This document shows positions 1-64,000 of a stretch of 64,000 nt of DNA, piece after piece. Origin of the DNA: Gammaproteobacteria bacterium. Its GTDB lineage: Bacteria > Pseudomonadota > Gammaproteobacteria > Burkholderiales > Rhodocyclaceae. A program made the position numbers and the translations under genes. Each line of letters starts with the position of its first letter. The first letter of the stretch is position 1. The DNA is taken from NCBI GenBank assembly GCA_018824085.1, contig JAHJHI010000022.1:62001-126000 (forward strand), in the 5' to 3' direction. Under the pieces are notes generated by a model that was given only the letters and a program-made list of their open reading frames with translations, did not search any database and had not been told where the DNA came from.

Positions 1-1625
1 CGGTCGAGCATCCACTTGAGCACGCGCATGTTCTCGCCGAATCCCGGCCAGACGAACTTGCCGTTGTCATCGGTTCGGAACCAGTTCACGCAGAAGATGT
101 GCGGCAGGCTCTGACCGCTGGCGGCCATGCTCTGGCCCAGCTTCAGCCAGTGCGCGAAGTAGTCGCTCATGTTGTAACCGCAGAACGGCAGCATGGCGAA
201 CGGATCGCGTCGCACGACACCCTGCTGGCCGGCCGCCGCGGCGGTCGTCTCCGAACCCATCGTCGCCGCCATATAGACGCCTTCGACCCAGTTGCGGGCT
301 TCGGTCACCAGCGGCACCGTGGTCGAACGGCGGCCACCGAATATGAAGGCGGAAATGGGCACGCCGGCAGGGTCATCCCATGCCGGATCGATGACCGGAT
401 TCTGCGTCGCGGCAACGGTGAAACGCGCATTCGGATGGGCTGCCTTGGCGCCTGTCTCCTTCGCGACTTCCGGTGTCCAGTCGCGCCCCTGCCAGTCGAT
501 CAGATGGGCCGGAGGCGTCTTCGTCATGCCTTCCCACCACACGTCTCCGTCATCGGTCAGCGCCACGTTCGTGAAGATCGTGTTGCTGGCAAGCGAGGCC
601 ATGCAGTTTGCATTGGTGCTCACATTGGTGCCCGGTGCGACGCCGAAATAGCCCGCTTCCGGATTGATCGCGTACAGACGGCCATCCTTGCCCGGCTTGA
701 TCCAGGCGATGTCGTCACCGATGGTGGTGACCTTCCAGCCTTCGAAGCCGCGAGGCGGAATCAGCATCGCGAAGTTGGTCTTGCCGCAGGCGGACGGGAA
801 GGCTGCGGCGACGTAGTGCTTGTCGCCCTGCGGGCTTTCCACGCCAAGGATCAGCATGTGTTCGGCCAGCCAGCCCTGGTCACGTCCCATCGTCGAGGCG
901 ATGCGCAGCGCGAAGCACTTCTTGCCGAGCAGCGCGTTGCCGCCGTAGCCGGAACCGAAGCTCCAGATTTCCCGGGTTTCCGGGTAATGCACGATGTATT
1001 TGGTCGCGTTGCAGGGCCACGGCACATCCTTCTCCCCGGCAGCCAGCGGCTTGCCGACGGAATGGACACAGGGCACGTACTCGCCGTCCTCGCCCAGCAC
1101 GTCGAACACCGCGCGGCCCATGCGGGTCATGATGCGCATGTTCGCCGCCACATAGGGCGAATCGGACAGTTCGATGCCGACCTGCGAAATGTGCGAACCG
1201 AGCGGCCCCATGGAGAACGGAACGACATACATCGTGCGTCCGCGCATGCAGCCGGCGAACAGGCCGTTCAGCGTTTCACGCATCTGCGCCGGTGCCATCC
1301 AGTTGTTGGTGGGCCCGGCGTCATCCTGCTTTTCGGAACAGATGTAGGTACGGTCTTCGACCCGTGCCACATCGGACGGATCGGACAGCGCGAGGTAGGA
1401 ACCGGGACGCAGCTTCGGATCGAGGCGCTTCATCGTGCCGGAGGCCACCATGTCGGCGCACAGGCGATCGTATTCCTCCTGCGAACCGTCACACCAGTGG
1501 ATGGCGTCCGGTTGCGTGAGCGCGACGATTTCGGCCACCCATTTGATCAGCTTGCGGTTTTTGACCCAGGCCGGGGCGGGGATTTCGTCGGAACCAGTCC
1601 GTTCCGGCGACAAGACGACTTTCAT
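1..1625 (-). CDS. pckG: Phosphoenolpyruvate carboxykinase (GTP), partial
   Basis: Converts oxaloacetate and GTP to phosphoenolpyruvate, CO2 and GDP in the cytoplasm, the entry step of gluconeogenesis. The reading frame is open from the ATG at 1625 to the window edge, giving about 541 codons of a family usually near 600 residues, so the C-terminus lies outside the window. The family P-loop FPSACGKTN is visible near residues 274-282, and the downstream stretch [16 protein letters not shown] is typical of the GTP-dependent enzyme rather than the ATP-dependent one. GGAGA lies just upstream of the chosen start. The gene follows a Crp/Fnr regulator on the same strand after 272 bases that hold two inverted repeats. 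The identification is secure. Confidence 0.95.
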
Positions 1626-1708
1626 GCGGTGTTCTCCATATTCCACACGGGACATGTGCGCCGTGGGTAACGGCGCCCTGTCCCGGTTCGACGGTTGAGA
1701 CAGACTCG

Positions 1709-1731
1709 GCATGTACCGGGTAGGTACATGC
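1709..1731. promoter_or_regulatory. Perfect 9-bp inverted repeat upstream of pckG
   Basis: GCATGTACC and GGTACATGC are separated by GGGTA, about 85 bases upstream of the pckG start. There is no T-tract, so it is not an intrinsic terminator. It could be an operator or a hairpin in the pckG leader; the sequence does not decide between them. Confidence 0.5.
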
Positions 1732-1804
1732 GTCGGATCCTGCAGCCCGCGCGATGTGCACTTGCAGTGCCTCACGCAGAAGCTGCACTTTATACATAAC
1801 CGTG

Positions 1805-1823
1805 TCTTATGTCTGCTATAAGA
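1805..1823. promoter_or_regulatory. TCTTAT-N7-ATAAGA inverted repeat, candidate operator of pckG
   Basis: Two 6-base arms, TCTTAT and ATAAGA, flank GTCTGCT. The repeat lies in an AT-rich patch about 180 bases upstream of pckG. On the minus strand TATGTATAAA just downstream of it could serve as a -10 region. The arrangement suggests binding of a dimeric regulator near the pckG promoter. This is inference from position and symmetry only. Confidence 0.4.
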
Positions 1824-1897
1824 GTCACGAATGAACAAATCCGGCACGCACGCGCTCCCGGCATACGGCCGTGGCAAGGCGGTTCAGGGATATTGAC

Positions 1898-2626
1898 TCA
1901 GTTTTCGCGCGTCGGTGAGGCGAGCGCTGCGAGGCCACGCGTGTCGGCCCGCCAGTGGTGGCGGTCGCCGGGAACGTCGGCCAGCAGGTTGCTGCGGCGC
2001 AGCGATCCGAGCGCCCGGCTTGCGGACTCGGGGGCCACGCCCAATACCGCGCCGATGTCCTCAAGGCTCAGCCGCGTGACCAGACCGGGTTCGCCGTCGT
2101 TGCCCAGGCGGCACAGAAGGCGTGCCACCCGCGTCTTGACGTCGGCGTGTCCGGCCGCGAGTTCGGTCAGCCAGGCGTCCGCCTCCTCCAGCGCCGCATG
2201 CCAGCGCTCGAACAGCGGTTTCTGCAGGCGCGGCGTGTCGCGATTGAGCCGTTCGACCAGCGTGCGGGGGATGCGGCACAACATGACCGGTGACAGCGTG
2301 ATCGCGGTGTGGTCGTAGGCGGATCCGACCAGCACCTCCAGCCCGCAGATGTCGCCACGGCGAAGGATGCGAAGAATGCGCTGCGAGCCATCCGCGTTGT
2401 AGCGCACCAGCTTGATTGCGCCCGCGCGCAGCGTGAACAGCCAGTCGCCGTTGGCACCAGCGTGGTAGAGCGCCGCGCCGGGCGGATAGTCGATGTCATC
2501 GATCTGGTCGTGCAGCAGCGCGAAATCGGCTTCGACGAGCTCCGCAAACAGCGCGGACTCGCGAATGCCGCAGCGCTGGCAGTCGCTGTGCCCGTTCCAT
2601 GCTGCCTTGATCGTGATTGCGCGCAT
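1898..2626 (-). CDS. Crp/Fnr family transcriptional regulator with Cys pair
   Basis: A 242-residue regulator with an N-terminal cyclic-nucleotide-binding-like beta-roll (about residues 25-145) and a C-terminal winged helix with the recognition region around residues 186-212 (LEDIGAVLGVAPESASR). The N-terminus has C16-x2-C19, and C117 sits where FNR keeps its central cluster ligand (MLCRIP); another cysteine is C94. FNR uses four cysteines in a C-x2-C-x5-C plus C pattern, so an Fe-S or redox role is possible but the ligand set differs. The start was placed at the ATG at 2626, 26 bases after cysS ends, because upstream codons overlap cysS. Co-transcription with cysS and control of the downstream pckG are both possible. 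Confidence 0.85.
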   Translation of the reverse strand: MRAITIKAAWNGHSDCQRCGIRESALFAELVEADFALLHDQIDDIDYPPGAALYHAGANGDWLFTLRAGAIKLVRYNADGSQRILRILRRGDICGLEVLVGSAYDHTAITLSPVMLCRIPRTLVERLNRDTPRLQKPLFERWHAALEEADAWLTELAAGHADVKTRVARLLCRLGNDGEPGLVTRLSLEDIGAVLGVAPESASRALGSLRRSNLLADVPGDRHHWRADTRGLAALASPTREN

Positions 2627-2651
2627 CGCTGGAGCCCCGGCAACTATCCCG

Positions 2652-4034
2652 TCACGCGCCGCGGCGCCAGGTCGTACCGGCGACCGAATCTTCGAGAATG
2701 ATTCCGTGCGCACGCAGTTCGTCGCGCACGCGGTCGGCGGTGGCGAAATCACGTGCCGCCTTGGCGGCGACACGCTGCGCCACACGTTCGTCGATCTGCG
2801 CGTCGTCGAGGCTGCCATCGCGGGCACGTCCCTTCAGGAAGTCCTCCGGCGCGCGCTGCAGCAGCCCGAGCACGCCGGCCAGCGCCCGCAATTCGCCCGA
2901 CGCCGCGCCATCGCCGGTGCGATTCGCCTCACCGGACAGTTCGAACAGCACGGCCATGGCCTCCGGCGTATTGAAATCATCGTCCATGGCGGCACGGAAG
3001 CGCGCACCGGCGGGCGTGCTCCAGTCGGCTTCGACCGTTGCGGGCGGGACGTTCTTCAGTGTGGTGTAGAGACGGGTCAAGGCGCCGCGCGCATCATCGA
3101 GATGCGCGTCAGAGTAGTTCAGCGGGCTGCGGTAGTGCGCTCGCAGGATGAAGAAGCGGACCACCTCCGCATCGTATTTCTGCAGGACCTCGCGTATCGT
3201 GAAAAAGTTGCCGAGCGACTTCGACATTTTTTCGTCATCGACCCGCACAAACCCGTTGTGCATCCAGTAATTGACGAAATCGTGGCCGTGCGCGCCCTCG
3301 CTTTGCGCGATCTCGTTCTCGTGATGCGGAAACTGCAGGTCGGCGCCGCCGCCATGAATGTCGAACTGTTCACCGAGCAGTTGCGAACTCATCGCCGAAC
3401 ATTCGATATGCCAGCCCGGGCGTCCGTCGCCCCACGGTGACGACCACTTCGCCTCGGCCGGTTCTGCCGCCTTGGCGCGTTTCCACAACACGAAATCCAG
3501 CGGGTCCTGCTTGCCGTCGATGACGTCTACGCGTTCGCCGGCGCGCAGCTCGTCCAGCGTCTTGCCGGACAGCTTTCCGTAGCCGGCAAACTTGCGCACG
3601 CTGTAGTTCACGTCGCCGCTGCCCGCGCGGTAGGCGAGCCCCTTCTGTTCGAGTCGTTCGATCAGGCTCAGCATCTGCGGCACGAATTCGGTCGCGCGCG
3701 GTTCGTGATCCGGCCGCTGCACGCCCAGTGCATCGGCGTCCTCGTGCATGGCAGCGATGAAACGGTCGGTCAGCGCGCGCATCGTTTCGCCGTTCTCGCC
3801 GGCGCGCCGGATGATCTTGTCGTCGATGTCGGTGATGTTGCGCACATAGGTCACGTCGAAGTCCGACGCACGCAGCCATCGTGTCACCATGTCGAACACG
3901 ACCATCACCCGGGCGTGGCCCAGGTGGCAGAAATCGTAGACCGTCATGCCGCACACGTACATGCGCACCCGGCCGGGCTCGATCGGTACGAAATCCTGCT
4001 TGTCGCGGGCGATGGTGTTGTAAATCTTGAGCAT
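2652..4034 (-). CDS. cysS: Cysteinyl-tRNA synthetase
   Basis: Charges tRNA-Cys with cysteine in the cytoplasm. The 460-residue length is normal for the family. The class I signatures are present: the N-terminal zinc-site segment CGMTVYD (residues 28-34), the HIGH-type HLGH (37-40) and KMSKS near residue 270. The C-terminal DALR-like helical region is intact. It runs on the minus strand and is followed after 25 bases by the Crp/Fnr gene. Upstream a 151-base gap separates it from the divergent TPR gene. The assignment is secure. Confidence 0.97.
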
Positions 4035-4185
4035 GGAATTTGGCGGAAACGGGAGAAAGCGCTGGAAAGTGCCCGGTTCGACGGGAACGTGACCGGAATT
4101 CAGGCGCGACAGCAGGACGCAGTCACGCCTTCTTGATAAGATTCGGAACTGTCAAACGACGTATTCACGCCAAAAAGTCTAACAC

Positions 4186-5280
4186 ATGGCCTCTACGCTC
4201 CATTCCAGCACGCGTCCGCGAACACGTCCGGTTTCACGCCTGATTGCAGCCATCCTGATGTGCGCCGGCGCGCTATCGCCGGCCTTCGCCGTCGGCGTCC
4301 AGGACGCCGAACAGTTGCTGCGTCAGAAGCAGCCCCAACAGGCACTCGAAAAGATCGACCAGTTTCTCGCCGAACGTCCGCGCGATCCGCAGGGACGCTT
4401 CTTCAAGGGTCTCATCCTGACCGAACTCGGACGCGTGCCGGAGGCGACCTCGGTATTCCAGAAACTGACCGAGGACTATCCGGAGCTGCCCGAGCCCTAC
4501 AACAACCTCGCCGTGCTGTACGCGCAGCAGAAGCAGTACGACAAGGCAAAGACCGCACTCGAGATGGCGATCCGCACCCATCCGAGCTATGCGGTCGCCC
4601 ACGAAAATCTGGGCGACATCTACGCGCGCATGGCGACACAGGCCTACGACCGCGCGCTGCAACTCGATTCGTCCAATACCGGCGCGCAGAGCAAGCTCAA
4701 CATGATTCGCGAGATGGTCGGCAGCCCGCCGAAGGCCGGCGCAAAGACGTCGGCCAGCGCCGCGCTGCCGCGTTCCGCACCTGCACCCGCCAGCCCGCCG
4801 GTGGCACCGGCCGCCACCAAGCCGGCCGCGCCGACGGCAGCCGTCGCGCCGCCACCGACGCCCGCTGCAGCGCCTGCGGCGATCGCCGCTGCCCCGGCCA
4901 CTGCAGCCGTGGAAACCCCGCCTGCGGCCCCCGCACTGCCGACGGCCGAACTCACCGCCGCGGTCGACGCCTGGGCGGCCGCCTGGTCGCGCAAGGACGT
5001 GAAGGGCTATCTGGCGCATTACGCCGAAGACTTCGCCGTGCCGGGCAAGCGCTCGCGCAGCGCCTGGGAAGCTGAGCGCCGTTCGCGCATCGACAAGCCG
5101 GGCACCATCGAAGTCGGCATCGAGGACATCCGGTTCAAGGCCGAAGCGCCGGATCGCATCCGCGCCACCTTCCGCCAGTCGTACCGCTCCGTCGGGCTGA
5201 AGAGCACGACGACGAAAACGCTGACGCTTGTCCGCCGCAACGGACAGTGGCTCATCCAGCAGGAGCGCATCGGCGGATGA
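4186..5280 (+). CDS. Exported TPR protein with C-terminal NTF2-like domain
   Basis: A 364-residue protein with a probable signal peptide (hydrophobic stretch ending ALSPAFA near residue 35), TPR repeats over about residues 38-150, a Pro/Ala-rich linker over about 185-260, and a C-terminal SnoaL/NTF2-like domain (about 262-364, starting VDAWAAAW). Its stop overlaps the start of the next gene, an L,D-transpeptidase, by ATGA, so the two are translationally coupled. Both end in related NTF2-like domains, which suggests that they act together in the periplasm on the cell wall. The exact role is unknown. The first ATG was taken although no strong ribosome site precedes it. Confidence 0.8.
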   Translation: MASTLHSSTRPRTRPVSRLIAAILMCAGALSPAFAVGVQDAEQLLRQKQPQQALEKIDQFLAERPRDPQGRFFKGLILTELGRVPEATSVFQKLTEDYPELPEPYNNLAVLYAQQKQYDKAKTALEMAIRTHPSYAVAHENLGDIYARMATQAYDRALQLDSSNTGAQSKLNMIREMVGSPPKAGAKTSASAALPRSAPAPASPPVAPAATKPAAPTAAVAPPPTPAAAPAAIAAAPATAAVETPPAAPALPTAELTAAVDAWAAAWSRKDVKGYLAHYAEDFAVPGKRSRSAWEAERRSRIDKPGTIEVGIEDIRFKAEAPDRIRATFRQSYRSVGLKSTTTKTLTLVRRNGQWLIQQERIGG

Positions 5281-6506
5281 AGTCAGCCTGGCTTCCGTCC
5301 GGCCGCGTCCTTGCACGCGTGCTGCGCAACGCGGTATGCCTGTCGTCGCTGCTGGTGCCGCTCGCGATCGGCTCCGGCCAGTCGGGCGACGCCGTGCGCT
5401 ATTCGGACAGCGGCCCGGAGCCCATGCTCGAACAGGTGTTCCGCCAGATCGGGCGCAACCGGCTTGACCTCGCGCTCGACCAGGTCGACGCGCTGCTGCA
5501 CATCTGGCCGAACTTCCGGCTCGCGCACCTGATACGCGGCGATCTGCTGCAGGCCCGTTCCAGCGCACTGACAACATTCGGCAACGTGCCGAATGCTCCG
5601 GCAGAGCGTCTGGCCGACCTGCGCGACGAAGCCATCGTGCGCATCCGTGCCTACCGCGACAAGCCGCCGCTCGATCGCGTGCCGCGCTATCTGTTGCAGT
5701 TGCCGGCCGACCAGCGCTACGCGGTCGTGGTGGACACCCGCCGCTCGCGCCTCTATCTGTACGAGAACGTCGACGGGCAGCCGCGCTTCGTCGCCGATTA
5801 CTACGTGTCGCACGGACGCCTCGGCAGCGAGAAGATGCGCGAGGGTGACAAGAAAACGCCACTGGGCGTCTATCAGGTAACGGGTTTCCTGCCACCGGAA
5901 CGCCTCACCGATTTCTACGGCGCGGGAGCGCTGCCGATCAACTACCCGAACGCGTGGGACCGGAAACAGGGTCGCAACGGTCACGGCATCTGGCTGCACG
6001 GCACGCCGCCCGACACCTTCTCGCGCCCGCCGCGCGCCTCCGACGGCTGCGTCGTGCTGGCCAATACGGATTTCCAGGCGCTGAACAGCCGCCTGCACGG
6101 TGCATCGGTACCTGTTGTCATCAGCGATTCGGTCGAGTGGCTGTCGCTCGACGACTGGCAGGCCGAACGCAGCGAATTCAGCCGCGAACTCGAACAGTGG
6201 CGGCGCGACTGGGAAAGCCGCGACGTCGATCGTTACCTGTCGCACTATTCGCCGCATTTCACGGCGGACGGCAAGGATTTCGCACTTTTCTCGCAGCAGA
6301 AACGCGCCGTCAACGCCTCGAAGAAGTGGATCAAGGTCGATGTGCGCAACCTCAGCACGCTGCGCAATCCGGGCGCCGATCCGCTGGTCGTCGTCACGTT
6401 CGAACAGGACTATCGCAGCGACACGCTCTCCAACGTGATGCGCAAACAGCAGTACTGGCGCAAGGAAGCCGGCCGCTGGCGCATCGTTTTTGAAGGCGCC
6501 GCCTGA
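5277..6506 (+). CDS. L,D-transpeptidase (YkuD) with C-terminal NTF2-like domain
   Basis: A 409-residue periplasmic enzyme. The YkuD catalytic domain covers about residues 148-283, with the signature histidine in LHG (about 241) and the catalytic cysteine in SDGCVVL (about 258). Such enzymes make 3-3 cross-links in peptidoglycan or attach proteins to it. The N-terminus carries a hydrophobic export signal. The C-terminal 105 residues form an NTF2-like domain resembling that of the preceding TPR protein. The start at 5277 gives the ATGA overlap with the upstream stop; earlier in-frame starts would lie inside that gene. Substrate specificity cannot be read from the sequence. Confidence 0.88.
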   Translation: MKSAWLPSGRVLARVLRNAVCLSSLLVPLAIGSGQSGDAVRYSDSGPEPMLEQVFRQIGRNRLDLALDQVDALLHIWPNFRLAHLIRGDLLQARSSALTTFGNVPNAPAERLADLRDEAIVRIRAYRDKPPLDRVPRYLLQLPADQRYAVVVDTRRSRLYLYENVDGQPRFVADYYVSHGRLGSEKMREGDKKTPLGVYQVTGFLPPERLTDFYGAGALPINYPNAWDRKQGRNGHGIWLHGTPPDTFSRPPRASDGCVVLANTDFQALNSRLHGASVPVVISDSVEWLSLDDWQAERSEFSRELEQWRRDWESRDVDRYLSHYSPHFTADGKDFALFSQQKRAVNASKKWIKVDVRNLSTLRNPGADPLVVVTFEQDYRSDTLSNVMRKQQYWRKEAGRWRIVFEGAA

Positions 6507-6559
6507 ACCTGCAGGCGCGCAACCTGTCTTTCCCGCTTCCCCCCAACGGAGTCCATGCA

Positions 6560-7135
6560 ATGAAGAAGTTCCTGCTCGTCCTGCTCGCCGCCCTGGTACC
6601 GCTGCTTGCCCACGCGGCCAATCCGCGGGTCGAAATGAAGACCAGCCAGGGCACGGTACTGATCGAGCTCTATCCGGAAGCCGCACCGGCCACCGTCGAC
6701 AACTTCCTGCAGTACGTGAAGTCCGGCTTCTACGACGGCCTGATCTTTCATCGCGTCATCGACGGCTTCATGATCCAGGGTGGCGGCTTCGATGCGAAGA
6801 TGAACCAGAAGGACACCCGCGCCCCCATCAAGAACGAAGCTGAAATGGCCATCGGCAAGGGCGTGCGCAACGCACCCGGCACGCTTGCGATGGCGCGCAC
6901 CAACAACCCGCATTCGGCCACCGGCCAGTTCTTCATCAACCTGGTCGACAACCGCATGCTTGATTTTCCGTCGCGTGACGGCTGGGGCTATGCCGCTTTC
7001 GGCAAGGTGATCAAGGGCATGGAGGTCGTGAACAACATCGCCGGCGTGCGCACCGGTTCGATGGGCGGACACCAGAACGTGCCGCTGACGCCGGTCGTCA
7101 TCGAATCGGCCCGCGTCGTCGACGCCCAACCCTGA
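6560..7135 (+). CDS. ppiA: Periplasmic peptidyl-prolyl cis-trans isomerase (cyclophilin type)
   Basis: A 191-residue cyclophilin with a clear signal peptide (MKKFLLVLLAALVPLLAHA), placing it in the periplasm. It catalyses proline cis-trans isomerisation during folding. Family motifs are visible: FHRVIDGFMIQGG, then MARTNNPHSATGQFFIN with the catalytic-region Arg and Gln. It is followed after 45 bases by a cytoplasmic paralogue, so the pair gives one cyclophilin per compartment. The identification is secure; the choice of ppiA as symbol rests on the exported form. Confidence 0.93.
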   Translation: MKKFLLVLLAALVPLLAHAANPRVEMKTSQGTVLIELYPEAAPATVDNFLQYVKSGFYDGLIFHRVIDGFMIQGGGFDAKMNQKDTRAPIKNEAEMAIGKGVRNAPGTLAMARTNNPHSATGQFFINLVDNRMLDFPSRDGWGYAAFGKVIKGMEVVNNIAGVRTGSMGGHQNVPLTPVVIESARVVDAQP

Positions 7136-7180
7136 ACCACAACAACGGCCGCACCGCGCGGCCATGCACCGGAGATTCCA

Positions 7181-7669
7181 ATGGTCAAACTGCACACCAA
7201 CCACGGCGTCATCACGCTTGAACTCGACGCCGAGCGCGCGCCGGAAACCGTCGCAAACTTCCTGTCCTACGCCGAAGCGGGCCACTATGACGGCACGATC
7301 TTCCATCGCGTGATCGGCAACTTCATGATCCAGGGCGGCGGTTTCGCGCCGGGCATGAAGCAGAAGGACACCAAGGATCCGGTCAAGAATGAATCGGGCA
7401 ACGGCCTTTCCAACACCATCGGCACCGTCGCGATGGCGCGCACGTCGGACCCGCATTCCGCCACCGCCCAGTTCTTCATCAACGTCGGCGACAACCTGTT
7501 CCTGGACCGCGAACAGTCACAGGACGGCTGGGGCTACTGCGTATTCGGCCGCGTCACCGATGGTCTGGACGTCGTCGAGAAGATCAAGGCCGTTCGCACG
7601 GGCCGCTCGGGCTTCCATCAGGACGTCCCGGTCGATGACGTGCTGATCGAGCGCGTCGAAATCGCCTGA
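7181..7669 (+). CDS. ppiB: Cytoplasmic peptidyl-prolyl cis-trans isomerase B
   Basis: A 162-residue cyclophilin without a signal peptide, beginning directly with the beta-strand MVKLHTNHG. Motifs [15 protein letters not shown] and [17 protein letters not shown] match the bacterial PpiB family. A GGAGA ribosome site precedes the ATG. It lies between ppiA and lpxH on the same strand with short gaps (45 and 21 bases), so the three are probably one transcript. In many betaproteobacteria ppiB sits beside lpxH, which supports both calls. Confidence 0.95.
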
Positions 7670-7690
7670 TCGCCACGGCGGACACGGCGC

Positions 7691-8461
7691 ATGGATCTGT
7701 TTGCCTCCGACCTGCACCTGTCGTCCGCCACCCCGGCGCTCAACGCGGCCTTCGTCACGCTGCTCGAAGGCCGCGCGCACGATGCAGCGCGGGTGTTCCT
7801 GCTGGGTGACCTGTTCGAGGTCTGGGCCGGCGACGAAGACGTCGACCGCCCGGAGTTCCGCGCCATCATCGCGGCGCTGCGCGGACTGACCGACGCCGGC
7901 ATCGACCTCCACGTACTGCCGGGCAACCGCGACTTCCTGCTCGGCGCCGGCTTCCGCGACGCCACCGGCGCCCGGCTGCATGGCGACTGGCTGCTGTGCG
8001 ACCTTGCCGGCACGCCGGCATTGCTCATGCACGGTGACACGCTGTGCACCGACGACCTGCCCTATCAACAGTTCCGTCGCATGGTGCGCAGCACCGACTG
8101 GCAGCACGCCTTCCTCGCGCGCCCGCTGGCCGAGCGCCACGCCATCGCGGAAGACCTGCGCCGGCGCAGCCAGCAGGCCACGGCCGGCAAGGGCGAATAC
8201 CTGCTCGATGCCAACGATGACGCCATCGCCTCCGTACTGCGCCACCACGACGTCGCGCTGCTGATCCACGGCCACACGCATCGCCCCGCCCGTCACCGCC
8301 ACACGGTCGATGGGCACGAGCACGTGCGCTGGGTGCTCGCCGACTGGCGCGACCGCCCGTGCTGGGTCGAAGCCGACGGCGACGGGCTGCACGCCTTCAC
8401 CACCGACGACAACGGCGCCGTGAGCCCCGACCGCCGCTATGAACAACTCCGCATCACGTAA
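7691..8461 (+). CDS. lpxH: UDP-2,3-diacylglucosamine diphosphatase
   Basis: Hydrolyses UDP-2,3-diacylglucosamine to lipid X in lipid A synthesis, at the inner face of the cytoplasmic membrane. The 256-residue calcineurin-like phosphoesterase shows the metal motifs in order: DLH (residues 7-9), GDLFEVW, GNRD, HGDTLCTDD and HGHTHRP. Length and motif spacing fit LpxH. It is preceded by ppiB and followed after 12 bases by a small uncharacterised gene, probably in the same operon. Confidence 0.94.
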   Translation: MDLFASDLHLSSATPALNAAFVTLLEGRAHDAARVFLLGDLFEVWAGDEDVDRPEFRAIIAALRGLTDAGIDLHVLPGNRDFLLGAGFRDATGARLHGDWLLCDLAGTPALLMHGDTLCTDDLPYQQFRRMVRSTDWQHAFLARPLAERHAIAEDLRRRSQQATAGKGEYLLDANDDAIASVLRHHDVALLIHGHTHRPARHRHTVDGHEHVRWVLADWRDRPCWVEADGDGLHAFTTDDNGAVSPDRRYEQLRIT

Positions 8462-8473
8462 AGGAGACACACG

Positions 8474-8920
8474 ATGAGCACGCCGGAACTCCACATCCGC
8501 ATGGGTCGCGACGGCCGCCTCGAATGCCGTGCCGGCAATACCGGCGACGCCCCCGCCCTCAGCTTCGACCCCGCCTTCTTCGGCGCGCCGGACTCGGCCG
8601 ACGCGCAACGCGCGCTGGGGCGCTTCGTGTTTTCACTGCTGCAGGGCATCACCGGCGCCTCCGGCGATGAAGAAGAAGACCGCGCGACGGCCACCGCCGC
8701 CGCCCCGGACAGCCCGGGCGCGCTGTACGAACAGTTCGTGACACTGCAGAGCCAGGCGATGCAGGAGTATTCATCGAACATGCTGGCGATGGCCGAACAG
8801 TCATTGCAGCAATCGGCCGCGGCGGGTTTCCAGCCGGCCGTCGAAGCACTCAAGGACTGGCCGTCGATCCGGACCGTCGCCGACATGCTGATTGCACGCG
8901 GGCCGGAAAAGAAGGGGTGA
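8474..8920 (+). CDS. Conserved-looking protein of unknown function
   Basis: A 148-residue soluble protein that I do not recognise. It has a good ribosome site (AAAGGAGACACACG before the ATG), no signal peptide and no membrane segment. The N-terminal half is Gly/Ala/Asp rich with an acidic run (GDEEED near residue 61); the C-terminal half is predicted helical with repeated Gln-Ser and Met residues (QSQAMQEYSSNML). It follows lpxH by 12 bases and is the last gene before tRNA-Thr. Spacing and codon use match its neighbours, so it is probably a real gene. Confidence 0.7.
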   Translation: MSTPELHIRMGRDGRLECRAGNTGDAPALSFDPAFFGAPDSADAQRALGRFVFSLLQGITGASGDEEEDRATATAAAPDSPGALYEQFVTLQSQAMQEYSSNMLAMAEQSLQQSAAAGFQPAVEALKDWPSIRTVADMLIARGPEKKG

Positions 8921-9048
8921 CGCGTCTGCGAGACGGTCGCGCCGCCGCGGGCGGCAACGGCTGTCGCCCCGCGTGCGGGAAAGTGCGTGTGAAAGCAACG
9001 TGCGAAGGCAGCGTATCGTGACGGGCGCTGCCGGGAGAGGCGGGAATC

Positions 9049-9124
9049 TGGTGCCGCTTGTCGGAATCGAACTGACGACCTACCGCTTACAAGGCGGTTG
9101 CTCTACCAACTGAGCTAAAGCGGC
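9049..9124 (-). tRNA. tRNA-Thr (anticodon TGT)
   Basis: On the minus strand the cloverleaf folds with acceptor GCCGCTT/AAGCGGC, D-arm TAGCTCAGTTGGTAGAG, anticodon stem ACCGC/GCGGT around loop CTTGTAA (anticodon TGT, reading ACA), and T-arm with GTTCGATTC. The discriminator is A and CCA is encoded at 9049-9051. It stands alone between the unknown gene and the histidine kinase. Confidence 0.95.
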
Positions 9125-9305
9125 GAGGGCCGGATTATATCGCCAGACGCGGCGCTGTGAAGCAGCGATGCAATCGCGGCCGTTCTCATATCGTTCAAAT
9201 GGCGTCGGCCGGTGCATCCGGCATGGATTAAACTCGGGTCATACCAATCATGCCTTCACGCGTCAGCGCGGCGCGCCGGACTGCCGCGGATGGAAGTCAA
9301 AACCC

Positions 9306-10826
9306 ATGTCCGACCACTTTTCACCCGTGCCGATGACGCCTCGTACGCTGAACGTCCTGCTGATCGAGGACTCGGAGGACGACGCGTTGCTGCTGCTGCA
9401 TCACTTCAGGCAGGCCGGCTACCAGGTTTGGTCTCAGCGCGTCGAGGACGAACGCGGACTGCGCGAGGCACTGTCCGCCCGCACCTGGGACGTGGTGCTG
9501 TCGGACCACAATATGCCGCGTTTCTCGGCGATGTCCGCGCTGAACATCCTGCAGCATCAGGGGCTCGACCTGCCCTTCATCATCGTGTCCGGCGTCATCG
9601 AGGAAGACATTGCCGTGTCCGCCATGCGCGCCGGCGCGCATGACTATCTCGGCAAGGGCAAGCTCGACCGCCTCATTCCGGCCGTCGAGCGCGAGATGCG
9701 CGAAGCACGCAACCGGGCCGAGCGGCACAGCGCGCTCGATGCGGTACGCGACAGTGAAGCCCGGTTCCGGGCTCTCGCAGCAAACATCCCCGGCATGGTG
9801 TTCCAGCTGCTGCGCCACGACGACGGCGGCTGGCGCTTCCTGTTCGTCAGCGAAGGCTGCCTCGCGCTGCTCGGTCTGAAGCCGGGCGAACTGGTCGCCA
9901 AGCCACGCCGCTTCCTCGACATGGTGCAGCCGGAAGACATGCCGGAACTCGAACGGGCGATGCACCTGTCGGCCCACACGCAGTCGACCGTCAATTGGGA
10001 CGGCCGCATCCGCCTGCCGGACGAGGACATCAAATGGGTGAACCTGCGTTCGTCGCCGCGTCTGCTCGCCTCCGGTGTGCTGATCTGGGAAGGCATCGTT
10101 TCCAACATCACGCAGAGCAAGCTGACCGAGCGCGAACTGCGCCAGTCCCGCGGCCAGCTCGCGGAGCTGTCGTCGCATCTGCAGATCGCGAAGGAAGAGG
10201 AGCGCGAGCGCATCGCGCGCGACATTCACGACGAACTGGGCGGACTGCTGGTTGCGCTGAAGTTCGAGGTGTCCCTGCTGGCGAACAAGACCCCGCCCGA
10301 CCCCGATGCCATCAAGGGCCGGGCGCAGAGCATGAGCCGGCTGGTCGATGACGCGATCACGACGGTCGGGCGCATCGCGCGCGAACTGCGCCCGGGCATC
10401 CTGAAGGAGTTCGGCCTCGCTCCGGCGGTGGAGAGCCACGCCGAGGACTTTGCACAGCGCACCGGCCTGCAGTGCGACCTGTTGTGCATCGACCACGACA
10501 TCGATCCGGACGAGGAAACGGCCATCGCGCTGTTCCGCGTGTTCCAGGAAGCGCTGACCAATGTGTCCAAGCATGCTCATGCACGCAAGGTGGACATCCG
10601 GCTGACGCAGGAGGACGACGACATCGTGCTGGAGATCAGCGATGACGGCCGCGGCCTCGCGCCGGAAGATCTGAACAAACCCAAATCGTTCGGCCTGCGC
10701 GGTATCCGCGAGCGGGTCGCGCATCTGAACGGCCGCTTCGAAGCCAGCAGCCGTGACAGCCAGGGCACCCGCCTGCTGCTGCGCGTACCGGCATGCCGGC
10801 GCACCGTACTGGAGTTTTCCCGATGA
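9306..10826 (+). CDS. Receiver-PAS-HisKA_3 sensor histidine kinase
   Basis: A 506-residue soluble kinase of the NarX/DegS type with an unusual order: an N-terminal receiver domain (residues 15-130, phospho-acceptor D67 in LSDHNMP), a PAS domain (about 150-270), a HisKA_3 dimerisation domain with H308 in RDIHDELGG, and a C-terminal ATPase domain with DDGRG. There is no membrane segment, so it senses in the cytoplasm or takes phosphate through its receiver. Its stop overlaps the next gene, a LuxR-type response regulator, by ATGA, so the two form a coupled pair. The start at 9306 was chosen because the homologous receiver begins shortly after; the longer frame reaches back towards the tRNA. Confidence 0.9.
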   Translation: MSDHFSPVPMTPRTLNVLLIEDSEDDALLLLHHFRQAGYQVWSQRVEDERGLREALSARTWDVVLSDHNMPRFSAMSALNILQHQGLDLPFIIVSGVIEEDIAVSAMRAGAHDYLGKGKLDRLIPAVEREMREARNRAERHSALDAVRDSEARFRALAANIPGMVFQLLRHDDGGWRFLFVSEGCLALLGLKPGELVAKPRRFLDMVQPEDMPELERAMHLSAHTQSTVNWDGRIRLPDEDIKWVNLRSSPRLLASGVLIWEGIVSNITQSKLTERELRQSRGQLAELSSHLQIAKEEERERIARDIHDELGGLLVALKFEVSLLANKTPPDPDAIKGRAQSMSRLVDDAITTVGRIARELRPGILKEFGLAPAVESHAEDFAQRTGLQCDLLCIDHDIDPDEETAIALFRVFQEALTNVSKHAHARKVDIRLTQEDDDIVLEISDDGRGLAPEDLNKPKSFGLRGIRERVAHLNGRFEASSRDSQGTRLLLRVPACRRTVLEFSR

Positions 10827-11461
10827 GCAGCATCCGCATACTTATTGCAGACGACCACGCCATCGTGCGCTCGGGCCTGCGCCAGATCCTGTCCGACAGC
10901 CCGGATCTGGTCGTCACCGGCGAGGCCGAGAACGGCGTCGAGGCGATGCACAAGCTGCGCGACGGCAGCTTCGACCTCGTGTTGATGGACGTGTCGATGC
11001 CCGACAGAAACGGCATCGACACCCTCAAGCTGGTGCGCAAGGAGTACCCGAAGCTGCCGGTTCTCGTGCTGTCGATGCATCCGGAGGAGCAGTACGCGAT
11101 CCGTGCACTGAAGGCCGGCGCATCGGGCTACCTGACGAAGCAGAGCGCACCGGAACAGCTGGTCACGGCAATCCGCCAGGTGGCCAGCGGCAAGAAGTAC
11201 GTATCGCCGTCGCTCGCGATGGAACTGGCCAACGCCATCATCGACGACGACGAACGCCCGCCTCACGAGAAGCTGTCCGATCGCGAGTACCAGACGCTGG
11301 TCATGATTTCATCCGGCAAGACGCTCACGCAGATCGGCGAGGAACTCAATCTGAGCGTGAAGACGGTCAGCGTCTATCGCGCCCGCCTGCTCGAAAAGAT
11401 GCGCATGAAGAACAATGCGGAGCTGACGCACTACGGTCTGAAACACAAGCTGGTGGATTGA
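10823..11461 (+). CDS. LuxR/NarL family response regulator
   Basis: A 212-residue regulator with an N-terminal receiver (D56 in LMDVSMP as phospho-acceptor, with DD at 10-11) and a C-terminal LuxR-type helix-turn-helix (about 148-205, LSDREYQTLVMISSG then LNLSVKTVSVYRARL). It is the partner of the HisKA_3 kinase whose stop codon it overlaps. Its targets are unknown; a strong inverted repeat begins 25 bases after its stop, ahead of the diguanylate cyclase gene, and could be a binding site. Confidence 0.92.
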   Translation: MSSIRILIADDHAIVRSGLRQILSDSPDLVVTGEAENGVEAMHKLRDGSFDLVLMDVSMPDRNGIDTLKLVRKEYPKLPVLVLSMHPEEQYAIRALKAGASGYLTKQSAPEQLVTAIRQVASGKKYVSPSLAMELANAIIDDDERPPHEKLSDREYQTLVMISSGKTLTQIGEELNLSVKTVSVYRARLLEKMRMKNNAELTHYGLKHKLVD

Positions 11462-11485
11462 CGGTCCAATTGTTTAGATTGATGT

Positions 11486-11509
11486 CATACGTGAATTCAG
11501 TCACGTATG
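11486..11509. promoter_or_regulatory. Perfect 9-bp inverted repeat before the diguanylate cyclase
   Basis: CATACGTGA and TCACGTATG flank ATTCAG. No T-tract follows, so an intrinsic terminator is unlikely. The symmetry fits a dimeric regulator, and the neighbouring LuxR-type regulator is an obvious candidate. The right arm contains an ATG in frame with the diguanylate cyclase, but the better start is 78 bases further on. Confidence 0.5.
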
Positions 11510-11584
11510 ACCACCCTCAAGGCCGACGCAATCCTGCCGTTGAAATGCTTCGTTCCGGACAGTCACCCAACTTTCGAACCAACC

Positions 11585-13336
11585 ATGCCCGACGCACAGC
11601 ATCCGCTCGAAATCGCTCGTGAGGCATTGCGGCGTCTGGCCATGCGCCACCTTCAGCCGACGCCGGAAAATTACCGGTCGCTCTATCACGAGATCGCCGG
11701 CACCAAACCCGACGACCTGTTCCCGGAACGCGCGCTGAAGCTGGTCTGCAGCACCCTCCCCCGCCTGAATCAGGGACAGATCGAATTCGCGCAGAGTCTG
11801 GAAAACGCCGTTGCCAGTCGCAGCTGGTCGGCGATCAGCGGTTCGCTTGTCGGCTTGCTGCGCGCGCAGGCGGCGCCGCAGCGCAAATGGAAGGCACTGC
11901 TGAAGGACATCTTCCGGCAGCTCGAGCGGCAGCACGCCACATTGCGCCCGACGCAGAAATTCCAGGCACTGCAGCAGATACTCGATTCGTCGAATGGCGA
12001 GCTCGATGCGTTGTACATCCGCCTGAGCGCGCTGGCCGACAAATGGGAGTCGGACTCCGACAGCCTCGACACCCCGAATGCGGTCGGCGTGGAAGCCGCG
12101 CCCATCCCGGTCGACAACAGCGACGCCGCGCTGCGCGAACTGTTTGCGCACACACTGGAAGGCGTCGTCGGCAGCCTGCTGATCACGGCGCCCGAACTGC
12201 GCGAGGAGGCCTCGCAACTCGGCCAGTTGCTGCGCGACGTGCGGGACATGAAGGGTGTCGACGACCTGGCGGCAAGGCTGCGCAACCTGATCTACCGCCT
12301 GAACTGGGTGGTTGACGACCAGGCGGAAATCCGTACCGGCCTGCTGTCGCTGCTCGACCTGCTGCTCAAGAACATCAGCGATCTCGTGCTCGACGACCGC
12401 TGGATGCGCGGACAGATCGACGCACTGCGAGCACTGTGCGACCACCCTATCAGCGCCCGCGAACTCGACGAAGTCGAACGCCGGCTGCGTGAAGTCATCG
12501 CGCGCCAGGGATCGCTGCGCGGCAATATCGACGACGCAAAGCACCAGATCAAGCTCATGCTCGCCGGCTTCGTCGAGCAACTCGGCAGTTTCAGTGACGC
12601 TGCATCCGGTTTCGGCGAAAAGATGGACGGCTACGCGCAGACCATCGCCGACGCCGACGACATCGCCTCGTTGCAGACGGTGATCTCGGACATCATCGGA
12701 ACCACGCGCGACATGCGCGACACCGCGGAGCGCTCGCGCACCGAGGTCGACAACATGCGCGACAAGGTCCGCGCGGCCGAGGCAGAAATCGAACGGCTCC
12801 AGCTTGAACTGGAACAGACCAGCGAGAAGATGCGGCACGACCCGCTGACCGGGGCACTCAACCGGAAAGGCCTTGAGGAGTCGTACGCGAAGGAGGTTTC
12901 CCGGGCGGCACGAAGGCATTCGCAGCTATGTCTCGCCGTGCTCGACATCGACAACTTCAAGCGGCTCAACGACACCTACGGCCACAGCACGGGTGACGAG
13001 GCGCTGCTGCATCTGGTGGCGACGGTCCGCGACTGCCTGCGGCCGCATGACACGCTGTCGCGCTTCGGCGGCGAAGAGTTCGTCATCCTGCTGCCGGAGA
13101 CGACGATCGATGATGCCGTGATCATCCTGCAGCGCCTGCAGCGTGAGCTGACCAAGCGCTACTTCCTGGCCAACAATGACAAGCTGCTGATCACCTTCAG
13201 CGCGGGCGTCACGATAGTCGAAACCGAAGAAGCACAGCGCTCGGCCATCGAGCGCGCCGACGTTGCCATGTATCAGGCCAAGGCCACCGGCAAGAATCGC
13301 GTCGTCGTTTCGTCCCAGCCGGCCCTCGCGTCCTGA
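11585..13336 (+). CDS. Diguanylate cyclase (GGDEF) with long N-terminal helical region
   Basis: Makes cyclic di-GMP from two GTP. The active site GGEEF is at about residues 496-500, and RPHD exactly five residues before it is a complete I-site, so product inhibition is expected. The first 400 residues are helical and poorly characterised, with a coiled coil just before the catalytic domain (about 390-425). I chose the ATG at 11585 because the family-like opening IAREALRRLAMRHLQPTPENY follows at once; an in-frame ATG at 11507 would add 26 residues. It lies between a two-component pair and the flagellin cluster, which suggests control of motility. Confidence 0.88.
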   Translation: MPDAQHPLEIAREALRRLAMRHLQPTPENYRSLYHEIAGTKPDDLFPERALKLVCSTLPRLNQGQIEFAQSLENAVASRSWSAISGSLVGLLRAQAAPQRKWKALLKDIFRQLERQHATLRPTQKFQALQQILDSSNGELDALYIRLSALADKWESDSDSLDTPNAVGVEAAPIPVDNSDAALRELFAHTLEGVVGSLLITAPELREEASQLGQLLRDVRDMKGVDDLAARLRNLIYRLNWVVDDQAEIRTGLLSLLDLLLKNISDLVLDDRWMRGQIDALRALCDHPISARELDEVERRLREVIARQGSLRGNIDDAKHQIKLMLAGFVEQLGSFSDAASGFGEKMDGYAQTIADADDIASLQTVISDIIGTTRDMRDTAERSRTEVDNMRDKVRAAEAEIERLQLELEQTSEKMRHDPLTGALNRKGLEESYAKEVSRAARRHSQLCLAVLDIDNFKRLNDTYGHSTGDEALLHLVATVRDCLRPHDTLSRFGGEEFVILLPETTIDDAVIILQRLQRELTKRYFLANNDKLLITFSAGVTIVETEEAQRSAIERADVAMYQAKATGKNRVVVSSQPALAS

Positions 13337-13702
13337 GCGACGCGACCGGCGGCCGCTGGCCGTCGCACGGCTCCGCGGACGCCCGGAATGCCATCCCGAT
13401 TACATTCATTCACAGTTGAAATGCCCGTCAGGCGGTCAATTGCGGCGGGTAACGCCCGGACCTTGCAGGCAAATGCAGGGGACACGACCACCCGTGGCAA
13501 ACGTGAACGATCGTCCAAGTGGCGGCGGCAAGCCATCTCCCCCCCTGTCTGCCTGAAAGCCAATACAACAAAGGCTTTCCATAGGGTGCCGCACTAAAGT
13601 TTCTGCTGTCATCTCCGTTACTTGAAACATCGGCGACATCAACAGCGGGGCATTTAACCCGGAGCGCCGTAACCACACTACTTCGTGACAGGAGAAACAA
13701 AA
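13337..13702. other. Intergenic region ahead of flagellin
   Basis: This 366-base gap separates the diguanylate cyclase from fliC. It holds the sigma-28-like promoter described separately and the 5' leader of fliC. A GC-rich imperfect hairpin just after 13336 has no T-tract. No open frame here looks like a gene and no riboswitch was recognised. Confidence 0.6.
13595..13621 (+). promoter_or_regulatory. Sigma-28 (FliA) promoter of fliC
   Basis: TAAA at 13595-13598 and TCCGTTAC at 13614-13621 are separated by exactly 15 bases, matching the TAAA-N15-GCCGATAA pattern at all four -35 bases and five of eight -10 bases. It lies about 80 bases before the fliC start, as expected for a late flagellar gene. 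Confidence 0.75.
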
Positions 13703-14893
13703 ATGCCGCAAATCATCAACACCAACGTTGCCTCGCTCACCGCCCAGCGCAACCTCAACATGTCGCAGTCTTCGCTTGCGACTTCCCTGCAGCGCCTCTC
13801 TTCGGGCCTGCGTATCAACAGCGCACGTGACGACGCCGCCGGCCTCGCGATTTCGCAGCGCATGAACGCCCAGGTCAAGAGCCTGAACCAGGCTGCACGC
13901 AACGCCAGCGACGGCATCTCGATGATCCAGACGGCGGAAGGCGGCATGGCGCAGATCCAGGACATGCTGGTACGCATGAAGGAACTGGCCACCCAGGGTG
14001 CCAACTCGACGCTGGCCGACAACGAGCGCGCGTTCATCTCGGATGAACTGACGCAACTGCGCGACGAAATCAACAACATCTCGACGCGTACCAAGTTCAA
14101 CGGTCAGCAACTGCTCAACGGTTCCTTCGGCAAGGCGCTCGACGCCACCTCGACCGTCCAGGTCGGTAGCAACCTGGCCACGACGGCAGAAGCCGCGGTG
14201 ACCAAGGTCGACATTTCGGGCGCCGCTGCCGGCACGACCTTCACGTTCTCGAACACGGCGGGCGTGCTGACCCTCAGCGACGGCACGAATTCGCAGGCGA
14301 TCGATCTGACCGGTGTCACCGTCGCAGCCGGCGGTTCATACGAACTGAACTACAGCGAACTCGGCGTGAAGGTGTCGGTCAGTGCCGCTGCGAGCAAGGC
14401 CGGCACGGACATCGCGACCGACCTCGATGCGGGCACTGTCATCACGACCGCCGCCACCGGCGCCGAAATCCAGGTCGGTGCCGACAACGCTGCCGACAAC
14501 CGCCTGACGCTGACCTTCGGCAACACGCAGATCAACGGCGCCAACTCGGACGGCCGCATGGTCCAGCTCGACACCGACATCACCACCTTCGATGGCGCAA
14601 CGACGGCTGCCAATTCGCAGGCTCTGCTGACCTCGGTCGAAGACGCACTGACCTACGTCAGTGAGCAGCGTGCAGCACTGGGTGCCCAGCAGAACCGCCT
14701 GGACTACACGGTGGCCAACCTGCAGACGCAGTCGGAGAACATTTCCGCATCGAAGAGCCGCATCACCGATGCCGACTTCGCAGCTGAAACCGCCAACCTG
14801 ACCCGCGCGCAGATCCTGCAGCAGGCCGGTACCGCGATGCTGGCGCAAGCCAACTCGCTGCCGCAGAACGTGCTCAGCCTGCTCCGCGGCTAA
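13703..14893 (+). CDS. fliC: Flagellin
   Basis: The main filament subunit, exported through the flagellar secretion system. The 396-residue protein has the conserved N-terminal D0/D1 helices (MPQIINTNVASLTAQ, then LSSGLRINSARDDAAG near residues 33-48) and the matching C-terminal helices ending QANSLPQNVLSLLRG. The middle third is Ala/Thr/Gly-rich and variable, the surface-exposed domain. The ATG at 13703 was chosen over one at 13685 because MPQIINTN is the family start and AGGAGAAAC precedes it. A strong hairpin follows the stop, and flaG, fliD, fliS and fliT come next. Confidence 0.97.
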   Translation: MPQIINTNVASLTAQRNLNMSQSSLATSLQRLSSGLRINSARDDAAGLAISQRMNAQVKSLNQAARNASDGISMIQTAEGGMAQIQDMLVRMKELATQGANSTLADNERAFISDELTQLRDEINNISTRTKFNGQQLLNGSFGKALDATSTVQVGSNLATTAEAAVTKVDISGAAAGTTFTFSNTAGVLTLSDGTNSQAIDLTGVTVAAGGSYELNYSELGVKVSVSAAASKAGTDIATDLDAGTVITTAATGAEIQVGADNAADNRLTLTFGNTQINGANSDGRMVQLDTDITTFDGATTAANSQALLTSVEDALTYVSEQRAALGAQQNRLDYTVANLQTQSENISASKSRITDADFAAETANLTRAQILQQAGTAMLAQANSLPQNVLSLLRG

Positions 14894-14918
14894 GCATCGC
14901 AGATCGCATCACCCGATC

Positions 14919-14948
14919 CATCGGGGCACGGTCCTCCGTGCCCCGATG
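14919..14948 (+). terminator. Strong hairpin after fliC
   Basis: A 13-base perfect stem (CATCGGGGCACGG and CCGTGCCCCGATG) closes on a TCCT loop 25 bases after the fliC stop. No run of T follows, so it is more likely a partial attenuator or an mRNA-protecting 3' structure than a complete terminator. Either would leave fliC mRNA in excess over flaG-fliD. Confidence 0.6.
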
Positions 14949-14967
14949 ATCCACAAGGGAGATTGTC

Positions 14968-15318
14968 ATGGCCATCCAGCCAGTCCCGGGTATTCCCCCC
15001 ACGCATGCCCCGACCGTCAATCCGACCGCCGGGGTACGCCACGTTGCGTCCGCCGAGCCGGCCGCCAACACAAGCAGCCCGCAAGCGCTCAGCAACGAAC
15101 AGGTCGAACAGACCGTGGACGAAATCCGTCGCCATATCGATCCGGTGGACCAGAACTTGCAATTCTCGATCGACAAGGACACCGGGAAGACCATCGTGAA
15201 ACTGATCGACACCTCGACGAAGGAAGTACTGCGCCAGATCCCGACAGAGGAACTGGTCGCCATCGCACGCGCGCTCGGCAAGGGCCAGAGCGGCGGATTC
15301 ATCGAACGCAAGGCCTGA
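14968..15318 (+). CDS. flaG: FlaG family flagellar protein
   Basis: A 116-residue protein with a variable Pro/Ala-rich N-terminus and the FlaG core at its C-terminus (residues about 60-112: LQFSIDKDTGKTIVKLIDTS and RQIPTEELVAIA). FlaG is linked to filament length in other bacteria, but its mechanism is not settled. It sits between fliC and fliD, the standard place, with GGGAGATTGTC before its ATG and 13 bases to fliD. Confidence 0.92.
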   Translation: MAIQPVPGIPPTHAPTVNPTAGVRHVASAEPAANTSSPQALSNEQVEQTVDEIRRHIDPVDQNLQFSIDKDTGKTIVKLIDTSTKEVLRQIPTEELVAIARALGKGQSGGFIERKA

Positions 15319-15331
15319 GGAGACCCGCATC

Positions 15332-16747
15332 ATGGCTCTCGCCGCTACCGGAATAGGCTCCAACCTCGACGTCACGTCCATCATCAGCCAGTTGATGACG
15401 CTGGAGCAACGTCCGCTGACGCTGCTCGCGCAGAAGCAGGCCACCATGCAGTCAAAGATTTCCGCCTTCGGGGCCGTTCAAGGCGCGCTGTCGTCGATAC
15501 AGACGGCTGCCAAGGCACTGGACAAGGCGGAAATCTTTGCCTCCAACAAGGCAACGGTTGCCGACACCGGGGTGGCAACAGTTGCCGCCTCGACGACGGC
15601 CACCCCCGGCAACTACACGATCGAAGTCAGCAGCCTCGCGCGCGCCCAGGTCACCGCCTCGGACGCCTTCGCGGGCAGCACCTCCACCGTCGGCAGCGGC
15701 ACGCTGACCATCGAACTGGGCAGCTACAGCGGCGGGGCATTCACGACGAACCCGGACAAGACGCCGGTCACCATCAATATCGACAGCAGCGCCGCAACGC
15801 TGGCCGACGTACGCGATGCCATCAACAGCGCCGACGCGGGAGTCACCGCCTCGCTCATCAACGACGGCACCGGCAGCCGCCTCGTCATGACGTCGAAAGA
15901 TGGCGGCACGGCGAACACCGTGCGCATCACCGCCGCGGACGACGACGGCAACAACACCGACAACGCAGGTCTGTCCAGACTCATTTATGACGCCTCGACC
16001 GGCGGCGTGTCGAACATGGCGGAGAAGGTCACGGCAGCCGATGCCAATCTCACCGTCAATGGCATTGCCGTGACGTCCAGCGGCAACACGCTCACCGACA
16101 TGATCGAAGGCGTCACGCTGACGCTGAAGAAGACCAACGTCGGCAGCCCGACCACGATCACCGTCGCAAGCGACCAGAGCGGCGCGAAAACGGCCATCGA
16201 AAAACTGGTCAAGACCTACAACGACGCGGTGTCGACGATCAAGAACCAGTCCTCGTACAACACGACCACGAAGACCGCCGCCGCGCTCAACGGCGAAAGC
16301 GTTGTGCAGAACATGCGCTCGCGCCTGTCCTCCGTCTTTACCGGCGAGATCGCACCGGGCGTCACGTTTAGCAGCATCGGCGTGGCGGTGCAGAAGGACG
16401 GCACCCTCGCCATCGATTCCGACAAGCTCACTGCAGCACTGGAGAGCGGCGCGGCAAAGAACCTGTTCCTCGGCAGCACCGGCGTGACCGGGCTGGCGTC
16501 GAAGATCGATTCGGCCATCGAGGCGATGATCGAAGACGACGGCCTGATCTCCAACCGGACCGACGGGCTCGAAACGTCCATGAAGTATCTGGATCGCCAG
16601 AAAGACCAGCTGAACCTGCGCCTTGAGCAGATCGAGGCCCGCTACCGCCGGCAATTCACGGCACTCGACACGCTGATGAGCAGCATGAACACCACGAGCA
16701 GCTATCTCGCACAACAACTCGCCAACCTGCCGACCTATTCAAGCTGA
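15332..16747 (+). CDS. fliD: Flagellar filament cap protein
   Basis: FliD (HAP2) forms the cap at the filament tip and promotes flagellin folding. The 471-residue protein has the N-terminal FliD domain (LDVTSIISQLMTLEQRPL near residues 12-30), a long Thr/Ala-rich middle, and the C-terminal FliD domain ending with a helical stretch (about 400-460, DRQKDQLNLRLEQIEARYRR) that contacts the filament. Length is typical. It follows flaG by 13 bases and precedes fliS by 36. Confidence 0.95.
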   Translation: MALAATGIGSNLDVTSIISQLMTLEQRPLTLLAQKQATMQSKISAFGAVQGALSSIQTAAKALDKAEIFASNKATVADTGVATVAASTTATPGNYTIEVSSLARAQVTASDAFAGSTSTVGSGTLTIELGSYSGGAFTTNPDKTPVTINIDSSAATLADVRDAINSADAGVTASLINDGTGSRLVMTSKDGGTANTVRITAADDDGNNTDNAGLSRLIYDASTGGVSNMAEKVTAADANLTVNGIAVTSSGNTLTDMIEGVTLTLKKTNVGSPTTITVASDQSGAKTAIEKLVKTYNDAVSTIKNQSSYNTTTKTAAALNGESVVQNMRSRLSSVFTGEIAPGVTFSSIGVAVQKDGTLAIDSDKLTAALESGAAKNLFLGSTGVTGLASKIDSAIEAMIEDDGLISNRTDGLETSMKYLDRQKDQLNLRLEQIEARYRRQFTALDTLMSSMNTTSSYLAQQLANLPTYSS

Positions 16748-16783
16748 CGGCAAACGCCATTTTCCACGGGAACAGGACACGAC

Positions 16784-17197
16784 ATGTTTGCATCTCTTTC
16801 GAATCCGCGCATGGCCTACAACCAGGTCGGTGTGGAAGCACGTGTGGCCGGGGCCGACCCGCATCAGCTCATCCTGATGCTGTTCGACGGCGCCATGCTG
16901 TCGGTGTCGACAGCCAGCCACCAGATGGAGCGCAACGACACGGCAGGCAAGGGGCAGTCCATCTCGCGCGCGATCGACATCATCGGCAACGGGCTCAAGG
17001 TCAGCCTCGATCTGGACGCCGGCGGCGAACTGGCGCAGCGCCTTTACGCACTGTACGACTACATGTGCGCACGCCTGCTGCATGCCACGTCGCAGAATGA
17101 TCGTGCCGCACTGGAAGAAGTCGGCCACCTGCTGGGCGAGCTGAAGGGCGCCTGGGAGGAAATCCGGCAAAAAATGGTCCAGGGCGCGCCGATGTAG
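16784..17197 (+). CDS. fliS: Flagellin export chaperone
   Basis: FliS binds newly made flagellin in the cytoplasm and keeps it unpolymerised until export. The 137-residue helical protein opens with YNQVGVEARVAGADPHQLILMLFDGA, the family signature, and has the conserved KGQSISRAIDII helix. It lies directly after fliD. The assignment is firm. Confidence 0.94.
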   Translation: MFASLSNPRMAYNQVGVEARVAGADPHQLILMLFDGAMLSVSTASHQMERNDTAGKGQSISRAIDIIGNGLKVSLDLDAGGELAQRLYALYDYMCARLLHATSQNDRAALEEVGHLLGELKGAWEEIRQKMVQGAPM

Positions 17198-17310
17198 GCA
17201 AAAGGCGGAAATTGAACGGTAAAAGCCGCCTACATGCACGACTCGGACACGCATCTCATCTGTACCCTTCCCTCATACAACCAGCCTCACCAGAACGACG
17301 GCCCGCCCAC

Positions 17311-17610
17311 ATGAACTCTCTGCCTCTGCTTGAAGACATGCGCCAGCTTTCCAGCCATATGGTCGACGCCGCACGCGCGAATGACTGGGACCGTCTGGTA
17401 TCGCTGGAACAGAACGTGTCGGCGCTGCGCAGTCGCATCGCCGACAACGACGAACCGGCCGCAACCCCGGCGGAACGGGCGCGCAAGATCGAATTGATGA
17501 GGCAGATCCTTGCCGACGACGCCGAAGTACGCCGCCACGTCGAGCCCTGGATGCAGCAGGTCAAGGTATTCCTCGGCAAGATGCCGGCGGGCAAGGCCGG
17601 CAATACCTGA
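17311..17610 (+). CDS. fliT: FliT-like flagellar chaperone
   Basis: A 99-residue helical protein in the fliT position after fliS. In enterics FliT chaperones FliD and regulates the master activator; that role here is inference from position and size. The start at 17311 (MNSLPLLEDMRQLS) is preferred because the upstream extension is low-quality sequence spanning the fliS-fliT gap. The body contains the helical pattern DWDRLVSLEQNVSALRSRI, which fits the family. Sequence conservation in FliT is weak, so confidence is moderate. Confidence 0.75.
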   Translation: MNSLPLLEDMRQLSSHMVDAARANDWDRLVSLEQNVSALRSRIADNDEPAATPAERARKIELMRQILADDAEVRRHVEPWMQQVKVFLGKMPAGKAGNT

Positions 17611-17619
17611 GGGCGCGTC

Positions 17620-18786
17620 ATGAACAACCTGCTGCCGGGCCTCGCACAACGTCTGGCGGCGCTGACTCGCGAATCGATACAGGTATCGCCACCGGTCAGC
17701 CCGGTCGGCGATCAGCTGCCGGAGTTCCAGCCGGGCGAACGCTACAGCGCGCGCATCCTTCAGAACCTCGCGGACGGGCGCACCCGCGCACAGGTCGCAG
17801 GGCAGACCGTGACGCTGCAATTGCCGCAAGGCGCGCGCGAAGGCAGCACCGTCAATCTCACCCACGTCGGACGCAGTGCCCAGACGCTGATCGCCACCCT
17901 CGCCAACGATGACGCGCCAGCGAGGGCGCCGGCCGACAACGTCCGCCTCAGTGCATCCGCACGTACCATCAGCACGCTGCTCGACGGCCCGGAACCGCCT
18001 CCCGCCCGACTGAACGCCGGTCAGGCGCTGATCGATCCGACGCTGCTGCGCGCCAGTGCCAACATGACGGACACCGCCGCCACGCCGCTGCTCGCCGGAC
18101 GGCTCGCACAGGCCATCGGCCAGAGCGGCCTGTTCTACGAATCGCATCAGGCGCAGTGGGTCAGCGGCGAGCGGACGATAGAGTCCACCTCCGCCGAACC
18201 GCAACGCGCCTTCGATCCGCCGGGCACGAAAGCCGCCACCGCACCCGATCCCCGTACCGCCTTGCTGCAGACAGCGCGCGACACCGACGACCCCGCTGCG
18301 GCACGCGGCGACCTGCCCGTGCGCGAGCGTGCCGAGACCGTCAAAGGAGACACCCCGCCGGGCGAATTGCGGCCGCTGGTGCAGAACCAGTTGCTCGGCC
18401 TGTCGCAGCACGCCCTCACCTGGGAAGGCCTCGCCTGGCCCGGGCAGATGATGAAGATCGAAATAGACGACCCGCGCGACGACCCGCACGGCGAACAGCA
18501 CGACGCGGATCCTGCCGACGACGTCCCGTGGACCTCCCGCCTGCGCATCGTGCTGCCCGGCCTTGGCGACATCGAAACCTCGCTGACGCTTCGCAGGTCG
18601 CAGGGCCTCGCGCTGACCTTCACCACCGACGGCGACGCGCGGGCACGGCTCGGCGCCGCACTGGAAGAACTGCAGACCCGCATCAGCGACGCAGGCCTGC
18701 GCCTGGGCGCCGTCACCTTCACCGAACCGGCGCCGGCCGCCGAACACCGCGACAGCGCAAATGACGAAGCGGTCACCGCGCCATGA
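17620..18786 (+). CDS. FliK-like flagellar hook-length control protein
   Basis: A 388-residue protein with a disordered, acidic and Pro/Ala-rich middle and a C-terminal domain (about residues 280-375) resembling the FliK hook-length domain (LRIVLPGLGDIETSLTLR, then LEELQTRISDAGLRLG). A canonical fliK lies in the fliF operon at 37.6 kb, so this is a second member. It precedes an FlhB C-terminal-domain-like gene, overlapping it by four bases. FliK and FlhB act together in the export switch, so the pairing suggests a modified or auxiliary switch. It is often annotated simply as a flagellar hook-length control protein. Confidence 0.78.
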   Translation: MNNLLPGLAQRLAALTRESIQVSPPVSPVGDQLPEFQPGERYSARILQNLADGRTRAQVAGQTVTLQLPQGAREGSTVNLTHVGRSAQTLIATLANDDAPARAPADNVRLSASARTISTLLDGPEPPPARLNAGQALIDPTLLRASANMTDTAATPLLAGRLAQAIGQSGLFYESHQAQWVSGERTIESTSAEPQRAFDPPGTKAATAPDPRTALLQTARDTDDPAAARGDLPVRERAETVKGDTPPGELRPLVQNQLLGLSQHALTWEGLAWPGQMMKIEIDDPRDDPHGEQHDADPADDVPWTSRLRIVLPGLGDIETSLTLRRSQGLALTFTTDGDARARLGAALEELQTRISDAGLRLGAVTFTEPAPAAEHRDSANDEAVTAP

Positions 18787-19088
18787 GCACTTCCACGCGC
18801 GCGCAAGCAGTGGCGCTGGCCTACGGCACGGGCGACGCTGCGCCACGCGTCGTCGCCAAGGGGCGTGGCCTGATGGCGGACGAGATCATCCGGCGCGCGC
18901 GCGAAGCGGGCGTGTTCGTGCACGAATCCCGCGAAATGGTTGCGCTTCTGATGGGTCTCGATCTTGACCAGCGCATTCCGTCCGAACTGTACATTGCGGT
19001 AGCCGAACTGCTGGCCTGGATCTATCGTGTCGAAAAAGGGCTGACCGACATCCCGATGCCGGCGCCACGCAACGCACCGTCAGAGTGA
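18783..19088 (+). CDS. Stand-alone FlhB C-terminal domain homologue
   Basis: A 101-residue soluble protein matching the cytoplasmic FlhB/YscU domain: AVALAYGTGDAAPRVVAKGRG, then IIRRAREAGVFVHES and IPSELYIAVAELLAWIYR. Full FlhB has four membrane segments and self-cleaves at NPTH; this protein has neither, so it resembles the FhlB/YlqH type known to substitute partly for the FlhB C-terminus. Its start overlaps the FliK-like stop by ATGA, implying coupled synthesis. Partner and function are inferred. Confidence 0.85.
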   Translation: MSTSTRAQAVALAYGTGDAAPRVVAKGRGLMADEIIRRAREAGVFVHESREMVALLMGLDLDQRIPSELYIAVAELLAWIYRVEKGLTDIPMPAPRNAPSE

Positions 19089-19148
19089 ATTTTCATGACC
19101 AGGCCGTTTCCCGATTTTGCTGAAACGGCCTTTCACAAGGAATTGCCC

Positions 19149-19907
19149 ATGACCGAGAACATCCGGTTTGATCTGCTGGACGCTGACGATTTCGCACGCT
19201 ATGTCCTGGAAGGTCAGACCGACATCGTGTTTTATCTGCGCGCAATAAAGGACCGCAAGGCCAATGTGTCGGTCTATGCCGGGCGCGCGCGCGATTCGTT
19301 CCCGAGCGCCGTTCTTGAAATAGACGACGGCCGCAACACGATGCTGATGGACCTGCCGGGCGATGAAGCGCAGATGGCGCAGGCAGGCAAGGCATCGCCT
19401 CTGGTTTTCCTGACCTCGCTGGAACGGGTGAAGGTGCAGTTCATGGTGGCTGGCGGCACGATAACGACGCATGACGGCCGCCCTGCACTGGCGTGCGCGC
19501 TGCCGACGCGCATGCTCAGGCTGCAGCGGCGCGACTACTACCGCCTCATCCTGCCGCCGCATCCTCCGCTGCGCTGCCTCATCCCGGACCCGGACAAGGA
19601 CGGTCGCATGATAGAAGCCGATATCGTCGACATTTCCGGCGGCGGTCTCGCCGTCGTCGCACCGCCGGACGGTCTGAGCCTGTCCGTCGACAGCGTGATC
19701 GACCAGTGCCAGATCACGCTGCCCGAGCTCGGCACCATCACGGCGACGCTGCAGGTGCGCAACATGTTCCGGGTCACCGAGCGCTCCGGCCCCCAGTTGC
19801 GCGCCGGCTGCCAGTTCGTCGGTCTGCCGGGCGCGGCCGATGCGCTGATACAGCGCTACATCCTGCGCATGGAGCGCGAATGCAACCCGCGTCATGACGA
19901 CTACTGA
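19149..19907 (+). CDS. ycgR: YcgR-type flagellar brake (PilZ) protein
   Basis: A 252-residue c-di-GMP receptor that slows the flagellar motor. The N-terminal YcgR domain (about residues 1-115) is followed by PilZ, with the c-di-GMP-binding motif RDYYR (RxxxR) near residue 122 and DISGGG near 160. The ATG at 19149 follows AAGGAATTGCCC; an in-frame ATG at 19095 lies only six bases after the previous stop and lacks a ribosome site. Location at the end of the late flagellar cluster, with a diguanylate cyclase upstream, fits a motility brake. Confidence 0.9.
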   Translation: MTENIRFDLLDADDFARYVLEGQTDIVFYLRAIKDRKANVSVYAGRARDSFPSAVLEIDDGRNTMLMDLPGDEAQMAQAGKASPLVFLTSLERVKVQFMVAGGTITTHDGRPALACALPTRMLRLQRRDYYRLILPPHPPLRCLIPDPDKDGRMIEADIVDISGGGLAVVAPPDGLSLSVDSVIDQCQITLPELGTITATLQVRNMFRVTERSGPQLRAGCQFVGLPGAADALIQRYILRMERECNPRHDDY

Positions 19908-20121
19908 AGTCTCCCGGCATCAACGGAGAACCGTACGGACCGGCATTCCGAATGCGTTTTCCGGTGGGAAGCCCCGCTTGCCGGAGAGGCCATCGCGCTC
20001 ACTGCCGAGACACGTCGTGCCGGCCGGGTAAGGACGGTATAGTCGCTCCGGAGCGAGGCGACGCCGCCATGCCCCGAAGGAACACGGCCAACGTCAACGC
20101 CATTGATGAGGGGATCGCGGC

Positions 20122-21324
20122 ATGAACGACATCCAGACCTTTCTCCCCCACGGTTACTGCTTTTCCTGGCAACAGGACCTGCTGTTGCTGCATGTCGTGG
20201 CGGACTCGCTGATCGCGCTCGCCTACTTCACCATTCCGGTGACGCTGTGGCGCTTCGTGCGCCGCCGCACGGACCTGCGCTTCCGTTCCGTATTCGTCAT
20301 GTTCGGTGTCTTCATCCTTGCGTGCGGGCTGACCCACGTGCTCGACGTCTGGACGCTCTGGCATCCGGACTTCTGGCTGGACGGCTGGGTACGCGCCTTC
20401 ACGGCCGTGGTGTCGCTGGCGACTGCGGTGCTGCTCTGGCGGCTCGTCCCGCTGGCGCTGGCGTTGCCCAGTCCGGATTCGCTGCGCCAGGCCAATGACG
20501 AACTGCGTGCCGAGATCGAGCGGCGCACGCACTACGAGAACGAACTGCGCATCGCCAACTCGCGCATGAAAGCGCAGATCGACGAACTTGAGTCGCTGTC
20601 CTACGCCATATCGCACGACGTACGGGGCCCGCTTCGTCATATCGACGGTTTCGCCAAGGCGCTGGCGGATTCGCACCCGGCGCCGCATGGCCACCCGGCG
20701 CAACGCTACATCGAGCGCATCCGTTCATCGGTACATGTCTTGAGCGACATCGTGGAAGGGCTGCTCGCCTTCTCGCGCGCGAGCCGCACCGAAATGCGGC
20801 GCGAGCGCTGCGCGAGCAACGCCATCGTCGCCGACGTGCTGCGCGAACTCGTGCCCGAAACCGAAAGTCGTCCGATGGACATCGAAGTCGGTCCGCTGCC
20901 CGAACTCGAAGCAGATCCCACCCTGCTCTATCAGGTGTTCTACAACCTCATTTCCAACGCGGTGAAATACACCCGGGGGCGTGACCCCGCGCGCATACGC
21001 ATCGACTGTACGGGCAGCGACGGTCGCGAAACCACGTTCCGCATCCGTGACAACGGTGCCGGCTTCGACATGAAGTACGCAGGCAAGCTGTTCGGCGTGT
21101 TCCAGCGCCTGCACCATGCCAGCGAATTCGAAGGCACCGGCATCGGCCTTGCCAACGTCAGGCGCATCGTCGAGCGCCACGGCGGGCGTATCTGGGCGGA
21201 AGGCACGGTCGACGCCGGAGCGACGTTCTTTTTCAGTATCCCGGTCGCCCCACCTGTGGACGACAATGCATCCAGCCTGAATTCCAACTCCCGCGGAGCA
21301 TCCGATGTCCCTGCATTTGCGTGA
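20122..21324 (+). CDS. Membrane histidine kinase with ethylene-receptor-like sensor domain
   Basis: A 400-residue kinase. The first 110 residues form three hydrophobic helices that match the ethylene-binding domain of plant ETR1 and cyanobacterial relatives. The seven residues I recall as essential in ETR1 (D25, Y32, I35, P36, I62, C65, H69) are all present at a constant offset of three: D28, Y35, I38, P39, I65, C68 and H72. C68 and H72 would be the copper ligands. A short coiled coil leads to HisKA (H165 in ISHDVRGPL) and HATPase (FYNLISNAVKYT, DNGAGF, GTGIGLA). The gene overlaps the next one, a single-domain response regulator, by 20 bases. Ethylene binding is inference. Confidence 0.85.
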   Translation: MNDIQTFLPHGYCFSWQQDLLLLHVVADSLIALAYFTIPVTLWRFVRRRTDLRFRSVFVMFGVFILACGLTHVLDVWTLWHPDFWLDGWVRAFTAVVSLATAVLLWRLVPLALALPSPDSLRQANDELRAEIERRTHYENELRIANSRMKAQIDELESLSYAISHDVRGPLRHIDGFAKALADSHPAPHGHPAQRYIERIRSSVHVLSDIVEGLLAFSRASRTEMRRERCASNAIVADVLRELVPETESRPMDIEVGPLPELEADPTLLYQVFYNLISNAVKYTRGRDPARIRIDCTGSDGRETTFRIRDNGAGFDMKYAGKLFGVFQRLHHASEFEGTGIGLANVRRIVERHGGRIWAEGTVDAGATFFFSIPVAPPVDDNASSLNSNSRGASDVPAFA

Positions 21325-21748
21325 AATCCTGGTTGTCGACGACAACGACAACGATGTCGAACTGCTGATGCTCGGGCTCGGGGAGCTCAAGCTCGCAAAC
21401 CGGATCGCCGTGGCCCGCGACGGTGTCGAAGGACTGGATTATCTGTACCGCCGCGGCCGTTACGCCGACCGCTCGGGCGAGCATCCGCTCTTCATACTGC
21501 TCGACCTGAACATGCCGCGCATGGGCGGCATCGACATGCTGGCCGAGATGCGTCGCGACGACACGCTGCACGCGCTGCCGGTCGTCGTCATGACATCTTC
21601 ACGGGAAGATCCGGACCTGCGTCGCTGCTACGACCTCGGCATCAACGCCTACGTCGTCAAACCGGTGGATTGCGAGCAGTTCTCGCGCACCGCGACCAAT
21701 CTGGGCATCTTCTGGGCGCTGATCAACGCGGCGCCGCCGGACCACTGA
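21305..21748 (+). CDS. Single-domain response regulator (Rcp1 type)
   Basis: A 147-residue receiver with no output domain. D67 in LLDLNMP is the phospho-acceptor, with DDND at 12-15 and a K in VVKPVD near the end. The insert DYLYRRGRYADRSGEHP is typical of the Rcp1 group that partners phytochrome-like kinases. It starts inside the end of the ethylene-receptor-like kinase, so the two are almost certainly a pair. The output must pass to another protein, which is not identifiable here. Confidence 0.9.
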   Translation: MSLHLREILVVDDNDNDVELLMLGLGELKLANRIAVARDGVEGLDYLYRRGRYADRSGEHPLFILLDLNMPRMGGIDMLAEMRRDDTLHALPVVVMTSSREDPDLRRCYDLGINAYVVKPVDCEQFSRTATNLGIFWALINAAPPDH

Positions 21749-21755
21749 CACACCG

Positions 21756-22664
21756 TCATGCCGTCGCCGTGAAGCGCTCGGCGTAGAGGCCGGCCACCCA
21801 GTCGATGAAGGCCCGCACGCGTGGCGACGACTGGCGGTGATACGGATACAGGGCCGACAGTTGCAGCGCCGGGCAGGGCCAGTCCGCCAGCACCTGCACC
21901 AGCCGGCCGTCGCCCAGTTCGGACTCGATGCGAAAGCGCGGCACCTGTATCAGCCCGCAACCCTGAAGCGCGCAGGTCGTATAGCACTCCGCTTCATTTA
22001 CGGCGATCCACGACTTCGCCGTGTATTCGACGACCGTGCCGTCGATGACGAAGGTGAACGGGTAGCGAACGTCATGCGTGCTCGAGAAAAATCCGACGGC
22101 CTCATGCGCCGACAGCTCCCGCGGATGCCTCGGCACGCCAAAGCGCGCGAGGTAGGCCGGACTCGCGCATACGATTTCCGGCATCGACGCAAGGCGACGC
22201 ACCACCAGCGATGAATCGCGCGGCGTACCGGCGCGCACCACGCAATCGATACCCTCTGCCACCAGATCGACCAGCCGGTCACCACAGCTGACCGCGAGGT
22301 CGATGCGCGGATAGCGGCTGCGGAAATCCGCGATGCGCGGCAGGATGATCTGCGTCGCGTGCACGCCGTGCAGATCGACGCGCAGCGATCCCTGCGGATT
22401 CGCCGCCACCGCGCTGACCGACGATTCGGCGTCCTCGAGATCGAGCAGGAGCTGCCTGCTGCGCTCGTAGAACGCCTGTCCGTCCGTTGTCGTGCGTACC
22501 TGGCGCGTCGTGCGCTCCAGCAGGCGTGCACCCAGCCGCGCCTCCAGTGCCTTGATTGCGTACGTGGCGGTGGCGCGCGGCACGTTCAGTTCCCCCGCCG
22601 CACGCGTGAAGCTGCCCAGCTCGACGATGCGGACGTACAGGGTCAGCGTATCGAAGCGGTCCAT
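21756..22664 (-). CDS. LysR family transcriptional regulator
   Basis: A 302-residue regulator with the N-terminal winged helix (MDRFDTLTLYVRIVELGSFT, then VPRATATYAIKALEARLGARLL) and a C-terminal substrate-binding domain (about 90-295). It is divergent from a short-chain dehydrogenase gene, the usual arrangement for a LysR regulator and its target. A symmetrical ATTGTT-N11-AACAAT site lies 8 bases before its start codon. The inducer is unknown. It converges with the response regulator gene, ending seven bases from it. Confidence 0.93.
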   Translation of the reverse strand: MDRFDTLTLYVRIVELGSFTRAAGELNVPRATATYAIKALEARLGARLLERTTRQVRTTTDGQAFYERSRQLLLDLEDAESSVSAVAANPQGSLRVDLHGVHATQIILPRIADFRSRYPRIDLAVSCGDRLVDLVAEGIDCVVRAGTPRDSSLVVRRLASMPEIVCASPAYLARFGVPRHPRELSAHEAVGFFSSTHDVRYPFTFVIDGTVVEYTAKSWIAVNEAECYTTCALQGCGLIQVPRFRIESELGDGRLVQVLADWPCPALQLSALYPYHRQSSPRVRAFIDWVAGLYAERFTATA

Positions 22665-22671
22665 GACGTGG

Positions 22672-22694
22672 ATTGTTGGTCCTGACAGAACAAT
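22672..22694. promoter_or_regulatory. LysR-type operator (T-N11-A)
   Basis: ATTGTT and AACAAT, perfect inverted repeats, are spaced by exactly 11 bases, the classic LysR-type box. The site lies between the LysR gene and the divergent SDR gene, 8 bases from the LysR start and about 100 from the SDR start. It would serve both autorepression and control of the SDR gene. Confidence 0.7.
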
Positions 22695-22792
22695 GCAGGC
22701 AATTCTCGCTCATTTATCCAGGCCTCATCCATGCCGACACTGCAGGCATGCGATGGAAGACTGCCGTCTTCCCGCCTTCAGGAGCGCACAGG

Positions 22793-23530
22793 ATGACCTC
22801 TTCAGCCCGCACCGCCATCGTCACCGGCGCATCGCACGGCATCGGCCGCGCCATCGCGCTGCGCCTGACGCAGGACGGCTTCGCCGTCGCCCTCAACCAT
22901 GTCGGCAACCGCGCCGGCGCCGAATCGCTGGCGGAACAGATCGAGGCACTTGGGGGCCGCGTCATCGCTGTTCATGCGGACGTATCGGTCGCGGGAGACG
23001 TTGCGCGACTGTTCGCCGCCACGCGGGAAGCGCTCGGCCGGCTCGACGTGGTCGCGAACAGCGCCGGCGTCATGAGCAACGACCGGATCGCCGAAACCGA
23101 CGTCGATGCCTTCGACCGCATGCTGCGGACCAATCTGCGCGGCGCCTTCCTCGTGCTCGGCGAGGCCGCGCGACAAGTCGGCGCCGGCGGACGCATCATC
23201 GCGCTGTCGACCAGCGTGATCGCGGTGTCGCTTCCCGGCTACGGTCCCTACATCGCGTCGAAGGCCGGCGTGGAAGGGCTGGTACGCGTACTGGCCAACG
23301 AACTGCGCGGGCGCGACATCACCGTCAACGCCGTTGCTCCCGGGCCGATCGCCACCGAACTGTTCCTGTCCGGCAAGACCGGGGAACAGATTGCCCTGGC
23401 AGCGCGGACGCCACCGCTGGAACGCCTCGGCACGCCGGAGGACGTTGCCGGCGTCGTGTCCTTTCTGGCCGGGCCGGACGGCGGCTGGGTAAACGCTCAG
23501 GTGCTGCGCGCGAACGGCGGCTTTGCATGA
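22793..23530 (+). CDS. Short-chain dehydrogenase/reductase (SDR)
   Basis: A 245-residue NAD(P)-dependent oxidoreductase of the classical SDR family. TGASHGIG (residues 11-18) binds the cofactor, NSAGV is the structural motif, and the catalytic pair is in YIASK, preceded by the Ser-rich strand ALSTSV. Length is normal. The start at 22793 follows AGGAGCGCACAGG; upstream in-frame codons run through the intergenic operator and were rejected. The divergent LysR regulator probably controls it. The substrate cannot be told from the sequence; these enzymes are often labelled 3-oxoacyl-ACP reductase-like without evidence. Confidence 0.92.
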   Translation: MTSSARTAIVTGASHGIGRAIALRLTQDGFAVALNHVGNRAGAESLAEQIEALGGRVIAVHADVSVAGDVARLFAATREALGRLDVVANSAGVMSNDRIAETDVDAFDRMLRTNLRGAFLVLGEAARQVGAGGRIIALSTSVIAVSLPGYGPYIASKAGVEGLVRVLANELRGRDITVNAVAPGPIATELFLSGKTGEQIALAARTPPLERLGTPEDVAGVVSFLAGPDGGWVNAQVLRANGGFA

Positions 23531-23671
23531 CCGCGGCCGTCCGCCGGGCGGCATGCGTGAAATTTTCGTGACGGCTGCATCCAGTCGGCGTGCCGGTGTG
23601 TAGGGAAAGCGACGGGTCACTGAGCGGTGACGCGTCGTCCATCCCGCCCCTTGCATCCAGGAGAGTCAGAC

Positions 23672-24559
23672 ATGTCCGGAAAAACCATCCTCGCCGCCGC
23701 ATCGACCCTTGCCATGACTTTCGCGCCTGCCGCCCAGGCCGCCGACTTCGTCGGCCTGACCACCGGCAACCAGATCGGCACGTTCAACAGCGGCAACACG
23801 GCGTCCGCAAGCTTCATGTCCGTCACCGGTCTGGGCAGCGGCGAACGCCTGCTCGGCATCGACCTGCGCCCGAGTGACAACATGATCTACGGCGTCAGCA
23901 GCCTGAGCCGCCTCTACACGCTCGACGCCGCCACGGGCGCGGCGACCTTCGTGTCGGCGCTCGATGTGCCTGTGGTCAATCCGTCGCTCGCCTACGGCAT
24001 CGACTTCAATCCGGTGGCCGATTTCGCCGGCGGCTCGTCGCTGCGCTTCGTCAGCCAGACCGGCAACAACTACGCCATCAACGCCGGCACCGGCGTCGTC
24101 GGCAACGCGCCCGGCGTGATTCCGGCCGGCTTCACCGCGGTCGCCTACACCCGCTCCGATCCGTCGCAATCCAGCGGCCCGGCATCGACGTCGCTGTACT
24201 ACATCGACACCGCCACCGACACGCTGCATTTCGCCGGTGGCGCCTTCAATGCACCCGTCATCAGCATGGTCGGCACACTCGGCGTGTCCGGCAACGTCAT
24301 CGGCGCCAACGGCTTCGACATCGATGCATCCGGCATGGGGTGGGCCGCGCTGACGCTGGACAACGGCGACAGCGGCCTGTACTCGATCAATCTGGGCACC
24401 GGCCTGGCCACCTTCAATGGCGCGCTCTCGGCCAATCTGCGCGGACTGACGGCAGCACCCTTCATGGCACCGGTACCGGAGCCGGAAACCTGGGGCATGC
24501 TGCTCGCCGGACTGGGCCTGGTCGGCATGATTGCGCGCCGCCGCATCAGGCACGCCTGA
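23672..24559 (+). CDS. DUF4394 PEP-CTERM sorted exported protein
   Basis: A 295-residue secreted protein with a signal peptide (ending PAAQAA near residue 24), a DUF4394-like beta-propeller region (LLGIDLRPSDNMIYGVSS, then YGIDFNPVAD) and a C-terminal PEP-CTERM tail: VPEPETWGMLL, a hydrophobic helix and the basic end IARRRIRHA. Such tails are recognised by exosortase, which is not in this window. The start at 23672 follows AGGAGAGTCAGAC. It is a single gene between the SDR gene and the convergent RNase. Confidence 0.88.
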   Translation: MSGKTILAAASTLAMTFAPAAQAADFVGLTTGNQIGTFNSGNTASASFMSVTGLGSGERLLGIDLRPSDNMIYGVSSLSRLYTLDAATGAATFVSALDVPVVNPSLAYGIDFNPVADFAGGSSLRFVSQTGNNYAINAGTGVVGNAPGVIPAGFTAVAYTRSDPSQSSGPASTSLYYIDTATDTLHFAGGAFNAPVISMVGTLGVSGNVIGANGFDIDASGMGWAALTLDNGDSGLYSINLGTGLATFNGALSANLRGLTAAPFMAPVPEPETWGMLLAGLGLVGMIARRRIRHA

Positions 24560-24611
24560 TCACGGCTGAACGTGTGCCGTGCATTGCCGGCACGGCGCAC
24601 GTCCGGGCGAC

Positions 24612-25967
24612 TCAATCGAGATCGAATGCGTCGCCCTGTTCGGGCACGACGGCCTGCCAGCCCAGTGCATGTTCAAGCTTCTGACGCAGGCTGTCCGCGG
24701 CAACCGGCTCGCCATGCGTGACGAACACGCGGCGCGGCGCATGCGCCAGCGTTCCCAGCCAGTCCAGCATTTCACGGTAGTCGGCATGGGCAGACAGCCC
24801 GTCGACGCGTGCCACTTCGCAGTTGATCGGCACATCCCGTCCGAAGATGCGCAGGCTGCGCGCGCCCTTGAGCAGTGCGTCTCCCCGCGTGCCCTCCGCC
24901 TGATAGCCGGCAATGACGACGGTGTTGCGGCTGTCGCCACCGAACGCGATCAGCTGGTGCAGGATGCGGCCGCCATTGAGCATGCCGGCGCCGGCGATGA
25001 TCACCTTGGGATAGCGGTTGTCGGCCAGCGCCTGTGAATCCTCCGGCGAGCGCGTGAAGGTCACGGCGTCGCGCATGCGTTCGCAATCCTCCGCGGACAG
25101 GCGATGTTCGGTGTGGAAATGACGGAACACGCCGGTCACGTCAATGGCCATCGGACTGTCCAGAAAGACCGGCAACACCGGGATGCGACGCTCGTCCATC
25201 AGGCGCGACAGCAAATACATGAGCGCCTGCGCGCGCCCGACCGCGAAGGACGGCAGCATCACCGTGCCGCCGCGCACAGCCGTCCGGCTCACGATGTCGG
25301 CCAGCATGGCCGCCGGATCCGTATCCGGATGCAGGCGGTCGCCATACGTTGATTCCACCACCAGCCAGTCGGTGTCGAGCAGCGGCGCAGGCGCATTCAT
25401 GACCGGATCGTTCGGGCGGCCGACATCGCCGCTGAAGGTAATGCTCTGCCCCGCGCACTCGATGCGCACGCTGGACGCGCCGAGAATGTGGCCGGCCGCG
25501 CGAAAGGTCACGACAAAGGGGCCGATGGACACCGGCTCGTCGAAGCCGGTGCTGCGGAACTGCTTCATGACCGCACGCGCCTCGGCGCTGGTATAGAGCG
25601 GTTCGGCCGGCTGGTGCCTGCTGTAGCCGCGCCTGTTGATGTGTCGCGCGTCCTCTTCCTGCAGGTGCGCGCTGTCTTCGAGCAGGATGTCCACCAGTTC
25701 GCGGGTGGCCGAGGTGCTCCACACCGGTCCGGCGAAGCCTTCCCGCATCAACCTCGGCAGATAACCCGAATGATCGAGATGGGCGTGCGTGAGCACGACC
25801 GCGGAAATGCCGGCAGCATCAACCGGAAACGGCTTCCAGTTCCGGCTGCGAACATTCTTCACGCCCTGGAACAGGCCGCAGTCGATCAGCAGCGAGGCAT
25901 CGCCGTGGGTCAGCAAGTAACGCGAGCCGGTCACCGTACCGGCCGCCCCCAGAAAACGCAGCAGCAT
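24612..25967 (-). CDS. Metallo-beta-lactamase/beta-CASP RNA-processing hydrolase
   Basis: A 451-residue protein of the CPSF73/Ysh1-like group (COG1236 type). The metal-binding motif HAHLDHSG lies near residues 59-66, followed by FSGDVGR, VESTYGDR, the beta-CASP insertion (about 185-345) and the C-terminal SAHAD and VFVTHGE motifs. These enzymes cut or trim RNA; the target here is unknown. The ATG at 25967 is the first good start. It converges with the DUF4394 gene and is followed upstream by the PEP-CTERM operon on the same strand, 65 bases apart. Confidence 0.9.
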   Translation of the reverse strand: MLLRFLGAAGTVTGSRYLLTHGDASLLIDCGLFQGVKNVRSRNWKPFPVDAAGISAVVLTHAHLDHSGYLPRLMREGFAGPVWSTSATRELVDILLEDSAHLQEEDARHINRRGYSRHQPAEPLYTSAEARAVMKQFRSTGFDEPVSIGPFVVTFRAAGHILGASSVRIECAGQSITFSGDVGRPNDPVMNAPAPLLDTDWLVVESTYGDRLHPDTDPAAMLADIVSRTAVRGGTVMLPSFAVGRAQALMYLLSRLMDERRIPVLPVFLDSPMAIDVTGVFRHFHTEHRLSAEDCERMRDAVTFTRSPEDSQALADNRYPKVIIAGAGMLNGGRILHQLIAFGGDSRNTVVIAGYQAEGTRGDALLKGARSLRIFGRDVPINCEVARVDGLSAHADYREMLDWLGTLAHAPRRVFVTHGEPVAADSLRQKLEHALGWQAVVPEQGDAFDLD

Positions 25968-26032
25968 CCCGCCTCCTCCCGATGTCGTCGCCGTACCGGC
26001 CAGTGTAGCGCCACTGCCGGCAGGGCGCCGGA

Positions 26033-26971
26033 TCAGGGCAGGCGCCGCCTGTGCCTGAACAGCACGCCGAGGCCGGCCAGCAGCATCGCCCAGGCCTGCG
26101 GCTCGGGCACCGCCGTCACCTGCCAGCCGATGTCCGCGAAGCCCGCATAGTCCAGCGCCGTGGGCAACTGGCGCTCACCGAACGGCGTGCTCGGGTCCAT
26201 CATCGTCTCCTGCGGCACGCCGTCGCGCACGCTGTACGTACCTTCCGCCCAGTGGTCGAGATAGCGGTCGAGCGGCACCGCGCCGCCCCAGGCGGCCATG
26301 GCGTGCTCACCGACGAACAGCCCGCTGTCGGGATCGATGTTCGCGAACCACGAGTCGGCTTCGCCGAAGCCGAGGATGTGGCCGATCTCGTGGGTGGCGG
26401 TGGTCAGGAAGTCCGGTCGGGTACCGTTCAGGCCGGCTTCGTCGGCGCCGAAATACCAGTCGTTCGATGCGTTGAACCAGATATAGCCACCCCAGGTTGC
26501 GTAATCCACTGCCTGTGTGCCTTGGGTGCCGGTCTGGCCCCGCGTCGTCACGGCGTCGACGAAGGCGGCGTCACCGCTCGCCTGCAGGCTGTGGCCAGTG
26601 CCGGCGAAGCCGAGTACGCCGGGCGCGGTGGGAGATCCTCCGACATAGATGCGCAGCGTATCCGCCGCGATGTCGACGTTCTGCAGCGTGACGGCCGGCC
26701 CGCCCAGACTCGGATGCATGAAGGACACCGACCACTGGTCACCGGCGCCCGGCGCTATCGCCGTCAGCGCATCGGTGAATCCGCCGTAGAACGTCGCGGC
26801 CAGATCAAGCAGCGCGCGCCGCTCGGTCATCGGCGCCCCGGTGGCAAGGTCGGTGAAGAAACCGTGCGTGTCGTAGCTGTAGTCGAATTCGATCGACAGC
26901 GCGGACGCTGACGACGCACTTGCAGCGAACGCGAGCGCAAGCGCCGCACGCAGGCATGACGGGCGGTTCAT
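26033..26971 (-). CDS. PEP-CTERM metalloprotease with HExxHxxGF site
   Basis: A 312-residue exported protein with signal peptide (to about residue 26, ALSIEF following) and a zinc-protease motif HEIGHILGFGEAD. The PEP-CTERM tail VPEPQAWAMLLAG with basic end RHRRRLP closes it. I recall a similar family named NF038122 metalloprotease. The third zinc ligand is not the usual metzincin His, so Glu or Asp may serve. It is the last of three minus-strand PEP-CTERM genes joined by ATGA overlaps; its start codon overlaps the stop of the preceding gene. Confidence 0.85.
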   Translation of the reverse strand: MNRPSCLRAALALAFAASASSASALSIEFDYSYDTHGFFTDLATGAPMTERRALLDLAATFYGGFTDALTAIAPGAGDQWSVSFMHPSLGGPAVTLQNVDIAADTLRIYVGGSPTAPGVLGFAGTGHSLQASGDAAFVDAVTTRGQTGTQGTQAVDYATWGGYIWFNASNDWYFGADEAGLNGTRPDFLTTATHEIGHILGFGEADSWFANIDPDSGLFVGEHAMAAWGGAVPLDRYLDHWAEGTYSVRDGVPQETMMDPSTPFGERQLPTALDYAGFADIGWQVTAVPEPQAWAMLLAGLGVLFRHRRRLP

Positions 26972-27723
26972 TTGCGCGCCCTCCTGAAGCGCCGGTTGCC
27001 GGCGAGCATCAGCGCGCCGGCCGTCCACATCAGCGCCGAGGCCGGCTCCGGCACGGCACTCAGCGGCGTGACCGAACCGCTACCGCTGCCATAGACCGCC
27101 TGCAGCGCAGCGACGCTTTCCGCGTCGAGCGGAAACAGCGGTCCGTCATACGTCAGCTCGGCAAATGCGGCGTCCGGAAACGGATCGGCATCGACGTAGT
27201 GCCCCATGCCCAGCGCGTGTCCGAGTTCGTGCTGCGCAACCGCGTAGACCCACAGTGGCGTCCAGCCGGCGCCGGATCGCGTCGCGCTGAACACGACGTC
27301 ACCGGCCAGCCCGCTGGTGAGCGAATACGGGAAGTACGCATAGGCGTTGGCGCCATCGATATGCGCAACCTGGCCGACGCGGATGTCGGCCAGCCCCGCC
27401 GGATCGTAGTCGCCGCTCTCGGGCAGCGGCCCGGCGTCGACCATCTCGACGAAATGGATCGGCAGGACCGCCGCGTAATCCCACAGCGCATGTTCGAAAG
27501 CGCTGCGCAGCAACGACGCCGGCAGTGACGCACCGGTACTGTCGCGCAGGCTGCCATCGAGCAGATTGCTGAAGCTGTAGCTCAACTCGATGGCGCTGCC
27601 CGGCCCGTCCGCTTGCGGCCAGGCGGCATGCATCGGGAAGTATCCGGCGGCGGCGGGCAGGGCCAGCGCTGCCGACGACAGCGCCATGGCGCCGAGCAGC
27701 GTCCGCTTCGTGCCGCGCTTCAT
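26968..27723 (-). CDS. PEP-CTERM exported metzincin-type protease
   Basis: A 251-residue protein with signal peptide (about 1-30), a complete metzincin zinc motif HELGHALGMGH and a PEP-CTERM-like tail (VPEPASALMWTAG, basic end RRFRRARK). It resembles matrixin-like peptidases in fold motif. The ATG at 27723 overlaps the previous gene's stop (ATGA), with GGAG about 10 bases ahead. Middle gene of the three-gene operon. Substrates may be other surface or biofilm matrix proteins, which is inference from the sorting signal. Confidence 0.84.
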   Translation of the reverse strand: MKRGTKRTLLGAMALSSAALALPAAAGYFPMHAAWPQADGPGSAIELSYSFSNLLDGSLRDSTGASLPASLLRSAFEHALWDYAAVLPIHFVEMVDAGPLPESGDYDPAGLADIRVGQVAHIDGANAYAYFPYSLTSGLAGDVVFSATRSGAGWTPLWVYAVAQHELGHALGMGHYVDADPFPDAAFAELTYDGPLFPLDAESVAALQAVYGSGSGSVTPLSAVPEPASALMWTAGALMLAGNRRFRRARK

Positions 27724-28460
27724 CGCGCGGCTCCGCGCCGCCGGGCGCTGAGCCCGGCAACGCCAAGCCCGGCGGCAAGCAGCGCCCACGCGGACGGTTC
27801 GGGGACCGGACTGATCGTCAGCCGCACCGCACCCGGCGCTTCGCTCGAATTCAGGAAGCCGTGCAGGAAGTCATTGCCGGAGCTGTCGTTGAGGCCGGTA
27901 AGCGCCAGCGCATGGATGGCGTTGCTGCCGCTGATCCAGTCATTGACCAGTGCCGACACGTCGAATTCGACTTCACCGAAGCCGCTGATGGCGGTGCGCG
28001 CCGCGGCATCGGCGGCCAGTACATGCGTGGAGAAATAGGTCTGCCAGCTCATGCTGCCATCCGGCTGCGTATCGTCAATGATGCTGGCGAGCGGATCGGC
28101 CGTGAGCCCGTGGGCTGACACGACGAAGGGCTGCCCGGCGCTCGCGTTCGCGCCGAAGCCACCGTCCACGCTGGTCATCGTGAGGCGCGCGGTGACCGGC
28201 CCGGTGAACAGGCTGAAGTCATGGTCGAACACGAGGTAGATCGTCTCGGCGCCGCTGCTGCCGAAGGGCTCCGGCGTCGACACCCGCAGTACCGGACGGT
28301 TGTCGCCGGCGTAGCCGCGCACCGTATTGGCGCCGATGAAAAAAGATGACGTCATTACGTCCTCACTGGCGTCCAGCGTCACGGCGGCGTGCAGCGGTGC
28401 GGAGAGGGAAAGCAGTGCCCAGGCGGCAAGCGTGGCCGCGTTCTTTGGATATGTATTCAT
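27720..28460 (-). CDS. PEP-CTERM protein with DNRLRE/CBM96-like domain
   Basis: A 246-residue exported protein with signal peptide MNTYPKNAATLAAWALLSLS, a beta-sandwich of the DNRLRE type (DNRPVLRVS near residue 47; CBM96-like carbohydrate-binding modules share this) and the PEP-CTERM tail VPEPSAWALLAAG with basic end SARRRGAAR. First gene of the three-gene operon, so its start at 28460 was set at the codon giving the signal peptide; an upstream open frame lacks one. A long leader separates it from a promoter with a Fur-like box. Confidence 0.82.
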   Translation of the reverse strand: MNTYPKNAATLAAWALLSLSAPLHAAVTLDASEDVMTSSFFIGANTVRGYAGDNRPVLRVSTPEPFGSSGAETIYLVFDHDFSLFTGPVTARLTMTSVDGGFGANASAGQPFVVSAHGLTADPLASIIDDTQPDGSMSWQTYFSTHVLAADAAARTAISGFGEVEFDVSALVNDWISGSNAIHALALTGLNDSSGNDFLHGFLNSSEAPGAVRLTISPVPEPSAWALLAAGLGVAGLSARRRGAAR

Positions 28461-28681
28461 GATCGACCCCGGATCGGATGATGATTCCCGCGACCACCGG
28501 TGTGGCGCAGGCATGTTCTCGTCGAGGCTGGCGGACCCTGGAGCGGGTGCAGCTGGCACCGGCACGATGACCGGCAATGGGAAGCTTGCTGTCCGGCGAC
28601 GCGGACGGGCTGGCACGGGCGCGCCGGCTGGCCGCACCCTGATCCTCCGGACGCATGCAGGGCATGCGTGAAGGCAGGGCG

Positions 28682-28711
28682 ATAGTGTTTCAAATGCGAA
28701 TGATTGTCAAT
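28682..28711 (-). promoter_or_regulatory. Promoter with overlapping Fur-like box
   Basis: On the minus strand a perfect -35 TTGACA (28710-28705) is followed after 17 bases by CACTAT (28687-28682). The -35 lies inside AATGCGAATGATTGTCAAT (28693-28711, plus strand), which matches the Fur-type 19-mer AATGATAATGATTATCATT at 15 of 19 positions. The only gene downstream is the PEP-CTERM operon, so iron repression of these exported proteins is the likely meaning. Confidence 0.65.
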
Positions 28712-28739
28712 AACAAACAGCCGGCATCCCGCGCGGGCG

Positions 28740-28767
28740 AAAAAAAACCGGCACGAAGCCGGTTTTT
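28740..28767 (-). terminator. Intrinsic terminator of fliE
   Basis: On the minus strand AACCGGC-TTCGT-GCCGGTT is followed by eight consecutive T residues, 27 bases after the fliE stop. A-T extension makes the stem usable in both directions. Confidence 0.9.
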
Positions 28768-28794
28768 CAATTCGCCGTCTTTGCCGCGGCAGGA

Positions 28795-29109
28795 TCAGAC
28801 CTGCATGTTCATGATGTCCTGATACGCGTTGACCAGCTTGTTGCGCACCTGGACCATCTGCTGGAACGACAGGCTGGCCTTCTGCGACGCGATCATGACG
28901 TCCTGCAGATTGGCTTCCGTGGAACCGGTGATGAAGCCTTCGGACATCTGGCGGGCTTCGCTCTGCGCGGCATTGACCTGTTCGATGGCGCTTTTCAGCG
29001 CATCACCGAAATCCGCGCTGCCGGCCTCGACCTTGGCGGCCGGCTTGCCGGCCGCGGTCTGCGCGGTCGAGCGCAGCTCTGTGATCATCTGGTTGAGGCT
29101 GGTATTCAT
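28795..29109 (-). CDS. fliE: Flagellar hook-basal body complex protein
   Basis: FliE links the MS ring to the rod. The 104-residue protein has the family C-terminus (LQDVMIASQKASLSFQQMVQVRNKLVNAY in shortened form: DVMIASQKASLSFQ then VRNKLVNAYQDIM). It stands alone on the minus strand, with its own sigma-54 promoter at 29192-29208 and an intrinsic terminator. In relatives fliE is usually first in the fliEFGHIJK operon; here it is separated from fliF by the two-component pair. Confidence 0.95.
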   Translation of the reverse strand: MNTSLNQMITELRSTAQTAAGKPAAKVEAGSADFGDALKSAIEQVNAAQSEARQMSEGFITGSTEANLQDVMIASQKASLSFQQMVQVRNKLVNAYQDIMNMQV

Positions 29110-29191
29110 GATTTCTCTCCAATGCCGGACGGCAAAAACTGCCGGCCGCTGACCGCCACCATGGCGAAGGTCACCCGATTACCGTTTATTC

Positions 29192-29208
29192 AGCAAATTC
29201 CGGGCCAA
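29192..29208 (-). promoter_or_regulatory. Sigma-54 promoter of fliE
   Basis: On the minus strand TTGGCCCGGAATTTGCT matches the -24/-12 pattern YTGGCACGRNNNTTGCW with one mismatch and the exact GG-N10-GC spacing. It lies 83 bases before the fliE start, beside the gene for a sigma-54 activator, which is its probable regulator. Confidence 0.85.
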
Positions 29209-29225
29209 TCGGGCATCCGCGCCGC

Positions 29226-30632
29226 TCAGCCTTCACGCAACAATCCGTCTGCCTTGTAGCGTGCGAGTTTATACCGCAGCGTGCGCTCGGAAATGCCCAG
29301 TTTCTCGATCGCCTTCTTGCGCGAGCCGCCGACGGCCGCGAGCGTCTCGAGTATCAGGTCGCGCTCCATGTCGCGCACCGATCTCACCCGCAAAGGCGCG
29401 TCCGGCGTGGCATTCGGCGGGGCGTCGTTGGCGGCTGGCTGAGGCGCGGCCGCGCTCGGCGCAGGCGGCGCTTCGCCGAGCGCGCGCATCGGTGTTCGCT
29501 GTCCACCGAGCACGATGTGCTCATCCTCCACGCGCTCGCCCGCTGCGAGGATGGACGCCCGCTGCATCGTGTTTTCCAGTTCGCGCACATTGCCGGGCCA
29601 GTCATGGCCGGCAAGTATTGCCGCCGCGGAGTCGCCCAGTTTCAGCACCCTGCCCTGCGCGGCTGCGCAGGCCGCAAGAAAGTGCCGCGCCAGCGGCACG
29701 ATGTCGCCCGGTCGGTCACGCAGCGAAGGGATGGCGATGGGGAATACGTTCAGGCGATAATACAGATCCTCGCGGAAGCGCCCGGCACGGGCTTCCGCCT
29801 CCATGTCCCGGTTGCTGGTGGCGAGCACACGGATATCCAGCGGCACCGGCTTCTTGCCGCCGACCCGCTCCACTTCCCTCTCCTGCAGCACGCGCAGCAG
29901 CTTGGCCTGCAGCGCCAGCGGCATTTCCGATATTTCGTCCAGCAGCAAGGTGCCGCCGTCGGCCTGCTCGAACTTGCCCGCCTGCGCCGTGGCGGCGCCA
30001 GTGAAGGCGCCCTTCTCGTAGCCGAAAAGCGTGGCTTCGAGCAGGTTGTCCGGAATGGCCGCGCAGTTGATCGCCACGAAGGGCTTGCCGGCGCGTACCG
30101 ACTGCTGGTGGATGTAGCGGGCAAACACTTCCTTGCCAGTGCCGGATTCGCCGGTCAGCAGCACGGTCGCTTCGGACTTCGCCACGCGCGACACCAGCCC
30201 GAGCACCTGCCGGGTGCGCGCATCCTCGGCCACCATGTCGGCCGGCGTCACCACCTGCGCCGCGTAGCGATCGATGTGGGCGAGCAGCACGTCGGGCTCG
30301 AACGGTTTGAGCAGGAAGTCGCAGGCGCCGGCGCGCATCGCGGCCACCGCCTTTTCGACGTCGCCGAAGGCAGTCATCAGCAGCACCGGCAAAGCGGCCT
30401 CGCGCGAGCGGATCTCGCGCAGCAGCGTCAGGCCGTCCATCGGCTGCATGCGCAGGTCGGTGATGACGAGGTTGAGCGCGTGATCGCCGGTATTGCGCTC
30501 GATCATGCGCAGGGCCTGCGGTCCGTCCGCGGCGCCCATGACGCGGTGGCCGGCGCACTCGATGGCCAGGCAGAGTGCGTCACGCAGATTGGGTTCGTCC
30601 TCGACCACCAGAATGTTCAGCTTTTCGCTCAT
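29226..30632 (-). CDS. flrC: Sigma-54-dependent flagellar response regulator (FleR/FlrC type)
   Basis: A 468-residue activator with receiver (D59 in VITDLRM), AAA+ sigma-54 interaction domain (about 145-375; Walker A GESGTGKE, loop GAFTGA) and a C-terminal Fis-type helix-turn-helix (about 415-460, RKKAIEKLGISERTLRYKL). It would drive mid-class flagellar promoters such as that of fliE. Its start overlaps the stop of the partner kinase by ATGA. The symbol follows FlrC/FleR function by context; a different sigma-54 regulator is unlikely in this position. Confidence 0.9.
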   Translation of the reverse strand: MSEKLNILVVEDEPNLRDALCLAIECAGHRVMGAADGPQALRMIERNTGDHALNLVITDLRMQPMDGLTLLREIRSREAALPVLLMTAFGDVEKAVAAMRAGACDFLLKPFEPDVLLAHIDRYAAQVVTPADMVAEDARTRQVLGLVSRVAKSEATVLLTGESGTGKEVFARYIHQQSVRAGKPFVAINCAAIPDNLLEATLFGYEKGAFTGAATAQAGKFEQADGGTLLLDEISEMPLALQAKLLRVLQEREVERVGGKKPVPLDIRVLATSNRDMEAEARAGRFREDLYYRLNVFPIAIPSLRDRPGDIVPLARHFLAACAAAQGRVLKLGDSAAAILAGHDWPGNVRELENTMQRASILAAGERVEDEHIVLGGQRTPMRALGEAPPAPSAAAPQPAANDAPPNATPDAPLRVRSVRDMERDLILETLAAVGGSRKKAIEKLGISERTLRYKLARYKADGLLREG

Positions 30633-31840
30633 CGCCTGTTCTCCAGCACTTCCTCGACAGCCTGCAGCGGCAGGCACAATTTGAAACAGCTGCCCGCTCC
30701 CGGGGCCGATTCGCATTCGATGTCCCCGCCATGCACGCGGGCCACGCCACGTGCGATCGCCAGGCCCAGTCCGGTCCCTTCTTCGCGCGTCGTGAAGAAC
30801 GGCTCGAACAGCCGGTCCTGGATGTTCTGCTCTATGCCTCGCCCGTTGTCGCGCACCGTGAAACACAGTCGCGTGGTGCTGGCGGTGGCGCCCAGCTCGA
30901 CCACGCCGTCCTGTCCACACGCCTGCACGGCGTTCTCAAGCAGGCTGACCAGTGCGCTGGCGATCGCCTTGCGGTCGCCCGACACGGTGCTGCCATCAGG
31001 CAACGCCCGCACCACCAGCTGCACGCCGGCCTGACGCGCCACCGGCTCCACCGTATGGCGCAATTCGTCGACGAGCGCAGCGGTATTGATGGATTCGCGC
31101 CCGAGCACCTCGCCGCGCGCAAACATCAACGTGTCGCGGATCAGGCGCTCCAGATGACGAAGCCGGTCCTGGGCGCGCGACGCGATGGATTTCACGTCGG
31201 CCACTTCCATGTCGCGCGACATCAGCGTGCCCACGTAGAGCGTCGCCGCGGCGAGCGGCGTGCGCAGCTGATGCGCGAGCGACGCGGCCATTTCGCCCAT
31301 CGCGGCCAGACGCTCGTTGCGTGCGGCCGCGATCTTCAGCGCGTGCTGGCGCGTCATGTCGTGCAGCAGCACGATGCGCGCGTTCTCGCCGGCGAGCGAC
31401 GCCTCGCCGACCGACAGGCGGCGGCGCTCGCCACCGGCAGCGGTGCACTCCCACTCGGCAGGCGCATCGGCGGGCGCAAGGCGGGCAACACAGTCCGGCC
31501 AAAGTTGCCCGGCATCGGCGCCCACCATGTCGAACGCAGCGGGATTCGCCTGCTCGATGCGGCCCTCGCCATCGACGACGACGACACCGGCGGGCAGCTG
31601 GTTGAGCAAGGTTGTCAGCCGGTCGGTCAGGCGCGCCTTCTCTTCGTACTGGCGACGCAACTTGCCGTTCGCCTCGGCCAGCTCTTCCGTCAGGCTGGCA
31701 ACCTGCTTCTCCAGTGCGCCGTAGGCCTCGGTCAGTTCGGCCGACGCGGCATTGAACAGGCGGAACGCTTCCGCCAGCCGCGCCGCCTCTTCCGGGGCGA
31801 TGCGCGTGCTGTCAGCCGGTTGTGCGAGGTCTTCAGCCAT
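30629..31840 (-). CDS. flrB: Flagellar sensor histidine kinase (FleS/FlrB type)
   Basis: A 403-residue soluble kinase: N-terminal coiled coil (about 25-90), a PAS domain (VVVVDGEGRIEQANPAAFDMVG in part, near 105-125), HisKA with the phospho-histidine in SLAHQLRTPL, and an HATPase domain (DNGRGIEQ, GLGLAIARG). No membrane segment. It forms a coupled pair with the sigma-54 regulator. It is divergent from fliF with 203 bases between. Start taken at 31840 where the FleS-like reading frame begins; the longer open frame runs into fliF's control region. Confidence 0.9.
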   Translation of the reverse strand: MAEDLAQPADSTRIAPEEAARLAEAFRLFNAASAELTEAYGALEKQVASLTEELAEANGKLRRQYEEKARLTDRLTTLLNQLPAGVVVVDGEGRIEQANPAAFDMVGADAGQLWPDCVARLAPADAPAEWECTAAGGERRRLSVGEASLAGENARIVLLHDMTRQHALKIAAARNERLAAMGEMAASLAHQLRTPLAAATLYVGTLMSRDMEVADVKSIASRAQDRLRHLERLIRDTLMFARGEVLGRESINTAALVDELRHTVEPVARQAGVQLVVRALPDGSTVSGDRKAIASALVSLLENAVQACGQDGVVELGATASTTRLCFTVRDNGRGIEQNIQDRLFEPFFTTREEGTGLGLAIARGVARVHGGDIECESAPGAGSCFKLCLPLQAVEEVLENRR

Positions 31841-32043
31841 GGGCTCGGTGCCAGTCCTGCGGGATTGATCGACCGTGCCAGCGTAGCAAGCGCCCCCGTC
31901 CGCTCTGGCCGGAATCAGCCGCGCAAAACCCCGCCTTATCTGCGGAACGGCTCGCGCGAAGGAGGCAGAAAATCCGTCTCGTCCCATACGCTGCGTCACT
32001 GTCCGTGCGCGGCGCAAATGAATCAACACGCGAGAGACGACAC

Positions 32044-33750
32044 ATGGCCGCAACCGCCGTACTCGACCCGAATGAAGGCAGCGCCCCGGCAAGTTCACCG
32101 CTGGCGCTGGCCCAGCAGCGCCTCGCCGACATGCCCATGCAGAAGAAGATGGCGCTTGCCGGTTCGCTGGCAATGGCCATTGCGCTGCTCGTGGGCCTGT
32201 TGCTGTGGAGTCGTGCGCCGGATTACACGGTGCTGTTCTCGAACATCGACGACAAGGACGGCGGCGCCATCGTTGCCGCCCTGCAGCAGCAGAACGTGCC
32301 ATACCGGTTCTCCGAAGGCGGCCACGCAATACTGGTGCCGTCGGGCGTCGTGCACGACGCCCGCCTCAAACTGGCCGCACAGGGCCTGCCGCGCGGCGGC
32401 TCGGTCGGCTTCGAAATGATGGAGAACCAGAAGCTCGGGCAGTCCCAGTTCTCCGAGCAAGTCACCTACCAGCGCGCACTGGAAGGCGAGCTGGCACGCA
32501 CCATCGGCACGCTGTCCGCCGTCAGCAGCGCACGCGTGCATCTGGCCATTCCGAAGCAGAGCGCCTTCCTGCGAGACGACCAGAAGCCGTCCGCGTCCGT
32601 CGTGCTCGGCCTTCTGGGCGGGCGCTCGCTGAGCCCGGAGCAGGTCGGCGGCATCGTGCACCTCGTCGCCTCCAGCGTGCCGCAGCTGGATCCGTCCAGC
32701 GTGTCGGTGCTAGACCAGAGCGGCAATCTGCTGTCCAACCATCGCGACCCGCGCGACGGCTCGGCACTCAATCCCAGCCAGCTCAAGTACGTGCAGGAAG
32801 TCGAGGCGGCGACGATACGACGCATCGAAGCAATGCTCGAACCCATCATGGGGCGCGGCAACTATCGCGTACAGACAGCCGCCGACATCGATTTCAGCCA
32901 GGCCGAACAGACGGCCGAAACCTACACGCCGAACCCTGCGCCGCAGGCCGCGATCCGCAGTCAGCAGACGAGCGAATCGATCAGCAACCAGCCGGCGGCC
33001 GGCGGCGTGCCGGGCGCGCTCAGCAACCAGCCGCCCGCACCGGCGACGGCGCCGATCACGACACCGGCCGCGCCGGGCACACCGGTGGCGGAAGGCCAGA
33101 TGGTGCCCATCAACACGCGCAAGGATTCGACGACGAACTTCGAAGTCGACAAGACCGTCCAGCACATCCGCCAGCCTGTCGGCCAGATCAAGCGCCTGTC
33201 GGTTGCAGTGCTGATCAACCAGAAAGTGGAAACCGACGACAAGGGCAAGGCCACGCCGATTCCGCCGACCGAAGCTGAAATCAAGCGCATCAACGATCTG
33301 ACGCGCGAAGCGATGGGCTTCAGCGAAACCCGCGGTGACACGTTGAACGTGGCCTCGGCGCCCTTCACGGAAGTGCCGGTCGAAGTCATCGACACGCCGA
33401 TCTGGCAGGACCCGGAAATGACCGGCCTCGCGCGCGAACTGGTGAAGTACCTGCTGGTCGCCGGCGTGGCCGCCTACCTGTTGTTCGGCGTGCTGCGCCC
33501 GCTGGTGCGCAGCCTGACGGCGCCGCCCGAAACCGATGACGAATCGGACGTGCGCGACGTGACGCTGGACGAGAACGGGCAACCGGTCGGCCTGCCGGAA
33601 GGCAGCCCGGCGGCGCAGCTGGAACTGTCACCGGAAGCGCGCGCCAACCTCGACTTCGAAACCAAGCTCGAAGCCGCACGCAACATGGCCAAGGAAGATC
33701 CCAAGGCAATTGCCGAAGTGATCAAGCACTGGGTGAGCGGCGATGAATGA
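32044..33750 (+). CDS. fliF: Flagellar MS-ring protein
   Basis: FliF builds the membrane-embedded MS ring. The 568-residue protein has an N-terminal membrane helix (about 38-58, ALAGSLAMAIALLVG), the ring-building motifs (LFSNIDDKDGGAIVAAL, VTYQRALEGELARTI, VHLAIPKQS), a Pro/Ala-rich periplasmic loop (about 300-360), a second membrane helix (about 456-476) and a C-terminal cytoplasmic tail that binds FliG. Its stop overlaps fliG by 8 bases. It opens the fliFGHIJK operon; no clear sigma-54 or sigma-28 promoter was found in the 203-base gap upstream. Confidence 0.96.
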   Translation: MAATAVLDPNEGSAPASSPLALAQQRLADMPMQKKMALAGSLAMAIALLVGLLLWSRAPDYTVLFSNIDDKDGGAIVAALQQQNVPYRFSEGGHAILVPSGVVHDARLKLAAQGLPRGGSVGFEMMENQKLGQSQFSEQVTYQRALEGELARTIGTLSAVSSARVHLAIPKQSAFLRDDQKPSASVVLGLLGGRSLSPEQVGGIVHLVASSVPQLDPSSVSVLDQSGNLLSNHRDPRDGSALNPSQLKYVQEVEAATIRRIEAMLEPIMGRGNYRVQTAADIDFSQAEQTAETYTPNPAPQAAIRSQQTSESISNQPAAGGVPGALSNQPPAPATAPITTPAAPGTPVAEGQMVPINTRKDSTTNFEVDKTVQHIRQPVGQIKRLSVAVLINQKVETDDKGKATPIPPTEAEIKRINDLTREAMGFSETRGDTLNVASAPFTEVPVEVIDTPIWQDPEMTGLARELVKYLLVAGVAAYLLFGVLRPLVRSLTAPPETDDESDVRDVTLDENGQPVGLPEGSPAAQLELSPEARANLDFETKLEAARNMAKEDPKAIAEVIKHWVSGDE

Positions 33751-34735
33751 TCAAGGCATAGAACGCAGCGCCCTGCTGCTCGTGACGCTGGGCGAGGATG
33801 CGGCCGCCGAGGTGCTCAAGCATCTCGGCCCGCGCGAGGTGCAGAAGATAGGCACGGCGATGGCCAGCCTGCGCAACGTGCCGCGCGAGAAGGTCGCCGA
33901 AGTGCTCAACCTGTTCGACGAGGCGACCGCCGCCGGCACGCGCCTGTCGGCCGACGAGACGCTGATCCGCAACATGCTGACCAAGGCGCTGGGCGAAGAG
34001 CGGGCCGGCCACCTGCTGTCGCGCATCCTCAACGACTCCGACACCGCCGGCATCGAAGGTCTCAAGTGGCTGGACGCGGCGACCATCTCGAACCTGATCA
34101 AGAACGAACACCCGCAGATCATCGCCACCATCCTGACCCACCTGGAATTCGACCAGGCGGCTGAAGTCATCAAGCTGTTCACGGAGCGCCTGCGCAATGA
34201 CGTCATCCTGCGCATCGCAACGCTGGACGGCGTGCAGCCGGTGGCGCTCAAGGAACTCAACGACGCGATGTCACGCGTGCTGTCCGGCTCGGCAAAGATG
34301 AAGAAGACGGCGCTCGGCGGCATCAAGGCGACGGCGGAAATCCTCGGCTTCGTCGGCAGCGCGAATGAATCGGCCATCCTCGACGCGGTGAAGGAATACG
34401 ACTCGGAACTGGCGCAGAAGATCGTCGACGAAATGTTCGTGTTCGAGAACCTGCTCGACATCGACGACCGCGGCGTACAGACGCTGCTGCGCGAAGTCAG
34501 CGGCGACCAGCTGGTGCTGTCGCTCAAGGGCGCCTCGCCCGAGCTGCGCGAGAAGATCTTCAAGAACATGTCGTCGCGCGCCGCCGAGTCGCTGCGCGAG
34601 GACCTCGAAGGACGCGGCCCGGTGAAGCTGTCCGACGTCGAAGCCGAACAGAAGGAAATCCTGAAGATCGCACGCCGCCTGGCCGAAGAGGGCCAGATCG
34701 TCATGGGCGGCAAGGGCGGCGAGGAAATGCTGTGA
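33743..34735 (+). CDS. fliG: Flagellar motor switch protein FliG
   Basis: FliG is the rotor protein that contacts the stator. The 330-residue protein has the N-terminal FliF-binding domain (ERSALLLVTLGEDAAAEVLKHL), the middle EHPQ-containing domain (NEHPQIIATILTH) and the C-terminal motor domain with the charged torque helix (FKNMSSRAAESLREDLEGRGPV in shortened form: MSSRAAESLREDLE). Length is standard. Overlaps fliF, and fliH follows 34 bases later. Confidence 0.97.
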   Translation: MNDQGIERSALLLVTLGEDAAAEVLKHLGPREVQKIGTAMASLRNVPREKVAEVLNLFDEATAAGTRLSADETLIRNMLTKALGEERAGHLLSRILNDSDTAGIEGLKWLDAATISNLIKNEHPQIIATILTHLEFDQAAEVIKLFTERLRNDVILRIATLDGVQPVALKELNDAMSRVLSGSAKMKKTALGGIKATAEILGFVGSANESAILDAVKEYDSELAQKIVDEMFVFENLLDIDDRGVQTLLREVSGDQLVLSLKGASPELREKIFKNMSSRAAESLREDLEGRGPVKLSDVEAEQKEILKIARRLAEEGQIVMGGKGGEEML

Positions 34736-34769
34736 CACCGCCGATCAGCGTCGCGCGGAGCCGGCGCGC

Positions 34770-35453
34770 ATGAGCGACGACGCAGTGCAGGCGTTCACCC
34801 GCTGGAAGTTGCCGGTATTCGACGACAACGGCGACGCCAACGACGATGCGGCGCCCGTTCCCGACGCAGACGCGTCCGGCACCGCGACGGCCGAACCGGG
34901 GTCCGAAGCCGAGGTGGAAGCGGAACCGGCCTTCAAGCTGCCTACCGCCGACGAACTTGAAAAGCTGCAGCAAGGGGCGCACCGTGAGGGCTACGCCGCC
35001 GGCTACGAAGAGGGCACCGCGCGCGTACGCATGGAAGCGATGCGCCTGCACAGCGTCGTCGAACAACTGGAAGACGCTCTCGCCCTGCTCGACACACGGG
35101 TGGCGCAGGACGTACTGAATCTGGGCGTGGAGATTGCGCGCCAGGTCGTGCGCCAGACCGTCACGGTCAAGCCGGACATCGTCATCAACGTGGTCAAGGA
35201 AGCGATCAACCAGCTGCCGCATCAGCACACCGCGGTCTATCTCAATCCCGAGGACGCCTCCCTGGTGCGCGCTCACGCGGCCGGCGAACAGCTGACACAC
35301 GGCGGCCACCGCATTTTCGAAGACGAGACGATCGCACGCGGCGGCTGCAAGGTCGAGGCCGGTGGCTGCCAGATCGACGCGACGCTGCCGACCCGCTGGT
35401 CGCGCATCGTGGAAGCGCTGATCGATGAAGTGGAGTGGATACAGCATGACTGA
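34770..35453 (+). CDS. fliH: Flagellar assembly protein FliH
   Basis: FliH binds and regulates the export ATPase FliI. The 227-residue protein has an acidic disordered N-terminus, the GxxxG-type segment ([17 protein letters not shown]) and the C-terminal FliH/HrpE domain ([30 protein letters not shown]). Overlaps fliI by eight bases. Identification by sequence and position is firm. Confidence 0.93.
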
Positions 35454-36984
35454 CAGCAGCGTGATCGACGACGAACAGGACGTCCCGGCGGAAGCGCCGG
35501 CACAGCACGCTGACATGCCGGACACACCGGACCTGCCGGACGCACCGGACACACTGCAGGCGCCGGACGTACCGGAAGCCCTGAACGCACACGTGGCGAA
35601 GTGGTCCGGCTTCCTGGCCGACTGCGGATCGCTGGCCGGCCAGATCAATCCGTATCAGCACGCGGGCCGGCTCACCCGCATCAACGGGCTCGTCATGGAA
35701 GCATCGGGGCTGAAGCTGCCGCTCGGATCGGGCTGCCGCATCATGGTGCCTGGCGGCAACAGCTGCGAAGCGGAAGTGGTCGGCTTCAACGGTGAAAAGC
35801 TTTTCATGATGCCGACCGACGACGTCGTCGGCCTCGCGCCGGGCGCCCAGGTCATCCCGCTGGAAACCACGCCGCCGCGACCGACAACGACCGAACGGCT
35901 GGAGCCGCGCCGGCGTGCATCGGACCGTGCCAAGCACCTGCCGGTCGGCGACGCGCTGCTCGGGCGCGTCGTCGACGGTGCCGGACGTCCGCTCGACGGC
36001 CTCGGCCCGGTCGTCACGCGACATTCCCGGTCGGTCGCGAGCCGCGCCGTCAATCCGCTGCTGCGCGAACCGATACGCCGCACGATGGACGTCGGAATCC
36101 GCTCGATCAATTCGCTGCTGACGGTCGGCCGCGGCCAGCGGGTCGGCCTGTTCGCCGGCTCCGGCGTCGGCAAATCGGTGCTGCTGGGCATGATGGCCCG
36201 CTTCACGTCCGCCGAAGTCGTCGTCGTCGGTCTGATCGGCGAACGCGGACGCGAAGTGAAGGAATTCATCGAACAGATTCTCGGCGCCGCCGGACTCGCC
36301 CGCTCCGTGGTCGTGGCGGCACCGGCCGACACCAGTCCGCTGATGCGCCTGCAGGGCGCCGCCTACGCCACCACCGTGGCCGAGTGGTTCCGCGATCAGG
36401 GCCGTCACGTGCTGCTGATCATGGACTCGCTGACCCGCTACGCAATGGCACAGCGCGAAATCGCACTGGCCATCGGCGAGCCGCCGGTCACACGCGGCTA
36501 TCCGCCAAGCGTCTTCGCGCGCCTGCCGCAACTGGTGGAGCGCGCCGGCAACGGCCCCGAAGGCGGTGGCTCGATCACAGCCTTCTACACGGTACTGGCC
36601 GAAGGCGACGACCAGCAGGATCCGATCGCCGATTCCGCCCGCGCCATCCTGGACGGCCACTTCGTGCTGACGCGCCAGCTCGCGGACGGCGGCCACTACC
36701 CGGCCATCGACATCGAACAATCGGTCTCGCGCGCCATGCACGGTCTGGTCAAACCCAGTCATTTCGATCTGGTACGGCAGTTCAAGAGCCTGTGGTCACG
36801 CTATCAGCGCGCGCGCGACCTCATTGCCGTCGGCGCATATGCACCGGGGTCCGACCCGCAGCTCGATCTCGCCGTCAACATGTTTCCGGTGCTTGAAACC
36901 TTTCTGCAGCAACGCATGGATGAACGCGAAGGCTACGAGGACGCGGTGATGAAACTGCACCAGCTCTTCGGCGCCACACCGTAA
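35446..36984 (+). CDS. fliI: Flagellum-specific ATPase FliI
   Basis: FliI is the hexameric ATPase of the flagellar export apparatus. The 512-residue protein has an unusual acidic, Pro-rich N-terminal 50 residues (repeats of [13 protein letters not shown]), then the F1-like ATPase core with Walker A GSGVGKS (about 243-249), Walker [10 protein letters not shown] and [11 protein letters not shown]. The start at 35446 follows GGAGTGGATACAGC; the earlier frame start at 35425 lies inside fliH without a ribosome site. Length is about 50 residues above the family norm because of the extended N-terminus. Confidence 0.95.
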
Positions 36985-37063
36985 ATGCAAAAATTCGTGA
37001 CGTCGGCGCACGCCGTGACATGGCGCACGCGACCTCACGCCAGATGACGGGAACTCTCCTACC

Positions 37064-37501
37064 ATGGCCGAACCCTTCCGACTGCAAACCATCCTCGACC
37101 TGAGCCAGAACCGCATGGATGACGCGGCCCGTGCGCTGGCCGCCTTGCTGGCAAGCGAGCAGGACCACGCCCGAAAGCTGCTCCTGCTCGAGGACTATCG
37201 CACCGAATATCAGGGACAGTTCATGAGCGCGGCACGTGGCGGCCTGACGCCGGGCCAGTGGTCGAATTACCGGGCCTTTCTCGCCCGCATCGACGACGCG
37301 ATCCGCCACCAGGAACATCAGGTCGCCCAGTCGCGTGACCGCTCACAGGCCGGGCAGCGCGAATGGCTGGACACGCGCACCCGGGTCAAGGCTTTCGAAA
37401 CATTGTCGGAGCGCCATCAGGCAAGCATCGCGAAGAACGAAGCCCGCGCCGAACAGCGCGTCGCCGACGACCGCTCCGGCCGACCGGCCAACGACGACTG
37501 A
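37064..37501 (+). CDS. fliJ: Flagellar export protein FliJ
   Basis: FliJ is the central-stalk-like coiled coil of the export ATPase. The 145-residue protein is almost wholly helical and charged, opening with FRLQTILDLSQNRMDDAARAL, the family pattern. It sits between fliI and fliK. FliJ proteins diverge strongly, so the name leans on position, length and the N-terminal motif. Confidence 0.88.
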   Translation: MAEPFRLQTILDLSQNRMDDAARALAALLASEQDHARKLLLLEDYRTEYQGQFMSAARGGLTPGQWSNYRAFLARIDDAIRHQEHQVAQSRDRSQAGQREWLDTRTRVKAFETLSERHQASIAKNEARAEQRVADDRSGRPANDD

Positions 37502-37560
37502 CCGGCATCACCGGCTGGCACGCTTGATGCTCAGATCTTTCCACCAACGGAGAGATCACC

Positions 37561-38598
37561 ATGCCAGACGTCACCCTCAAGCTGTCCGCGTCACCATCGC
37601 CCGCATCAAATACCCCGCTTGCGTCCGGCAGTCCGGTCAGTGAGGCACGTGGCGTCGGTGCAGACCCTGCCGCCGACGACTCGGGCGCCTTCGCGGATCT
37701 GCTGCGCGACAGCCTGAAGGCGGCTGCCGACGCGGCCGCCGACGCTGCGACCGAAGACCTTCTGGCCGGCCTCCAGGACGGCGAAGCCGCGGACGACGCC
37801 GACCTGCAGACCCTGCTGAACGATCCGCTGCAGACCATCATCGACCCGCTGGCAGCCGCGATGGCGCAGCCGATCGTGCTGCCCGCCGGCAAGACAGCGC
37901 AGAAGCCCGAACTCGATGTCGATGCCGACGCGGACGCGGACGAGCGCACATCGGCACTGGTGCAAACCGACAGCACCGGCGGCACGGCACGCACCGGCAA
38001 GGACACGGCAGACACTGCACTCCAGGCGGCAGGGATTGCCGCCGCTGCGGAACGCGCCGGCAATGACCGGCCGGATGCCGCGCTGGCGCCTGTCCAGGCA
38101 ACCGACAACAGCGCGCAGATGGCGCAGCAGGCACATGCGGCCGATTTCAGGGGGCACCTTGCGGCAGCGCAGCGCCCTGCCACGGAACTGACCGTGTCGA
38201 CCCCGATCAACCAGCAAGGATGGGCGGACGACGTCGGTCACCAGGTCGCCTGGCTGGCCGAACAGGGTTCCGGCCGCGCCGAACTCGTACTGACGCCACC
38301 GCACCTTGGGCGCATCGAAATTTCGCTGCAGATCGGCGTCGATCAGAGCAGCGCGCAATTCGTGTCCGCCAGCCCGCAGGTACGCGAAGCACTGGAACAG
38401 GCCATGCCGCGGCTGCGTGAAATGCTGGCTGACAGCGGCATATCGCTGGGCGAAGCCAATGTGAGCAGCGACCATCCGTCGGGCGAGCGCGGTTCGGGCG
38501 GCGAACGCGGACATCGCGGACGCGACACGCTGCCGGCGGAGGGTGCCGTCGCCGCGTCGGCGCGGCGCGGCGTCGGGCTGGTAGACCTTTTCGCATGA
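37561..38598 (+). CDS. fliK: Flagellar hook-length control protein FliK
   Basis: FliK measures hook length and triggers the export switch to late substrates. The 345-residue protein has a long disordered Ala/Asp-rich N-terminus and the C-terminal Flg_hook domain (about 230-315: GRAELVLTPPHLGRIEISLQI, then FVSASPQVREALEQAMPRLREML), with the signature LxPxxLGxIE. It is the canonical copy at the end of the fliF operon; a diverged relative is at 17.6 kb. Confidence 0.93.
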   Translation: MPDVTLKLSASPSPASNTPLASGSPVSEARGVGADPAADDSGAFADLLRDSLKAAADAAADAATEDLLAGLQDGEAADDADLQTLLNDPLQTIIDPLAAAMAQPIVLPAGKTAQKPELDVDADADADERTSALVQTDSTGGTARTGKDTADTALQAAGIAAAAERAGNDRPDAALAPVQATDNSAQMAQQAHAADFRGHLAAAQRPATELTVSTPINQQGWADDVGHQVAWLAEQGSGRAELVLTPPHLGRIEISLQIGVDQSSAQFVSASPQVREALEQAMPRLREMLADSGISLGEANVSSDHPSGERGSGGERGHRGRDTLPAEGAVAASARRGVGLVDLFA

Positions 38599-38639
38599 CG
38601 CGGAAGGCGCCCGAAAACCCGCGCATTTCGCATCGGCGC

Positions 38640-38666
38640 TAAAAAACCGGGTGATTCAGCCGTTAT
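38640..38666 (+). promoter_or_regulatory. Sigma-28 (FliA) promoter of fliL operon
   Basis: TAAA at 38640-38643 and GCCGTTAT at 38659-38666 are separated by exactly 15 bases, matching TAAA-N15-GCCGATAA at ten of twelve defined positions. It ends 60 bases before the fliL start and follows fliK, so fliLMN can be transcribed as a separate late unit. Confidence 0.78.
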
Positions 38667-38725
38667 TCGGTCATTGAAAGGCATCAGTACCCGCCGACAA
38701 TTCCGAATCAGACAGGAGCGACACC

Positions 38726-39337
38726 ATGGCCAAAGCCGCCACCGCAGACGATGCTGCGGAAGCACCCAAGAAAAGCAAGAAGAAACTCATCATCATCATC
38801 GTCGTGCTCGTACTGCTGCTGCTCGTCGGTGGCGCCGCCGCCTTCTTCATGATGGCCGCCGGCGCACACGATGCCGACGCCTACGACGAGCACGCGGACG
38901 AAATGGCACCCGAGGAAGACTCGGGCTCCCGTGCCCGCGAGCTGCGCCGGGAAAAAGCGAGGATCAAGAAGGAAGCTGAAGCCAAGGGCCTGCCACCGGT
39001 GTTCGTGGAACTCGATCCGTTCACGGTGAACCTGCAGCCGGAATCGTCGATCGACCAGTATCTGCAGGTGAAGGCATCCCTGCGCGTGGATGAAGCGCAC
39101 GCGGCCGACCAGCTCAAGAACTACATGCCGGAGATTCGCCACCACGTGCTGCTGCTGCTGTCCGGCAAGAAGGCGTCGGAACTTTCGCAGCCGGCAGGAC
39201 GCGAAGCGCTGGCAACCGAAATCCTGCACGCGGTCAACGCCATCGTCGGCGAAACCCCACGGGGCAAGAACGGCGAGCCGGAAGAACCCATCGGTCCGGT
39301 GGAGAGCGTGTTGTTTACCTCCTTCATCATCCAGTAA
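38726..39337 (+). CDS. fliL: Flagellar basal body-associated protein FliL
   Basis: FliL is a single-pass inner-membrane protein near the stator. The 203-residue protein has a Lys-rich cytoplasmic start, one membrane helix (about 25-47, LIIIIVVLVLLLLVGGAAAFF), an acidic/basic linker and the periplasmic FliL domain (VELDPFTVNLQPESSIDQYLQV in part; LLSGKKASELSQPAGREAL). It lies just before fliM. GACAGGAGCGACACC precedes the ATG. Confidence 0.94.
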   Translation: MAKAATADDAAEAPKKSKKKLIIIIVVLVLLLLVGGAAAFFMMAAGAHDADAYDEHADEMAPEEDSGSRARELRREKARIKKEAEAKGLPPVFVELDPFTVNLQPESSIDQYLQVKASLRVDEAHAADQLKNYMPEIRHHVLLLLSGKKASELSQPAGREALATEILHAVNAIVGETPRGKNGEPEEPIGPVESVLFTSFIIQ

Positions 39338-39343
39338 TCGCCC

Positions 39344-40372
39344 ATGTCCGATTTTCTTTCCCAGGAAGAGGTCGACGCCCTGCTCAAGGGCGTCACCGGC
39401 GAATCCGAAGAGGTGGCGGAAGCCGAGGACACGAGCGCCGTCCGCCCGTACAACCTCGGGACCCAGGAAAGAATCGTGCGCGGGCGCATGCCCACGCTGG
39501 AGCTGATACACGAGCGGTTTGCGCGCTACCTGCGCATCGGGCTGTTCAACTTCATGCAGCGCAGCGCGGAAGTGTCCATCGGCCCGATCCGTCTGCAGAA
39601 ATATTCGGAATTCATCCGCAACCTGGTGGTGCCGACCAATCTCAACCTCGTTCAGGTCAAACCGCTGCGCGGTACAGGGCTGGTGGTGTTCGATCCGAAT
39701 CTGGTGTTCCTCGTCATCGACAACATGTTCGGCGGTGACGGGCGCTTCCACACACGGGTCGAGGGCCGCGACTTCACTCCGACCGAGCAGAGCATCATCC
39801 AGGGGCTGCTCGGCGTCTTCTTCGCCGAGTACGAGCGCTCTTGGGAGCCGGTATTCAAGATCGGCTTCGAGTACATGCGCTCGGAGATGAACTCGCAGTT
39901 CGCGAACATCGCAACCCCGTCGGAGATCGTCGTCGCGGCCACCTTCACGATCGAACTCGGTGGCGTGACGGCGGAGATGCACATCTGCCTGCCCTATTCC
40001 ATGGTCGAACCGCTGCGCGATACGCTGAATTCGTCGATGCAGAGCGACAGCGTCAGTTCCGACAACCGCTGGATCAACCTGCTGACGCGGCAGGTACAGG
40101 ACGCCGCCGTCGAGCTGTCGGTCACGCTGGGCCAGGGCTCGTTGACGCTGGGCGGACTGAACACCCTAAAGGTTGGCGACATCATTCCGATAACTATCCC
40201 AGAGACGGTGGAAGCTGAAGTCGATGGCATACCGGTTCTGGCGTGCAGCTATGGCATACAGGGCGGCAACTATGCACTGAAGATCGAGCGCTTCATTGCC
40301 GACGAGGACGAGCTGATTGAACACGCCCTGAACACCCGGGGCAACAAGACAGGTGAGGGCAGCCATGAGTGA
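39344..40372 (+). CDS. fliM: Flagellar motor switch protein FliM
   Basis: FliM is the CheY-binding C-ring component. The 342-residue protein begins with the CheY-binding peptide FLSQEEVDALLKG, followed by the middle domain (ERIVRGRMPTLELIHERFAR) and the C-terminal SpoA domain. It starts six bases after fliL and overlaps fliN by eight bases. Confidence 0.96.
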   Translation: MSDFLSQEEVDALLKGVTGESEEVAEAEDTSAVRPYNLGTQERIVRGRMPTLELIHERFARYLRIGLFNFMQRSAEVSIGPIRLQKYSEFIRNLVVPTNLNLVQVKPLRGTGLVVFDPNLVFLVIDNMFGGDGRFHTRVEGRDFTPTEQSIIQGLLGVFFAEYERSWEPVFKIGFEYMRSEMNSQFANIATPSEIVVAATFTIELGGVTAEMHICLPYSMVEPLRDTLNSSMQSDSVSSDNRWINLLTRQVQDAAVELSVTLGQGSLTLGGLNTLKVGDIIPITIPETVEAEVDGIPVLACSYGIQGGNYALKIERFIADEDELIEHALNTRGNKTGEGSHE

Positions 40373-40811
40373 TGTAGCCGCAGAAGAAGAACAGGTCAGC
40401 GAGGACGACTGGGCCTCCGCGATGGCGGAACAGACGACTGCCGACGAAGCCCTGGCCGCACTCGACGCCGATGCCGCCACGCCCGCTGCCGTTCAGCCCG
40501 CGAACATTTTCCAGCAGTTCGGCGATGCCGCGAACAAGTCCGAGGGGCTGCGCGACTTCGAAATGATCCTGGACATCCCGGTGCAGCTGACCGTGGAACT
40601 CGGCCGTACCAAGATATCCATCCGCAACCTGCTGCAGCTGGGCCACGGCTCCGTCGTCGAACTCGACGGCATGGCCGGCGAACCGATGGACGTGCTCGTC
40701 AACGGCACGCTGATCGCCCAGGGCGAGGTGGTCGTGGTAAACGAAAAATTCGGCATCCGCCTGACCGACATCATCACCCCCGCCGAGCGCGTGAAGAAAC
40801 TCAAGCGCTGA
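40365..40811 (+). CDS. fliN: Flagellar motor switch protein FliN
   Basis: FliN completes the C ring. The 148-residue protein has an acidic N-terminus and the SpoA domain (about 72-145: ILDIPVQLTVELGRTKISIRNLL, then VLVNGTLIAQGEVVVVNEKFGIR). The start at 40365 is inside fliM; the alternative at 40353 is less likely. It is the last gene before a terminator: fliO, normally next, is 8 kb away. Confidence 0.95.
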   Translation: MSDVAAEEEQVSEDDWASAMAEQTTADEALAALDADAATPAAVQPANIFQQFGDAANKSEGLRDFEMILDIPVQLTVELGRTKISIRNLLQLGHGSVVELDGMAGEPMDVLVNGTLIAQGEVVVVNEKFGIRLTDIITPAERVKKLKR

Positions 40812-40859
40812 CGCAATCGAACCCTCCTCCTGATTCAATCTTGCACGAATCAGGCTTCC

Positions 40860-40894
40860 GGGCGACGCACTCACGTGGGTCGCCCTTGTTTTTT
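40860..40894 (+). terminator. Intrinsic terminator after fliN
   Basis: The stem GGGCGAC/GTCGCCC (40860-40866 and 40879-40885) is followed by TTGTTTTTT. It ends the fliLMN transcript 49 bases after the fliN stop and stops read-through into the antisense of eutC. Confidence 0.88.
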
Positions 40895-40928
40895 CCGCCC
40901 CCGGTTCTCGCCGTCTGCACGAATGCGC

Positions 40929-41753
40929 CTACTCGCTCAGGCGCGTGCGCAACCCTGCCGGCACCCGTGCCAGCGTGCTGTCGCTCTCGTCCTTCAGGCC
41001 GACACCCGTCAGCCGCACCTGTACGGCCTGCTGCATGAGCCAGCTGAGCCGGTAGGCTGCTGCCCCGTAGCCCTGCCCCTGCGGACGCACATTCGAGATG
41101 CAGTTGCGCTCCGCATCCGAGCGCCCGCTCACCGGCGCGTACGTGAGATAGATGCCCAGACTGTCGGGAGAACTCAGGCCCGGACGTTCACCGATCAGCA
41201 TGGCGACCATGCGCGCGCCCAGCGCCTCGCCCGCTTCGTCGGCCAGCGCCACGCGCGCCTGCGTGGCGATGATGACCGGAGCGATGACCCAGTCCGCCGG
41301 CAACAGCGGATACAGCGCGCCCAGCAGCGGTACCGCATGACGTGCCACGGCGGCCGACGACAGCCCGTCGCCGATCACCACGGCGAGATCGCAGCCGTCA
41401 CCGCGCAGGCCGGCAAGGCGCTCCCGGTCGTCCGGATCAAGCCGGCGACCGAGGTCCGGGCGGCGCAGATAGGTTTCACGGTCCGGTGCGCGGCTCTTCA
41501 CCGACACGGCGGGCCAGTCCTGCCCGCGCAGCGCACTGGCCAGTGCGGACACGTCGAGCGGCGTATGGATCGCGTCGCGCGCCAGCGCATGGGCCAGCCC
41601 GAAGCCCAGCGCTTCCGACGTGGGCACCGCCGTCCCCACTCGCCCGAGACCGATGCGCGCCGGCGTGTGCGACCGCCAGCCCGCCCACGCGTCAGCCGCG
41701 TCGGTCAGGTTCTTGTCTTCTTCGGCATCAGACATCTGGAATCCCGTATGCAT
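40929..41753 (-). CDS. eutC: Ethanolamine ammonia-lyase small subunit
   Basis: With EutB it forms the adenosylcobalamin-dependent lyase that splits ethanolamine to acetaldehyde and ammonia. The 274-residue protein shows family segments (ARIGLGRVGTAVPT, DLGRRLDP, VIGDGLSSAAV, LIGERPGLSSPDSLGIYLTYAP). It is separated from eutB by a TorF-type porin gene on the same strand, an uncommon order. It is the last gene of the minus-strand ethanolamine unit and converges with fliN across a terminator. Confidence 0.95.
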   Translation of the reverse strand: MHTGFQMSDAEEDKNLTDAADAWAGWRSHTPARIGLGRVGTAVPTSEALGFGLAHALARDAIHTPLDVSALASALRGQDWPAVSVKSRAPDRETYLRRPDLGRRLDPDDRERLAGLRGDGCDLAVVIGDGLSSAAVARHAVPLLGALYPLLPADWVIAPVIIATQARVALADEAGEALGARMVAMLIGERPGLSSPDSLGIYLTYAPVSGRSDAERNCISNVRPQGQGYGAAAYRLSWLMQQAVQVRLTGVGLKDESDSTLARVPAGLRTRLSE

Positions 41754-41801
41754 CGATTTCGTGTTCGCGGACGGCGCCCTCGCCGCCCGCGTGCGTCATC
41801 G

Positions 41802-42665
41802 TCAAAATGCCTTCGTCACGCTGACGAACAGCTTGTCCTTCGCCACGTCCGAGTCGCTCCGCCCGTTGTCGAGGCTGACGAAACGCGTGTAGGCGTCCGG
41901 CTCGCTGGAGGCCGAGTAAAAGACGCCGGCCGACCAGCCGTCGTTGAAGGTCCGCGTGACGCCGACCTTGTAGTACGTGATGTCCAGGCCGGTCGCATGC
42001 CGGATGATCTGCCGCCCGATCTGGCCGCTTACGTTCCAGCCCTCCGCCACATCGTGGCTCGCGTTCAGTTCGTAGTAATGCGATCCGCGCGTATTGCCGG
42101 TCACGCCGGCGTCGGCGTCGCCGAAGAAGCCGTCATTCACCGGCGAGTTGTTGGTGCTCCAGCCGAAATACTCGGTCAGCGCGCGGCCGGTCTTGAAGGT
42201 GAGCCACTGCCAGGTAATGCTCAGATAGGCCTCGGCTGTGTCGAGCTTGTTTGACGCGTTGAAGCCGGTGAAGATCGAATCGTTCCAGTTCGCGCCGGGG
42301 TAGGCGTAGTACACGACACCGGCGTCATAACTGATCGTGTCGGCGAGACTGCCACGGTAACCGCCGTAGAGATCGGTCTCGACGCTGGCACCGGGCAGCC
42401 AGTGGTCCGACACGTTTGACGCGAAGAAGCCGGCGTAGAAGCCGCTCCGATGCACGGCTTCCGCGCTGAACTGCAGCGCCGGCCTGCCCCAGCTCTGCGA
42501 CTGGCCGCGGAAGATGTAGTCGCTGACGAGAGTCACGCTGAGCGGAAAGCGCCAGTCGGGCTCACCGGCCATCGTGGCGGCATCGTCGGCCGCCCTCGCC
42601 AGCGGCAGCGACAGCGCCGTCGCCAGTGCGGCACAGAGGACTTTCATGATGCGACGGGTATGCAT
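41802..42665 (-). CDS. TorF family putative outer-membrane porin
   Basis: A 287-residue outer-membrane beta-barrel with signal peptide (MHTRRIMKVLCAALATALS) and features of the TorF (Gcw_chp) family: LVSDYIFRGQSQSWGRPALQ near the start, alternating aromatic strands (SHYYELNASHDV, ITYYKVGVTRTFNDGW) and a terminal aromatic residue (KAF end). It lies between eutB and eutC, so it may admit ethanolamine or a precursor; that is inference from position. The start at 42665 was set from the signal peptide; the longer frame continues antisense-like through eutB. Confidence 0.86.
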   Translation of the reverse strand: MHTRRIMKVLCAALATALSLPLARAADDAATMAGEPDWRFPLSVTLVSDYIFRGQSQSWGRPALQFSAEAVHRSGFYAGFFASNVSDHWLPGASVETDLYGGYRGSLADTISYDAGVVYYAYPGANWNDSIFTGFNASNKLDTAEAYLSITWQWLTFKTGRALTEYFGWSTNNSPVNDGFFGDADAGVTGNTRGSHYYELNASHDVAEGWNVSGQIGRQIIRHATGLDITYYKVGVTRTFNDGWSAGVFYSASSEPDAYTRFVSLDNGRSDSDVAKDKLFVSVTKAF

Positions 42666-42726
42666 GTCTGACTCCTTTGGGGTCTTCACGTCGGATCGTT
42701 TCCGGTTGTCCGCGCTGTGCGGGCGT

Positions 42727-44133
42727 TCATGCGGCGCGCGGCGCCGGCAGCGCCGACAGATTCGCAAAGCCGTCCAGCAGGCGCCGGTTGTCACCGGGCA
42801 GCAGTTCGCCGGACGGATCGGTGATGCCCATGCGGACGAGCCATTGCTCGAATTCCGGCGCGCGCTTGAGCCCCAATGTGCGACGCAGGAACAGCGCGTC
42901 GTGGAAGGACGTGCTCTGGTAGTTGAGCATGATGTCGTCGGCCCCGGGCACGCCGATGATGAAGGGAATGCCGGCCGCGCCGAGCAGCACGAGCAGCGTA
43001 TCCATGTCGTCCTGGTCCGCCTCGGCATGGTTCGTGTAGCAGACGTCGCAGCCGAGTGGCAGGCCGAGCAACTTGCCGCAGAAGTGGTCTTCCAGCCCGG
43101 CGCGGATGATCTGCTTGCCGTCGTACAGATACTCCGGCCCGATGAAGCCGACCACGGTATTGATGAGCAGCGGCTGGTAGCGGCGCGCGACCGCGTAGGC
43201 TCGCGCCTCGCAGGTCTGCTGGTCAACGCCGTGATGCGCATTCGCCGACAGCGCACTGCCCTGCCCCGTCTCGAAGTACATGACGTTGTCACCCAGCGTA
43301 CCGCGCCCGAGCGAGCGCGCGGCGTCCTGCGCCTCGTCGAGGATGGACAGGCTGACGCCGAAGGACCGGTTGGTGCCCTCGGTGCCGCCGACCGACTGGA
43401 ACACCAGATCGACCGGCGCGCCCTGCTCGATCAGCCGTATCGTGTTGGTGACGTGGGTGAGCACGCAGGACTGCGTCGGAATGTCGAAACGCCGGATCAG
43501 TTCGTCGAGCATGCCGAGCAGATTTGCGATCGCCGGCAGGCTGTCCGATGCCGGATTGATGCCGATCACCGCATCACCCGCGCCGCACAGCAGGCCGTCG
43601 AGCGTCGACGCCGCCACGCCGCGCATGTCGTCGGTCGGGTGATTGGGCTGCAGGCGCACCGCCAGATGTCCCGGCAGGCCGATGGTGTTCCGAAAGCGCG
43701 TCACCACGCGGCACTTGCGCGCCACGGCGATCAGGTCCTGGTTGCGCATGAGCTTGCTGACCGCCGCCACCATTTCCGGCGTGAGGCCGGGTTCAACCGC
43801 ACTGAGCGTGTCGGTATCGGCCGCGTCGTCAAGCAGCCACTCCCGGAAACCGCCCACCGTCAGGTGGGCGATCGGGGCAAAGGCGGCGCGATCATGGCTG
43901 TCGATGATGAGGCGCGTGACTTCGTCGTCCTCGTACGGCACCAGCAGGTCTTCGAGAAAGGTCCCGAGCGGGATGTCCGCCAGCGCGTGGCGGGCGGCTA
44001 CGCGCCGCAGCGCCGAACCGGCTGCAACGCCGGCCAGCACGTCTCCCGAGCGCATCGGGCTGGCGCAGGCCATCACCGTTTTGAGATCCGGGAAGTTGAA
44101 CGTCTCCCCGGCGAGCATGACGCGATAGGCCAT
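42727..44133 (-). CDS. eutB: Ethanolamine ammonia-lyase large subunit
   Basis: The catalytic subunit of ethanolamine ammonia-lyase, carrying the substrate site and most of the B12-binding surface. The 468-residue protein has family segments VVGFIGPEYLYDGKQIIRAGLEDHF in part, GLPLGCDVCYTNHAEADQDDMD in part, and GVPGADDIMLNYQ. Length is normal. GGAGACATTC precedes the ATG at 44133, 10 bases after the permease stop. Upstream in-frame codons were rejected as overlapping the permease. No eut microcompartment shell genes are present, so this is the short Eut pathway. Confidence 0.97.
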   Translation of the reverse strand: MAYRVMLAGETFNFPDLKTVMACASPMRSGDVLAGVAAGSALRRVAARHALADIPLGTFLEDLLVPYEDDEVTRLIIDSHDRAAFAPIAHLTVGGFREWLLDDAADTDTLSAVEPGLTPEMVAAVSKLMRNQDLIAVARKCRVVTRFRNTIGLPGHLAVRLQPNHPTDDMRGVAASTLDGLLCGAGDAVIGINPASDSLPAIANLLGMLDELIRRFDIPTQSCVLTHVTNTIRLIEQGAPVDLVFQSVGGTEGTNRSFGVSLSILDEAQDAARSLGRGTLGDNVMYFETGQGSALSANAHHGVDQQTCEARAYAVARRYQPLLINTVVGFIGPEYLYDGKQIIRAGLEDHFCGKLLGLPLGCDVCYTNHAEADQDDMDTLLVLLGAAGIPFIIGVPGADDIMLNYQSTSFHDALFLRRTLGLKRAPEFEQWLVRMGITDPSGELLPGDNRRLLDGFANLSALPAPRAA

Positions 44134-44143
44134 GAATGTCTCC

Positions 44144-45547
44144 TCAGCGGGTGCCGGCCAGCATGGCGTCGCCCGGCGCGTCGGCACGTTGCTGTCCGGT
44201 CATGAAGAAGTAGGCGGATGCGAGCACGAACAGGCCGAGGAACACGCCCGCAAGCAGGGTGTTGAACCACACCATCGCGAACAGGCAGCCGATGCCCAGC
44301 GCCAGCGCGACGGCCGGGAACAGCGGATAGAACGGCGCGCGGAAGGGTCGCTCCAGCAACGGCTCGGCGGCACGCAGCTTGAACAGCGAAGCCATCGACA
44401 TGATGTACATCACGATGGCGCCGAACACGGACATGGTGACGATGTTCGCGGTCAGCGTCTGGCCACCGAAGCTGATCCATTCGTCGCTGAAGATGGCGGC
44501 GACGCCGATCGCGCCACCGGCCAGCAGTGCCCGATGCGGCGTCTGGAAGCGCGGGCTGAGCGCGGCAAAGTAACGCGGCAGATAGCCGGCGCGGGCCAGC
44601 GCGAAGATCTGCCGCGAGTAGCCCATGATGATCCCGTGGAAGGAGGCGATCAGGCCGAACAGGCCGATCCACACCAGCATGTGCAGCCAGCCGCTGTTCT
44701 CGCCCACGACCGCCTTCATCGCCTGCGGCAGCGGATCGTTGATGTTGGCGATCTGGCGCCAGTCACCCACGCCACCGGCAAAGATCATGACGCCGAACGC
44801 GAGTACCAGCAGCGTCAGGATGCCCGCCACATAGGCAATCGGGATGGTGCGCTTCGGGTCCTTCGACTCTTCGGCCGCCATGGCGGCGCCCTCGATCGCG
44901 AGAAAGAACCAGATCGCGAACGGAATCGACGCGAAGATGCCCGACAGCGCAGTGGCGGAGAATGTGCTTTCGCCGGCCCAGCCGTTGGCGACGAAGTTGC
45001 TCATGCTCCAGCCCGGCGCCACGACGCCCATGAACAGCAGCAATTCGCCGATGGCGAGCAGCGTGACGAACAGTTCGAACGTGGCCGCAATGCTCACGCC
45101 GACCCAGTTCAGTGCGATGAACACGACGTAGGCGCCGAGCGCGATCAGTTTCGGGTCGAGCTGCGGGAACTGCACGTTCAGATAGGCGCCGATGGCGAGC
45201 GAAATGGCCGGTGGCGCGAACACGAATTCGATCAGCGTCGCAAAGCCCGCAACAAAACCGCCGAACGGTCCGAACGCACGGCGCGCGTAGGCGAACGGCC
45301 CGCCTGCGTGCGGAATCGCCGTCGACAGTTCGGTGAAGCTGAAGATGAAGGTCGTATACATCGCCGCCACCAGTATCGTGGCCACGAGAAAACCCAGCGT
45401 GCCCGCCGTGTTCCAGCCGTAGCTCCAGCCGAAGTACTCGCCGGAGATCACGAGACCCACGGCAATGCCCCACAGCTGCAGCGGGCCCAGCACCTTCTTC
45501 AGTGACTGCGGGCTGCCCTGCCCCGCGCTCTCCAGTCTTGACGTCAT
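44144..45547 (-). CDS. eat: Ethanolamine permease (APC family)
   Basis: A 467-residue inner-membrane transporter of the amino acid-polyamine-organocation family, with about 12 membrane helices. The segments GEYFGWSYGWNTAGTLGFL (shortened) and FSFTELSTAIPHAGGPFAYARR, EGAAMAAEESKDP are characteristic of the ethanolamine permease group. First gene of the minus-strand unit, divergent from eutR, with GGAGAGAAAAC before the ATG at 45547. The substrate is inferred from eutBC adjacency and family pattern. Confidence 0.92.
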   Translation of the reverse strand: MTSRLESAGQGSPQSLKKVLGPLQLWGIAVGLVISGEYFGWSYGWNTAGTLGFLVATILVAAMYTTFIFSFTELSTAIPHAGGPFAYARRAFGPFGGFVAGFATLIEFVFAPPAISLAIGAYLNVQFPQLDPKLIALGAYVVFIALNWVGVSIAATFELFVTLLAIGELLLFMGVVAPGWSMSNFVANGWAGESTFSATALSGIFASIPFAIWFFLAIEGAAMAAEESKDPKRTIPIAYVAGILTLLVLAFGVMIFAGGVGDWRQIANINDPLPQAMKAVVGENSGWLHMLVWIGLFGLIASFHGIIMGYSRQIFALARAGYLPRYFAALSPRFQTPHRALLAGGAIGVAAIFSDEWISFGGQTLTANIVTMSVFGAIVMYIMSMASLFKLRAAEPLLERPFRAPFYPLFPAVALALGIGCLFAMVWFNTLLAGVFLGLFVLASAYFFMTGQQRADAPGDAMLAGTR

Positions 45548-45624
45548 GTTTTCTCTCCTCCCGGATCTGCTCCACCGCCACGGCGGAACTCCCCTTGATT
45601 GCATCACCGGGCCCCTGGGCTCAC

Positions 45625-45663
45625 TATCCGGATTCGGAAAAGCGACTATCCCGAATCGGAAAA
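45625..45663. promoter_or_regulatory. Paired 17-bp direct repeats, likely EutR operator
   Basis: TATCCGGATTCGGAAAA (45625-45641) and TATCCCGAATCGGAAAA (45647-45663) differ at two positions and repeat with a 22-base period, two helical turns. They lie between the divergent ethanolamine permease and eutR genes. Direct repeats at this spacing are the usual target of AraC-family activators, so EutR binding is the natural reading. Confidence 0.75.
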
Positions 45664-45748
45664 AGTGGCGCCGATACTGGCACGACCGATGCTAACCATC
45701 GGAAGTAACGGTAAATTCCCTGTCGCGCGAGTGACAGGAGGAGAGGTC

Positions 45749-46789
45749 ATGACAATGGGACAAGGATTCGCGCGGGCACACCGGGACACCGGCAACCTGC
45801 GTGTGCGTCTGAGCCACGACGTCGCCGAGCACGCGGACAACATTTCGCGCTGGCATCAGGAATACGAGCAGCTTTCCGGCGGCGTGTTCGCGGGTTGCGT
45901 GCGTGAAATGCTGATCGAAGGACCGAGCCTGCAGGTGTTTCACGAATACACGCAGCAGGAAACCAGCCAGCAGTGCGGTCCCTGGGCGGGCTCGGTGTGG
46001 ATGGGATTGCCCGATCTGTCGCGCACCGGCGAAGTGCGCTTTTGCGGCCGTGCGCACGCGGACGGGGTGCCCCTGATGATGGCGCGGGCCAGCAGCGGCT
46101 TCTCGCTGCGCACGCCGCGCAGTTTCGGCATCTACGGCATCGTGGCCGACGAACGGTGGCTGGCGTCCCGGCTTGCCGGCCGGGACGGCCGGCACCTTGA
46201 ATACCTGCTCACGCACGGCTCCGTCGCCAGCCGCCCCGTCAGTCCGTCGCGCCACAGCGAGCTTTGCTTCCTCATCGAGGGCCTGCTGCAGCGCAGCGAC
46301 GGCAACGCGAATGGCGCGAACGCGGAGGCGCTGTGCGTGCGCCTCGTCGATCTGCTGCTCGACAGCCTGGGCGACGCGCCGCATCCGCCCGCGCGCACGG
46401 TGCTCGAACAGCGCCGGTTCGACATCGTGATGCAGGCGCGCGACATCGCGCTGCGGCCCGACGTCGCACTGGAGGGCGTGGATGATCTGTGCGGGCGCCT
46501 GCACGTCACGCGCCGGACGCTGCAGAACCACTTCAACTGCGTGCTCGGCATGGCGCCCAAGGACTACCTCAAGCGCGTGCGACTGAATGCCGTGCGCCGC
46601 GAGCTGCAGCATGGCGGCGATCCGGCGCGCTGCGTGCACGACATCGCCACCCGGTGGGGTTTCTGGCACCTCGGCCACTTCTCCCACGATTACCGGACGC
46701 TGTTCGGGGAATTGCCGTCGATGACGCTGCGGCGCGCGCTTGCGCCCGCGCAGCAGCTCGCCGGCGTTGTGCACCCGGCCGGGCAGTGA
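45749..46789 (+). CDS. eutR: EutR-type AraC family regulator
   Basis: A 346-residue AraC/XylS regulator. The C-terminal helix-turn-helix pair (about 240-340) reads DDLCGRLHVTRRTLQNHFNCVLGMAPKDYLKRVRL and IATRWGFWHLGHFSHDYRTLFGELPS in part, close to EutR, which activates eut genes in response to ethanolamine and B12. The ATG at 45749 follows GGAGGAGAGG; earlier in-frame codons run through the operator region. Divergent from the ethanolamine permease, which it probably controls together with eutBC. Confidence 0.9.
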   Translation: MTMGQGFARAHRDTGNLRVRLSHDVAEHADNISRWHQEYEQLSGGVFAGCVREMLIEGPSLQVFHEYTQQETSQQCGPWAGSVWMGLPDLSRTGEVRFCGRAHADGVPLMMARASSGFSLRTPRSFGIYGIVADERWLASRLAGRDGRHLEYLLTHGSVASRPVSPSRHSELCFLIEGLLQRSDGNANGANAEALCVRLVDLLLDSLGDAPHPPARTVLEQRRFDIVMQARDIALRPDVALEGVDDLCGRLHVTRRTLQNHFNCVLGMAPKDYLKRVRLNAVRRELQHGGDPARCVHDIATRWGFWHLGHFSHDYRTLFGELPSMTLRRALAPAQQLAGVVHPAGQ

Positions 46790-46827
46790 TATCGTCAGGC
46801 TTCCCGTCCGCCCAGCCCGGTACCGAC

Positions 46828-47019
46828 ATGCGACTGCTGCTCGCCATCTTCCTGCCCTTCATGGTGTTCTTCACGATCGGCCGCCCGATCGCCGGCGTGA
46901 TCTGCCTCATCCTGCAACTGACGCTGATCGGCTGGATACCGGCCGCCCTGTGGGCGGTATATTCATTGAGCCAGTACAAGACCGAACGCAGGATCGACGA
47001 AGCGCTCGGCCGGCGCTGA
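46828..47019 (+). CDS. YqaE/Pmp3 family small membrane protein
   Basis: A 63-residue protein with two hydrophobic helices (residues about 2-22 and 25-47: LLAIFLPFMVFFTIGRPIAG and VICLILQLTLIGWIPAALWA) and a short charged tail, the Pmp3/YqaE pattern. Members are stress-induced small membrane proteins; the precise role is unclear. It lies 38 bases after eutR and converges with the SoxYZ-like gene, ending one base from it. Too short for confident function. Confidence 0.85.
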   Translation: MRLLLAIFLPFMVFFTIGRPIAGVICLILQLTLIGWIPAALWAVYSLSQYKTERRIDEALGRR

Positions 47020-47856
47020 TCACTCCCGCATGCCCGCCCTCTCGCCGGGCCGTATCGCCAGCGTCTGGGTGAACGTCAGGTCGTCCGAGTCGACCACCTT
47101 CGCCAGCAGCTCGCCACCTGCGTCGCCCGGACGGAAGTGGAAGCGCAGCTGCGGGTTCTCGCTCAGCGCGAAATCGACGTCGGCGCTCAGCAACAGGCGT
47201 CCCGCATAGCTGACCTCCATGTGGCGCACGAAGCGCGCCGGCGTGTAGAGCCGCGTCACCTGGTCCATCTGCATGCCGTTGAGGTTGGGATGGCTGACCA
47301 TCAGTGTCGCAGTCGAAGTCTGTCCTTCGGCCGATTCGCCATCCACCCGCAGCTTCATCTTGCCCAGCCGCGCCATCGCGGCCTCCAGGTCCTTGCCGGC
47401 CGGCGCCGAACAGCCGCCCGCCGCCCGCACATACTTGCTCGACACATGCAGCTTGCCGTCACTGGTTTCGGCAACCGCCCGCATCCATGTGTACTGCTCG
47501 ACCCGCACGCGTGTGTCGATGTCGGCGCGCCCGGCTTCCGGCGACAGCGTGAAAGCGGCGGCAACCGGTGTGGGATTGCCGTCGATGAGCAGCCACATCC
47601 TCGTGATGTGATAGTCCGGCGTCTGGTCGATCTTCGCCCGCAGGCCGACCGGCACCACGGCGGCGTCCTCTGCACGGAACGGCGCGTCGATCTCGATCAC
47701 GTCGCTCGACTCGACCACCTGCCGGCCGGCGAACAGCGTGGCCTGCACGGTGCGCCACACTTCGGTGTCCCCGGACGGATCGCCGGCTGCGCCGGCCGGC
47801 ATCAGATACAGCGCGCATGCCAGGCACAGTGCCGCGCGCAGGGCTTTCATGCTCAT
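47020..47856 (-). CDS. Quinoprotein dehydrogenase-associated SoxYZ-like carrier
   Basis: A 278-residue exported protein fusing a SoxY-like and a SoxZ-like domain. A signal peptide (about 1-25) precedes the SoxY part, which ends with GGC (C149), resembling the GGCGG swinging-arm cysteine of SoxY but in mid-protein; the SoxZ-like part follows (TATLMVSHPNLNGMQMDQ in part, then FTQTLAIRPG). I recall this family (TIGR04557 type) beside PQQ-dependent dehydrogenases in methylotrophs; no such dehydrogenase is in this window. GGAGG lies five bases before the ATG at 47856. Divergent from a Crp regulator. Confidence 0.82.
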   Translation of the reverse strand: MSMKALRAALCLACALYLMPAGAAGDPSGDTEVWRTVQATLFAGRQVVESSDVIEIDAPFRAEDAAVVPVGLRAKIDQTPDYHITRMWLLIDGNPTPVAAAFTLSPEAGRADIDTRVRVEQYTWMRAVAETSDGKLHVSSKYVRAAGGCSAPAGKDLEAAMARLGKMKLRVDGESAEGQTSTATLMVSHPNLNGMQMDQVTRLYTPARFVRHMEVSYAGRLLLSADVDFALSENPQLRFHFRPGDAGGELLAKVVDSDDLTFTQTLAIRPGERAGMRE

Positions 47857-47981
47857 GGTGTCCTCCTCGTTTTATCTGTACCGCCATTGGACGACGCGGA
47901 GATGCCGCGCATCTGCGACTAAGTCACATTCGGGCATCCGGCAGACCCTAGAATCAGCGGTCAACGAGGAGGAGACATTCC

Positions 47982-48674
47982 ATGACGCGGTACATCGGAT
48001 CGCCCGGACAGTGGCGGGACTGGATCACCCGTTTCCCGGCACTTGATGCGCTGCCGCCGGCCGAACGCAAGGAGCTGCTCGACAACAGCTCGGAAGTGCG
48101 CCTGTCGGCCGGCGAAACGGGCTATCGCGAAGGCGACGCCTGCAGCAACTTCATCCTGCGCATCGAGGGCTGGTCGCGCATCCAGCGTCTGTCCGCCAAC
48201 GGCCGCGAGGTACTGCTGTATCGCGTCGGCCCGGGCGACTCCTGCGTGCTGACCACGTCCTGCCTGCTCGGCGTGGCGCGCTATCCGGCAGCCAGCACGG
48301 CGGAAACCGATCTGCGTGAAGTCGCCATCGCGGGCACTACGTTCCGCACGCTGCTCAACCAGTCCGAGCCCTTCAGACAGTTCGTGTTCGAGCACTACGG
48401 CCGCCTGCTGTCGGACATGATCACGCTGCTTGATGCGCTCAAGTTCCGGCGGCTGGACGCACGGCTGGCGGAATTGCTGCTGGCGCGCACCGTCGATGGC
48501 CTTACGCTGGCCGACACGCACAGCCGCATCGCGACCGATCTCGGCAGCACGCGCGAGCCGGTGGGACGCATCCTCAAGCAGTGGGCACGCAAGGACTGGA
48601 TCACCATGGCGCGCGGACGCATCGAGGTCATCGACCGCGATGCGCTGACCGAGTTGGCCACCGACCAGACGTGA
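47982..48674 (+). CDS. Crp/Fnr family transcriptional regulator
   Basis: A 230-residue regulator with an N-terminal cyclic-nucleotide-binding-like beta-roll (about 40-130) and a C-terminal winged helix (about 165-220, HSRIATDLGSTREPVGRIL). The Fnr cysteine cluster is absent. GGAGGAGACATTCC precedes the start. It is divergent from the SoxYZ-like carrier with 125 bases between and may regulate it; the effector is unknown. A 7-bp hairpin follows its stop. Confidence 0.9.
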   Translation: MTRYIGSPGQWRDWITRFPALDALPPAERKELLDNSSEVRLSAGETGYREGDACSNFILRIEGWSRIQRLSANGREVLLYRVGPGDSCVLTTSCLLGVARYPAASTAETDLREVAIAGTTFRTLLNQSEPFRQFVFEHYGRLLSDMITLLDALKFRRLDARLAELLLARTVDGLTLADTHSRIATDLGSTREPVGRILKQWARKDWITMARGRIEVIDRDALTELATDQT

Positions 48675-48687
48675 GCATCCATGCGCG

Positions 48688-48706
48688 GGCGGCAGAAATT
48701 GCCGCC
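48688..48706 (+). terminator. Hairpin between crp-like gene and fliO
   Basis: GGCGGCA-GAAAT-TGCCGCC is a perfect 7-bp hairpin 13 bases after the regulator stop. It lacks a T-tract, so termination would be weak or factor-dependent. It lies 57 bases before fliO. Confidence 0.4.
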
Positions 48707-48762
48707 TGAAACGGCGTCTATTCCCGGACTGAAACCGGCGCCGTGCGCGCTAGCCTGTGCGC

Positions 48763-49179
48763 ATGAACAGATTGCTTCCCTCTTTCCTGCTGTTTGCCGC
48801 CAACGGCGCAGCGCACGCCCAGGACGCCGTCGAGGCACCGGCGTCCGGCGCGGGTGCCGTGGTGCAGATGCTGGGCGCGCTGGCGCTGGTCCTGCTCGTC
48901 ATGTTTGCACTGCTGTGGGCGCTGAAGCGCCTCTCCGGCGGGCGCGTGCCCGGTTCGGCACCGATACGGACGATCGGCGGCATCGCCGTCGGTTCGCGCG
49001 AACGTGTCGTGCTGCTGGAGATCGGCGAGCACTGGCTGGTCGTCGGCGTCGCGCCGGGTTCGGTCAGCGGCATCGCCACGCTGCCGCGCGGCGACCTCGG
49101 CCAGGACAGCGACGGCGCGAAGCCGGCCGCAGCCGATTTCGGCACACTGCTGGCCCGGCTGAAAGCCGGACGTTCATGA
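48763..49179 (+). CDS. fliO: Flagellar biosynthetic protein FliO
   Basis: FliO helps assemble the FliPQR export gate. The 138-residue protein has an N-terminal hydrophobic signal-like stretch, one membrane helix (about 30-52, [23 protein letters not shown]) and the FliO cytoplasmic domain ([31 protein letters not shown] in part). FliO is poorly conserved, but position before fliP and this motif settle it. It restarts the operon broken after fliN; its own promoter was not recognised. The stop overlaps fliP. Confidence 0.9.
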
Positions 49180-49928
49180 TGCGCCGGTCCGTCGCTGCAC
49201 TTGCGCTGGCGGCCGTCGGCGCAATCGTCGCGCCGCAGGCGTTCGCGCAGGCGCTGCCCGCACTCACGAGCACGCCAGCGCCCGACGGCGGCACGAACTG
49301 GTCGCTGTCGATCCAGACGCTGCTGCTGCTGACCAGCCTTTCCTTCCTGCCGGCCATCATCCTGATGATGACCAGCTTCACGCGCATCATCATCGTGCTG
49401 TCGCTGCTGCGGCAGGCGCTGGGCACGCAATCGAGCCCGCCGAATCAGGTGCTGATCGGACTGGCGCTGTTCCTCAGTTTTTTCATCATGTCGCCGGTCG
49501 GCGAGAAGATCTATGTGGACGCCTACATTCCGCTGACGGAGAACCGCATCGGCTTCGAACAGGCGCTGGACATCGGTGCCAAGCCACTCAAGACCTTCAT
49601 GCTCAAACAGGTGCGCGAGCCGGACATCGAACTGTTCATGCGCCTGTCCAACACGCCGAAGGTCGCGAGCTCGGACGAACTGCCGATGCGCGTCGTCGTG
49701 CCGGCCTATGTCACGTCCGAGCTGAAAACCGCCTTCCAGATCGGTTTCATCATCTTCATCCCCTTCATCATCATCGACATGGTGGTCGCCTCGGTGCTGA
49801 TGTCGATGGGCATGATGATGATGTCGCCGGTCATCGTGTCGCTGCCGTTCAAGCTCATGCTGTTCGTTCTGGTGGACGGCTGGAACCTCATCCTCGGCAC
49901 GCTGGTGTCGAGCTTCGGCCAGATCTGA
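49176..49928 (+). CDS. fliP: Flagellar biosynthetic protein FliP
   Basis: FliP is the main subunit of the export gate. The 250-residue protein has a signal peptide (about 1-25), four hydrophobic segments and the family signatures [35 protein letters not shown] and [11 protein letters not shown]-like ([22 protein letters not shown]). The start at 49176 overlaps the fliO stop in an ATGATG; the second ATG at 49179 is possible. Confidence 0.95.
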
Positions 49929-49938
49929 AAGGGCTTTC

Positions 49939-50208
49939 ATGACTCCGACCACGGTTGTCGACATCGGCCGCCAGGCCGTCGAAACATTGCTGCTGGTGTC
50001 TGCCCCGCTGCTCGCCGCCGCGCTCATCACCGGCCTCATCGTCAGCATTTTCCAGGCCGCGACCCAGGTCAATGAAATGACGCTGTCGTTCATCCCGAAA
50101 CTCATCGCGGTGTTTGCAGTACTGGTGATCGGCGGACCGTGGATGATCACCATCATGACCGACTACATGCGCCGGCTGTACTCGTCCATCCCGTCGCTGC
50201 TCGGCTGA
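49939..50208 (+). CDS. fliQ: Flagellar biosynthetic protein FliQ
   Basis: FliQ is a small two-helix membrane component of the export gate. The 89-residue protein has the family pattern ETLLLVSAPLLAAALITGLIVSIFQAATQVNEMTL in part and PKLIAVFAVLVIGGPWMI. It lies 10 bases after fliP and 30 before fliR. Firm by sequence and position. Confidence 0.95.
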   Translation: MTPTTVVDIGRQAVETLLLVSAPLLAAALITGLIVSIFQAATQVNEMTLSFIPKLIAVFAVLVIGGPWMITIMTDYMRRLYSSIPSLLG

Positions 50209-50238
50209 TGCGGTGACGCACCGGCCACGCACCGTCGC

Positions 50239-51012
50239 ATGATCTCGCTGAGCACGGCACAACTCGACCTGTGGATGGCGGGATTCCTGTTTCCGCTGGC
50301 CCGCGTGCTCGGACTCATCGCGACCGCACCGGTATTCAGCAACCGTGCGTTTCCCGCGCGTGTCAGGCTCGGTCTCGCGGCGATGATGACGCTGGCGCTG
50401 CTGCCGACGCTGGAGCCGTCCGGCCTGACCGTCGGCTCCTGGCCCGGCTTGCTCGCCCTGATACAGCAGATGCTCATTGGCATCGCGCTCGGCTTCGCGA
50501 TGCGCATCATATTCACCGCCATCGATCTTGCCGGTGAGCTGATCGGCCTGCAGATGGGTCTCGGCTTCGCCATGTTCTACGACCCGGACAACGCCGCGCA
50601 ATCGCCGGTCATTTCGGAATTCCTCGGCCTGCTCGCAACACTGGTGTTCCTGGCCATCAACGGCCACCTGATGCTGCTGGCGGTGCTCGGCAACAGCTTC
50701 GAGTGGTGGCCCGTCGGCGCCGACCTGTTTCCTGCCGGCGGATGGCTGGCGCTGGCGCGCTGGGGCAGCACGGTGTTTTCGGCCGGACTCATGATCGCGC
50801 TGCCTCTGATCGCGGCGCTGCTGGTGGTCAACATCGCGCTGGCAGTGCTGACGCGCGCGGCGCCCTCGCTGAACCTGTTCGCCATCGGCTTTCCGGTCAC
50901 GCTGATCGCAGGCTTCGTGATGCTGCTGTTGTCGCTGCCCTTTCTGGCGCCCAGCCTGCAGCGCCTGTTCGACTACGGGCTGCAGACGGTGGCACAGCTG
51001 GCGATAGGCTGA
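50239..51012 (+). CDS. fliR: Flagellar biosynthetic protein FliR
   Basis: FliR completes the export gate. The 257-residue protein has about six hydrophobic segments and family motifs (RVLGLIATAPVFSNRAFPARVRLGLA in part; GLQMGLGFAMFYDPDNAAQSPVISEFLG in part; LTRAAPSLNLFAIGFP). Length is typical. It ends the fliOPQR unit; flhB, flhA and flhF, which often follow, are not in this window. It converges with rpoS. Confidence 0.95.
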   Translation: MISLSTAQLDLWMAGFLFPLARVLGLIATAPVFSNRAFPARVRLGLAAMMTLALLPTLEPSGLTVGSWPGLLALIQQMLIGIALGFAMRIIFTAIDLAGELIGLQMGLGFAMFYDPDNAAQSPVISEFLGLLATLVFLAINGHLMLLAVLGNSFEWWPVGADLFPAGGWLALARWGSTVFSAGLMIALPLIAALLVVNIALAVLTRAAPSLNLFAIGFPVTLIAGFVMLLLSLPFLAPSLQRLFDYGLQTVAQLAIG

Positions 51013-51039
51013 CGGCTCAAGCGCCGCACAGCAGAAGGT

Positions 51040-51984
51040 TCAGAGCAGTACGTCGCGCGACACACCGGCGCGGCGCAGTATCTTGCGCAATTGCGCGAGC
51101 GCCTCGAGTTGTATCTGGCGCACGCGCTCACGCGTCAGGCTGAGCCGTTCGGCAAGCTCCTCCAGCGTGGCGATGTCGCAGCCATTGATGCCGTAACGGA
51201 ACTCGACGACGGTGCGCTGCTTCTCCGACAGCTGCGCGATCCACGAATGCACCAGACCGCCGATCTCGGCATTCTGGATCTGCATCTCCGGTCCTTCCTG
51301 ATTGTCGTCGGCCAGCGATTCGCCGATGGACAGCGACGGATCGATGTCCAGCGGCGCATCCAGCGACGCCGTGTGCTCGTTCAGGGACAGGATGTGGCGC
51401 ACGTCCTCCACTGGCTTGGCCAGCAGCTGCGCGATGTCCTCGGCGCAACAGTCGCCGCCGCTACGTGACTCCAGGCTGCGCATCGCGCGCAACACCTGGT
51501 TGAGCTCCTTCACGACGTGCACCGGCAGCCGTATCGTGCGCGACTGGTTCATGATCGCGCGCTCGATGTTCTGGCGTATCCACCACGTGGCGTAGGTCGA
51601 AAAACGGAAGCCGCGTTCAGGATCGAATTTTTCCAGTGCGTGGATCAGGCCGAGGTTGCCCTCCTCGACCAGATCAAGCAGTGGCATGCCGCGATTCAGG
51701 TAGTGCTTGGCGATGTTCACGACGAGGCGCAGATTGCGCTCGATCATCGTCTGCCGGGCGGCAAAGTCGCCTTCGCGCACGCGGCGCGTCAGTGCCAGTT
51801 CTTCCGCCGGCGTCAGCAGCGGATTGGCACCGATCTCATTCAGATAGAGCTGGGTTGCATCACCGAGGAACTCGGCCTCCGGCGGCTCCGTGACGACCTC
51901 CGGCACGTCGATGCCGCTGTCGACTGCTTCATCCTCGACCGGCTCGACGGGTTCGGCATCTTCGGGCAGCGACAGATCGGACAT
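51040..51984 (-). CDS. rpoS: RNA polymerase sigma factor RpoS
   Basis: The stationary-phase and general stress sigma factor. The 314-residue protein has regions 1.2 (TQLYLNEIGANPLLTPAEE), 2 (NLRLVVNIAKHYLNRGMPLLDLVEEGNLGLI in part; TYATWWIRQNIERAI), 3 and 4 (LEELAERLSLTRERVRQIQ). The N-terminal segment and order rpoS-nlpD-pcm-surE match RpoS rather than RpoD or RpoH. It is 8 bases after nlpD; its main promoter is probably within nlpD as in other proteobacteria. Confidence 0.96.
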   Translation of the reverse strand: MSDLSLPEDAEPVEPVEDEAVDSGIDVPEVVTEPPEAEFLGDATQLYLNEIGANPLLTPAEELALTRRVREGDFAARQTMIERNLRLVVNIAKHYLNRGMPLLDLVEEGNLGLIHALEKFDPERGFRFSTYATWWIRQNIERAIMNQSRTIRLPVHVVKELNQVLRAMRSLESRSGGDCCAEDIAQLLAKPVEDVRHILSLNEHTASLDAPLDIDPSLSIGESLADDNQEGPEMQIQNAEIGGLVHSWIAQLSEKQRTVVEFRYGINGCDIATLEELAERLSLTRERVRQIQLEALAQLRKILRRAGVSRDVLL

Positions 51985-51991
51985 GGCGGCT

Positions 51992-52942
51992 CTATCTCGG
52001 TGGCAGGTACTTCAGCGGATCGACGGGCTTGCCCTGGCGTCGTATTTCGAAGTGCAGCCTGGGCTTGCCGGCCTCGGTATCGGAATCGCCGAGTTCGGCA
52101 ATCCTTTGTCCGCGTTTCACCGTATCGCGTTCCTGAACGAGAATCTTGCTGTTGTGTGCATAGGCGGACAAGAACGTGTTGTCGTGCTTGACGATCACAA
52201 GTTTGCCATAACCGCGCATCGCCTCGCCCGCATAGACGACCCGGCCGCCCGCAGCCGCGAGTACCGGTTCGCCAAGACGCCCCGCCACATCGACGCCCTT
52301 GCTGGAGCCGTCCCCGAAACGCGCGATCACGCGCCCGCCTGCCGGCCAGCTCCACTCGACGCCCTCCTCCGTGCGCACCGCGGCAGGCGCTGCGGGGGCT
52401 GCTGCCGTCGCCGCAGGCACAGCTGCTGCGGCCGGCGCCTGCGCTGCAGTCGCCGGTTTCGCCGCCCCGCCACCCGCTTTCATGCGCGCCAGCATGTCAT
52501 CCGAATAGGGCTCGATCCCGCCCAGCGGTTCACGCTTCAGCATTGCCGAACTCGCCGTAGCCGTCTCGGCCGGCGGCGTTGCCGGAGCCGCCGTTTCAAG
52601 GGGCCGTGATTCGACGGCCGAAGGCGCGATCGGCTGCGTCTGCACCGCACCCTCGACCGGCGCAACGCGCAGCTCCTGTCCGATGCGGATCAGATTCGCG
52701 TTATCAAGATTGTTCCACGTCACCAGATCACGCCAGTCCTGGCCATGTTCGAGCGCAATGCTGTAGAGCGTCTCGCCTTTCTGCACGATGTGATGTCCGG
52801 CGCGCGCCACCGGCGCAGCCGGTGCGGGCAGAGCCTGCGCGGCGGTCGCCGGCGCCCGCTCTTCAATCGGTGCGGGACGGTTGCCCGCGCACGACGCAAG
52901 CAGCACACAGACCCCTGACAGGATGGACAGCGTTTTCTTCAT
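51992..52942 (-). CDS. nlpD: NlpD-type lipoprotein, LysM + degenerate M23 domain
   Basis: NlpD activates a cell-wall amidase during division. The 316-residue protein has a lipoprotein signal with the lipobox LLASC (Cys at about 18), a LysM domain (about 52-95, [23 protein letters not shown] in part), an Ala/Pro linker and a C-terminal LytM/M23 domain ending [19 protein letters not shown]. The first metal-ligand His is replaced (KGVDVAG instead of HxGxD), so the domain is probably regulatory, as in E. coli NlpD. Overlaps pcm by four bases. Confidence 0.94.
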
Positions 52943-53592
52943 TCAACCCCCGGTAGCAGCGGCACGAAACGCACCGCATCCAGTTTTGATTCCACGTAGC
53001 GCTGCGGTTGCCGCTCGATCATGCGAAGCGACTGTTCGCTGGTTCCGACCGGAATGATGAGGCGCCCGCCTTCAGCAAGCTGCTCCAGCAACTGCATCGG
53101 TACGGATGCCGCAGCAGCCGCAACGATGATGGTATCGAACGGCGCTTCTGCGGCCAGCCCGACTGTGCCGTCGGCATGTTTCAGGCGAACGTTGGGCAAA
53201 CGCAAGGGCCGCAGATTGCGCTTGGCGCGCTCAAGCAAGGGCGCGATGCGTTCGAGCGCATAGACATCCGTTGCAAGCCGCGACAGCACGGCCGCCTGAT
53301 AACCGCAGCCAGCGCCGATCTCAAGCGTCTTGCCGAGAGGACGTCCGCCAGCCCTCAGAAGTTCAATCATTCTCGCCACCACGAACGGCTGCGAGATGGT
53401 CTGCTGGAAGCCCAGCGGCAACGCCGTATCTTCATAGGCGCGGGTGCCCAGCGCCTCTTCGACAAACTGGTGGCGCGGAATGGCCTGCATGGCAGCCAGA
53501 ACGCCTTCGTCGCGGATGCCGGCCGTGCGCAGGCGCTCGACCATGCGCCCACGCGCGCGCGTGAGGCTGAGAGTCACGTCGGCCGAACTCAT
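52939..53592 (-). CDS. pcm: Protein-L-isoaspartate O-methyltransferase
   Basis: Repairs damaged proteins by methylating L-isoaspartyl residues with S-adenosylmethionine. The 217-residue protein has the family opening ([21 protein letters not shown] in part, [10 protein letters not shown]) and the SAM motif [17 protein letters not shown]. The start at 53592 overlaps the surE stop (ATGA). A longer upstream frame is antisense to nothing useful and was rejected. Confidence 0.95.
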
Positions 53593-54332
53593 GCCTCCAG
53601 CCAGTCCCGCACCTGTCCCATCTGGGCGACATGGGTCAGGTCGATCTGCAGTGGCGTGATCGACGCGAAGCCGTTTGCCGTGGCATGGAAATCCGTGCCG
53701 TCGCCATCGTCCTGCGCAGCACCGGCCGCACCGACCCAATAGACCGTTTCGTTGCGCGGGTTCGTCGTACGCACGACGGGCTCCGCCTTGTGACGGCGCC
53801 CCAGTCTGGTCACCTGGATGCCCTTGAGCGCATCGGTAGAAAGGTCGGGCACATTCACGTTGAGCAACACCGGCGCGGCGAACGGCCGTTCCGTCAGCTG
53901 ACGCACCAGATTGCAGGCGATGCGCGCCGCGGTGTCATAGTGCGCGCCACCCTTGCGGGTCATGGACAGCGCAATGGCCGGCACGCCCAGAAGATAGCCC
54001 TCGGTCGCCGCGGCAACGGTACCGGAATAGATGGTGTCGTCGCCCATGTTCGCGCCGTCGTTGATGCCGGACACGACGATGTCCGGAAGGTGGTCTAGCA
54101 TGCCGGTCACCGCGAGATGGACGCAATCCGTCGGCGTACCGTTGACGTAGTAGAAGCCGTTGCGTGCGCGTCTCAGGATGAGCGGCCGGTCAAGGGTCAG
54201 GGAATTGCTGGCGCCGCTGCGATCGGCCTCGGGTGCTACGACGGTCACCTCGCCAACCTCGCCAAGCGCTTGTGCGAGCGCTTCAAGACCGGGGGCAAAA
54301 TAGCCGTCGTCGTTGGACAACAGGATGCGCAT
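53589..54332 (-). CDS. surE: 5'-nucleotidase / survival protein SurE
   Basis: A metal-dependent nucleotide phosphatase of stationary-phase survival. The 247-residue protein begins [15 protein letters not shown], with the metal-binding DD, and contains [16 protein letters not shown] and [25 protein letters not shown] in part, all diagnostic. The true start at 54332 precedes the motif; the longer open frame upstream spans a terminator and tRNA fragment. First gene of the surE-pcm-nlpD-rpoS unit. Confidence 0.96.
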
Positions 54333-54597
54333 GGGAAGCTGCGAGTGAAGGCTGCAACAGAGAGCTGCAACACAGTAGGGCAAAGAGGAAATGGTCTGAG
54401 ACGCAGGCCTGAAGCCTGTCGCCACGCCACGTAAACACGAGGTTTGACGTGATTTTATACATTTGTCCCTGACTTGTCCCGGCTGCTTCTCGACGGGCTG
54501 GACGGAATTCTTCCCGACGGACGGCTGGCCAATGCCTGGAACGGCTGCGTCGTGGATACGAATGCGAAGGCGCAAGGACATGGGCGCCGCACAATAC
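54333..54597. other. Upstream region of surE, no gene
   Basis: This stretch lies between surE and the tRNA-Pro terminator. It must contain the surE promoter on the minus strand. It includes an AT-rich patch near 54450-54470 but no promoter I would name. Small open frames here on both strands have no recognisable product. Confidence 0.5.
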
Positions 54598-54624
54598 AAA
54601 AAAGCCAGCTCGGAAGCTGGCTTT
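54598..54624 (-). terminator. Intrinsic terminator of tRNA-Pro
   Basis: On the minus strand AAAGCCAGCT-TCCG-AGCTGGCTTT is followed by more T residues, 23 bases beyond the 3' end of the tRNA-Pro fragment. It belonged to the intact tRNA gene before the element integrated. Confidence 0.88.
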
Positions 54625-54646
54625 GCTGTTTCGTTCTGTCTGCTGT

Positions 54647-54691
54647 TGGTCGGGGCGGCGGGATTCGAACTCGCGACCCCTTGCACCCCAT
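54647..54691 (-). tRNA. tRNA-Pro(GGG) 3' fragment, att site
   Basis: On the minus strand, 45 bases match the 3' half of tRNA-Pro: the end of the anticodon loop (ATGGGG), the descending stem TGCAAG, variable loop GGTCG, T-arm with GTTCGAATC, acceptor strand CGCCCCG, A and CCA. The bases before it do not continue the D-arm or the 5' acceptor strand. This is the expected product of integrase-mediated insertion at a tRNA gene: a partial copy at one end, the complete gene at the other. Confidence 0.88.
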
Positions 54692-54749
54692 AAACGTGAA
54701 GCGACGTATCAGCCGGTCTCATCGCGCCCCACCCAAGCTAAACACCACG

Positions 54750-54763
54750 TTGTTTACAAACAA
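54750..54763. promoter_or_regulatory. TTGTTT-AC-AAACAA palindrome near attachment site
   Basis: A 14-base palindrome in an AT-rich patch between the tRNA-Pro fragment and the integrase start. A second short palindrome (ATGAC-GT-GTCAT, about 54785-54796) follows. These could be integrase arm sites or an operator of the integrase promoter. Position only; no family match. Confidence 0.4.
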
Positions 54764-54877
54764 TTATTTAGTTTGAACAACTTCATGACGTGTCATAGTA
54801 TACCATCAAAGCGCACGCCAAGTGTTCCCCCAATCGTTCCCCCGATTTTACTCGTTTGACATCATCGAGGTGGTCCA

Positions 54878-56314
54878 ATGGCTCTGCACGAACTCAGCGA
54901 CAAGGAAGTCCGGAACTCCAAGCCCATGGAGCGAGAGTACCTGCTAGCGGACGGTGGCGGGCTCTTCCTGCGAGTGCGCCCAACGGGTGCAAAGGACTGG
55001 CTGCTCGTCTATACATTTGCCGGGAACCGCAGAAAACTGGGGCTGGGTAGCCTGGAGTCGGTACCGCTGGCTGCGGCGCGCAGTGAAGCCGCCAAGGCGC
55101 GGGAGTCAATCAAACAGCAAATCGACCCCCAGGTGCAACGCAAGCTACGGCAAGCCGAACAGGAAGCACAGCGCAAGATCCTGGAGGCTGCCCAGGCACG
55201 CCAAACGGTCAAGGATCTTTTCGAGCGATGGGCCGAGGTGGACCTGGTGCGCCGCAAGGATGGCGGGAAGGAAATCCGCCGCATGTTCGAAAAGGATGTC
55301 CTCCCAAAGCTTGGCTCCCTCGCCGTGGAAGACGTCAAGAAGGGGAACATCACATCGGTGACTGACCCGCTTCTCGCCCGCGGCGTCAATCGGATGGCAA
55401 AGGTCGTCTTCTCGTTGATGCGGCAAATGTTCAGATTTGCCGTCGATCGCGACATCATTGAGGCGGACCCCACGGCCAGCATTCGCAAAGTCAAGATCGG
55501 CGGACCGGATGGCGAGCGCGATCGAGTACTGAGCGAAGCGGAAATTGGAGCACTTTGCCAACAGCTACCGAGCGCGGGACTGATGCCGACAACTAAGGCT
55601 GCCGTCTGGATTGCCCTCTCGACACTTTGTCGGATAGGAGAGTTGCTGGGCGCGCGGTGGTCCGACGTCGATCTCGACAACCACTTATGGCGAATCTCTG
55701 ACACCAAGAACGGCAAGCCACACAACGTCTATCTGTCTGATTTTGCCGTGAAGCAGTTCCGCAAGGTAAAGGAGCTCAATGGCGAAGGGACGTGGGTCTA
55801 TCCTAGCCGCAATGGCAAGAAAGCGGTCTCCAGCAAGACAATCACCAAGCAACTTGGCGACCGGCAACGGCCTAGCGGGTCGATGAAGCGGCGTAGCAAA
55901 TTAATTGCGACACTGACGTTGCCAGGTGGCAAATGGGGGCCACATGACTTACGAAGGACCGGTGCCACCATGATGACTCGCTTGGGCGTATTGCCCGAGG
56001 TCGCTGACCGATGCTTGAATCATGTCGAGGAAAATAGAACGAAGAGAATCTATCAGCGCCACACCTACGAAACAGAAATGCAGAAGGCTTGGCGGTTACT
56101 GGGCAACCGTCTGACCCATCTGACGAAAGATCTTCCTGACGACACTGCTGCCAATTCGACTAACGAGAACCGCCGATCAATGCGAAAAACCGCTGCAGCG
56201 TCCCCGAAACGAACAGGTATCGCACGTTCGCAGGGACAAGGGCCGTCGAGGCAAGAGGCGCCCGGCGAGAAGATCGTCCCGGCGCCTGATCAAGGCAATA
56301 ACTTGGTCGTCTGA
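54878..56314 (+). CDS. P4-type tyrosine recombinase (integrase)
   Basis: Catalyses integration and excision at the tRNA-Pro site. The 478-residue protein has the N-terminal DUF4102 arm-binding domain (ELSDKEVRNSKPME; DGGGLFLRVRPTGAK), a core-binding domain (about 105-200), and the catalytic domain with Arg in LCRIGELLGARW (about 250), HDLRRTG (about 352) and the tyrosine box IYQRHTY (about 390). The last 55 residues go beyond the family norm and run antisense to the Cas4-like gene, so they may be accidental read-through. Located 190 bases from the att fragment. Confidence 0.93.
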   Translation: MALHELSDKEVRNSKPMEREYLLADGGGLFLRVRPTGAKDWLLVYTFAGNRRKLGLGSLESVPLAAARSEAAKARESIKQQIDPQVQRKLRQAEQEAQRKILEAAQARQTVKDLFERWAEVDLVRRKDGGKEIRRMFEKDVLPKLGSLAVEDVKKGNITSVTDPLLARGVNRMAKVVFSLMRQMFRFAVDRDIIEADPTASIRKVKIGGPDGERDRVLSEAEIGALCQQLPSAGLMPTTKAAVWIALSTLCRIGELLGARWSDVDLDNHLWRISDTKNGKPHNVYLSDFAVKQFRKVKELNGEGTWVYPSRNGKKAVSSKTITKQLGDRQRPSGSMKRRSKLIATLTLPGGKWGPHDLRRTGATMMTRLGVLPEVADRCLNHVEENRTKRIYQRHTYETEMQKAWRLLGNRLTHLTKDLPDDTAANSTNENRRSMRKTAAASPKRTGIARSQGQGPSRQEAPGEKIVPAPDQGNNLVV

Positions 56315-56731
56315 CATCAGCTCAACACGATGTGCGGTCGGCAAACTCCGCCCAGCCTGAGTCTTCACCATTACATACGCGTGGGATGCCACGGCCTGCC
56401 CCGTCTGCCCCATCACCGCCATCCGCTGGGCGGACAACTGGATCACATCCGACAGGCACGGCTGGTTGCTCGAGCGAGTCTTGAACTCCACCAACACGAG
56501 CAGACCGGAGGGCAGGCGGTATGCCCGGTCAAGTTTCGCCACCAGTCCGACGGGCGTGGAAATCCGGAACAGCTTTTCCAAGTAGACCAATTCGGCGTCC
56601 CGCAGCGCTGCCGGTCGCGAGGCCTGCTCAGCCCGTACGGCATGCGTCTCAAGTGATCGCCACCGCGCCACGGCCAGCGAGAAGCCCACGACGGCAACGG
56701 CGCAACCGACGCCCCACGCTAGCGCCGACAC
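56177..56731 (-). CDS. Cas4/RecB-like PD-(D/E)XK nuclease with membrane anchor
   Basis: A 184-residue protein with an N-terminal hydrophobic helix (about residues 3-22, ALAWGVGCAVAVVGFSLAV) and a Cas4/RecB-like nuclease domain: GLVAKLDRAYRL with the metal-binding Asp, EFKTR (the ExK motif), SAQRMAVM (Q motif) and a C-terminal Cys cluster CDTCSFRGRC that fits an iron-sulphur site. The GTG start at 56731 is preferred because GGAGG lies six bases ahead and it overlaps the CFI-box stop by 13 bases. No Cas genes or CRISPR are nearby. Its 3' end overlaps the integrase end on the other strand by 138 bases. Confidence 0.75.
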   Translation of the reverse strand: MSALAWGVGCAVAVVGFSLAVARWRSLETHAVRAEQASRPAALRDAELVYLEKLFRISTPVGLVAKLDRAYRLPSGLLVLVEFKTRSSNQPCLSDVIQLSAQRMAVMGQTGQAVASHAYVMVKTQAGRSLPTAHRVELMSDDQVIALIRRRDDLLAGRLLPRRPLSLRTCDTCSFRGRCSGFSH

Positions 56732-57246
56732 TTGCCGCCTCCACGCAAACCTGACCACCAGCGAAGTCCGGTCGCGATCGCCCCCAAGACCATGCGCATA
56801 GGAACCTGCAACGAGGGCCATCGGCGCAGGACGACGCAGATACCGGGTGCCCCCCGATAGTAGAGGCGGATCACCCGGCGTCCCCAAGCGCTGGGTCGCA
56901 GCGCCTCGTCCCTGAACCGGCGCAGGACGTCCGTCGGCCAAGCCTCGCTGAACACGCAGGTGGCGATGAAGCAACGCCCCTTCCGGGCGGCCTGCGCGGT
57001 CGCCGCCAAGCCTTCCCTATAGAAGTGCTCATGCTCGACCAGCCCGCGTGCCCGGGCTTGTTGCTGCCAAACCGTACGCCGGCTTCCATGGAGATGCTCG
57101 AACACCACCAGCCGTTCGCAGCGGCCCATCTGTGCCAGGTCCGAAGCACTGACCATCCGGCCGCTCACCGGCCGGCGCGATCGCTTGCCCATGGCCGGCT
57201 CACGCGTCGATCGCTGGCGCGAAGAGGTCGTTGGTGATGTCGCCAT
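56719..57246 (-). CDS. CFI-box-CTERM domain protein
   Basis: A 175-residue protein. Its C-terminal half carries the CFI-box pattern: CFIATCVFSEAWPTDVLRRFRDE followed by LRPSAWGRRVIRLYYR in part and a hydrophobic Arg-rich end. The N-terminal half has a Cys/His-free start and KGRC just before the box. I recall CFI-box domains at the C-termini of diverse bacterial proteins, without a known function. The start is either 57246 (AGGAGG just ahead) or 57192. It overlaps the ParR-like gene and the nuclease gene, so the four minus-strand genes are one unit. Confidence 0.68.
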   Translation of the reverse strand: MATSPTTSSRQRSTREPAMGKRSRRPVSGRMVSASDLAQMGRCERLVVFEHLHGSRRTVWQQQARARGLVEHEHFYREGLAATAQAARKGRCFIATCVFSEAWPTDVLRRFRDEALRPSAWGRRVIRLYYRGAPGICVVLRRWPSLQVPMRMVLGAIATGLRWWSGLRGGGKCRR

Positions 57247-57478
57247 TGCCCTCCTGCGCGCTACTTGTGGAAGGCAGATGAGGCGAGCCGTGTCCCATCC
57301 CGGCTAAAACACCGCTCTGCGACAGCAAGCCATCGTAGGCCAGCAGCCGCAGCCGATTGATACGTTTAACGCCCTTTTGGAACTGGATCAGATCGTCGTA
57401 CAGACGGGGATGATCGGCACGCGCCAATACGAAGACCAGGCGAATGAGCGCGGGATCCTTCTCGGTATCGGTACTCAT
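57200..57478 (-). CDS. ParR/StbB-like partner of ParM
   Basis: A 92-residue protein whose start overlaps the ParM-like stop by ATGA, the usual arrangement of a ParMR/StbAB segregation pair. Its N-terminus (DPALIRLVFVLARADHPRLYDDLIQFQKG) may form the small DNA-binding ribbon-helix-helix; the C-terminus is Ser/Gly-rich and probably disordered, as in ParR proteins that bind filaments by their tails. Assignment depends mainly on position and size. Confidence 0.6.
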   Translation of the reverse strand: MSTDTEKDPALIRLVFVLARADHPRLYDDLIQFQKGVKRINRLRLLAYDGLLSQSGVLAGMGHGSPHLPSTSSAQEGNGDITNDLFAPAIDA

Positions 57479-58518
57479 TCGAGTTCTCCCGATGCCCCCT
57501 GAACTGGCTCCGTACCGGTGGCGGTCATCTTGCTGCTCGCGTAGTTCTGCCCGGCCAGCTGAAAACCCCGCACATTGGCGAACATCGGTTCCTTCACCTC
57601 GTGGATACGGTGCTTCGGGAACGCTGCCTTGACCGCCTTGCGGAACAGGAACGCCCCACCGCCGACCAGGATGATGTTCTGCAGGCTGTGCGGTGCCTCG
57701 ATCCACTCCTTCATCGTCGACACGGCCTGCTCGGCGACGGTCTCGGCCAGGGGCAGCAGGCGCTTCATGTCGTACGGCTTCTGAAAGATCATCGGCTGCT
57801 TGCCCGTGCGCAGCGCCAGGTCGATGGCGTCGTAGTCTCGGTACGGCGAGCCGATATCCTTGGTGATCTCGGCCGCCAGCAGGCGCAGTACATCCGACAT
57901 GCCGCGGTTGAAGGAGTAGCTCTGCTTCTGCACAAGGCGCATGCCCCGGGCCACCAGCCAGTCGAAGGTGCGCGAGCCCGGGTCGATGATCAGGCTCTGC
58001 TCGTTGCCGATGATCGCCATCTTCTGGTGCTCGGAGGCGAACTGCGCCAGCGCCCCTTGCGGCTGAGCGACGGCCATGGCTTTGCCGACCGTCACGACCT
58101 TACTGCCACCGATGTCGTGCCGGCCGGTCATGGATTTCTCCAGCGCCGCTTTCTTGACCGCGAAGAGCGCCACCGGCAGCCCCACCACCAGGAGGTCGAT
58201 GTGACTCACCTTCATCATGGAAAGCGCCCCCCTGAGCAACGCCATGTACTCGGGCGTCTCGGTGTATTCATCATGCAGTTGTTTGGCGCGGAAGGTGTCG
58301 GCGGCGAGGCTCACGTCCGGCCCGACCTCGTAGAACAGCGGGCCGATGGGGATGCACACGGTCTTCTTGCGTTCACTGGCCGGCCACGACGGCGAGTCGT
58401 CGCTCGACGGATAGGCAACGGACGGGAAACTGGCGCAGCGGATGTCGGTACCGGCCGCGGCCGTGACAAATTTGGTGTTGCCGGATCCGACATCCACCGC
58501 TCTGACGATCAATTCCAT
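57475..58518 (-). CDS. ParM/StbA actin-like segregation ATPase
   Basis: An actin-like ATPase that forms filaments to push plasmid copies apart. The 347-residue protein has the phosphate-1 loop DVGSGNTKF (residues 9-17), phosphate-2 segment IDPGSRTFDW (near 180) and the adenosine motif ILVGGGAFLF (near 300). CGGAG precedes the ATG at 58518. It is the first gene of the minus-strand unit. Such genes belong to plasmids, so their presence in an integrated element suggests that the element has a replicating plasmid-like stage; that is inference. Confidence 0.87.
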   Translation of the reverse strand: MELIVRAVDVGSGNTKFVTAAAGTDIRCASFPSVAYPSSDDSPSWPASERKKTVCIPIGPLFYEVGPDVSLAADTFRAKQLHDEYTETPEYMALLRGALSMMKVSHIDLLVVGLPVALFAVKKAALEKSMTGRHDIGGSKVVTVGKAMAVAQPQGALAQFASEHQKMAIIGNEQSLIIDPGSRTFDWLVARGMRLVQKQSYSFNRGMSDVLRLLAAEITKDIGSPYRDYDAIDLALRTGKQPMIFQKPYDMKRLLPLAETVAEQAVSTMKEWIEAPHSLQNIILVGGGAFLFRKAVKAAFPKHRIHEVKEPMFANVRGFQLAGQNYASSKMTATGTEPVQGASGELE

Positions 58519-59719
58519 AACATGGCTCCGAGGTAGGGTTGAGGTCGATCAGCATCGACAGGGCGATCTGATCCTGCCACACGAAATCCCCACTCAAAGA
58601 GGCCGATTTCGGCATCGGGCCCGGCCCGCTATCAGCGAACCGGCGATGCACGGACATTTCGCTGACACCTGAAAGCGTCATCCCCCGGCGGGGCTGCGTG
58701 TGTGTCACTACGCTCTCATTCAAATGCTGGGCATCAACCCCATGCGCGGCGGTTGCCGCCGGAGCGGTCCGCGCGCGAGCATCGCCCCGAGTTGCCCCGC
58801 TCAGGACCAGAGGCAGAGATTTCCCCTGTCAAGCCCGCCCGCCGCCTCGTTGCCCGCCGCTTTGCGACAATAAATGCGCCTTACCGCAATCTCCCGGGCG
58901 CGCAAGTGCCACCCGCAATCCTCCGCAAATCGCCCCGCTTTCGAGCCGCCCGCTTGACCGCCCTACCCGCTTGGCGTCAACTACGGTTTCCCGAGGGCCA
59001 TCCTGGCCCTGCTCCATCGCGGAGCAAAAGGCGTCGCAGTCGTTACCTGCCCTTGAAGCGCCGGTCTCGAACCGGCAATGCCGTCGCCCTTGAGGCGGCG
59101 GTCCCGAGGTCTATCTCGTAGTGCAAGTCGCCGTGGCTTGGCCAGCGTTCATCGCTGGGCGCTCCTTGAAGCGCACCACGGCCAACAGAGCACCCGGCCG
59201 GCACCCGATGCCGTGCCCTGTTCCCGCCATCCTTTGAGCACGCGGTTCGCCGCAGCGCGCGGTTGTGTTTGCCCTCTTGGGCTCCCCGCGCGCCTTCGCT
59301 CACAAACTCGACACTGCCCTGGACTTTCGGTCAGGGGCGGACCCATGCGAGTGGATGGCGCTACGACTCCAGAACCGATCCACCAGATGGCGCGAGGCCA
59401 GACCTCGCCGCCGATGCCCAAGCCACGCCCCAGAGGTCGGCCGGCATCACCACCCCCATGGCTGCAGAAATGCACGGATGGGCCGGATCAACCCGTTTCG
59501 TTTTTAAGACCGACCGAGTTGGCGAGCGCAGACGCGCTGGCCGACAAACCCACTGGGTAGGTGCCGCGACGCCGTGGTCGCGCGCGGTACCGACGTTCTT
59601 GACCACTGACCGGCGGGGCGACGGAATCCGTCCTGCCGGGAGCTGCTCTGGATTCCACTTTCATCGCCAACATCGGCTTGCCGTTCGGGCGGCGGGCCAC
59701 CGACCCAGGAGCCACCACC
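58519..59719. other. Gene-free 1.2 kb region with inverted repeats
   Basis: No open frame in this stretch has a ribosome site, motif or plausible composition. It holds TATCAGCGAA (58630-58639) and TTCGCTGACA (58658-58667), a near-perfect inverted repeat with an 18-base spacer about 110-150 bases upstream of parM, a possible ParR-binding or operator site. GCGGCGGTTGCCGCC (near 58746) is a hairpin. CCTTGAAGCGC occurs at about 59050 and 59164, with CCTTGAGGCGG between. The whole may include a centromere, an origin or an RNA gene; none can be named. Confidence 0.5.
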
Positions 59720-60931
59720 ATGTCGGACGTAGTCCCCAGTAAGACTGTTCGCCGTAGCTCACACAACACTGCGCGCCGCCGGCAGCAGGAACCTGCCAGC
59801 CCCGGTCGTTCGAGCCAGCAGCAACCCGCTCGCCCCCAGAGTTGGGCGGGCAAGACCCCCCGGGAAATCCTCGCCCGCTACCAGCCGGGCAAGGCGCCGC
59901 CGCTCAAGGTGCTGGAGGTTCTGATCAAACTCTTCAACACCCAGCACACGGCGCTGGAAAAAACCGTCTCGCACAAGACGCGGCAGGAACGCGCGCAATT
60001 TCTGCGGCGCTTCTTCCGCGACCTGAAGCAGAAGGCGGGCTTCAAGACGGTGCCGGACCCGCGCAACCTCGGCCAGAAGCACATCCACGCCATGGTGCAG
60101 GTCTGGCAGCAGGCGAATCTGGCACCGGCGACGATCCAGACCTACCTGAGCTTCCTGCGCGGGCTGGCGATGTGGATGGGCAAGCACGGCTTCGTGCGCA
60201 AGCCGGGCCACTACGGTTTGAGCCTGGAAGAGTACCAGCGCCACGAGTCCGCCCAGCGCGACAAGAGCTGGAGCGCCCAGGGGATCGATGCCGACGCGGC
60301 GATCGCCGCGGTGTGCAAGTTCGACCTCCGTGTCGGCGCGTCGCTGCGGCTGATGTCGGCCCTGGGACTGCGGCGGAAGGAGTCGGTGCAGTTCCGGCCG
60401 TTCCTGCATGTCATGCCGTTCCGCGAGACCGGGCTGCCAGAGAACCAGCAGCAGGCGGATCGGTATGCATGGGTAAAGGGCAAGGGCGGCCGGGTGCGCT
60501 GGATTCCCCTGGACAGCCCGGCCCGCCTGGCTGCGCTGGAGTTTGCCCAAGACGTGGTCGACGGTCGCGACGCCCACATGGGCGATCCGCGTCGGGACTT
60601 GAAGCGTAACCTGCGGCGGCTGGACTACGTCCTGGAGAAATTCGGCATCACTCTGCGCCAGCGGGGCGCGACAGGTCACGGCTTGCGCCACGAGGTGTTG
60701 AATGATGCCTATGAAGATATCACCGGGGTGCCGTCCCCGGTCCGGGGGGGCGGGCCGGTATCACCGGAACTGGATCGGGCGGCGCGGCTGGCGGTGTCGC
60801 AACTGGCTGGGCATGCGCGCGCAAGGGCCGCGGGTGCCTACATCGGCACGATCATCAAGCCAGGTGGCCGGCCGGTTGGCTCGCCCGAGCCGAATGGCGA
60901 CGATGACGACGGGGCGGCCGTGCCGGTGTGA
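59720..60931 (+). CDS. Integrase-domain protein (Integrase_1 type)
   Basis: A 403-residue protein with a disordered basic start, a SAM-like core-binding domain (about 95-180, IHAMVQVWQQANLAPATIQTYLSFLRGL in part) and a tyrosine-recombinase-like catalytic domain: LGLRRKES, GHGLRHEVLN and LAGHARARAAGAYIG, supplying the Arg, His-x-x-Arg, His and Tyr set. It matches the group annotated as integrase-domain proteins (Phage_int_SAM_2 plus Integrase_1) found on mobile islands. AGGAG precedes the ATG at 59720. Role besides the main integrase is unknown; it may resolve multimers. Confidence 0.85.
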   Translation: MSDVVPSKTVRRSSHNTARRRQQEPASPGRSSQQQPARPQSWAGKTPREILARYQPGKAPPLKVLEVLIKLFNTQHTALEKTVSHKTRQERAQFLRRFFRDLKQKAGFKTVPDPRNLGQKHIHAMVQVWQQANLAPATIQTYLSFLRGLAMWMGKHGFVRKPGHYGLSLEEYQRHESAQRDKSWSAQGIDADAAIAAVCKFDLRVGASLRLMSALGLRRKESVQFRPFLHVMPFRETGLPENQQQADRYAWVKGKGGRVRWIPLDSPARLAALEFAQDVVDGRDAHMGDPRRDLKRNLRRLDYVLEKFGITLRQRGATGHGLRHEVLNDAYEDITGVPSPVRGGGPVSPELDRAARLAVSQLAGHARARAAGAYIGTIIKPGGRPVGSPEPNGDDDDGAAVPV

Positions 60932-60999
60932 GCGGCGTCCGGACAAGGCGGTGCCGGGCGGGAATGATTGCGCCGCCCAGCACCGCCTTGCGGCGTGCC

Positions 61000-63003
61000 T
61001 CACGCCGTCAGGGCGGGCTCGGCGGGCACCCTACACGTGTCGTCCGCAGCCGCTTCGATCTGCTTGGTCTCGGCCGTGCAGATGCGCAGGCAGGCGGGCA
61101 ACCAGCCCGTGCCGGCTACCGTCTGTTCCGCACCCGTCACCACAGCATCTTTTTTGAGCGCGGCCAGCGGGCTGGCGGCATTGGCATCGACTGCCTCGGT
61201 GACGACCTCGAGGACACGTGCCTTGGAGACGTGGTTGAAGTAGGAAGCCCCCGTGGCCGTCCACCATTGGCTCACGTCCAAGCCCAAGGCCCGCGCCAAC
61301 GCCTCGTTGCTTTGCCGCTCGGGTTCGGTGCCATAGATACCGGTGACGGTGACCGCAACGACGAAGGTCAGCAGGTGCAGCACCGTCGCCTGCTCCTGGG
61401 CGAGCAGCCACGGGAAGATGTCCTCCAGGTTCTCCGGCAGCCGCTCGGCCCAGGCGGTGCGCTCGGCCTGAAGCTTCGCCCAGGCGGCACTGGCCACCAT
61501 GTCCTCGGCGGCGGATCGCAGTTCGGATTGGCTGTCGGTCGCGCTGATGGCGAAGACGTTCTCCGAGCGGCAATAGTAGAGATCGTTCCCCCGGAAGATC
61601 TTCTGCGCCAGATGCGCGGTGATCGCGGCCAACGCCACATCGGGGCGGTCGAGCAATTCGGCCTGGACGGCGGCGACCCGGTGGGCGGTGAGACAACGCA
61701 CCAGTTTCTCGGAATGCACGGGGCGGGTCTTGGGCGACGGCAGCGACACCAGTGGTTCGTCGGTGCCGTTTTCGGCGGCATGGCGGGCGGCCTGGACCAT
61801 GTCGCCGCGGTCGTCGGGGCGGATCAGGCCGTACTTCACCGCAACGGCGCCGTTGTTGCCGACATGGACGACGCAGCCGGCCTGGGCCATCAGGTCGGCC
61901 GGCCACACGCTGAGGGCCTCGTCGAGCGCCTTGCGTTGTTCGTCCAGGCCTTCGGCTTCGCCTTCGAGCTGATAGAAGGTCTCCTCGTCGCCGTCTTCGT
62001 CGGCAAGCCTTTCCATCTGCGCGTGCAGCGCCGCGATGCGACCATCCAGGTCATCCAGGGCGGCCGCTTCCTCGGCATCCGGTTGGCGCTTCGTCTTGCG
62101 CAGTTCGCCGTACTTGACGTACTCGTCGAAGGCATAGCGGACTCGGACATCGACCCATTTCCAGCCCTCGGCCGCGATCTGCTTGGCTCGCTTTTGCAGC
62201 TTGTCGGTCGCCAACTTTTCCAGGAGGGCCGCATCGAGCAGGTAGACCTTCTTGTCGTCGTCGCTGAAGAGGTCGCGCCGTAGCGCACCGCCGGCTTTCT
62301 CATAGGCCTTGAGGGTCACGTACTTGGCGACGGCATCGCGGTCGGACTCGATCTCGCCCTGGGTCAGCAGTTGGCGCAGGTAGTCGGGACGGCGGTTCCA
62401 CGACGGCAGCGCGGCCCAGGTCTGCTCCTGCTGCTGGTGATCGTCCACCGAGGCCAGCACCATCAGGCAGTCCAAGCCGATCTGGTCTTCGCGAAAAAGG
62501 GCCATCAGCTTGGGCGAGACGGTGGCGAGCTTCATGCGGCGCTTGACCACCAACGGGGTGATGCCGAAGGCAGCGGCCACGTCCTCGACCGACTTGCCTT
62601 GCCCGATCAGCTTGGCGAAGGCCGCGAATTCGTCGGCGGGATGCATGGGGATGTGGAAGCAGTTCTCCGACAGGCTGGCGATCAGCGCCCGGTCGGCCGG
62701 CACGATCAGCACGGGCACGGGGTAGTTGTCGGCGAGGTCGCCCTTGCCCACCAGCAGGGTCAGCGCTTCGAGCCGGCGACCACCCGCGCAGACCTCGTAG
62801 CGGCCGCGTGCGCCCTGCACGACGACGAGGTTCTGCAATACACCGCATTCCTTGATCGAGGCCGCGAGTTCGGCGATGCTCAACTTCGGAGTGCCACCGG
62901 CGCGCGCCTGATAGTCCTGCGAGAGGACCAGCTTGTTGAAGGGGACGAAGGTACGGGGCGACGCTTCGACGATGGCGTCGATTTCGGCTTTGGTGAATTT
63001 CAT
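61000..63003 (-). CDS. Large ParB/RepB/Spo0J family partition protein
   Basis: A 667-residue protein. The ParB/Srx-type N-terminal domain (about 20-110) includes CAGGRRLEAL and the Arg-rich clamp region ENCFHIPMHPADEFAAF; a helix-turn-helix (about 140-175, VEDVAAAFGITPLVVKRRMKL) binds DNA. Most ParB proteins are 250-350 residues; the extra C-terminal 350 residues have a coiled coil (about 360-420) and no known domain. No ParA partner adjoins. GGAG precedes the ATG at 63003. The start excludes a longer upstream frame of poor composition. Confidence 0.88.
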   Translation of the reverse strand: MKFTKAEIDAIVEASPRTFVPFNKLVLSQDYQARAGGTPKLSIAELAASIKECGVLQNLVVVQGARGRYEVCAGGRRLEALTLLVGKGDLADNYPVPVLIVPADRALIASLSENCFHIPMHPADEFAAFAKLIGQGKSVEDVAAAFGITPLVVKRRMKLATVSPKLMALFREDQIGLDCLMVLASVDDHQQQEQTWAALPSWNRRPDYLRQLLTQGEIESDRDAVAKYVTLKAYEKAGGALRRDLFSDDDKKVYLLDAALLEKLATDKLQKRAKQIAAEGWKWVDVRVRYAFDEYVKYGELRKTKRQPDAEEAAALDDLDGRIAALHAQMERLADEDGDEETFYQLEGEAEGLDEQRKALDEALSVWPADLMAQAGCVVHVGNNGAVAVKYGLIRPDDRGDMVQAARHAAENGTDEPLVSLPSPKTRPVHSEKLVRCLTAHRVAAVQAELLDRPDVALAAITAHLAQKIFRGNDLYYCRSENVFAISATDSQSELRSAAEDMVASAAWAKLQAERTAWAERLPENLEDIFPWLLAQEQATVLHLLTFVVAVTVTGIYGTEPERQSNEALARALGLDVSQWWTATGASYFNHVSKARVLEVVTEAVDANAASPLAALKKDAVVTGAEQTVAGTGWLPACLRICTAETKQIEAAADDTCRVPAEPALTA

Positions 63004-63144
63004 GCGGAGGGCTCCTGAACGGTTGAAGGAGGCATGCCGAGGGGCATGTCCATGAGTCCAGAATCTCACCCCAACCCCGTCCTTCAAGCCTCCGGGCGTC
63101 GGTGTCAGAAGTGATGCGCGAACACGGACGGCAGAGCCAATGCA

Positions 63145-63163
63145 AGTCGAATGGCATTCGACT
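63145..63163. promoter_or_regulatory. 19-bp perfect palindrome upstream of parB-like gene
   Basis: AGTCGAATG-G-CATTCGACT is perfectly symmetrical, 142 bases upstream of the ParB-like start and 127 before the diguanylate cyclase. It is a candidate parS-like site or operator. It does not match the common chromosomal parS. Confidence 0.55.
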
Positions 63164-63289
63164 CGATCCATCGGCTCGCCGGTGTCGCGCCTGATCTCGA
63201 AACGGTGCCGCCAAAGCGGCCGTTCCTGCTGGGCGCCCCTGCCGCCGACCACTACGCTGGGGCCCTCTTCCACACCCCCATAGGCCTTC

Positions 63290-63913
63290 ATGCATTCCAA
63301 TTCCCAGCGGCGACATCGGCGCGCGGTCGTCATGCAGCGCATCGCGGGTCTGGAGCGGGCGCTGGAACAGGCGCAGCACCTGCTCCACCAGGACGATCTC
63401 ACGCCGCTCCTGAACCGTCGCGGATTCCGGCGCGCCTGCGACCGGTGGGCCGGCAACGGCCCGATGGCGATGTCGGCCTGCTGCGCGATGATCGACCTGG
63501 ATGGCTTCAAGGCCATCAACGACCGGCACGGCCATCCGGTCGGCGACGCCGCGCTGGTTCACTTTGCCGCTACGCTGCGCCGACATCTGCGCCCCGCCGA
63601 CACAATCGCGCGTCTGGGCGGCGACGAGTTCGCCCTGATCCTGATGAATTGCAGCGGCGACGATGCGTGCCTGCTGCTGGAACGCTTGCAGCAGGTACTC
63701 GCCGGATCACCCCTCTCAGTGCCGGGTGGCGCCGTGCGCCTGCGATTCTCTGCCGGGGTCGCCGAGCTTCATGCTGCTGAATCGCTGGGGCAGGTGTTGG
63801 AGCGTGCCGATGCCGCCTTGCTCGATGCCAAGCGGCAGGGCAAGGGGATGGTTGCTCTGAGCGTTCAGCCGACGCGGTCTGCGCCAGCGGCGACGGCGAA
63901 CGCGTGCAACTGA
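63290..63913 (+). CDS. Diguanylate cyclase (GGDEF) on mobile element
   Basis: Makes cyclic di-GMP. The 207-residue protein is mostly GGDEF domain: DLTPLLNRRGF (about 36-46), DLDGFKAIND (about 69-78), RPAD (101-104) five residues before GGDEF (110-114), so both active site and I-site are intact. A short coiled coil (about 14-34) precedes it, and there is no sensor domain or signal peptide. The start at 63290 is the first; ATG at 63332 is possible. Divergent from the ParB-like gene. Confidence 0.9.
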   Translation: MHSNSQRRHRRAVVMQRIAGLERALEQAQHLLHQDDLTPLLNRRGFRRACDRWAGNGPMAMSACCAMIDLDGFKAINDRHGHPVGDAALVHFAATLRRHLRPADTIARLGGDEFALILMNCSGDDACLLLERLQQVLAGSPLSVPGGAVRLRFSAGVAELHAAESLGQVLERADAALLDAKRQGKGMVALSVQPTRSAPAATANACN

Positions 63914-64000
63914 CGGACCGCCTAATCGGTAGCTGTGATCGGAGAAGCGAATAAGACCCGGATCATCAGCCGGATTCCTCGCCGTATGCCTGGGTGTTCA
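63914..64000. other. Window end, no feature
   Basis: The last 87 bases after the diguanylate cyclase hold no open frame that can be judged and no terminator. Confidence 0.5.

Follow-up and report, generated by a model that had tools for sequence, protein, structure and literature searches.

The ethylene receptor AzoEtr1 of Azospirillum brasilense, reported in 2025, is according to its authors the first to be described in a proteobacterium (PMC11819568). Its first 130 residues bind ethylene in yeast, the protein sits at one cell pole, and its gene overlaps that of a single-domain regulator. Both ethylene and disruption of AzoEtr1 lower biofilm formation in A. brasilense, ethylene also lowered c-di-GMP, and aerotaxis is unchanged by loss of the receptor (PMC11819568). 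SynEtr1 of Synechocystis signals to Slr1213, and Slr1213 in turn switches on transcription of the small RNA csiR1; output from the plant receptor AtETR1 is mainly independent of its histidine kinase (PMC11819568). The copper site of ETR1 has been placed at Asp25, Cys65 and His69 (PMC12643061), and a 2026 review counts communication between the membrane domain and the cytoplasmic domains among the open questions (PMC13012798). A literature search returned no second proven proteobacterial ethylene receptor, and no publication on an ethylene receptor in Methyloversatilis.

The stretch of DNA analyzed here (the window, 64,000 nucleotides of a Methyloversatilis genome) carries a receptor and regulator pair that is real and probably functional: an ethylene receptor pair of a known kind. 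The receptor gene occupies positions 20122–21324 of the forward strand, where the listing of open reading frames and Pfam define a sensor histidine kinase of 400 amino acids with an ATG start. Its layout is simple: a three-helix sensor is followed by a helical linker, a HisKA domain (residues 159–220) and an HATPase_c domain (residues 265–376). The sensor matches the ethylene-binding-type transmembrane domain ETR1_N (PF25487) over residues 20–115 (20179–20466, forward strand) with E = 2e-39 and 134.2 bits against a cut-off of 27, far beyond chance. Neither a PAS nor a GAF domain was found by Pfam between sensor and kinase module at E ≤ 0.001. The genome contains a single copy of the sensor.

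The seven residues named in the original prediction as needed for ethylene binding in ETR1 are all found in the translation: Asp28, Tyr35, Ile38, Pro39, Ile65, Cys68 and His72 align with Asp25, Tyr32, Ile35, Pro36, Ile62, Cys65 and His69 of AtETR1. Of these seven, Asp25, Cys65 and His69 are given by number in published work (PMC12643061, PMC11819568). A gapless, constant offset of three had been claimed, and all seven do lie at +3; the offset ends after His72, however, because helices 2 and 3 are joined by a loop three residues shorter than that of ETR1, which places Arg91 on ETR1 Lys91. On the forward strand, the Asp28 codon (GAC, 20203–20205) reads AAC, that is Asn, in six sister genomes; the codons of Cys68 (TGC, 20323–20325) and His72 (CAC, 20335–20337) stand at the sites of two ETR1 copper ligands (PMC12643061); and Arg91 (CGC, 20392–20394), in helix 3, is Lys in ETR1 and in most other sensors. 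The predicted phosphoacceptor is His165 (CAC, 20614–20616, forward strand), which lies in SHDVRGPL within the HisKA match and is nearly invariant in the alignment. By relative entropy the most conserved position of the sensor is Cys13 (20158–20160), part of an N-terminal HGxCxxW stretch; it narrowly outranks the copper Cys and corresponds to ETR1 Cys6 in the alignment.

An AlphaFold2 monomer model was built from 28 sequences, six of them with the sensor (mean pLDDT 82.7, pTM 0.59). It predicts three long N-terminal helices (13–48, 52–80 and 84–113) and a continuous helix, 118–184, running into the phosphoacceptor, with block confidence of 73–86 over residues 21–120. Each sensor helix is conserved on one side (permutation p = 0.0002, 0.006 and 0.0024). 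The Cys/His pair had been expected to face the membrane core: the helix faces answer part of this, since each of the seven residues deviates by at most 51 degrees from the conserved side of its own helix (Arg91, in helix 3, lies at 0 degrees). Among the best 50 of 571 Foldseek matches in the PDB none is titled an ethylene-binding domain; the titles describe histidine kinases, kinase chimeras or complexes that include a histidine kinase. Similarly, none of the 55 matches from a sequence search of solved structures falls on the sensor part, save for stretches starting at residue 97 or later.

The regulator gene (21305–21748, forward strand) encodes 147 amino acids from an ATG start and shares 20 nt (21305–21324) with the kinase gene; aligned kinase and regulator stretches overlap by this same length in 11/11 genus relatives. 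The product consists of one receiver domain alone, and the receiver pattern predicts Asp67 (21503–21505, forward strand) as its phosphoacceptor. We call it Rcp1-type by score, since RcpA, RphyB, RcpB and Rcp1 entries match at 70–91 bits and entries named ‘chemotaxis protein CheY’ at no more than 46 bits; 5ic5 (139 bits) and 3heb (82 bits), which carry the depositor labels ‘(CheY)’ or ‘CheY’, also match. Pfam bears out an ethylene-receptor-type kinase with a one-domain regulator (ETR1_N, HisKA, HATPase_c and receiver domain). The overlapping Rcp1-type regulator had further been read as a parallel to cyanobacteria. Its type, by score, and the overlap stand, but a cyanobacterial arrangement for an ethylene receptor was rejected because SynEtr1 uses Slr1213. 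At the AzoEtr1 locus (L149) a receiver reading frame overlaps the kinase gene, and, given this overlap and the use of Slr1213 by SynEtr1, the overlapping one-domain regulator follows the Azospirillum plan.

How widespread are such sensors? The pair is present in 12 of 13 Methyloversatilis genomes, with ETR1_N above the Pfam cut-off, and in a sample of relatives ETR1_N was found in two of 24 genomes from other genera of the family. Above cut-off it occurs in 25/399 genomes of the order, 12/369 of the class, 28/398 of the phylum and 27/385 of the class to which genome G454 belongs, samples that overlap and each of which includes the genome of the window or a known positive. Each of these searches gave 0/14 among control genomes. 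In a plasmid collection 18 of 72,556 records match the sensor, among them records from Azospirillum, cyanobacteria and Novosphingobium. A betaproteobacterial copy is therefore a minority trait rather than a surprise. Plants and cyanobacteria, given in the original prediction as the known homes of these receptors, are not the sole ones, as AzoEtr1 (PMC11819568) and the 25 genomes of the order make clear.

The four full-length relatives found in a collection of named genomes (L019–L022), 69–72% identical, come from three Methyloversatilis MAGs and one MAG labelled Betaproteobacteria. ETR1_N kinases from Novosphingobium (L155 and L221) and Pseudanabaena (L151) lie on plasmids typed as conjugative, and ethylene-receptor genes may therefore be mobile. 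One of these, the ES2-1 copy (L155), is likewise a short kinase with an overlapping regulator.

The gene next upstream of the kinase encodes a YcgR-type flagellar c-di-GMP brake (PilZN and PilZ; 19095–19907, forward strand, Pfam and synteny), preceded on the same strand by genes for a protein comprising only the C-terminal domain of FlhB (18783–19088, Pfam) and the hook-length control protein FliK (17620–18786, Pfam). Further upstream (13685–17610, forward strand) lie genes for flagellin, a FlaG-like protein, FliD, FliS and FliT; flagellin, FliD and FliT are assigned by Pfam, and the FlaG-like and FliS genes are putative, named from gene order. This run is conserved among genus relatives. The pair follows fliK-flhB′-ycgR in 11 of the 12 carriers, window included, and in the window, as in 10 of 11 carrying relatives, it sits between ycgR and a gene of metallo-beta-lactamase fold. 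In three carriers (G001, G004 and G010) a PEP-CTERM-like gene separates the pair from ycgR. The pair of G002 lies ∼133 kb from ycgR, which is there followed by the metallo-beta-lactamase-fold gene without the pair. Genome G005 has no ETR1_N match: it retains the flagellar run and the PEP-CTERM-like and metallo-beta-lactamase-fold genes, and lacks the pair. A tree of six flanking proteins places it beside G001, G004 and G010 with moderate support (83/81), and loss of the pair is therefore likelier than late gain.

A GGDEF diguanylate cyclase gene (11507–13336) lies ∼0.35 kb before the flagellin gene; with ycgR at the other end, genes for making and for reading c-di-GMP thus flank the same flagellar run. 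Control of the pair by sigma-54 or FliA was rejected, since no site resembling either pattern was found in the interval from ycgR to the kinase gene (19907 to 20122). Over the whole window the sigma-54 pattern is no commoner than chance (27 against 33 in shuffles), and the FliA pattern occurs 10 times against 4.5 in shuffles (3/100 shuffles reach this number), with none near the pair. Neither an intrinsic terminator nor a sigma-70 promoter was found between ycgR and the kinase gene.

Other features of the window deserve brief record. Three proteins (23627–24559, forward strand; 26033–27028 and 26968–27789, reverse strand) have C-terminal ends that resemble PEP-CTERM sorting signals, with VPEP followed by a hydrophobic stretch and an Arg-rich tail. 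A relative of the first of the three proteins lies close to the receptor pair in 9/11 genus stretches. At 4186–6506 two adjoining proteins share a Cds6_C NTF2-like C-terminal domain, joined in one to TPR repeats and in the other to an L,D-transpeptidase (YkuD) domain. A reading frame of 523 amino acids at 99–1670 has no Pfam match at E 0.001 and is a candidate gene.

The identity of residue 91 bears on how binding might be coupled to output. Replacement of the copper-site Asp of ETR1 by Asn leaves a functional receptor with ∼100-fold lower affinity, and natural variants exist; the same Asp has been modelled to form a salt bridge with a conserved Lys (both from the 2026 review, PMC13012798), and the Azospirillum paper names the pair D25-K91 (PMC11819568). 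We compared the two sites across distinct ETR1_N sensors taken from the loci by an HMM of our own (E ≤ 1e-5), 12 of them from Methyloversatilis and 110 from elsewhere, after sensors with unknown residues and weaker matches were dropped, a set that omits some of the places listed by Pfam. All seven residues are kept in 68 of the 110 sensors from outside the genus. The Lys91 site is Arg in 12/12 genus members; outside the genus it is Lys in 90/110 and Arg in 7/110. Genus members divide evenly at the Asp25 site, six (window included) having Asp and six Asn. Both Cys68 and His72 are kept in 12/12, as are the Tyr, Ile, Pro and Ile of the list of seven.

Sensors with both Cys and His (98 others and 12 from the genus, coincidentally again 110) form a copper-intact set in which Asn or Ser at site 25 and Lys at site 91 exclude one another: Lys91 occurs in 0 of the 14 sensors whose site 25 is Asn or Ser and in 78 of the 90 with Asp25; in the remaining six rows site 25 is a gap or some other residue. 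One sensor, L215, does pair Asn with Lys, but it lacks the Cys/His pair and so lies outside the set. The idea of exclusion arose from the first 75 other sensors; among the 35 rows added afterwards the copper-intact cases of Asn or Ser are L214 and L224, and neither has Lys91. Across columns with few gaps, and with relatedness ignored, position 91 shows the strongest association with loss of Asp25 (Fisher p = 1.2e-10), followed by position 81 (1.2e-5). The association persists after single-linkage clustering at 60% identity (p = 8e-6, 49 clusters) and at 55% (p = 6e-4, 25 clusters). When both sites are masked, the sensor tree requires 7 changes to account for loss of Asp25 (bootstrap 5–95% range 6–7), of which well-supported branches force 3; this tree is built on few columns, its bootstrap is unsettled and the branch leading to L214 is very long. 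Asp-Arg and Asn-Arg relatives co-occur in the genus and in family f21; the f21 sensor L187 is Asn-Arg and has also lost the His. In L109, L027 and L224, Asn or Ser at the Asp25 site accompanies Asp at the Lys91 site, so that the acidic residue seems to have shifted onto helix 3.

The primary papers on the Asp25 change are Azhar 2023 and Aman 2025. In the literature covered by our text search, which extends to neither of them, and in excerpts of the 2026 review (PMC13012798), no earlier report of the exclusion was found. Read from alignments, the exclusion supports the modelled contact between Asp25 and Lys91 and is an independent line of evidence for it.

The direction of change can be followed within Methyloversatilis. 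The kinase tree unites the six Asn28 members in a single clade (97/95), which lies beside the Asp28 member G007 (85/85) and inside the Asp28 genus group (92/97); an unrooted tree of flanking genes groups the same six at 100/100. Asn28 is encoded by AAC in 6/6 and Asp28 by GAC in 6/6, one base apart. Given Arg91 in every genus member, Lys91 was most simply replaced before Asp28; this order is read for the genus, and not for f21 or for sensors that combine Asn or Ser at site 25 with Asp at site 91. Among Asp28 and Asn28 members alike, purifying selection acts on the sensor (median dN/dS 0.14 and 0.12, respectively), which argues against decay. We propose, as a possible history that falls somewhat short of a probable one, that the receptor was retuned in two steps: replacement of Lys91 by Arg freed Asp25, and in a nested clade Asp25 then gave way to Asn, with weaker or faster-releasing binding of ethylene and with signalling kept. 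As the exclusion extends to distantly related bacteria, Asp25 and Lys91 would then be a coupled pair linking binding to output, which bacteria adjust for sensitivity. Since Lys91 is Arg in the window sensor, its coupling may differ.

Methyloversatilis is a methylotrophic genus, aquatic as well as rhizospheric, with cultured members. One strain has been called a rhizobacterium (PMC10394338), and the genus is also mentioned in a paper about biofilms in drinking water (PMC11455961). A plant signal, as first suggested for this sensor, is accordingly one option among others. ACC deaminase was considered as a marker of plant association in the genus and set aside: 0/13 genomes have a match over the cut-off and 1/13 has a weak match far below it, in a search where controls also match below the cut-off in 6/14.

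A minimal ethylene receptor of the AzoEtr1 kind, dependent on copper, is, we think, likely the best explanation of these data, and the window receptor quite probably binds ethylene. The sensor might instead be tuned to another small olefin or gas (propylene, acetylene or CO) that a methylotroph meets in water or sediment, with ethylene as a cross-ligand. The habits of the genus, Arg91 and, in six genomes, Asn28, which alter the site, would fit such a sensor, but the window copy keeps all seven ETR1 binding residues and no member of the ETR1_N family is known to prefer another ligand; we consider it unlikely. Slightly less likely still is a sensor of copper or redox state, in which the Cys/His site reports its own loading with Cu(I) and there is no gaseous ligand; a copper sensor had been suggested in the original prediction. 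The window does retain all three residues of the ETR1 copper site (PMC12643061). Against this, the Tyr, Ile, Pro and Ile that fall outside the copper-site list are also invariant in the genus, and AzoEtr1, the closest characterized relative compared, binds ethylene (PMC11819568).

A third possibility is that the receptor is decaying or blind to any ligand and is kept for a kinase output that is independent of ligand. Loss of Asp28 in half of the genus members (6/12) and the one genome of 13 without the domain could be read in this way. The low dN/dS of the sensor (0.12–0.14) in both groups and the retention of Cys68 and His72 in every member speak against it, and we regard decay as very improbable.

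For the favored reading, a copper-dependent ethylene receptor, a mechanism can be sketched by analogy with described receptors. The three membrane helices would hold Cu(I) between Cys68 and His72, near Asp28; the signal from ethylene binding would pass along the continuous helical linker to the phosphorylation site at His165, and phosphate would move from there to Asp67 of the overlapping Rcp1-type regulator, which may act through protein-protein contact. Ethylene probably lowers kinase activity, as suggested by analogy with ETR1, SynEtr1 and AzoEtr1. Because of the flagellar and YcgR neighborhood, attachment and swimming are the probable candidates for output, although the flagellar position is one inherited arrangement and is therefore just weak evidence of function; that signalling reaches either process is a proposal we make tentatively. 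The locus adds to the known receptors a compact form, in which neither PAS nor GAF was found to separate sensor from kinase, beside flagellar genes. Furthermore, the orthologues of sister species, which differ at the Asp25 site on an Arg91 background, provide natural variants for testing the proposed Asp25–Lys91 switch.

Comparison with known systems places the pair closest to AzoEtr1 and AzoRR(Etr1) of A. brasilense Sp7: the AzoEtr1 sensor, also joined to a kinase, is 50% identical to that of the window over 119 columns and has all seven residues, and the two pairs share gene order and a small overlap. They differ in that AzoEtr1 has 525 amino acids and a PAS domain, whereas the window receptor has 400 and no PAS was found in it; in that AzoEtr1 has Lys (its K98) at the Lys91 site; and in that the upstream genes listed for AzoEtr1 (PMC11819568) are non-flagellar. 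SynEtr1 of Synechocystis PCC 6803 is likewise a bacterial ethylene receptor with a His kinase and phosphorelay, but it also senses light (PMC11819568); the likeness is drawn here from description rather than from sequence. The sensor of AtETR1 is 32% identical over 117 columns and has the same seven residues, with Lys91 in place of Arg91. AtETR1 also has a GAF domain and a receiver domain of its own (PMC12643061), neither of which was found in the window kinase. Rcp1, RcpA and RcpB, finally, are alike in sequence to the regulator, yet their partner is a phytochrome, whereas here it is a kinase of ethylene-receptor type.
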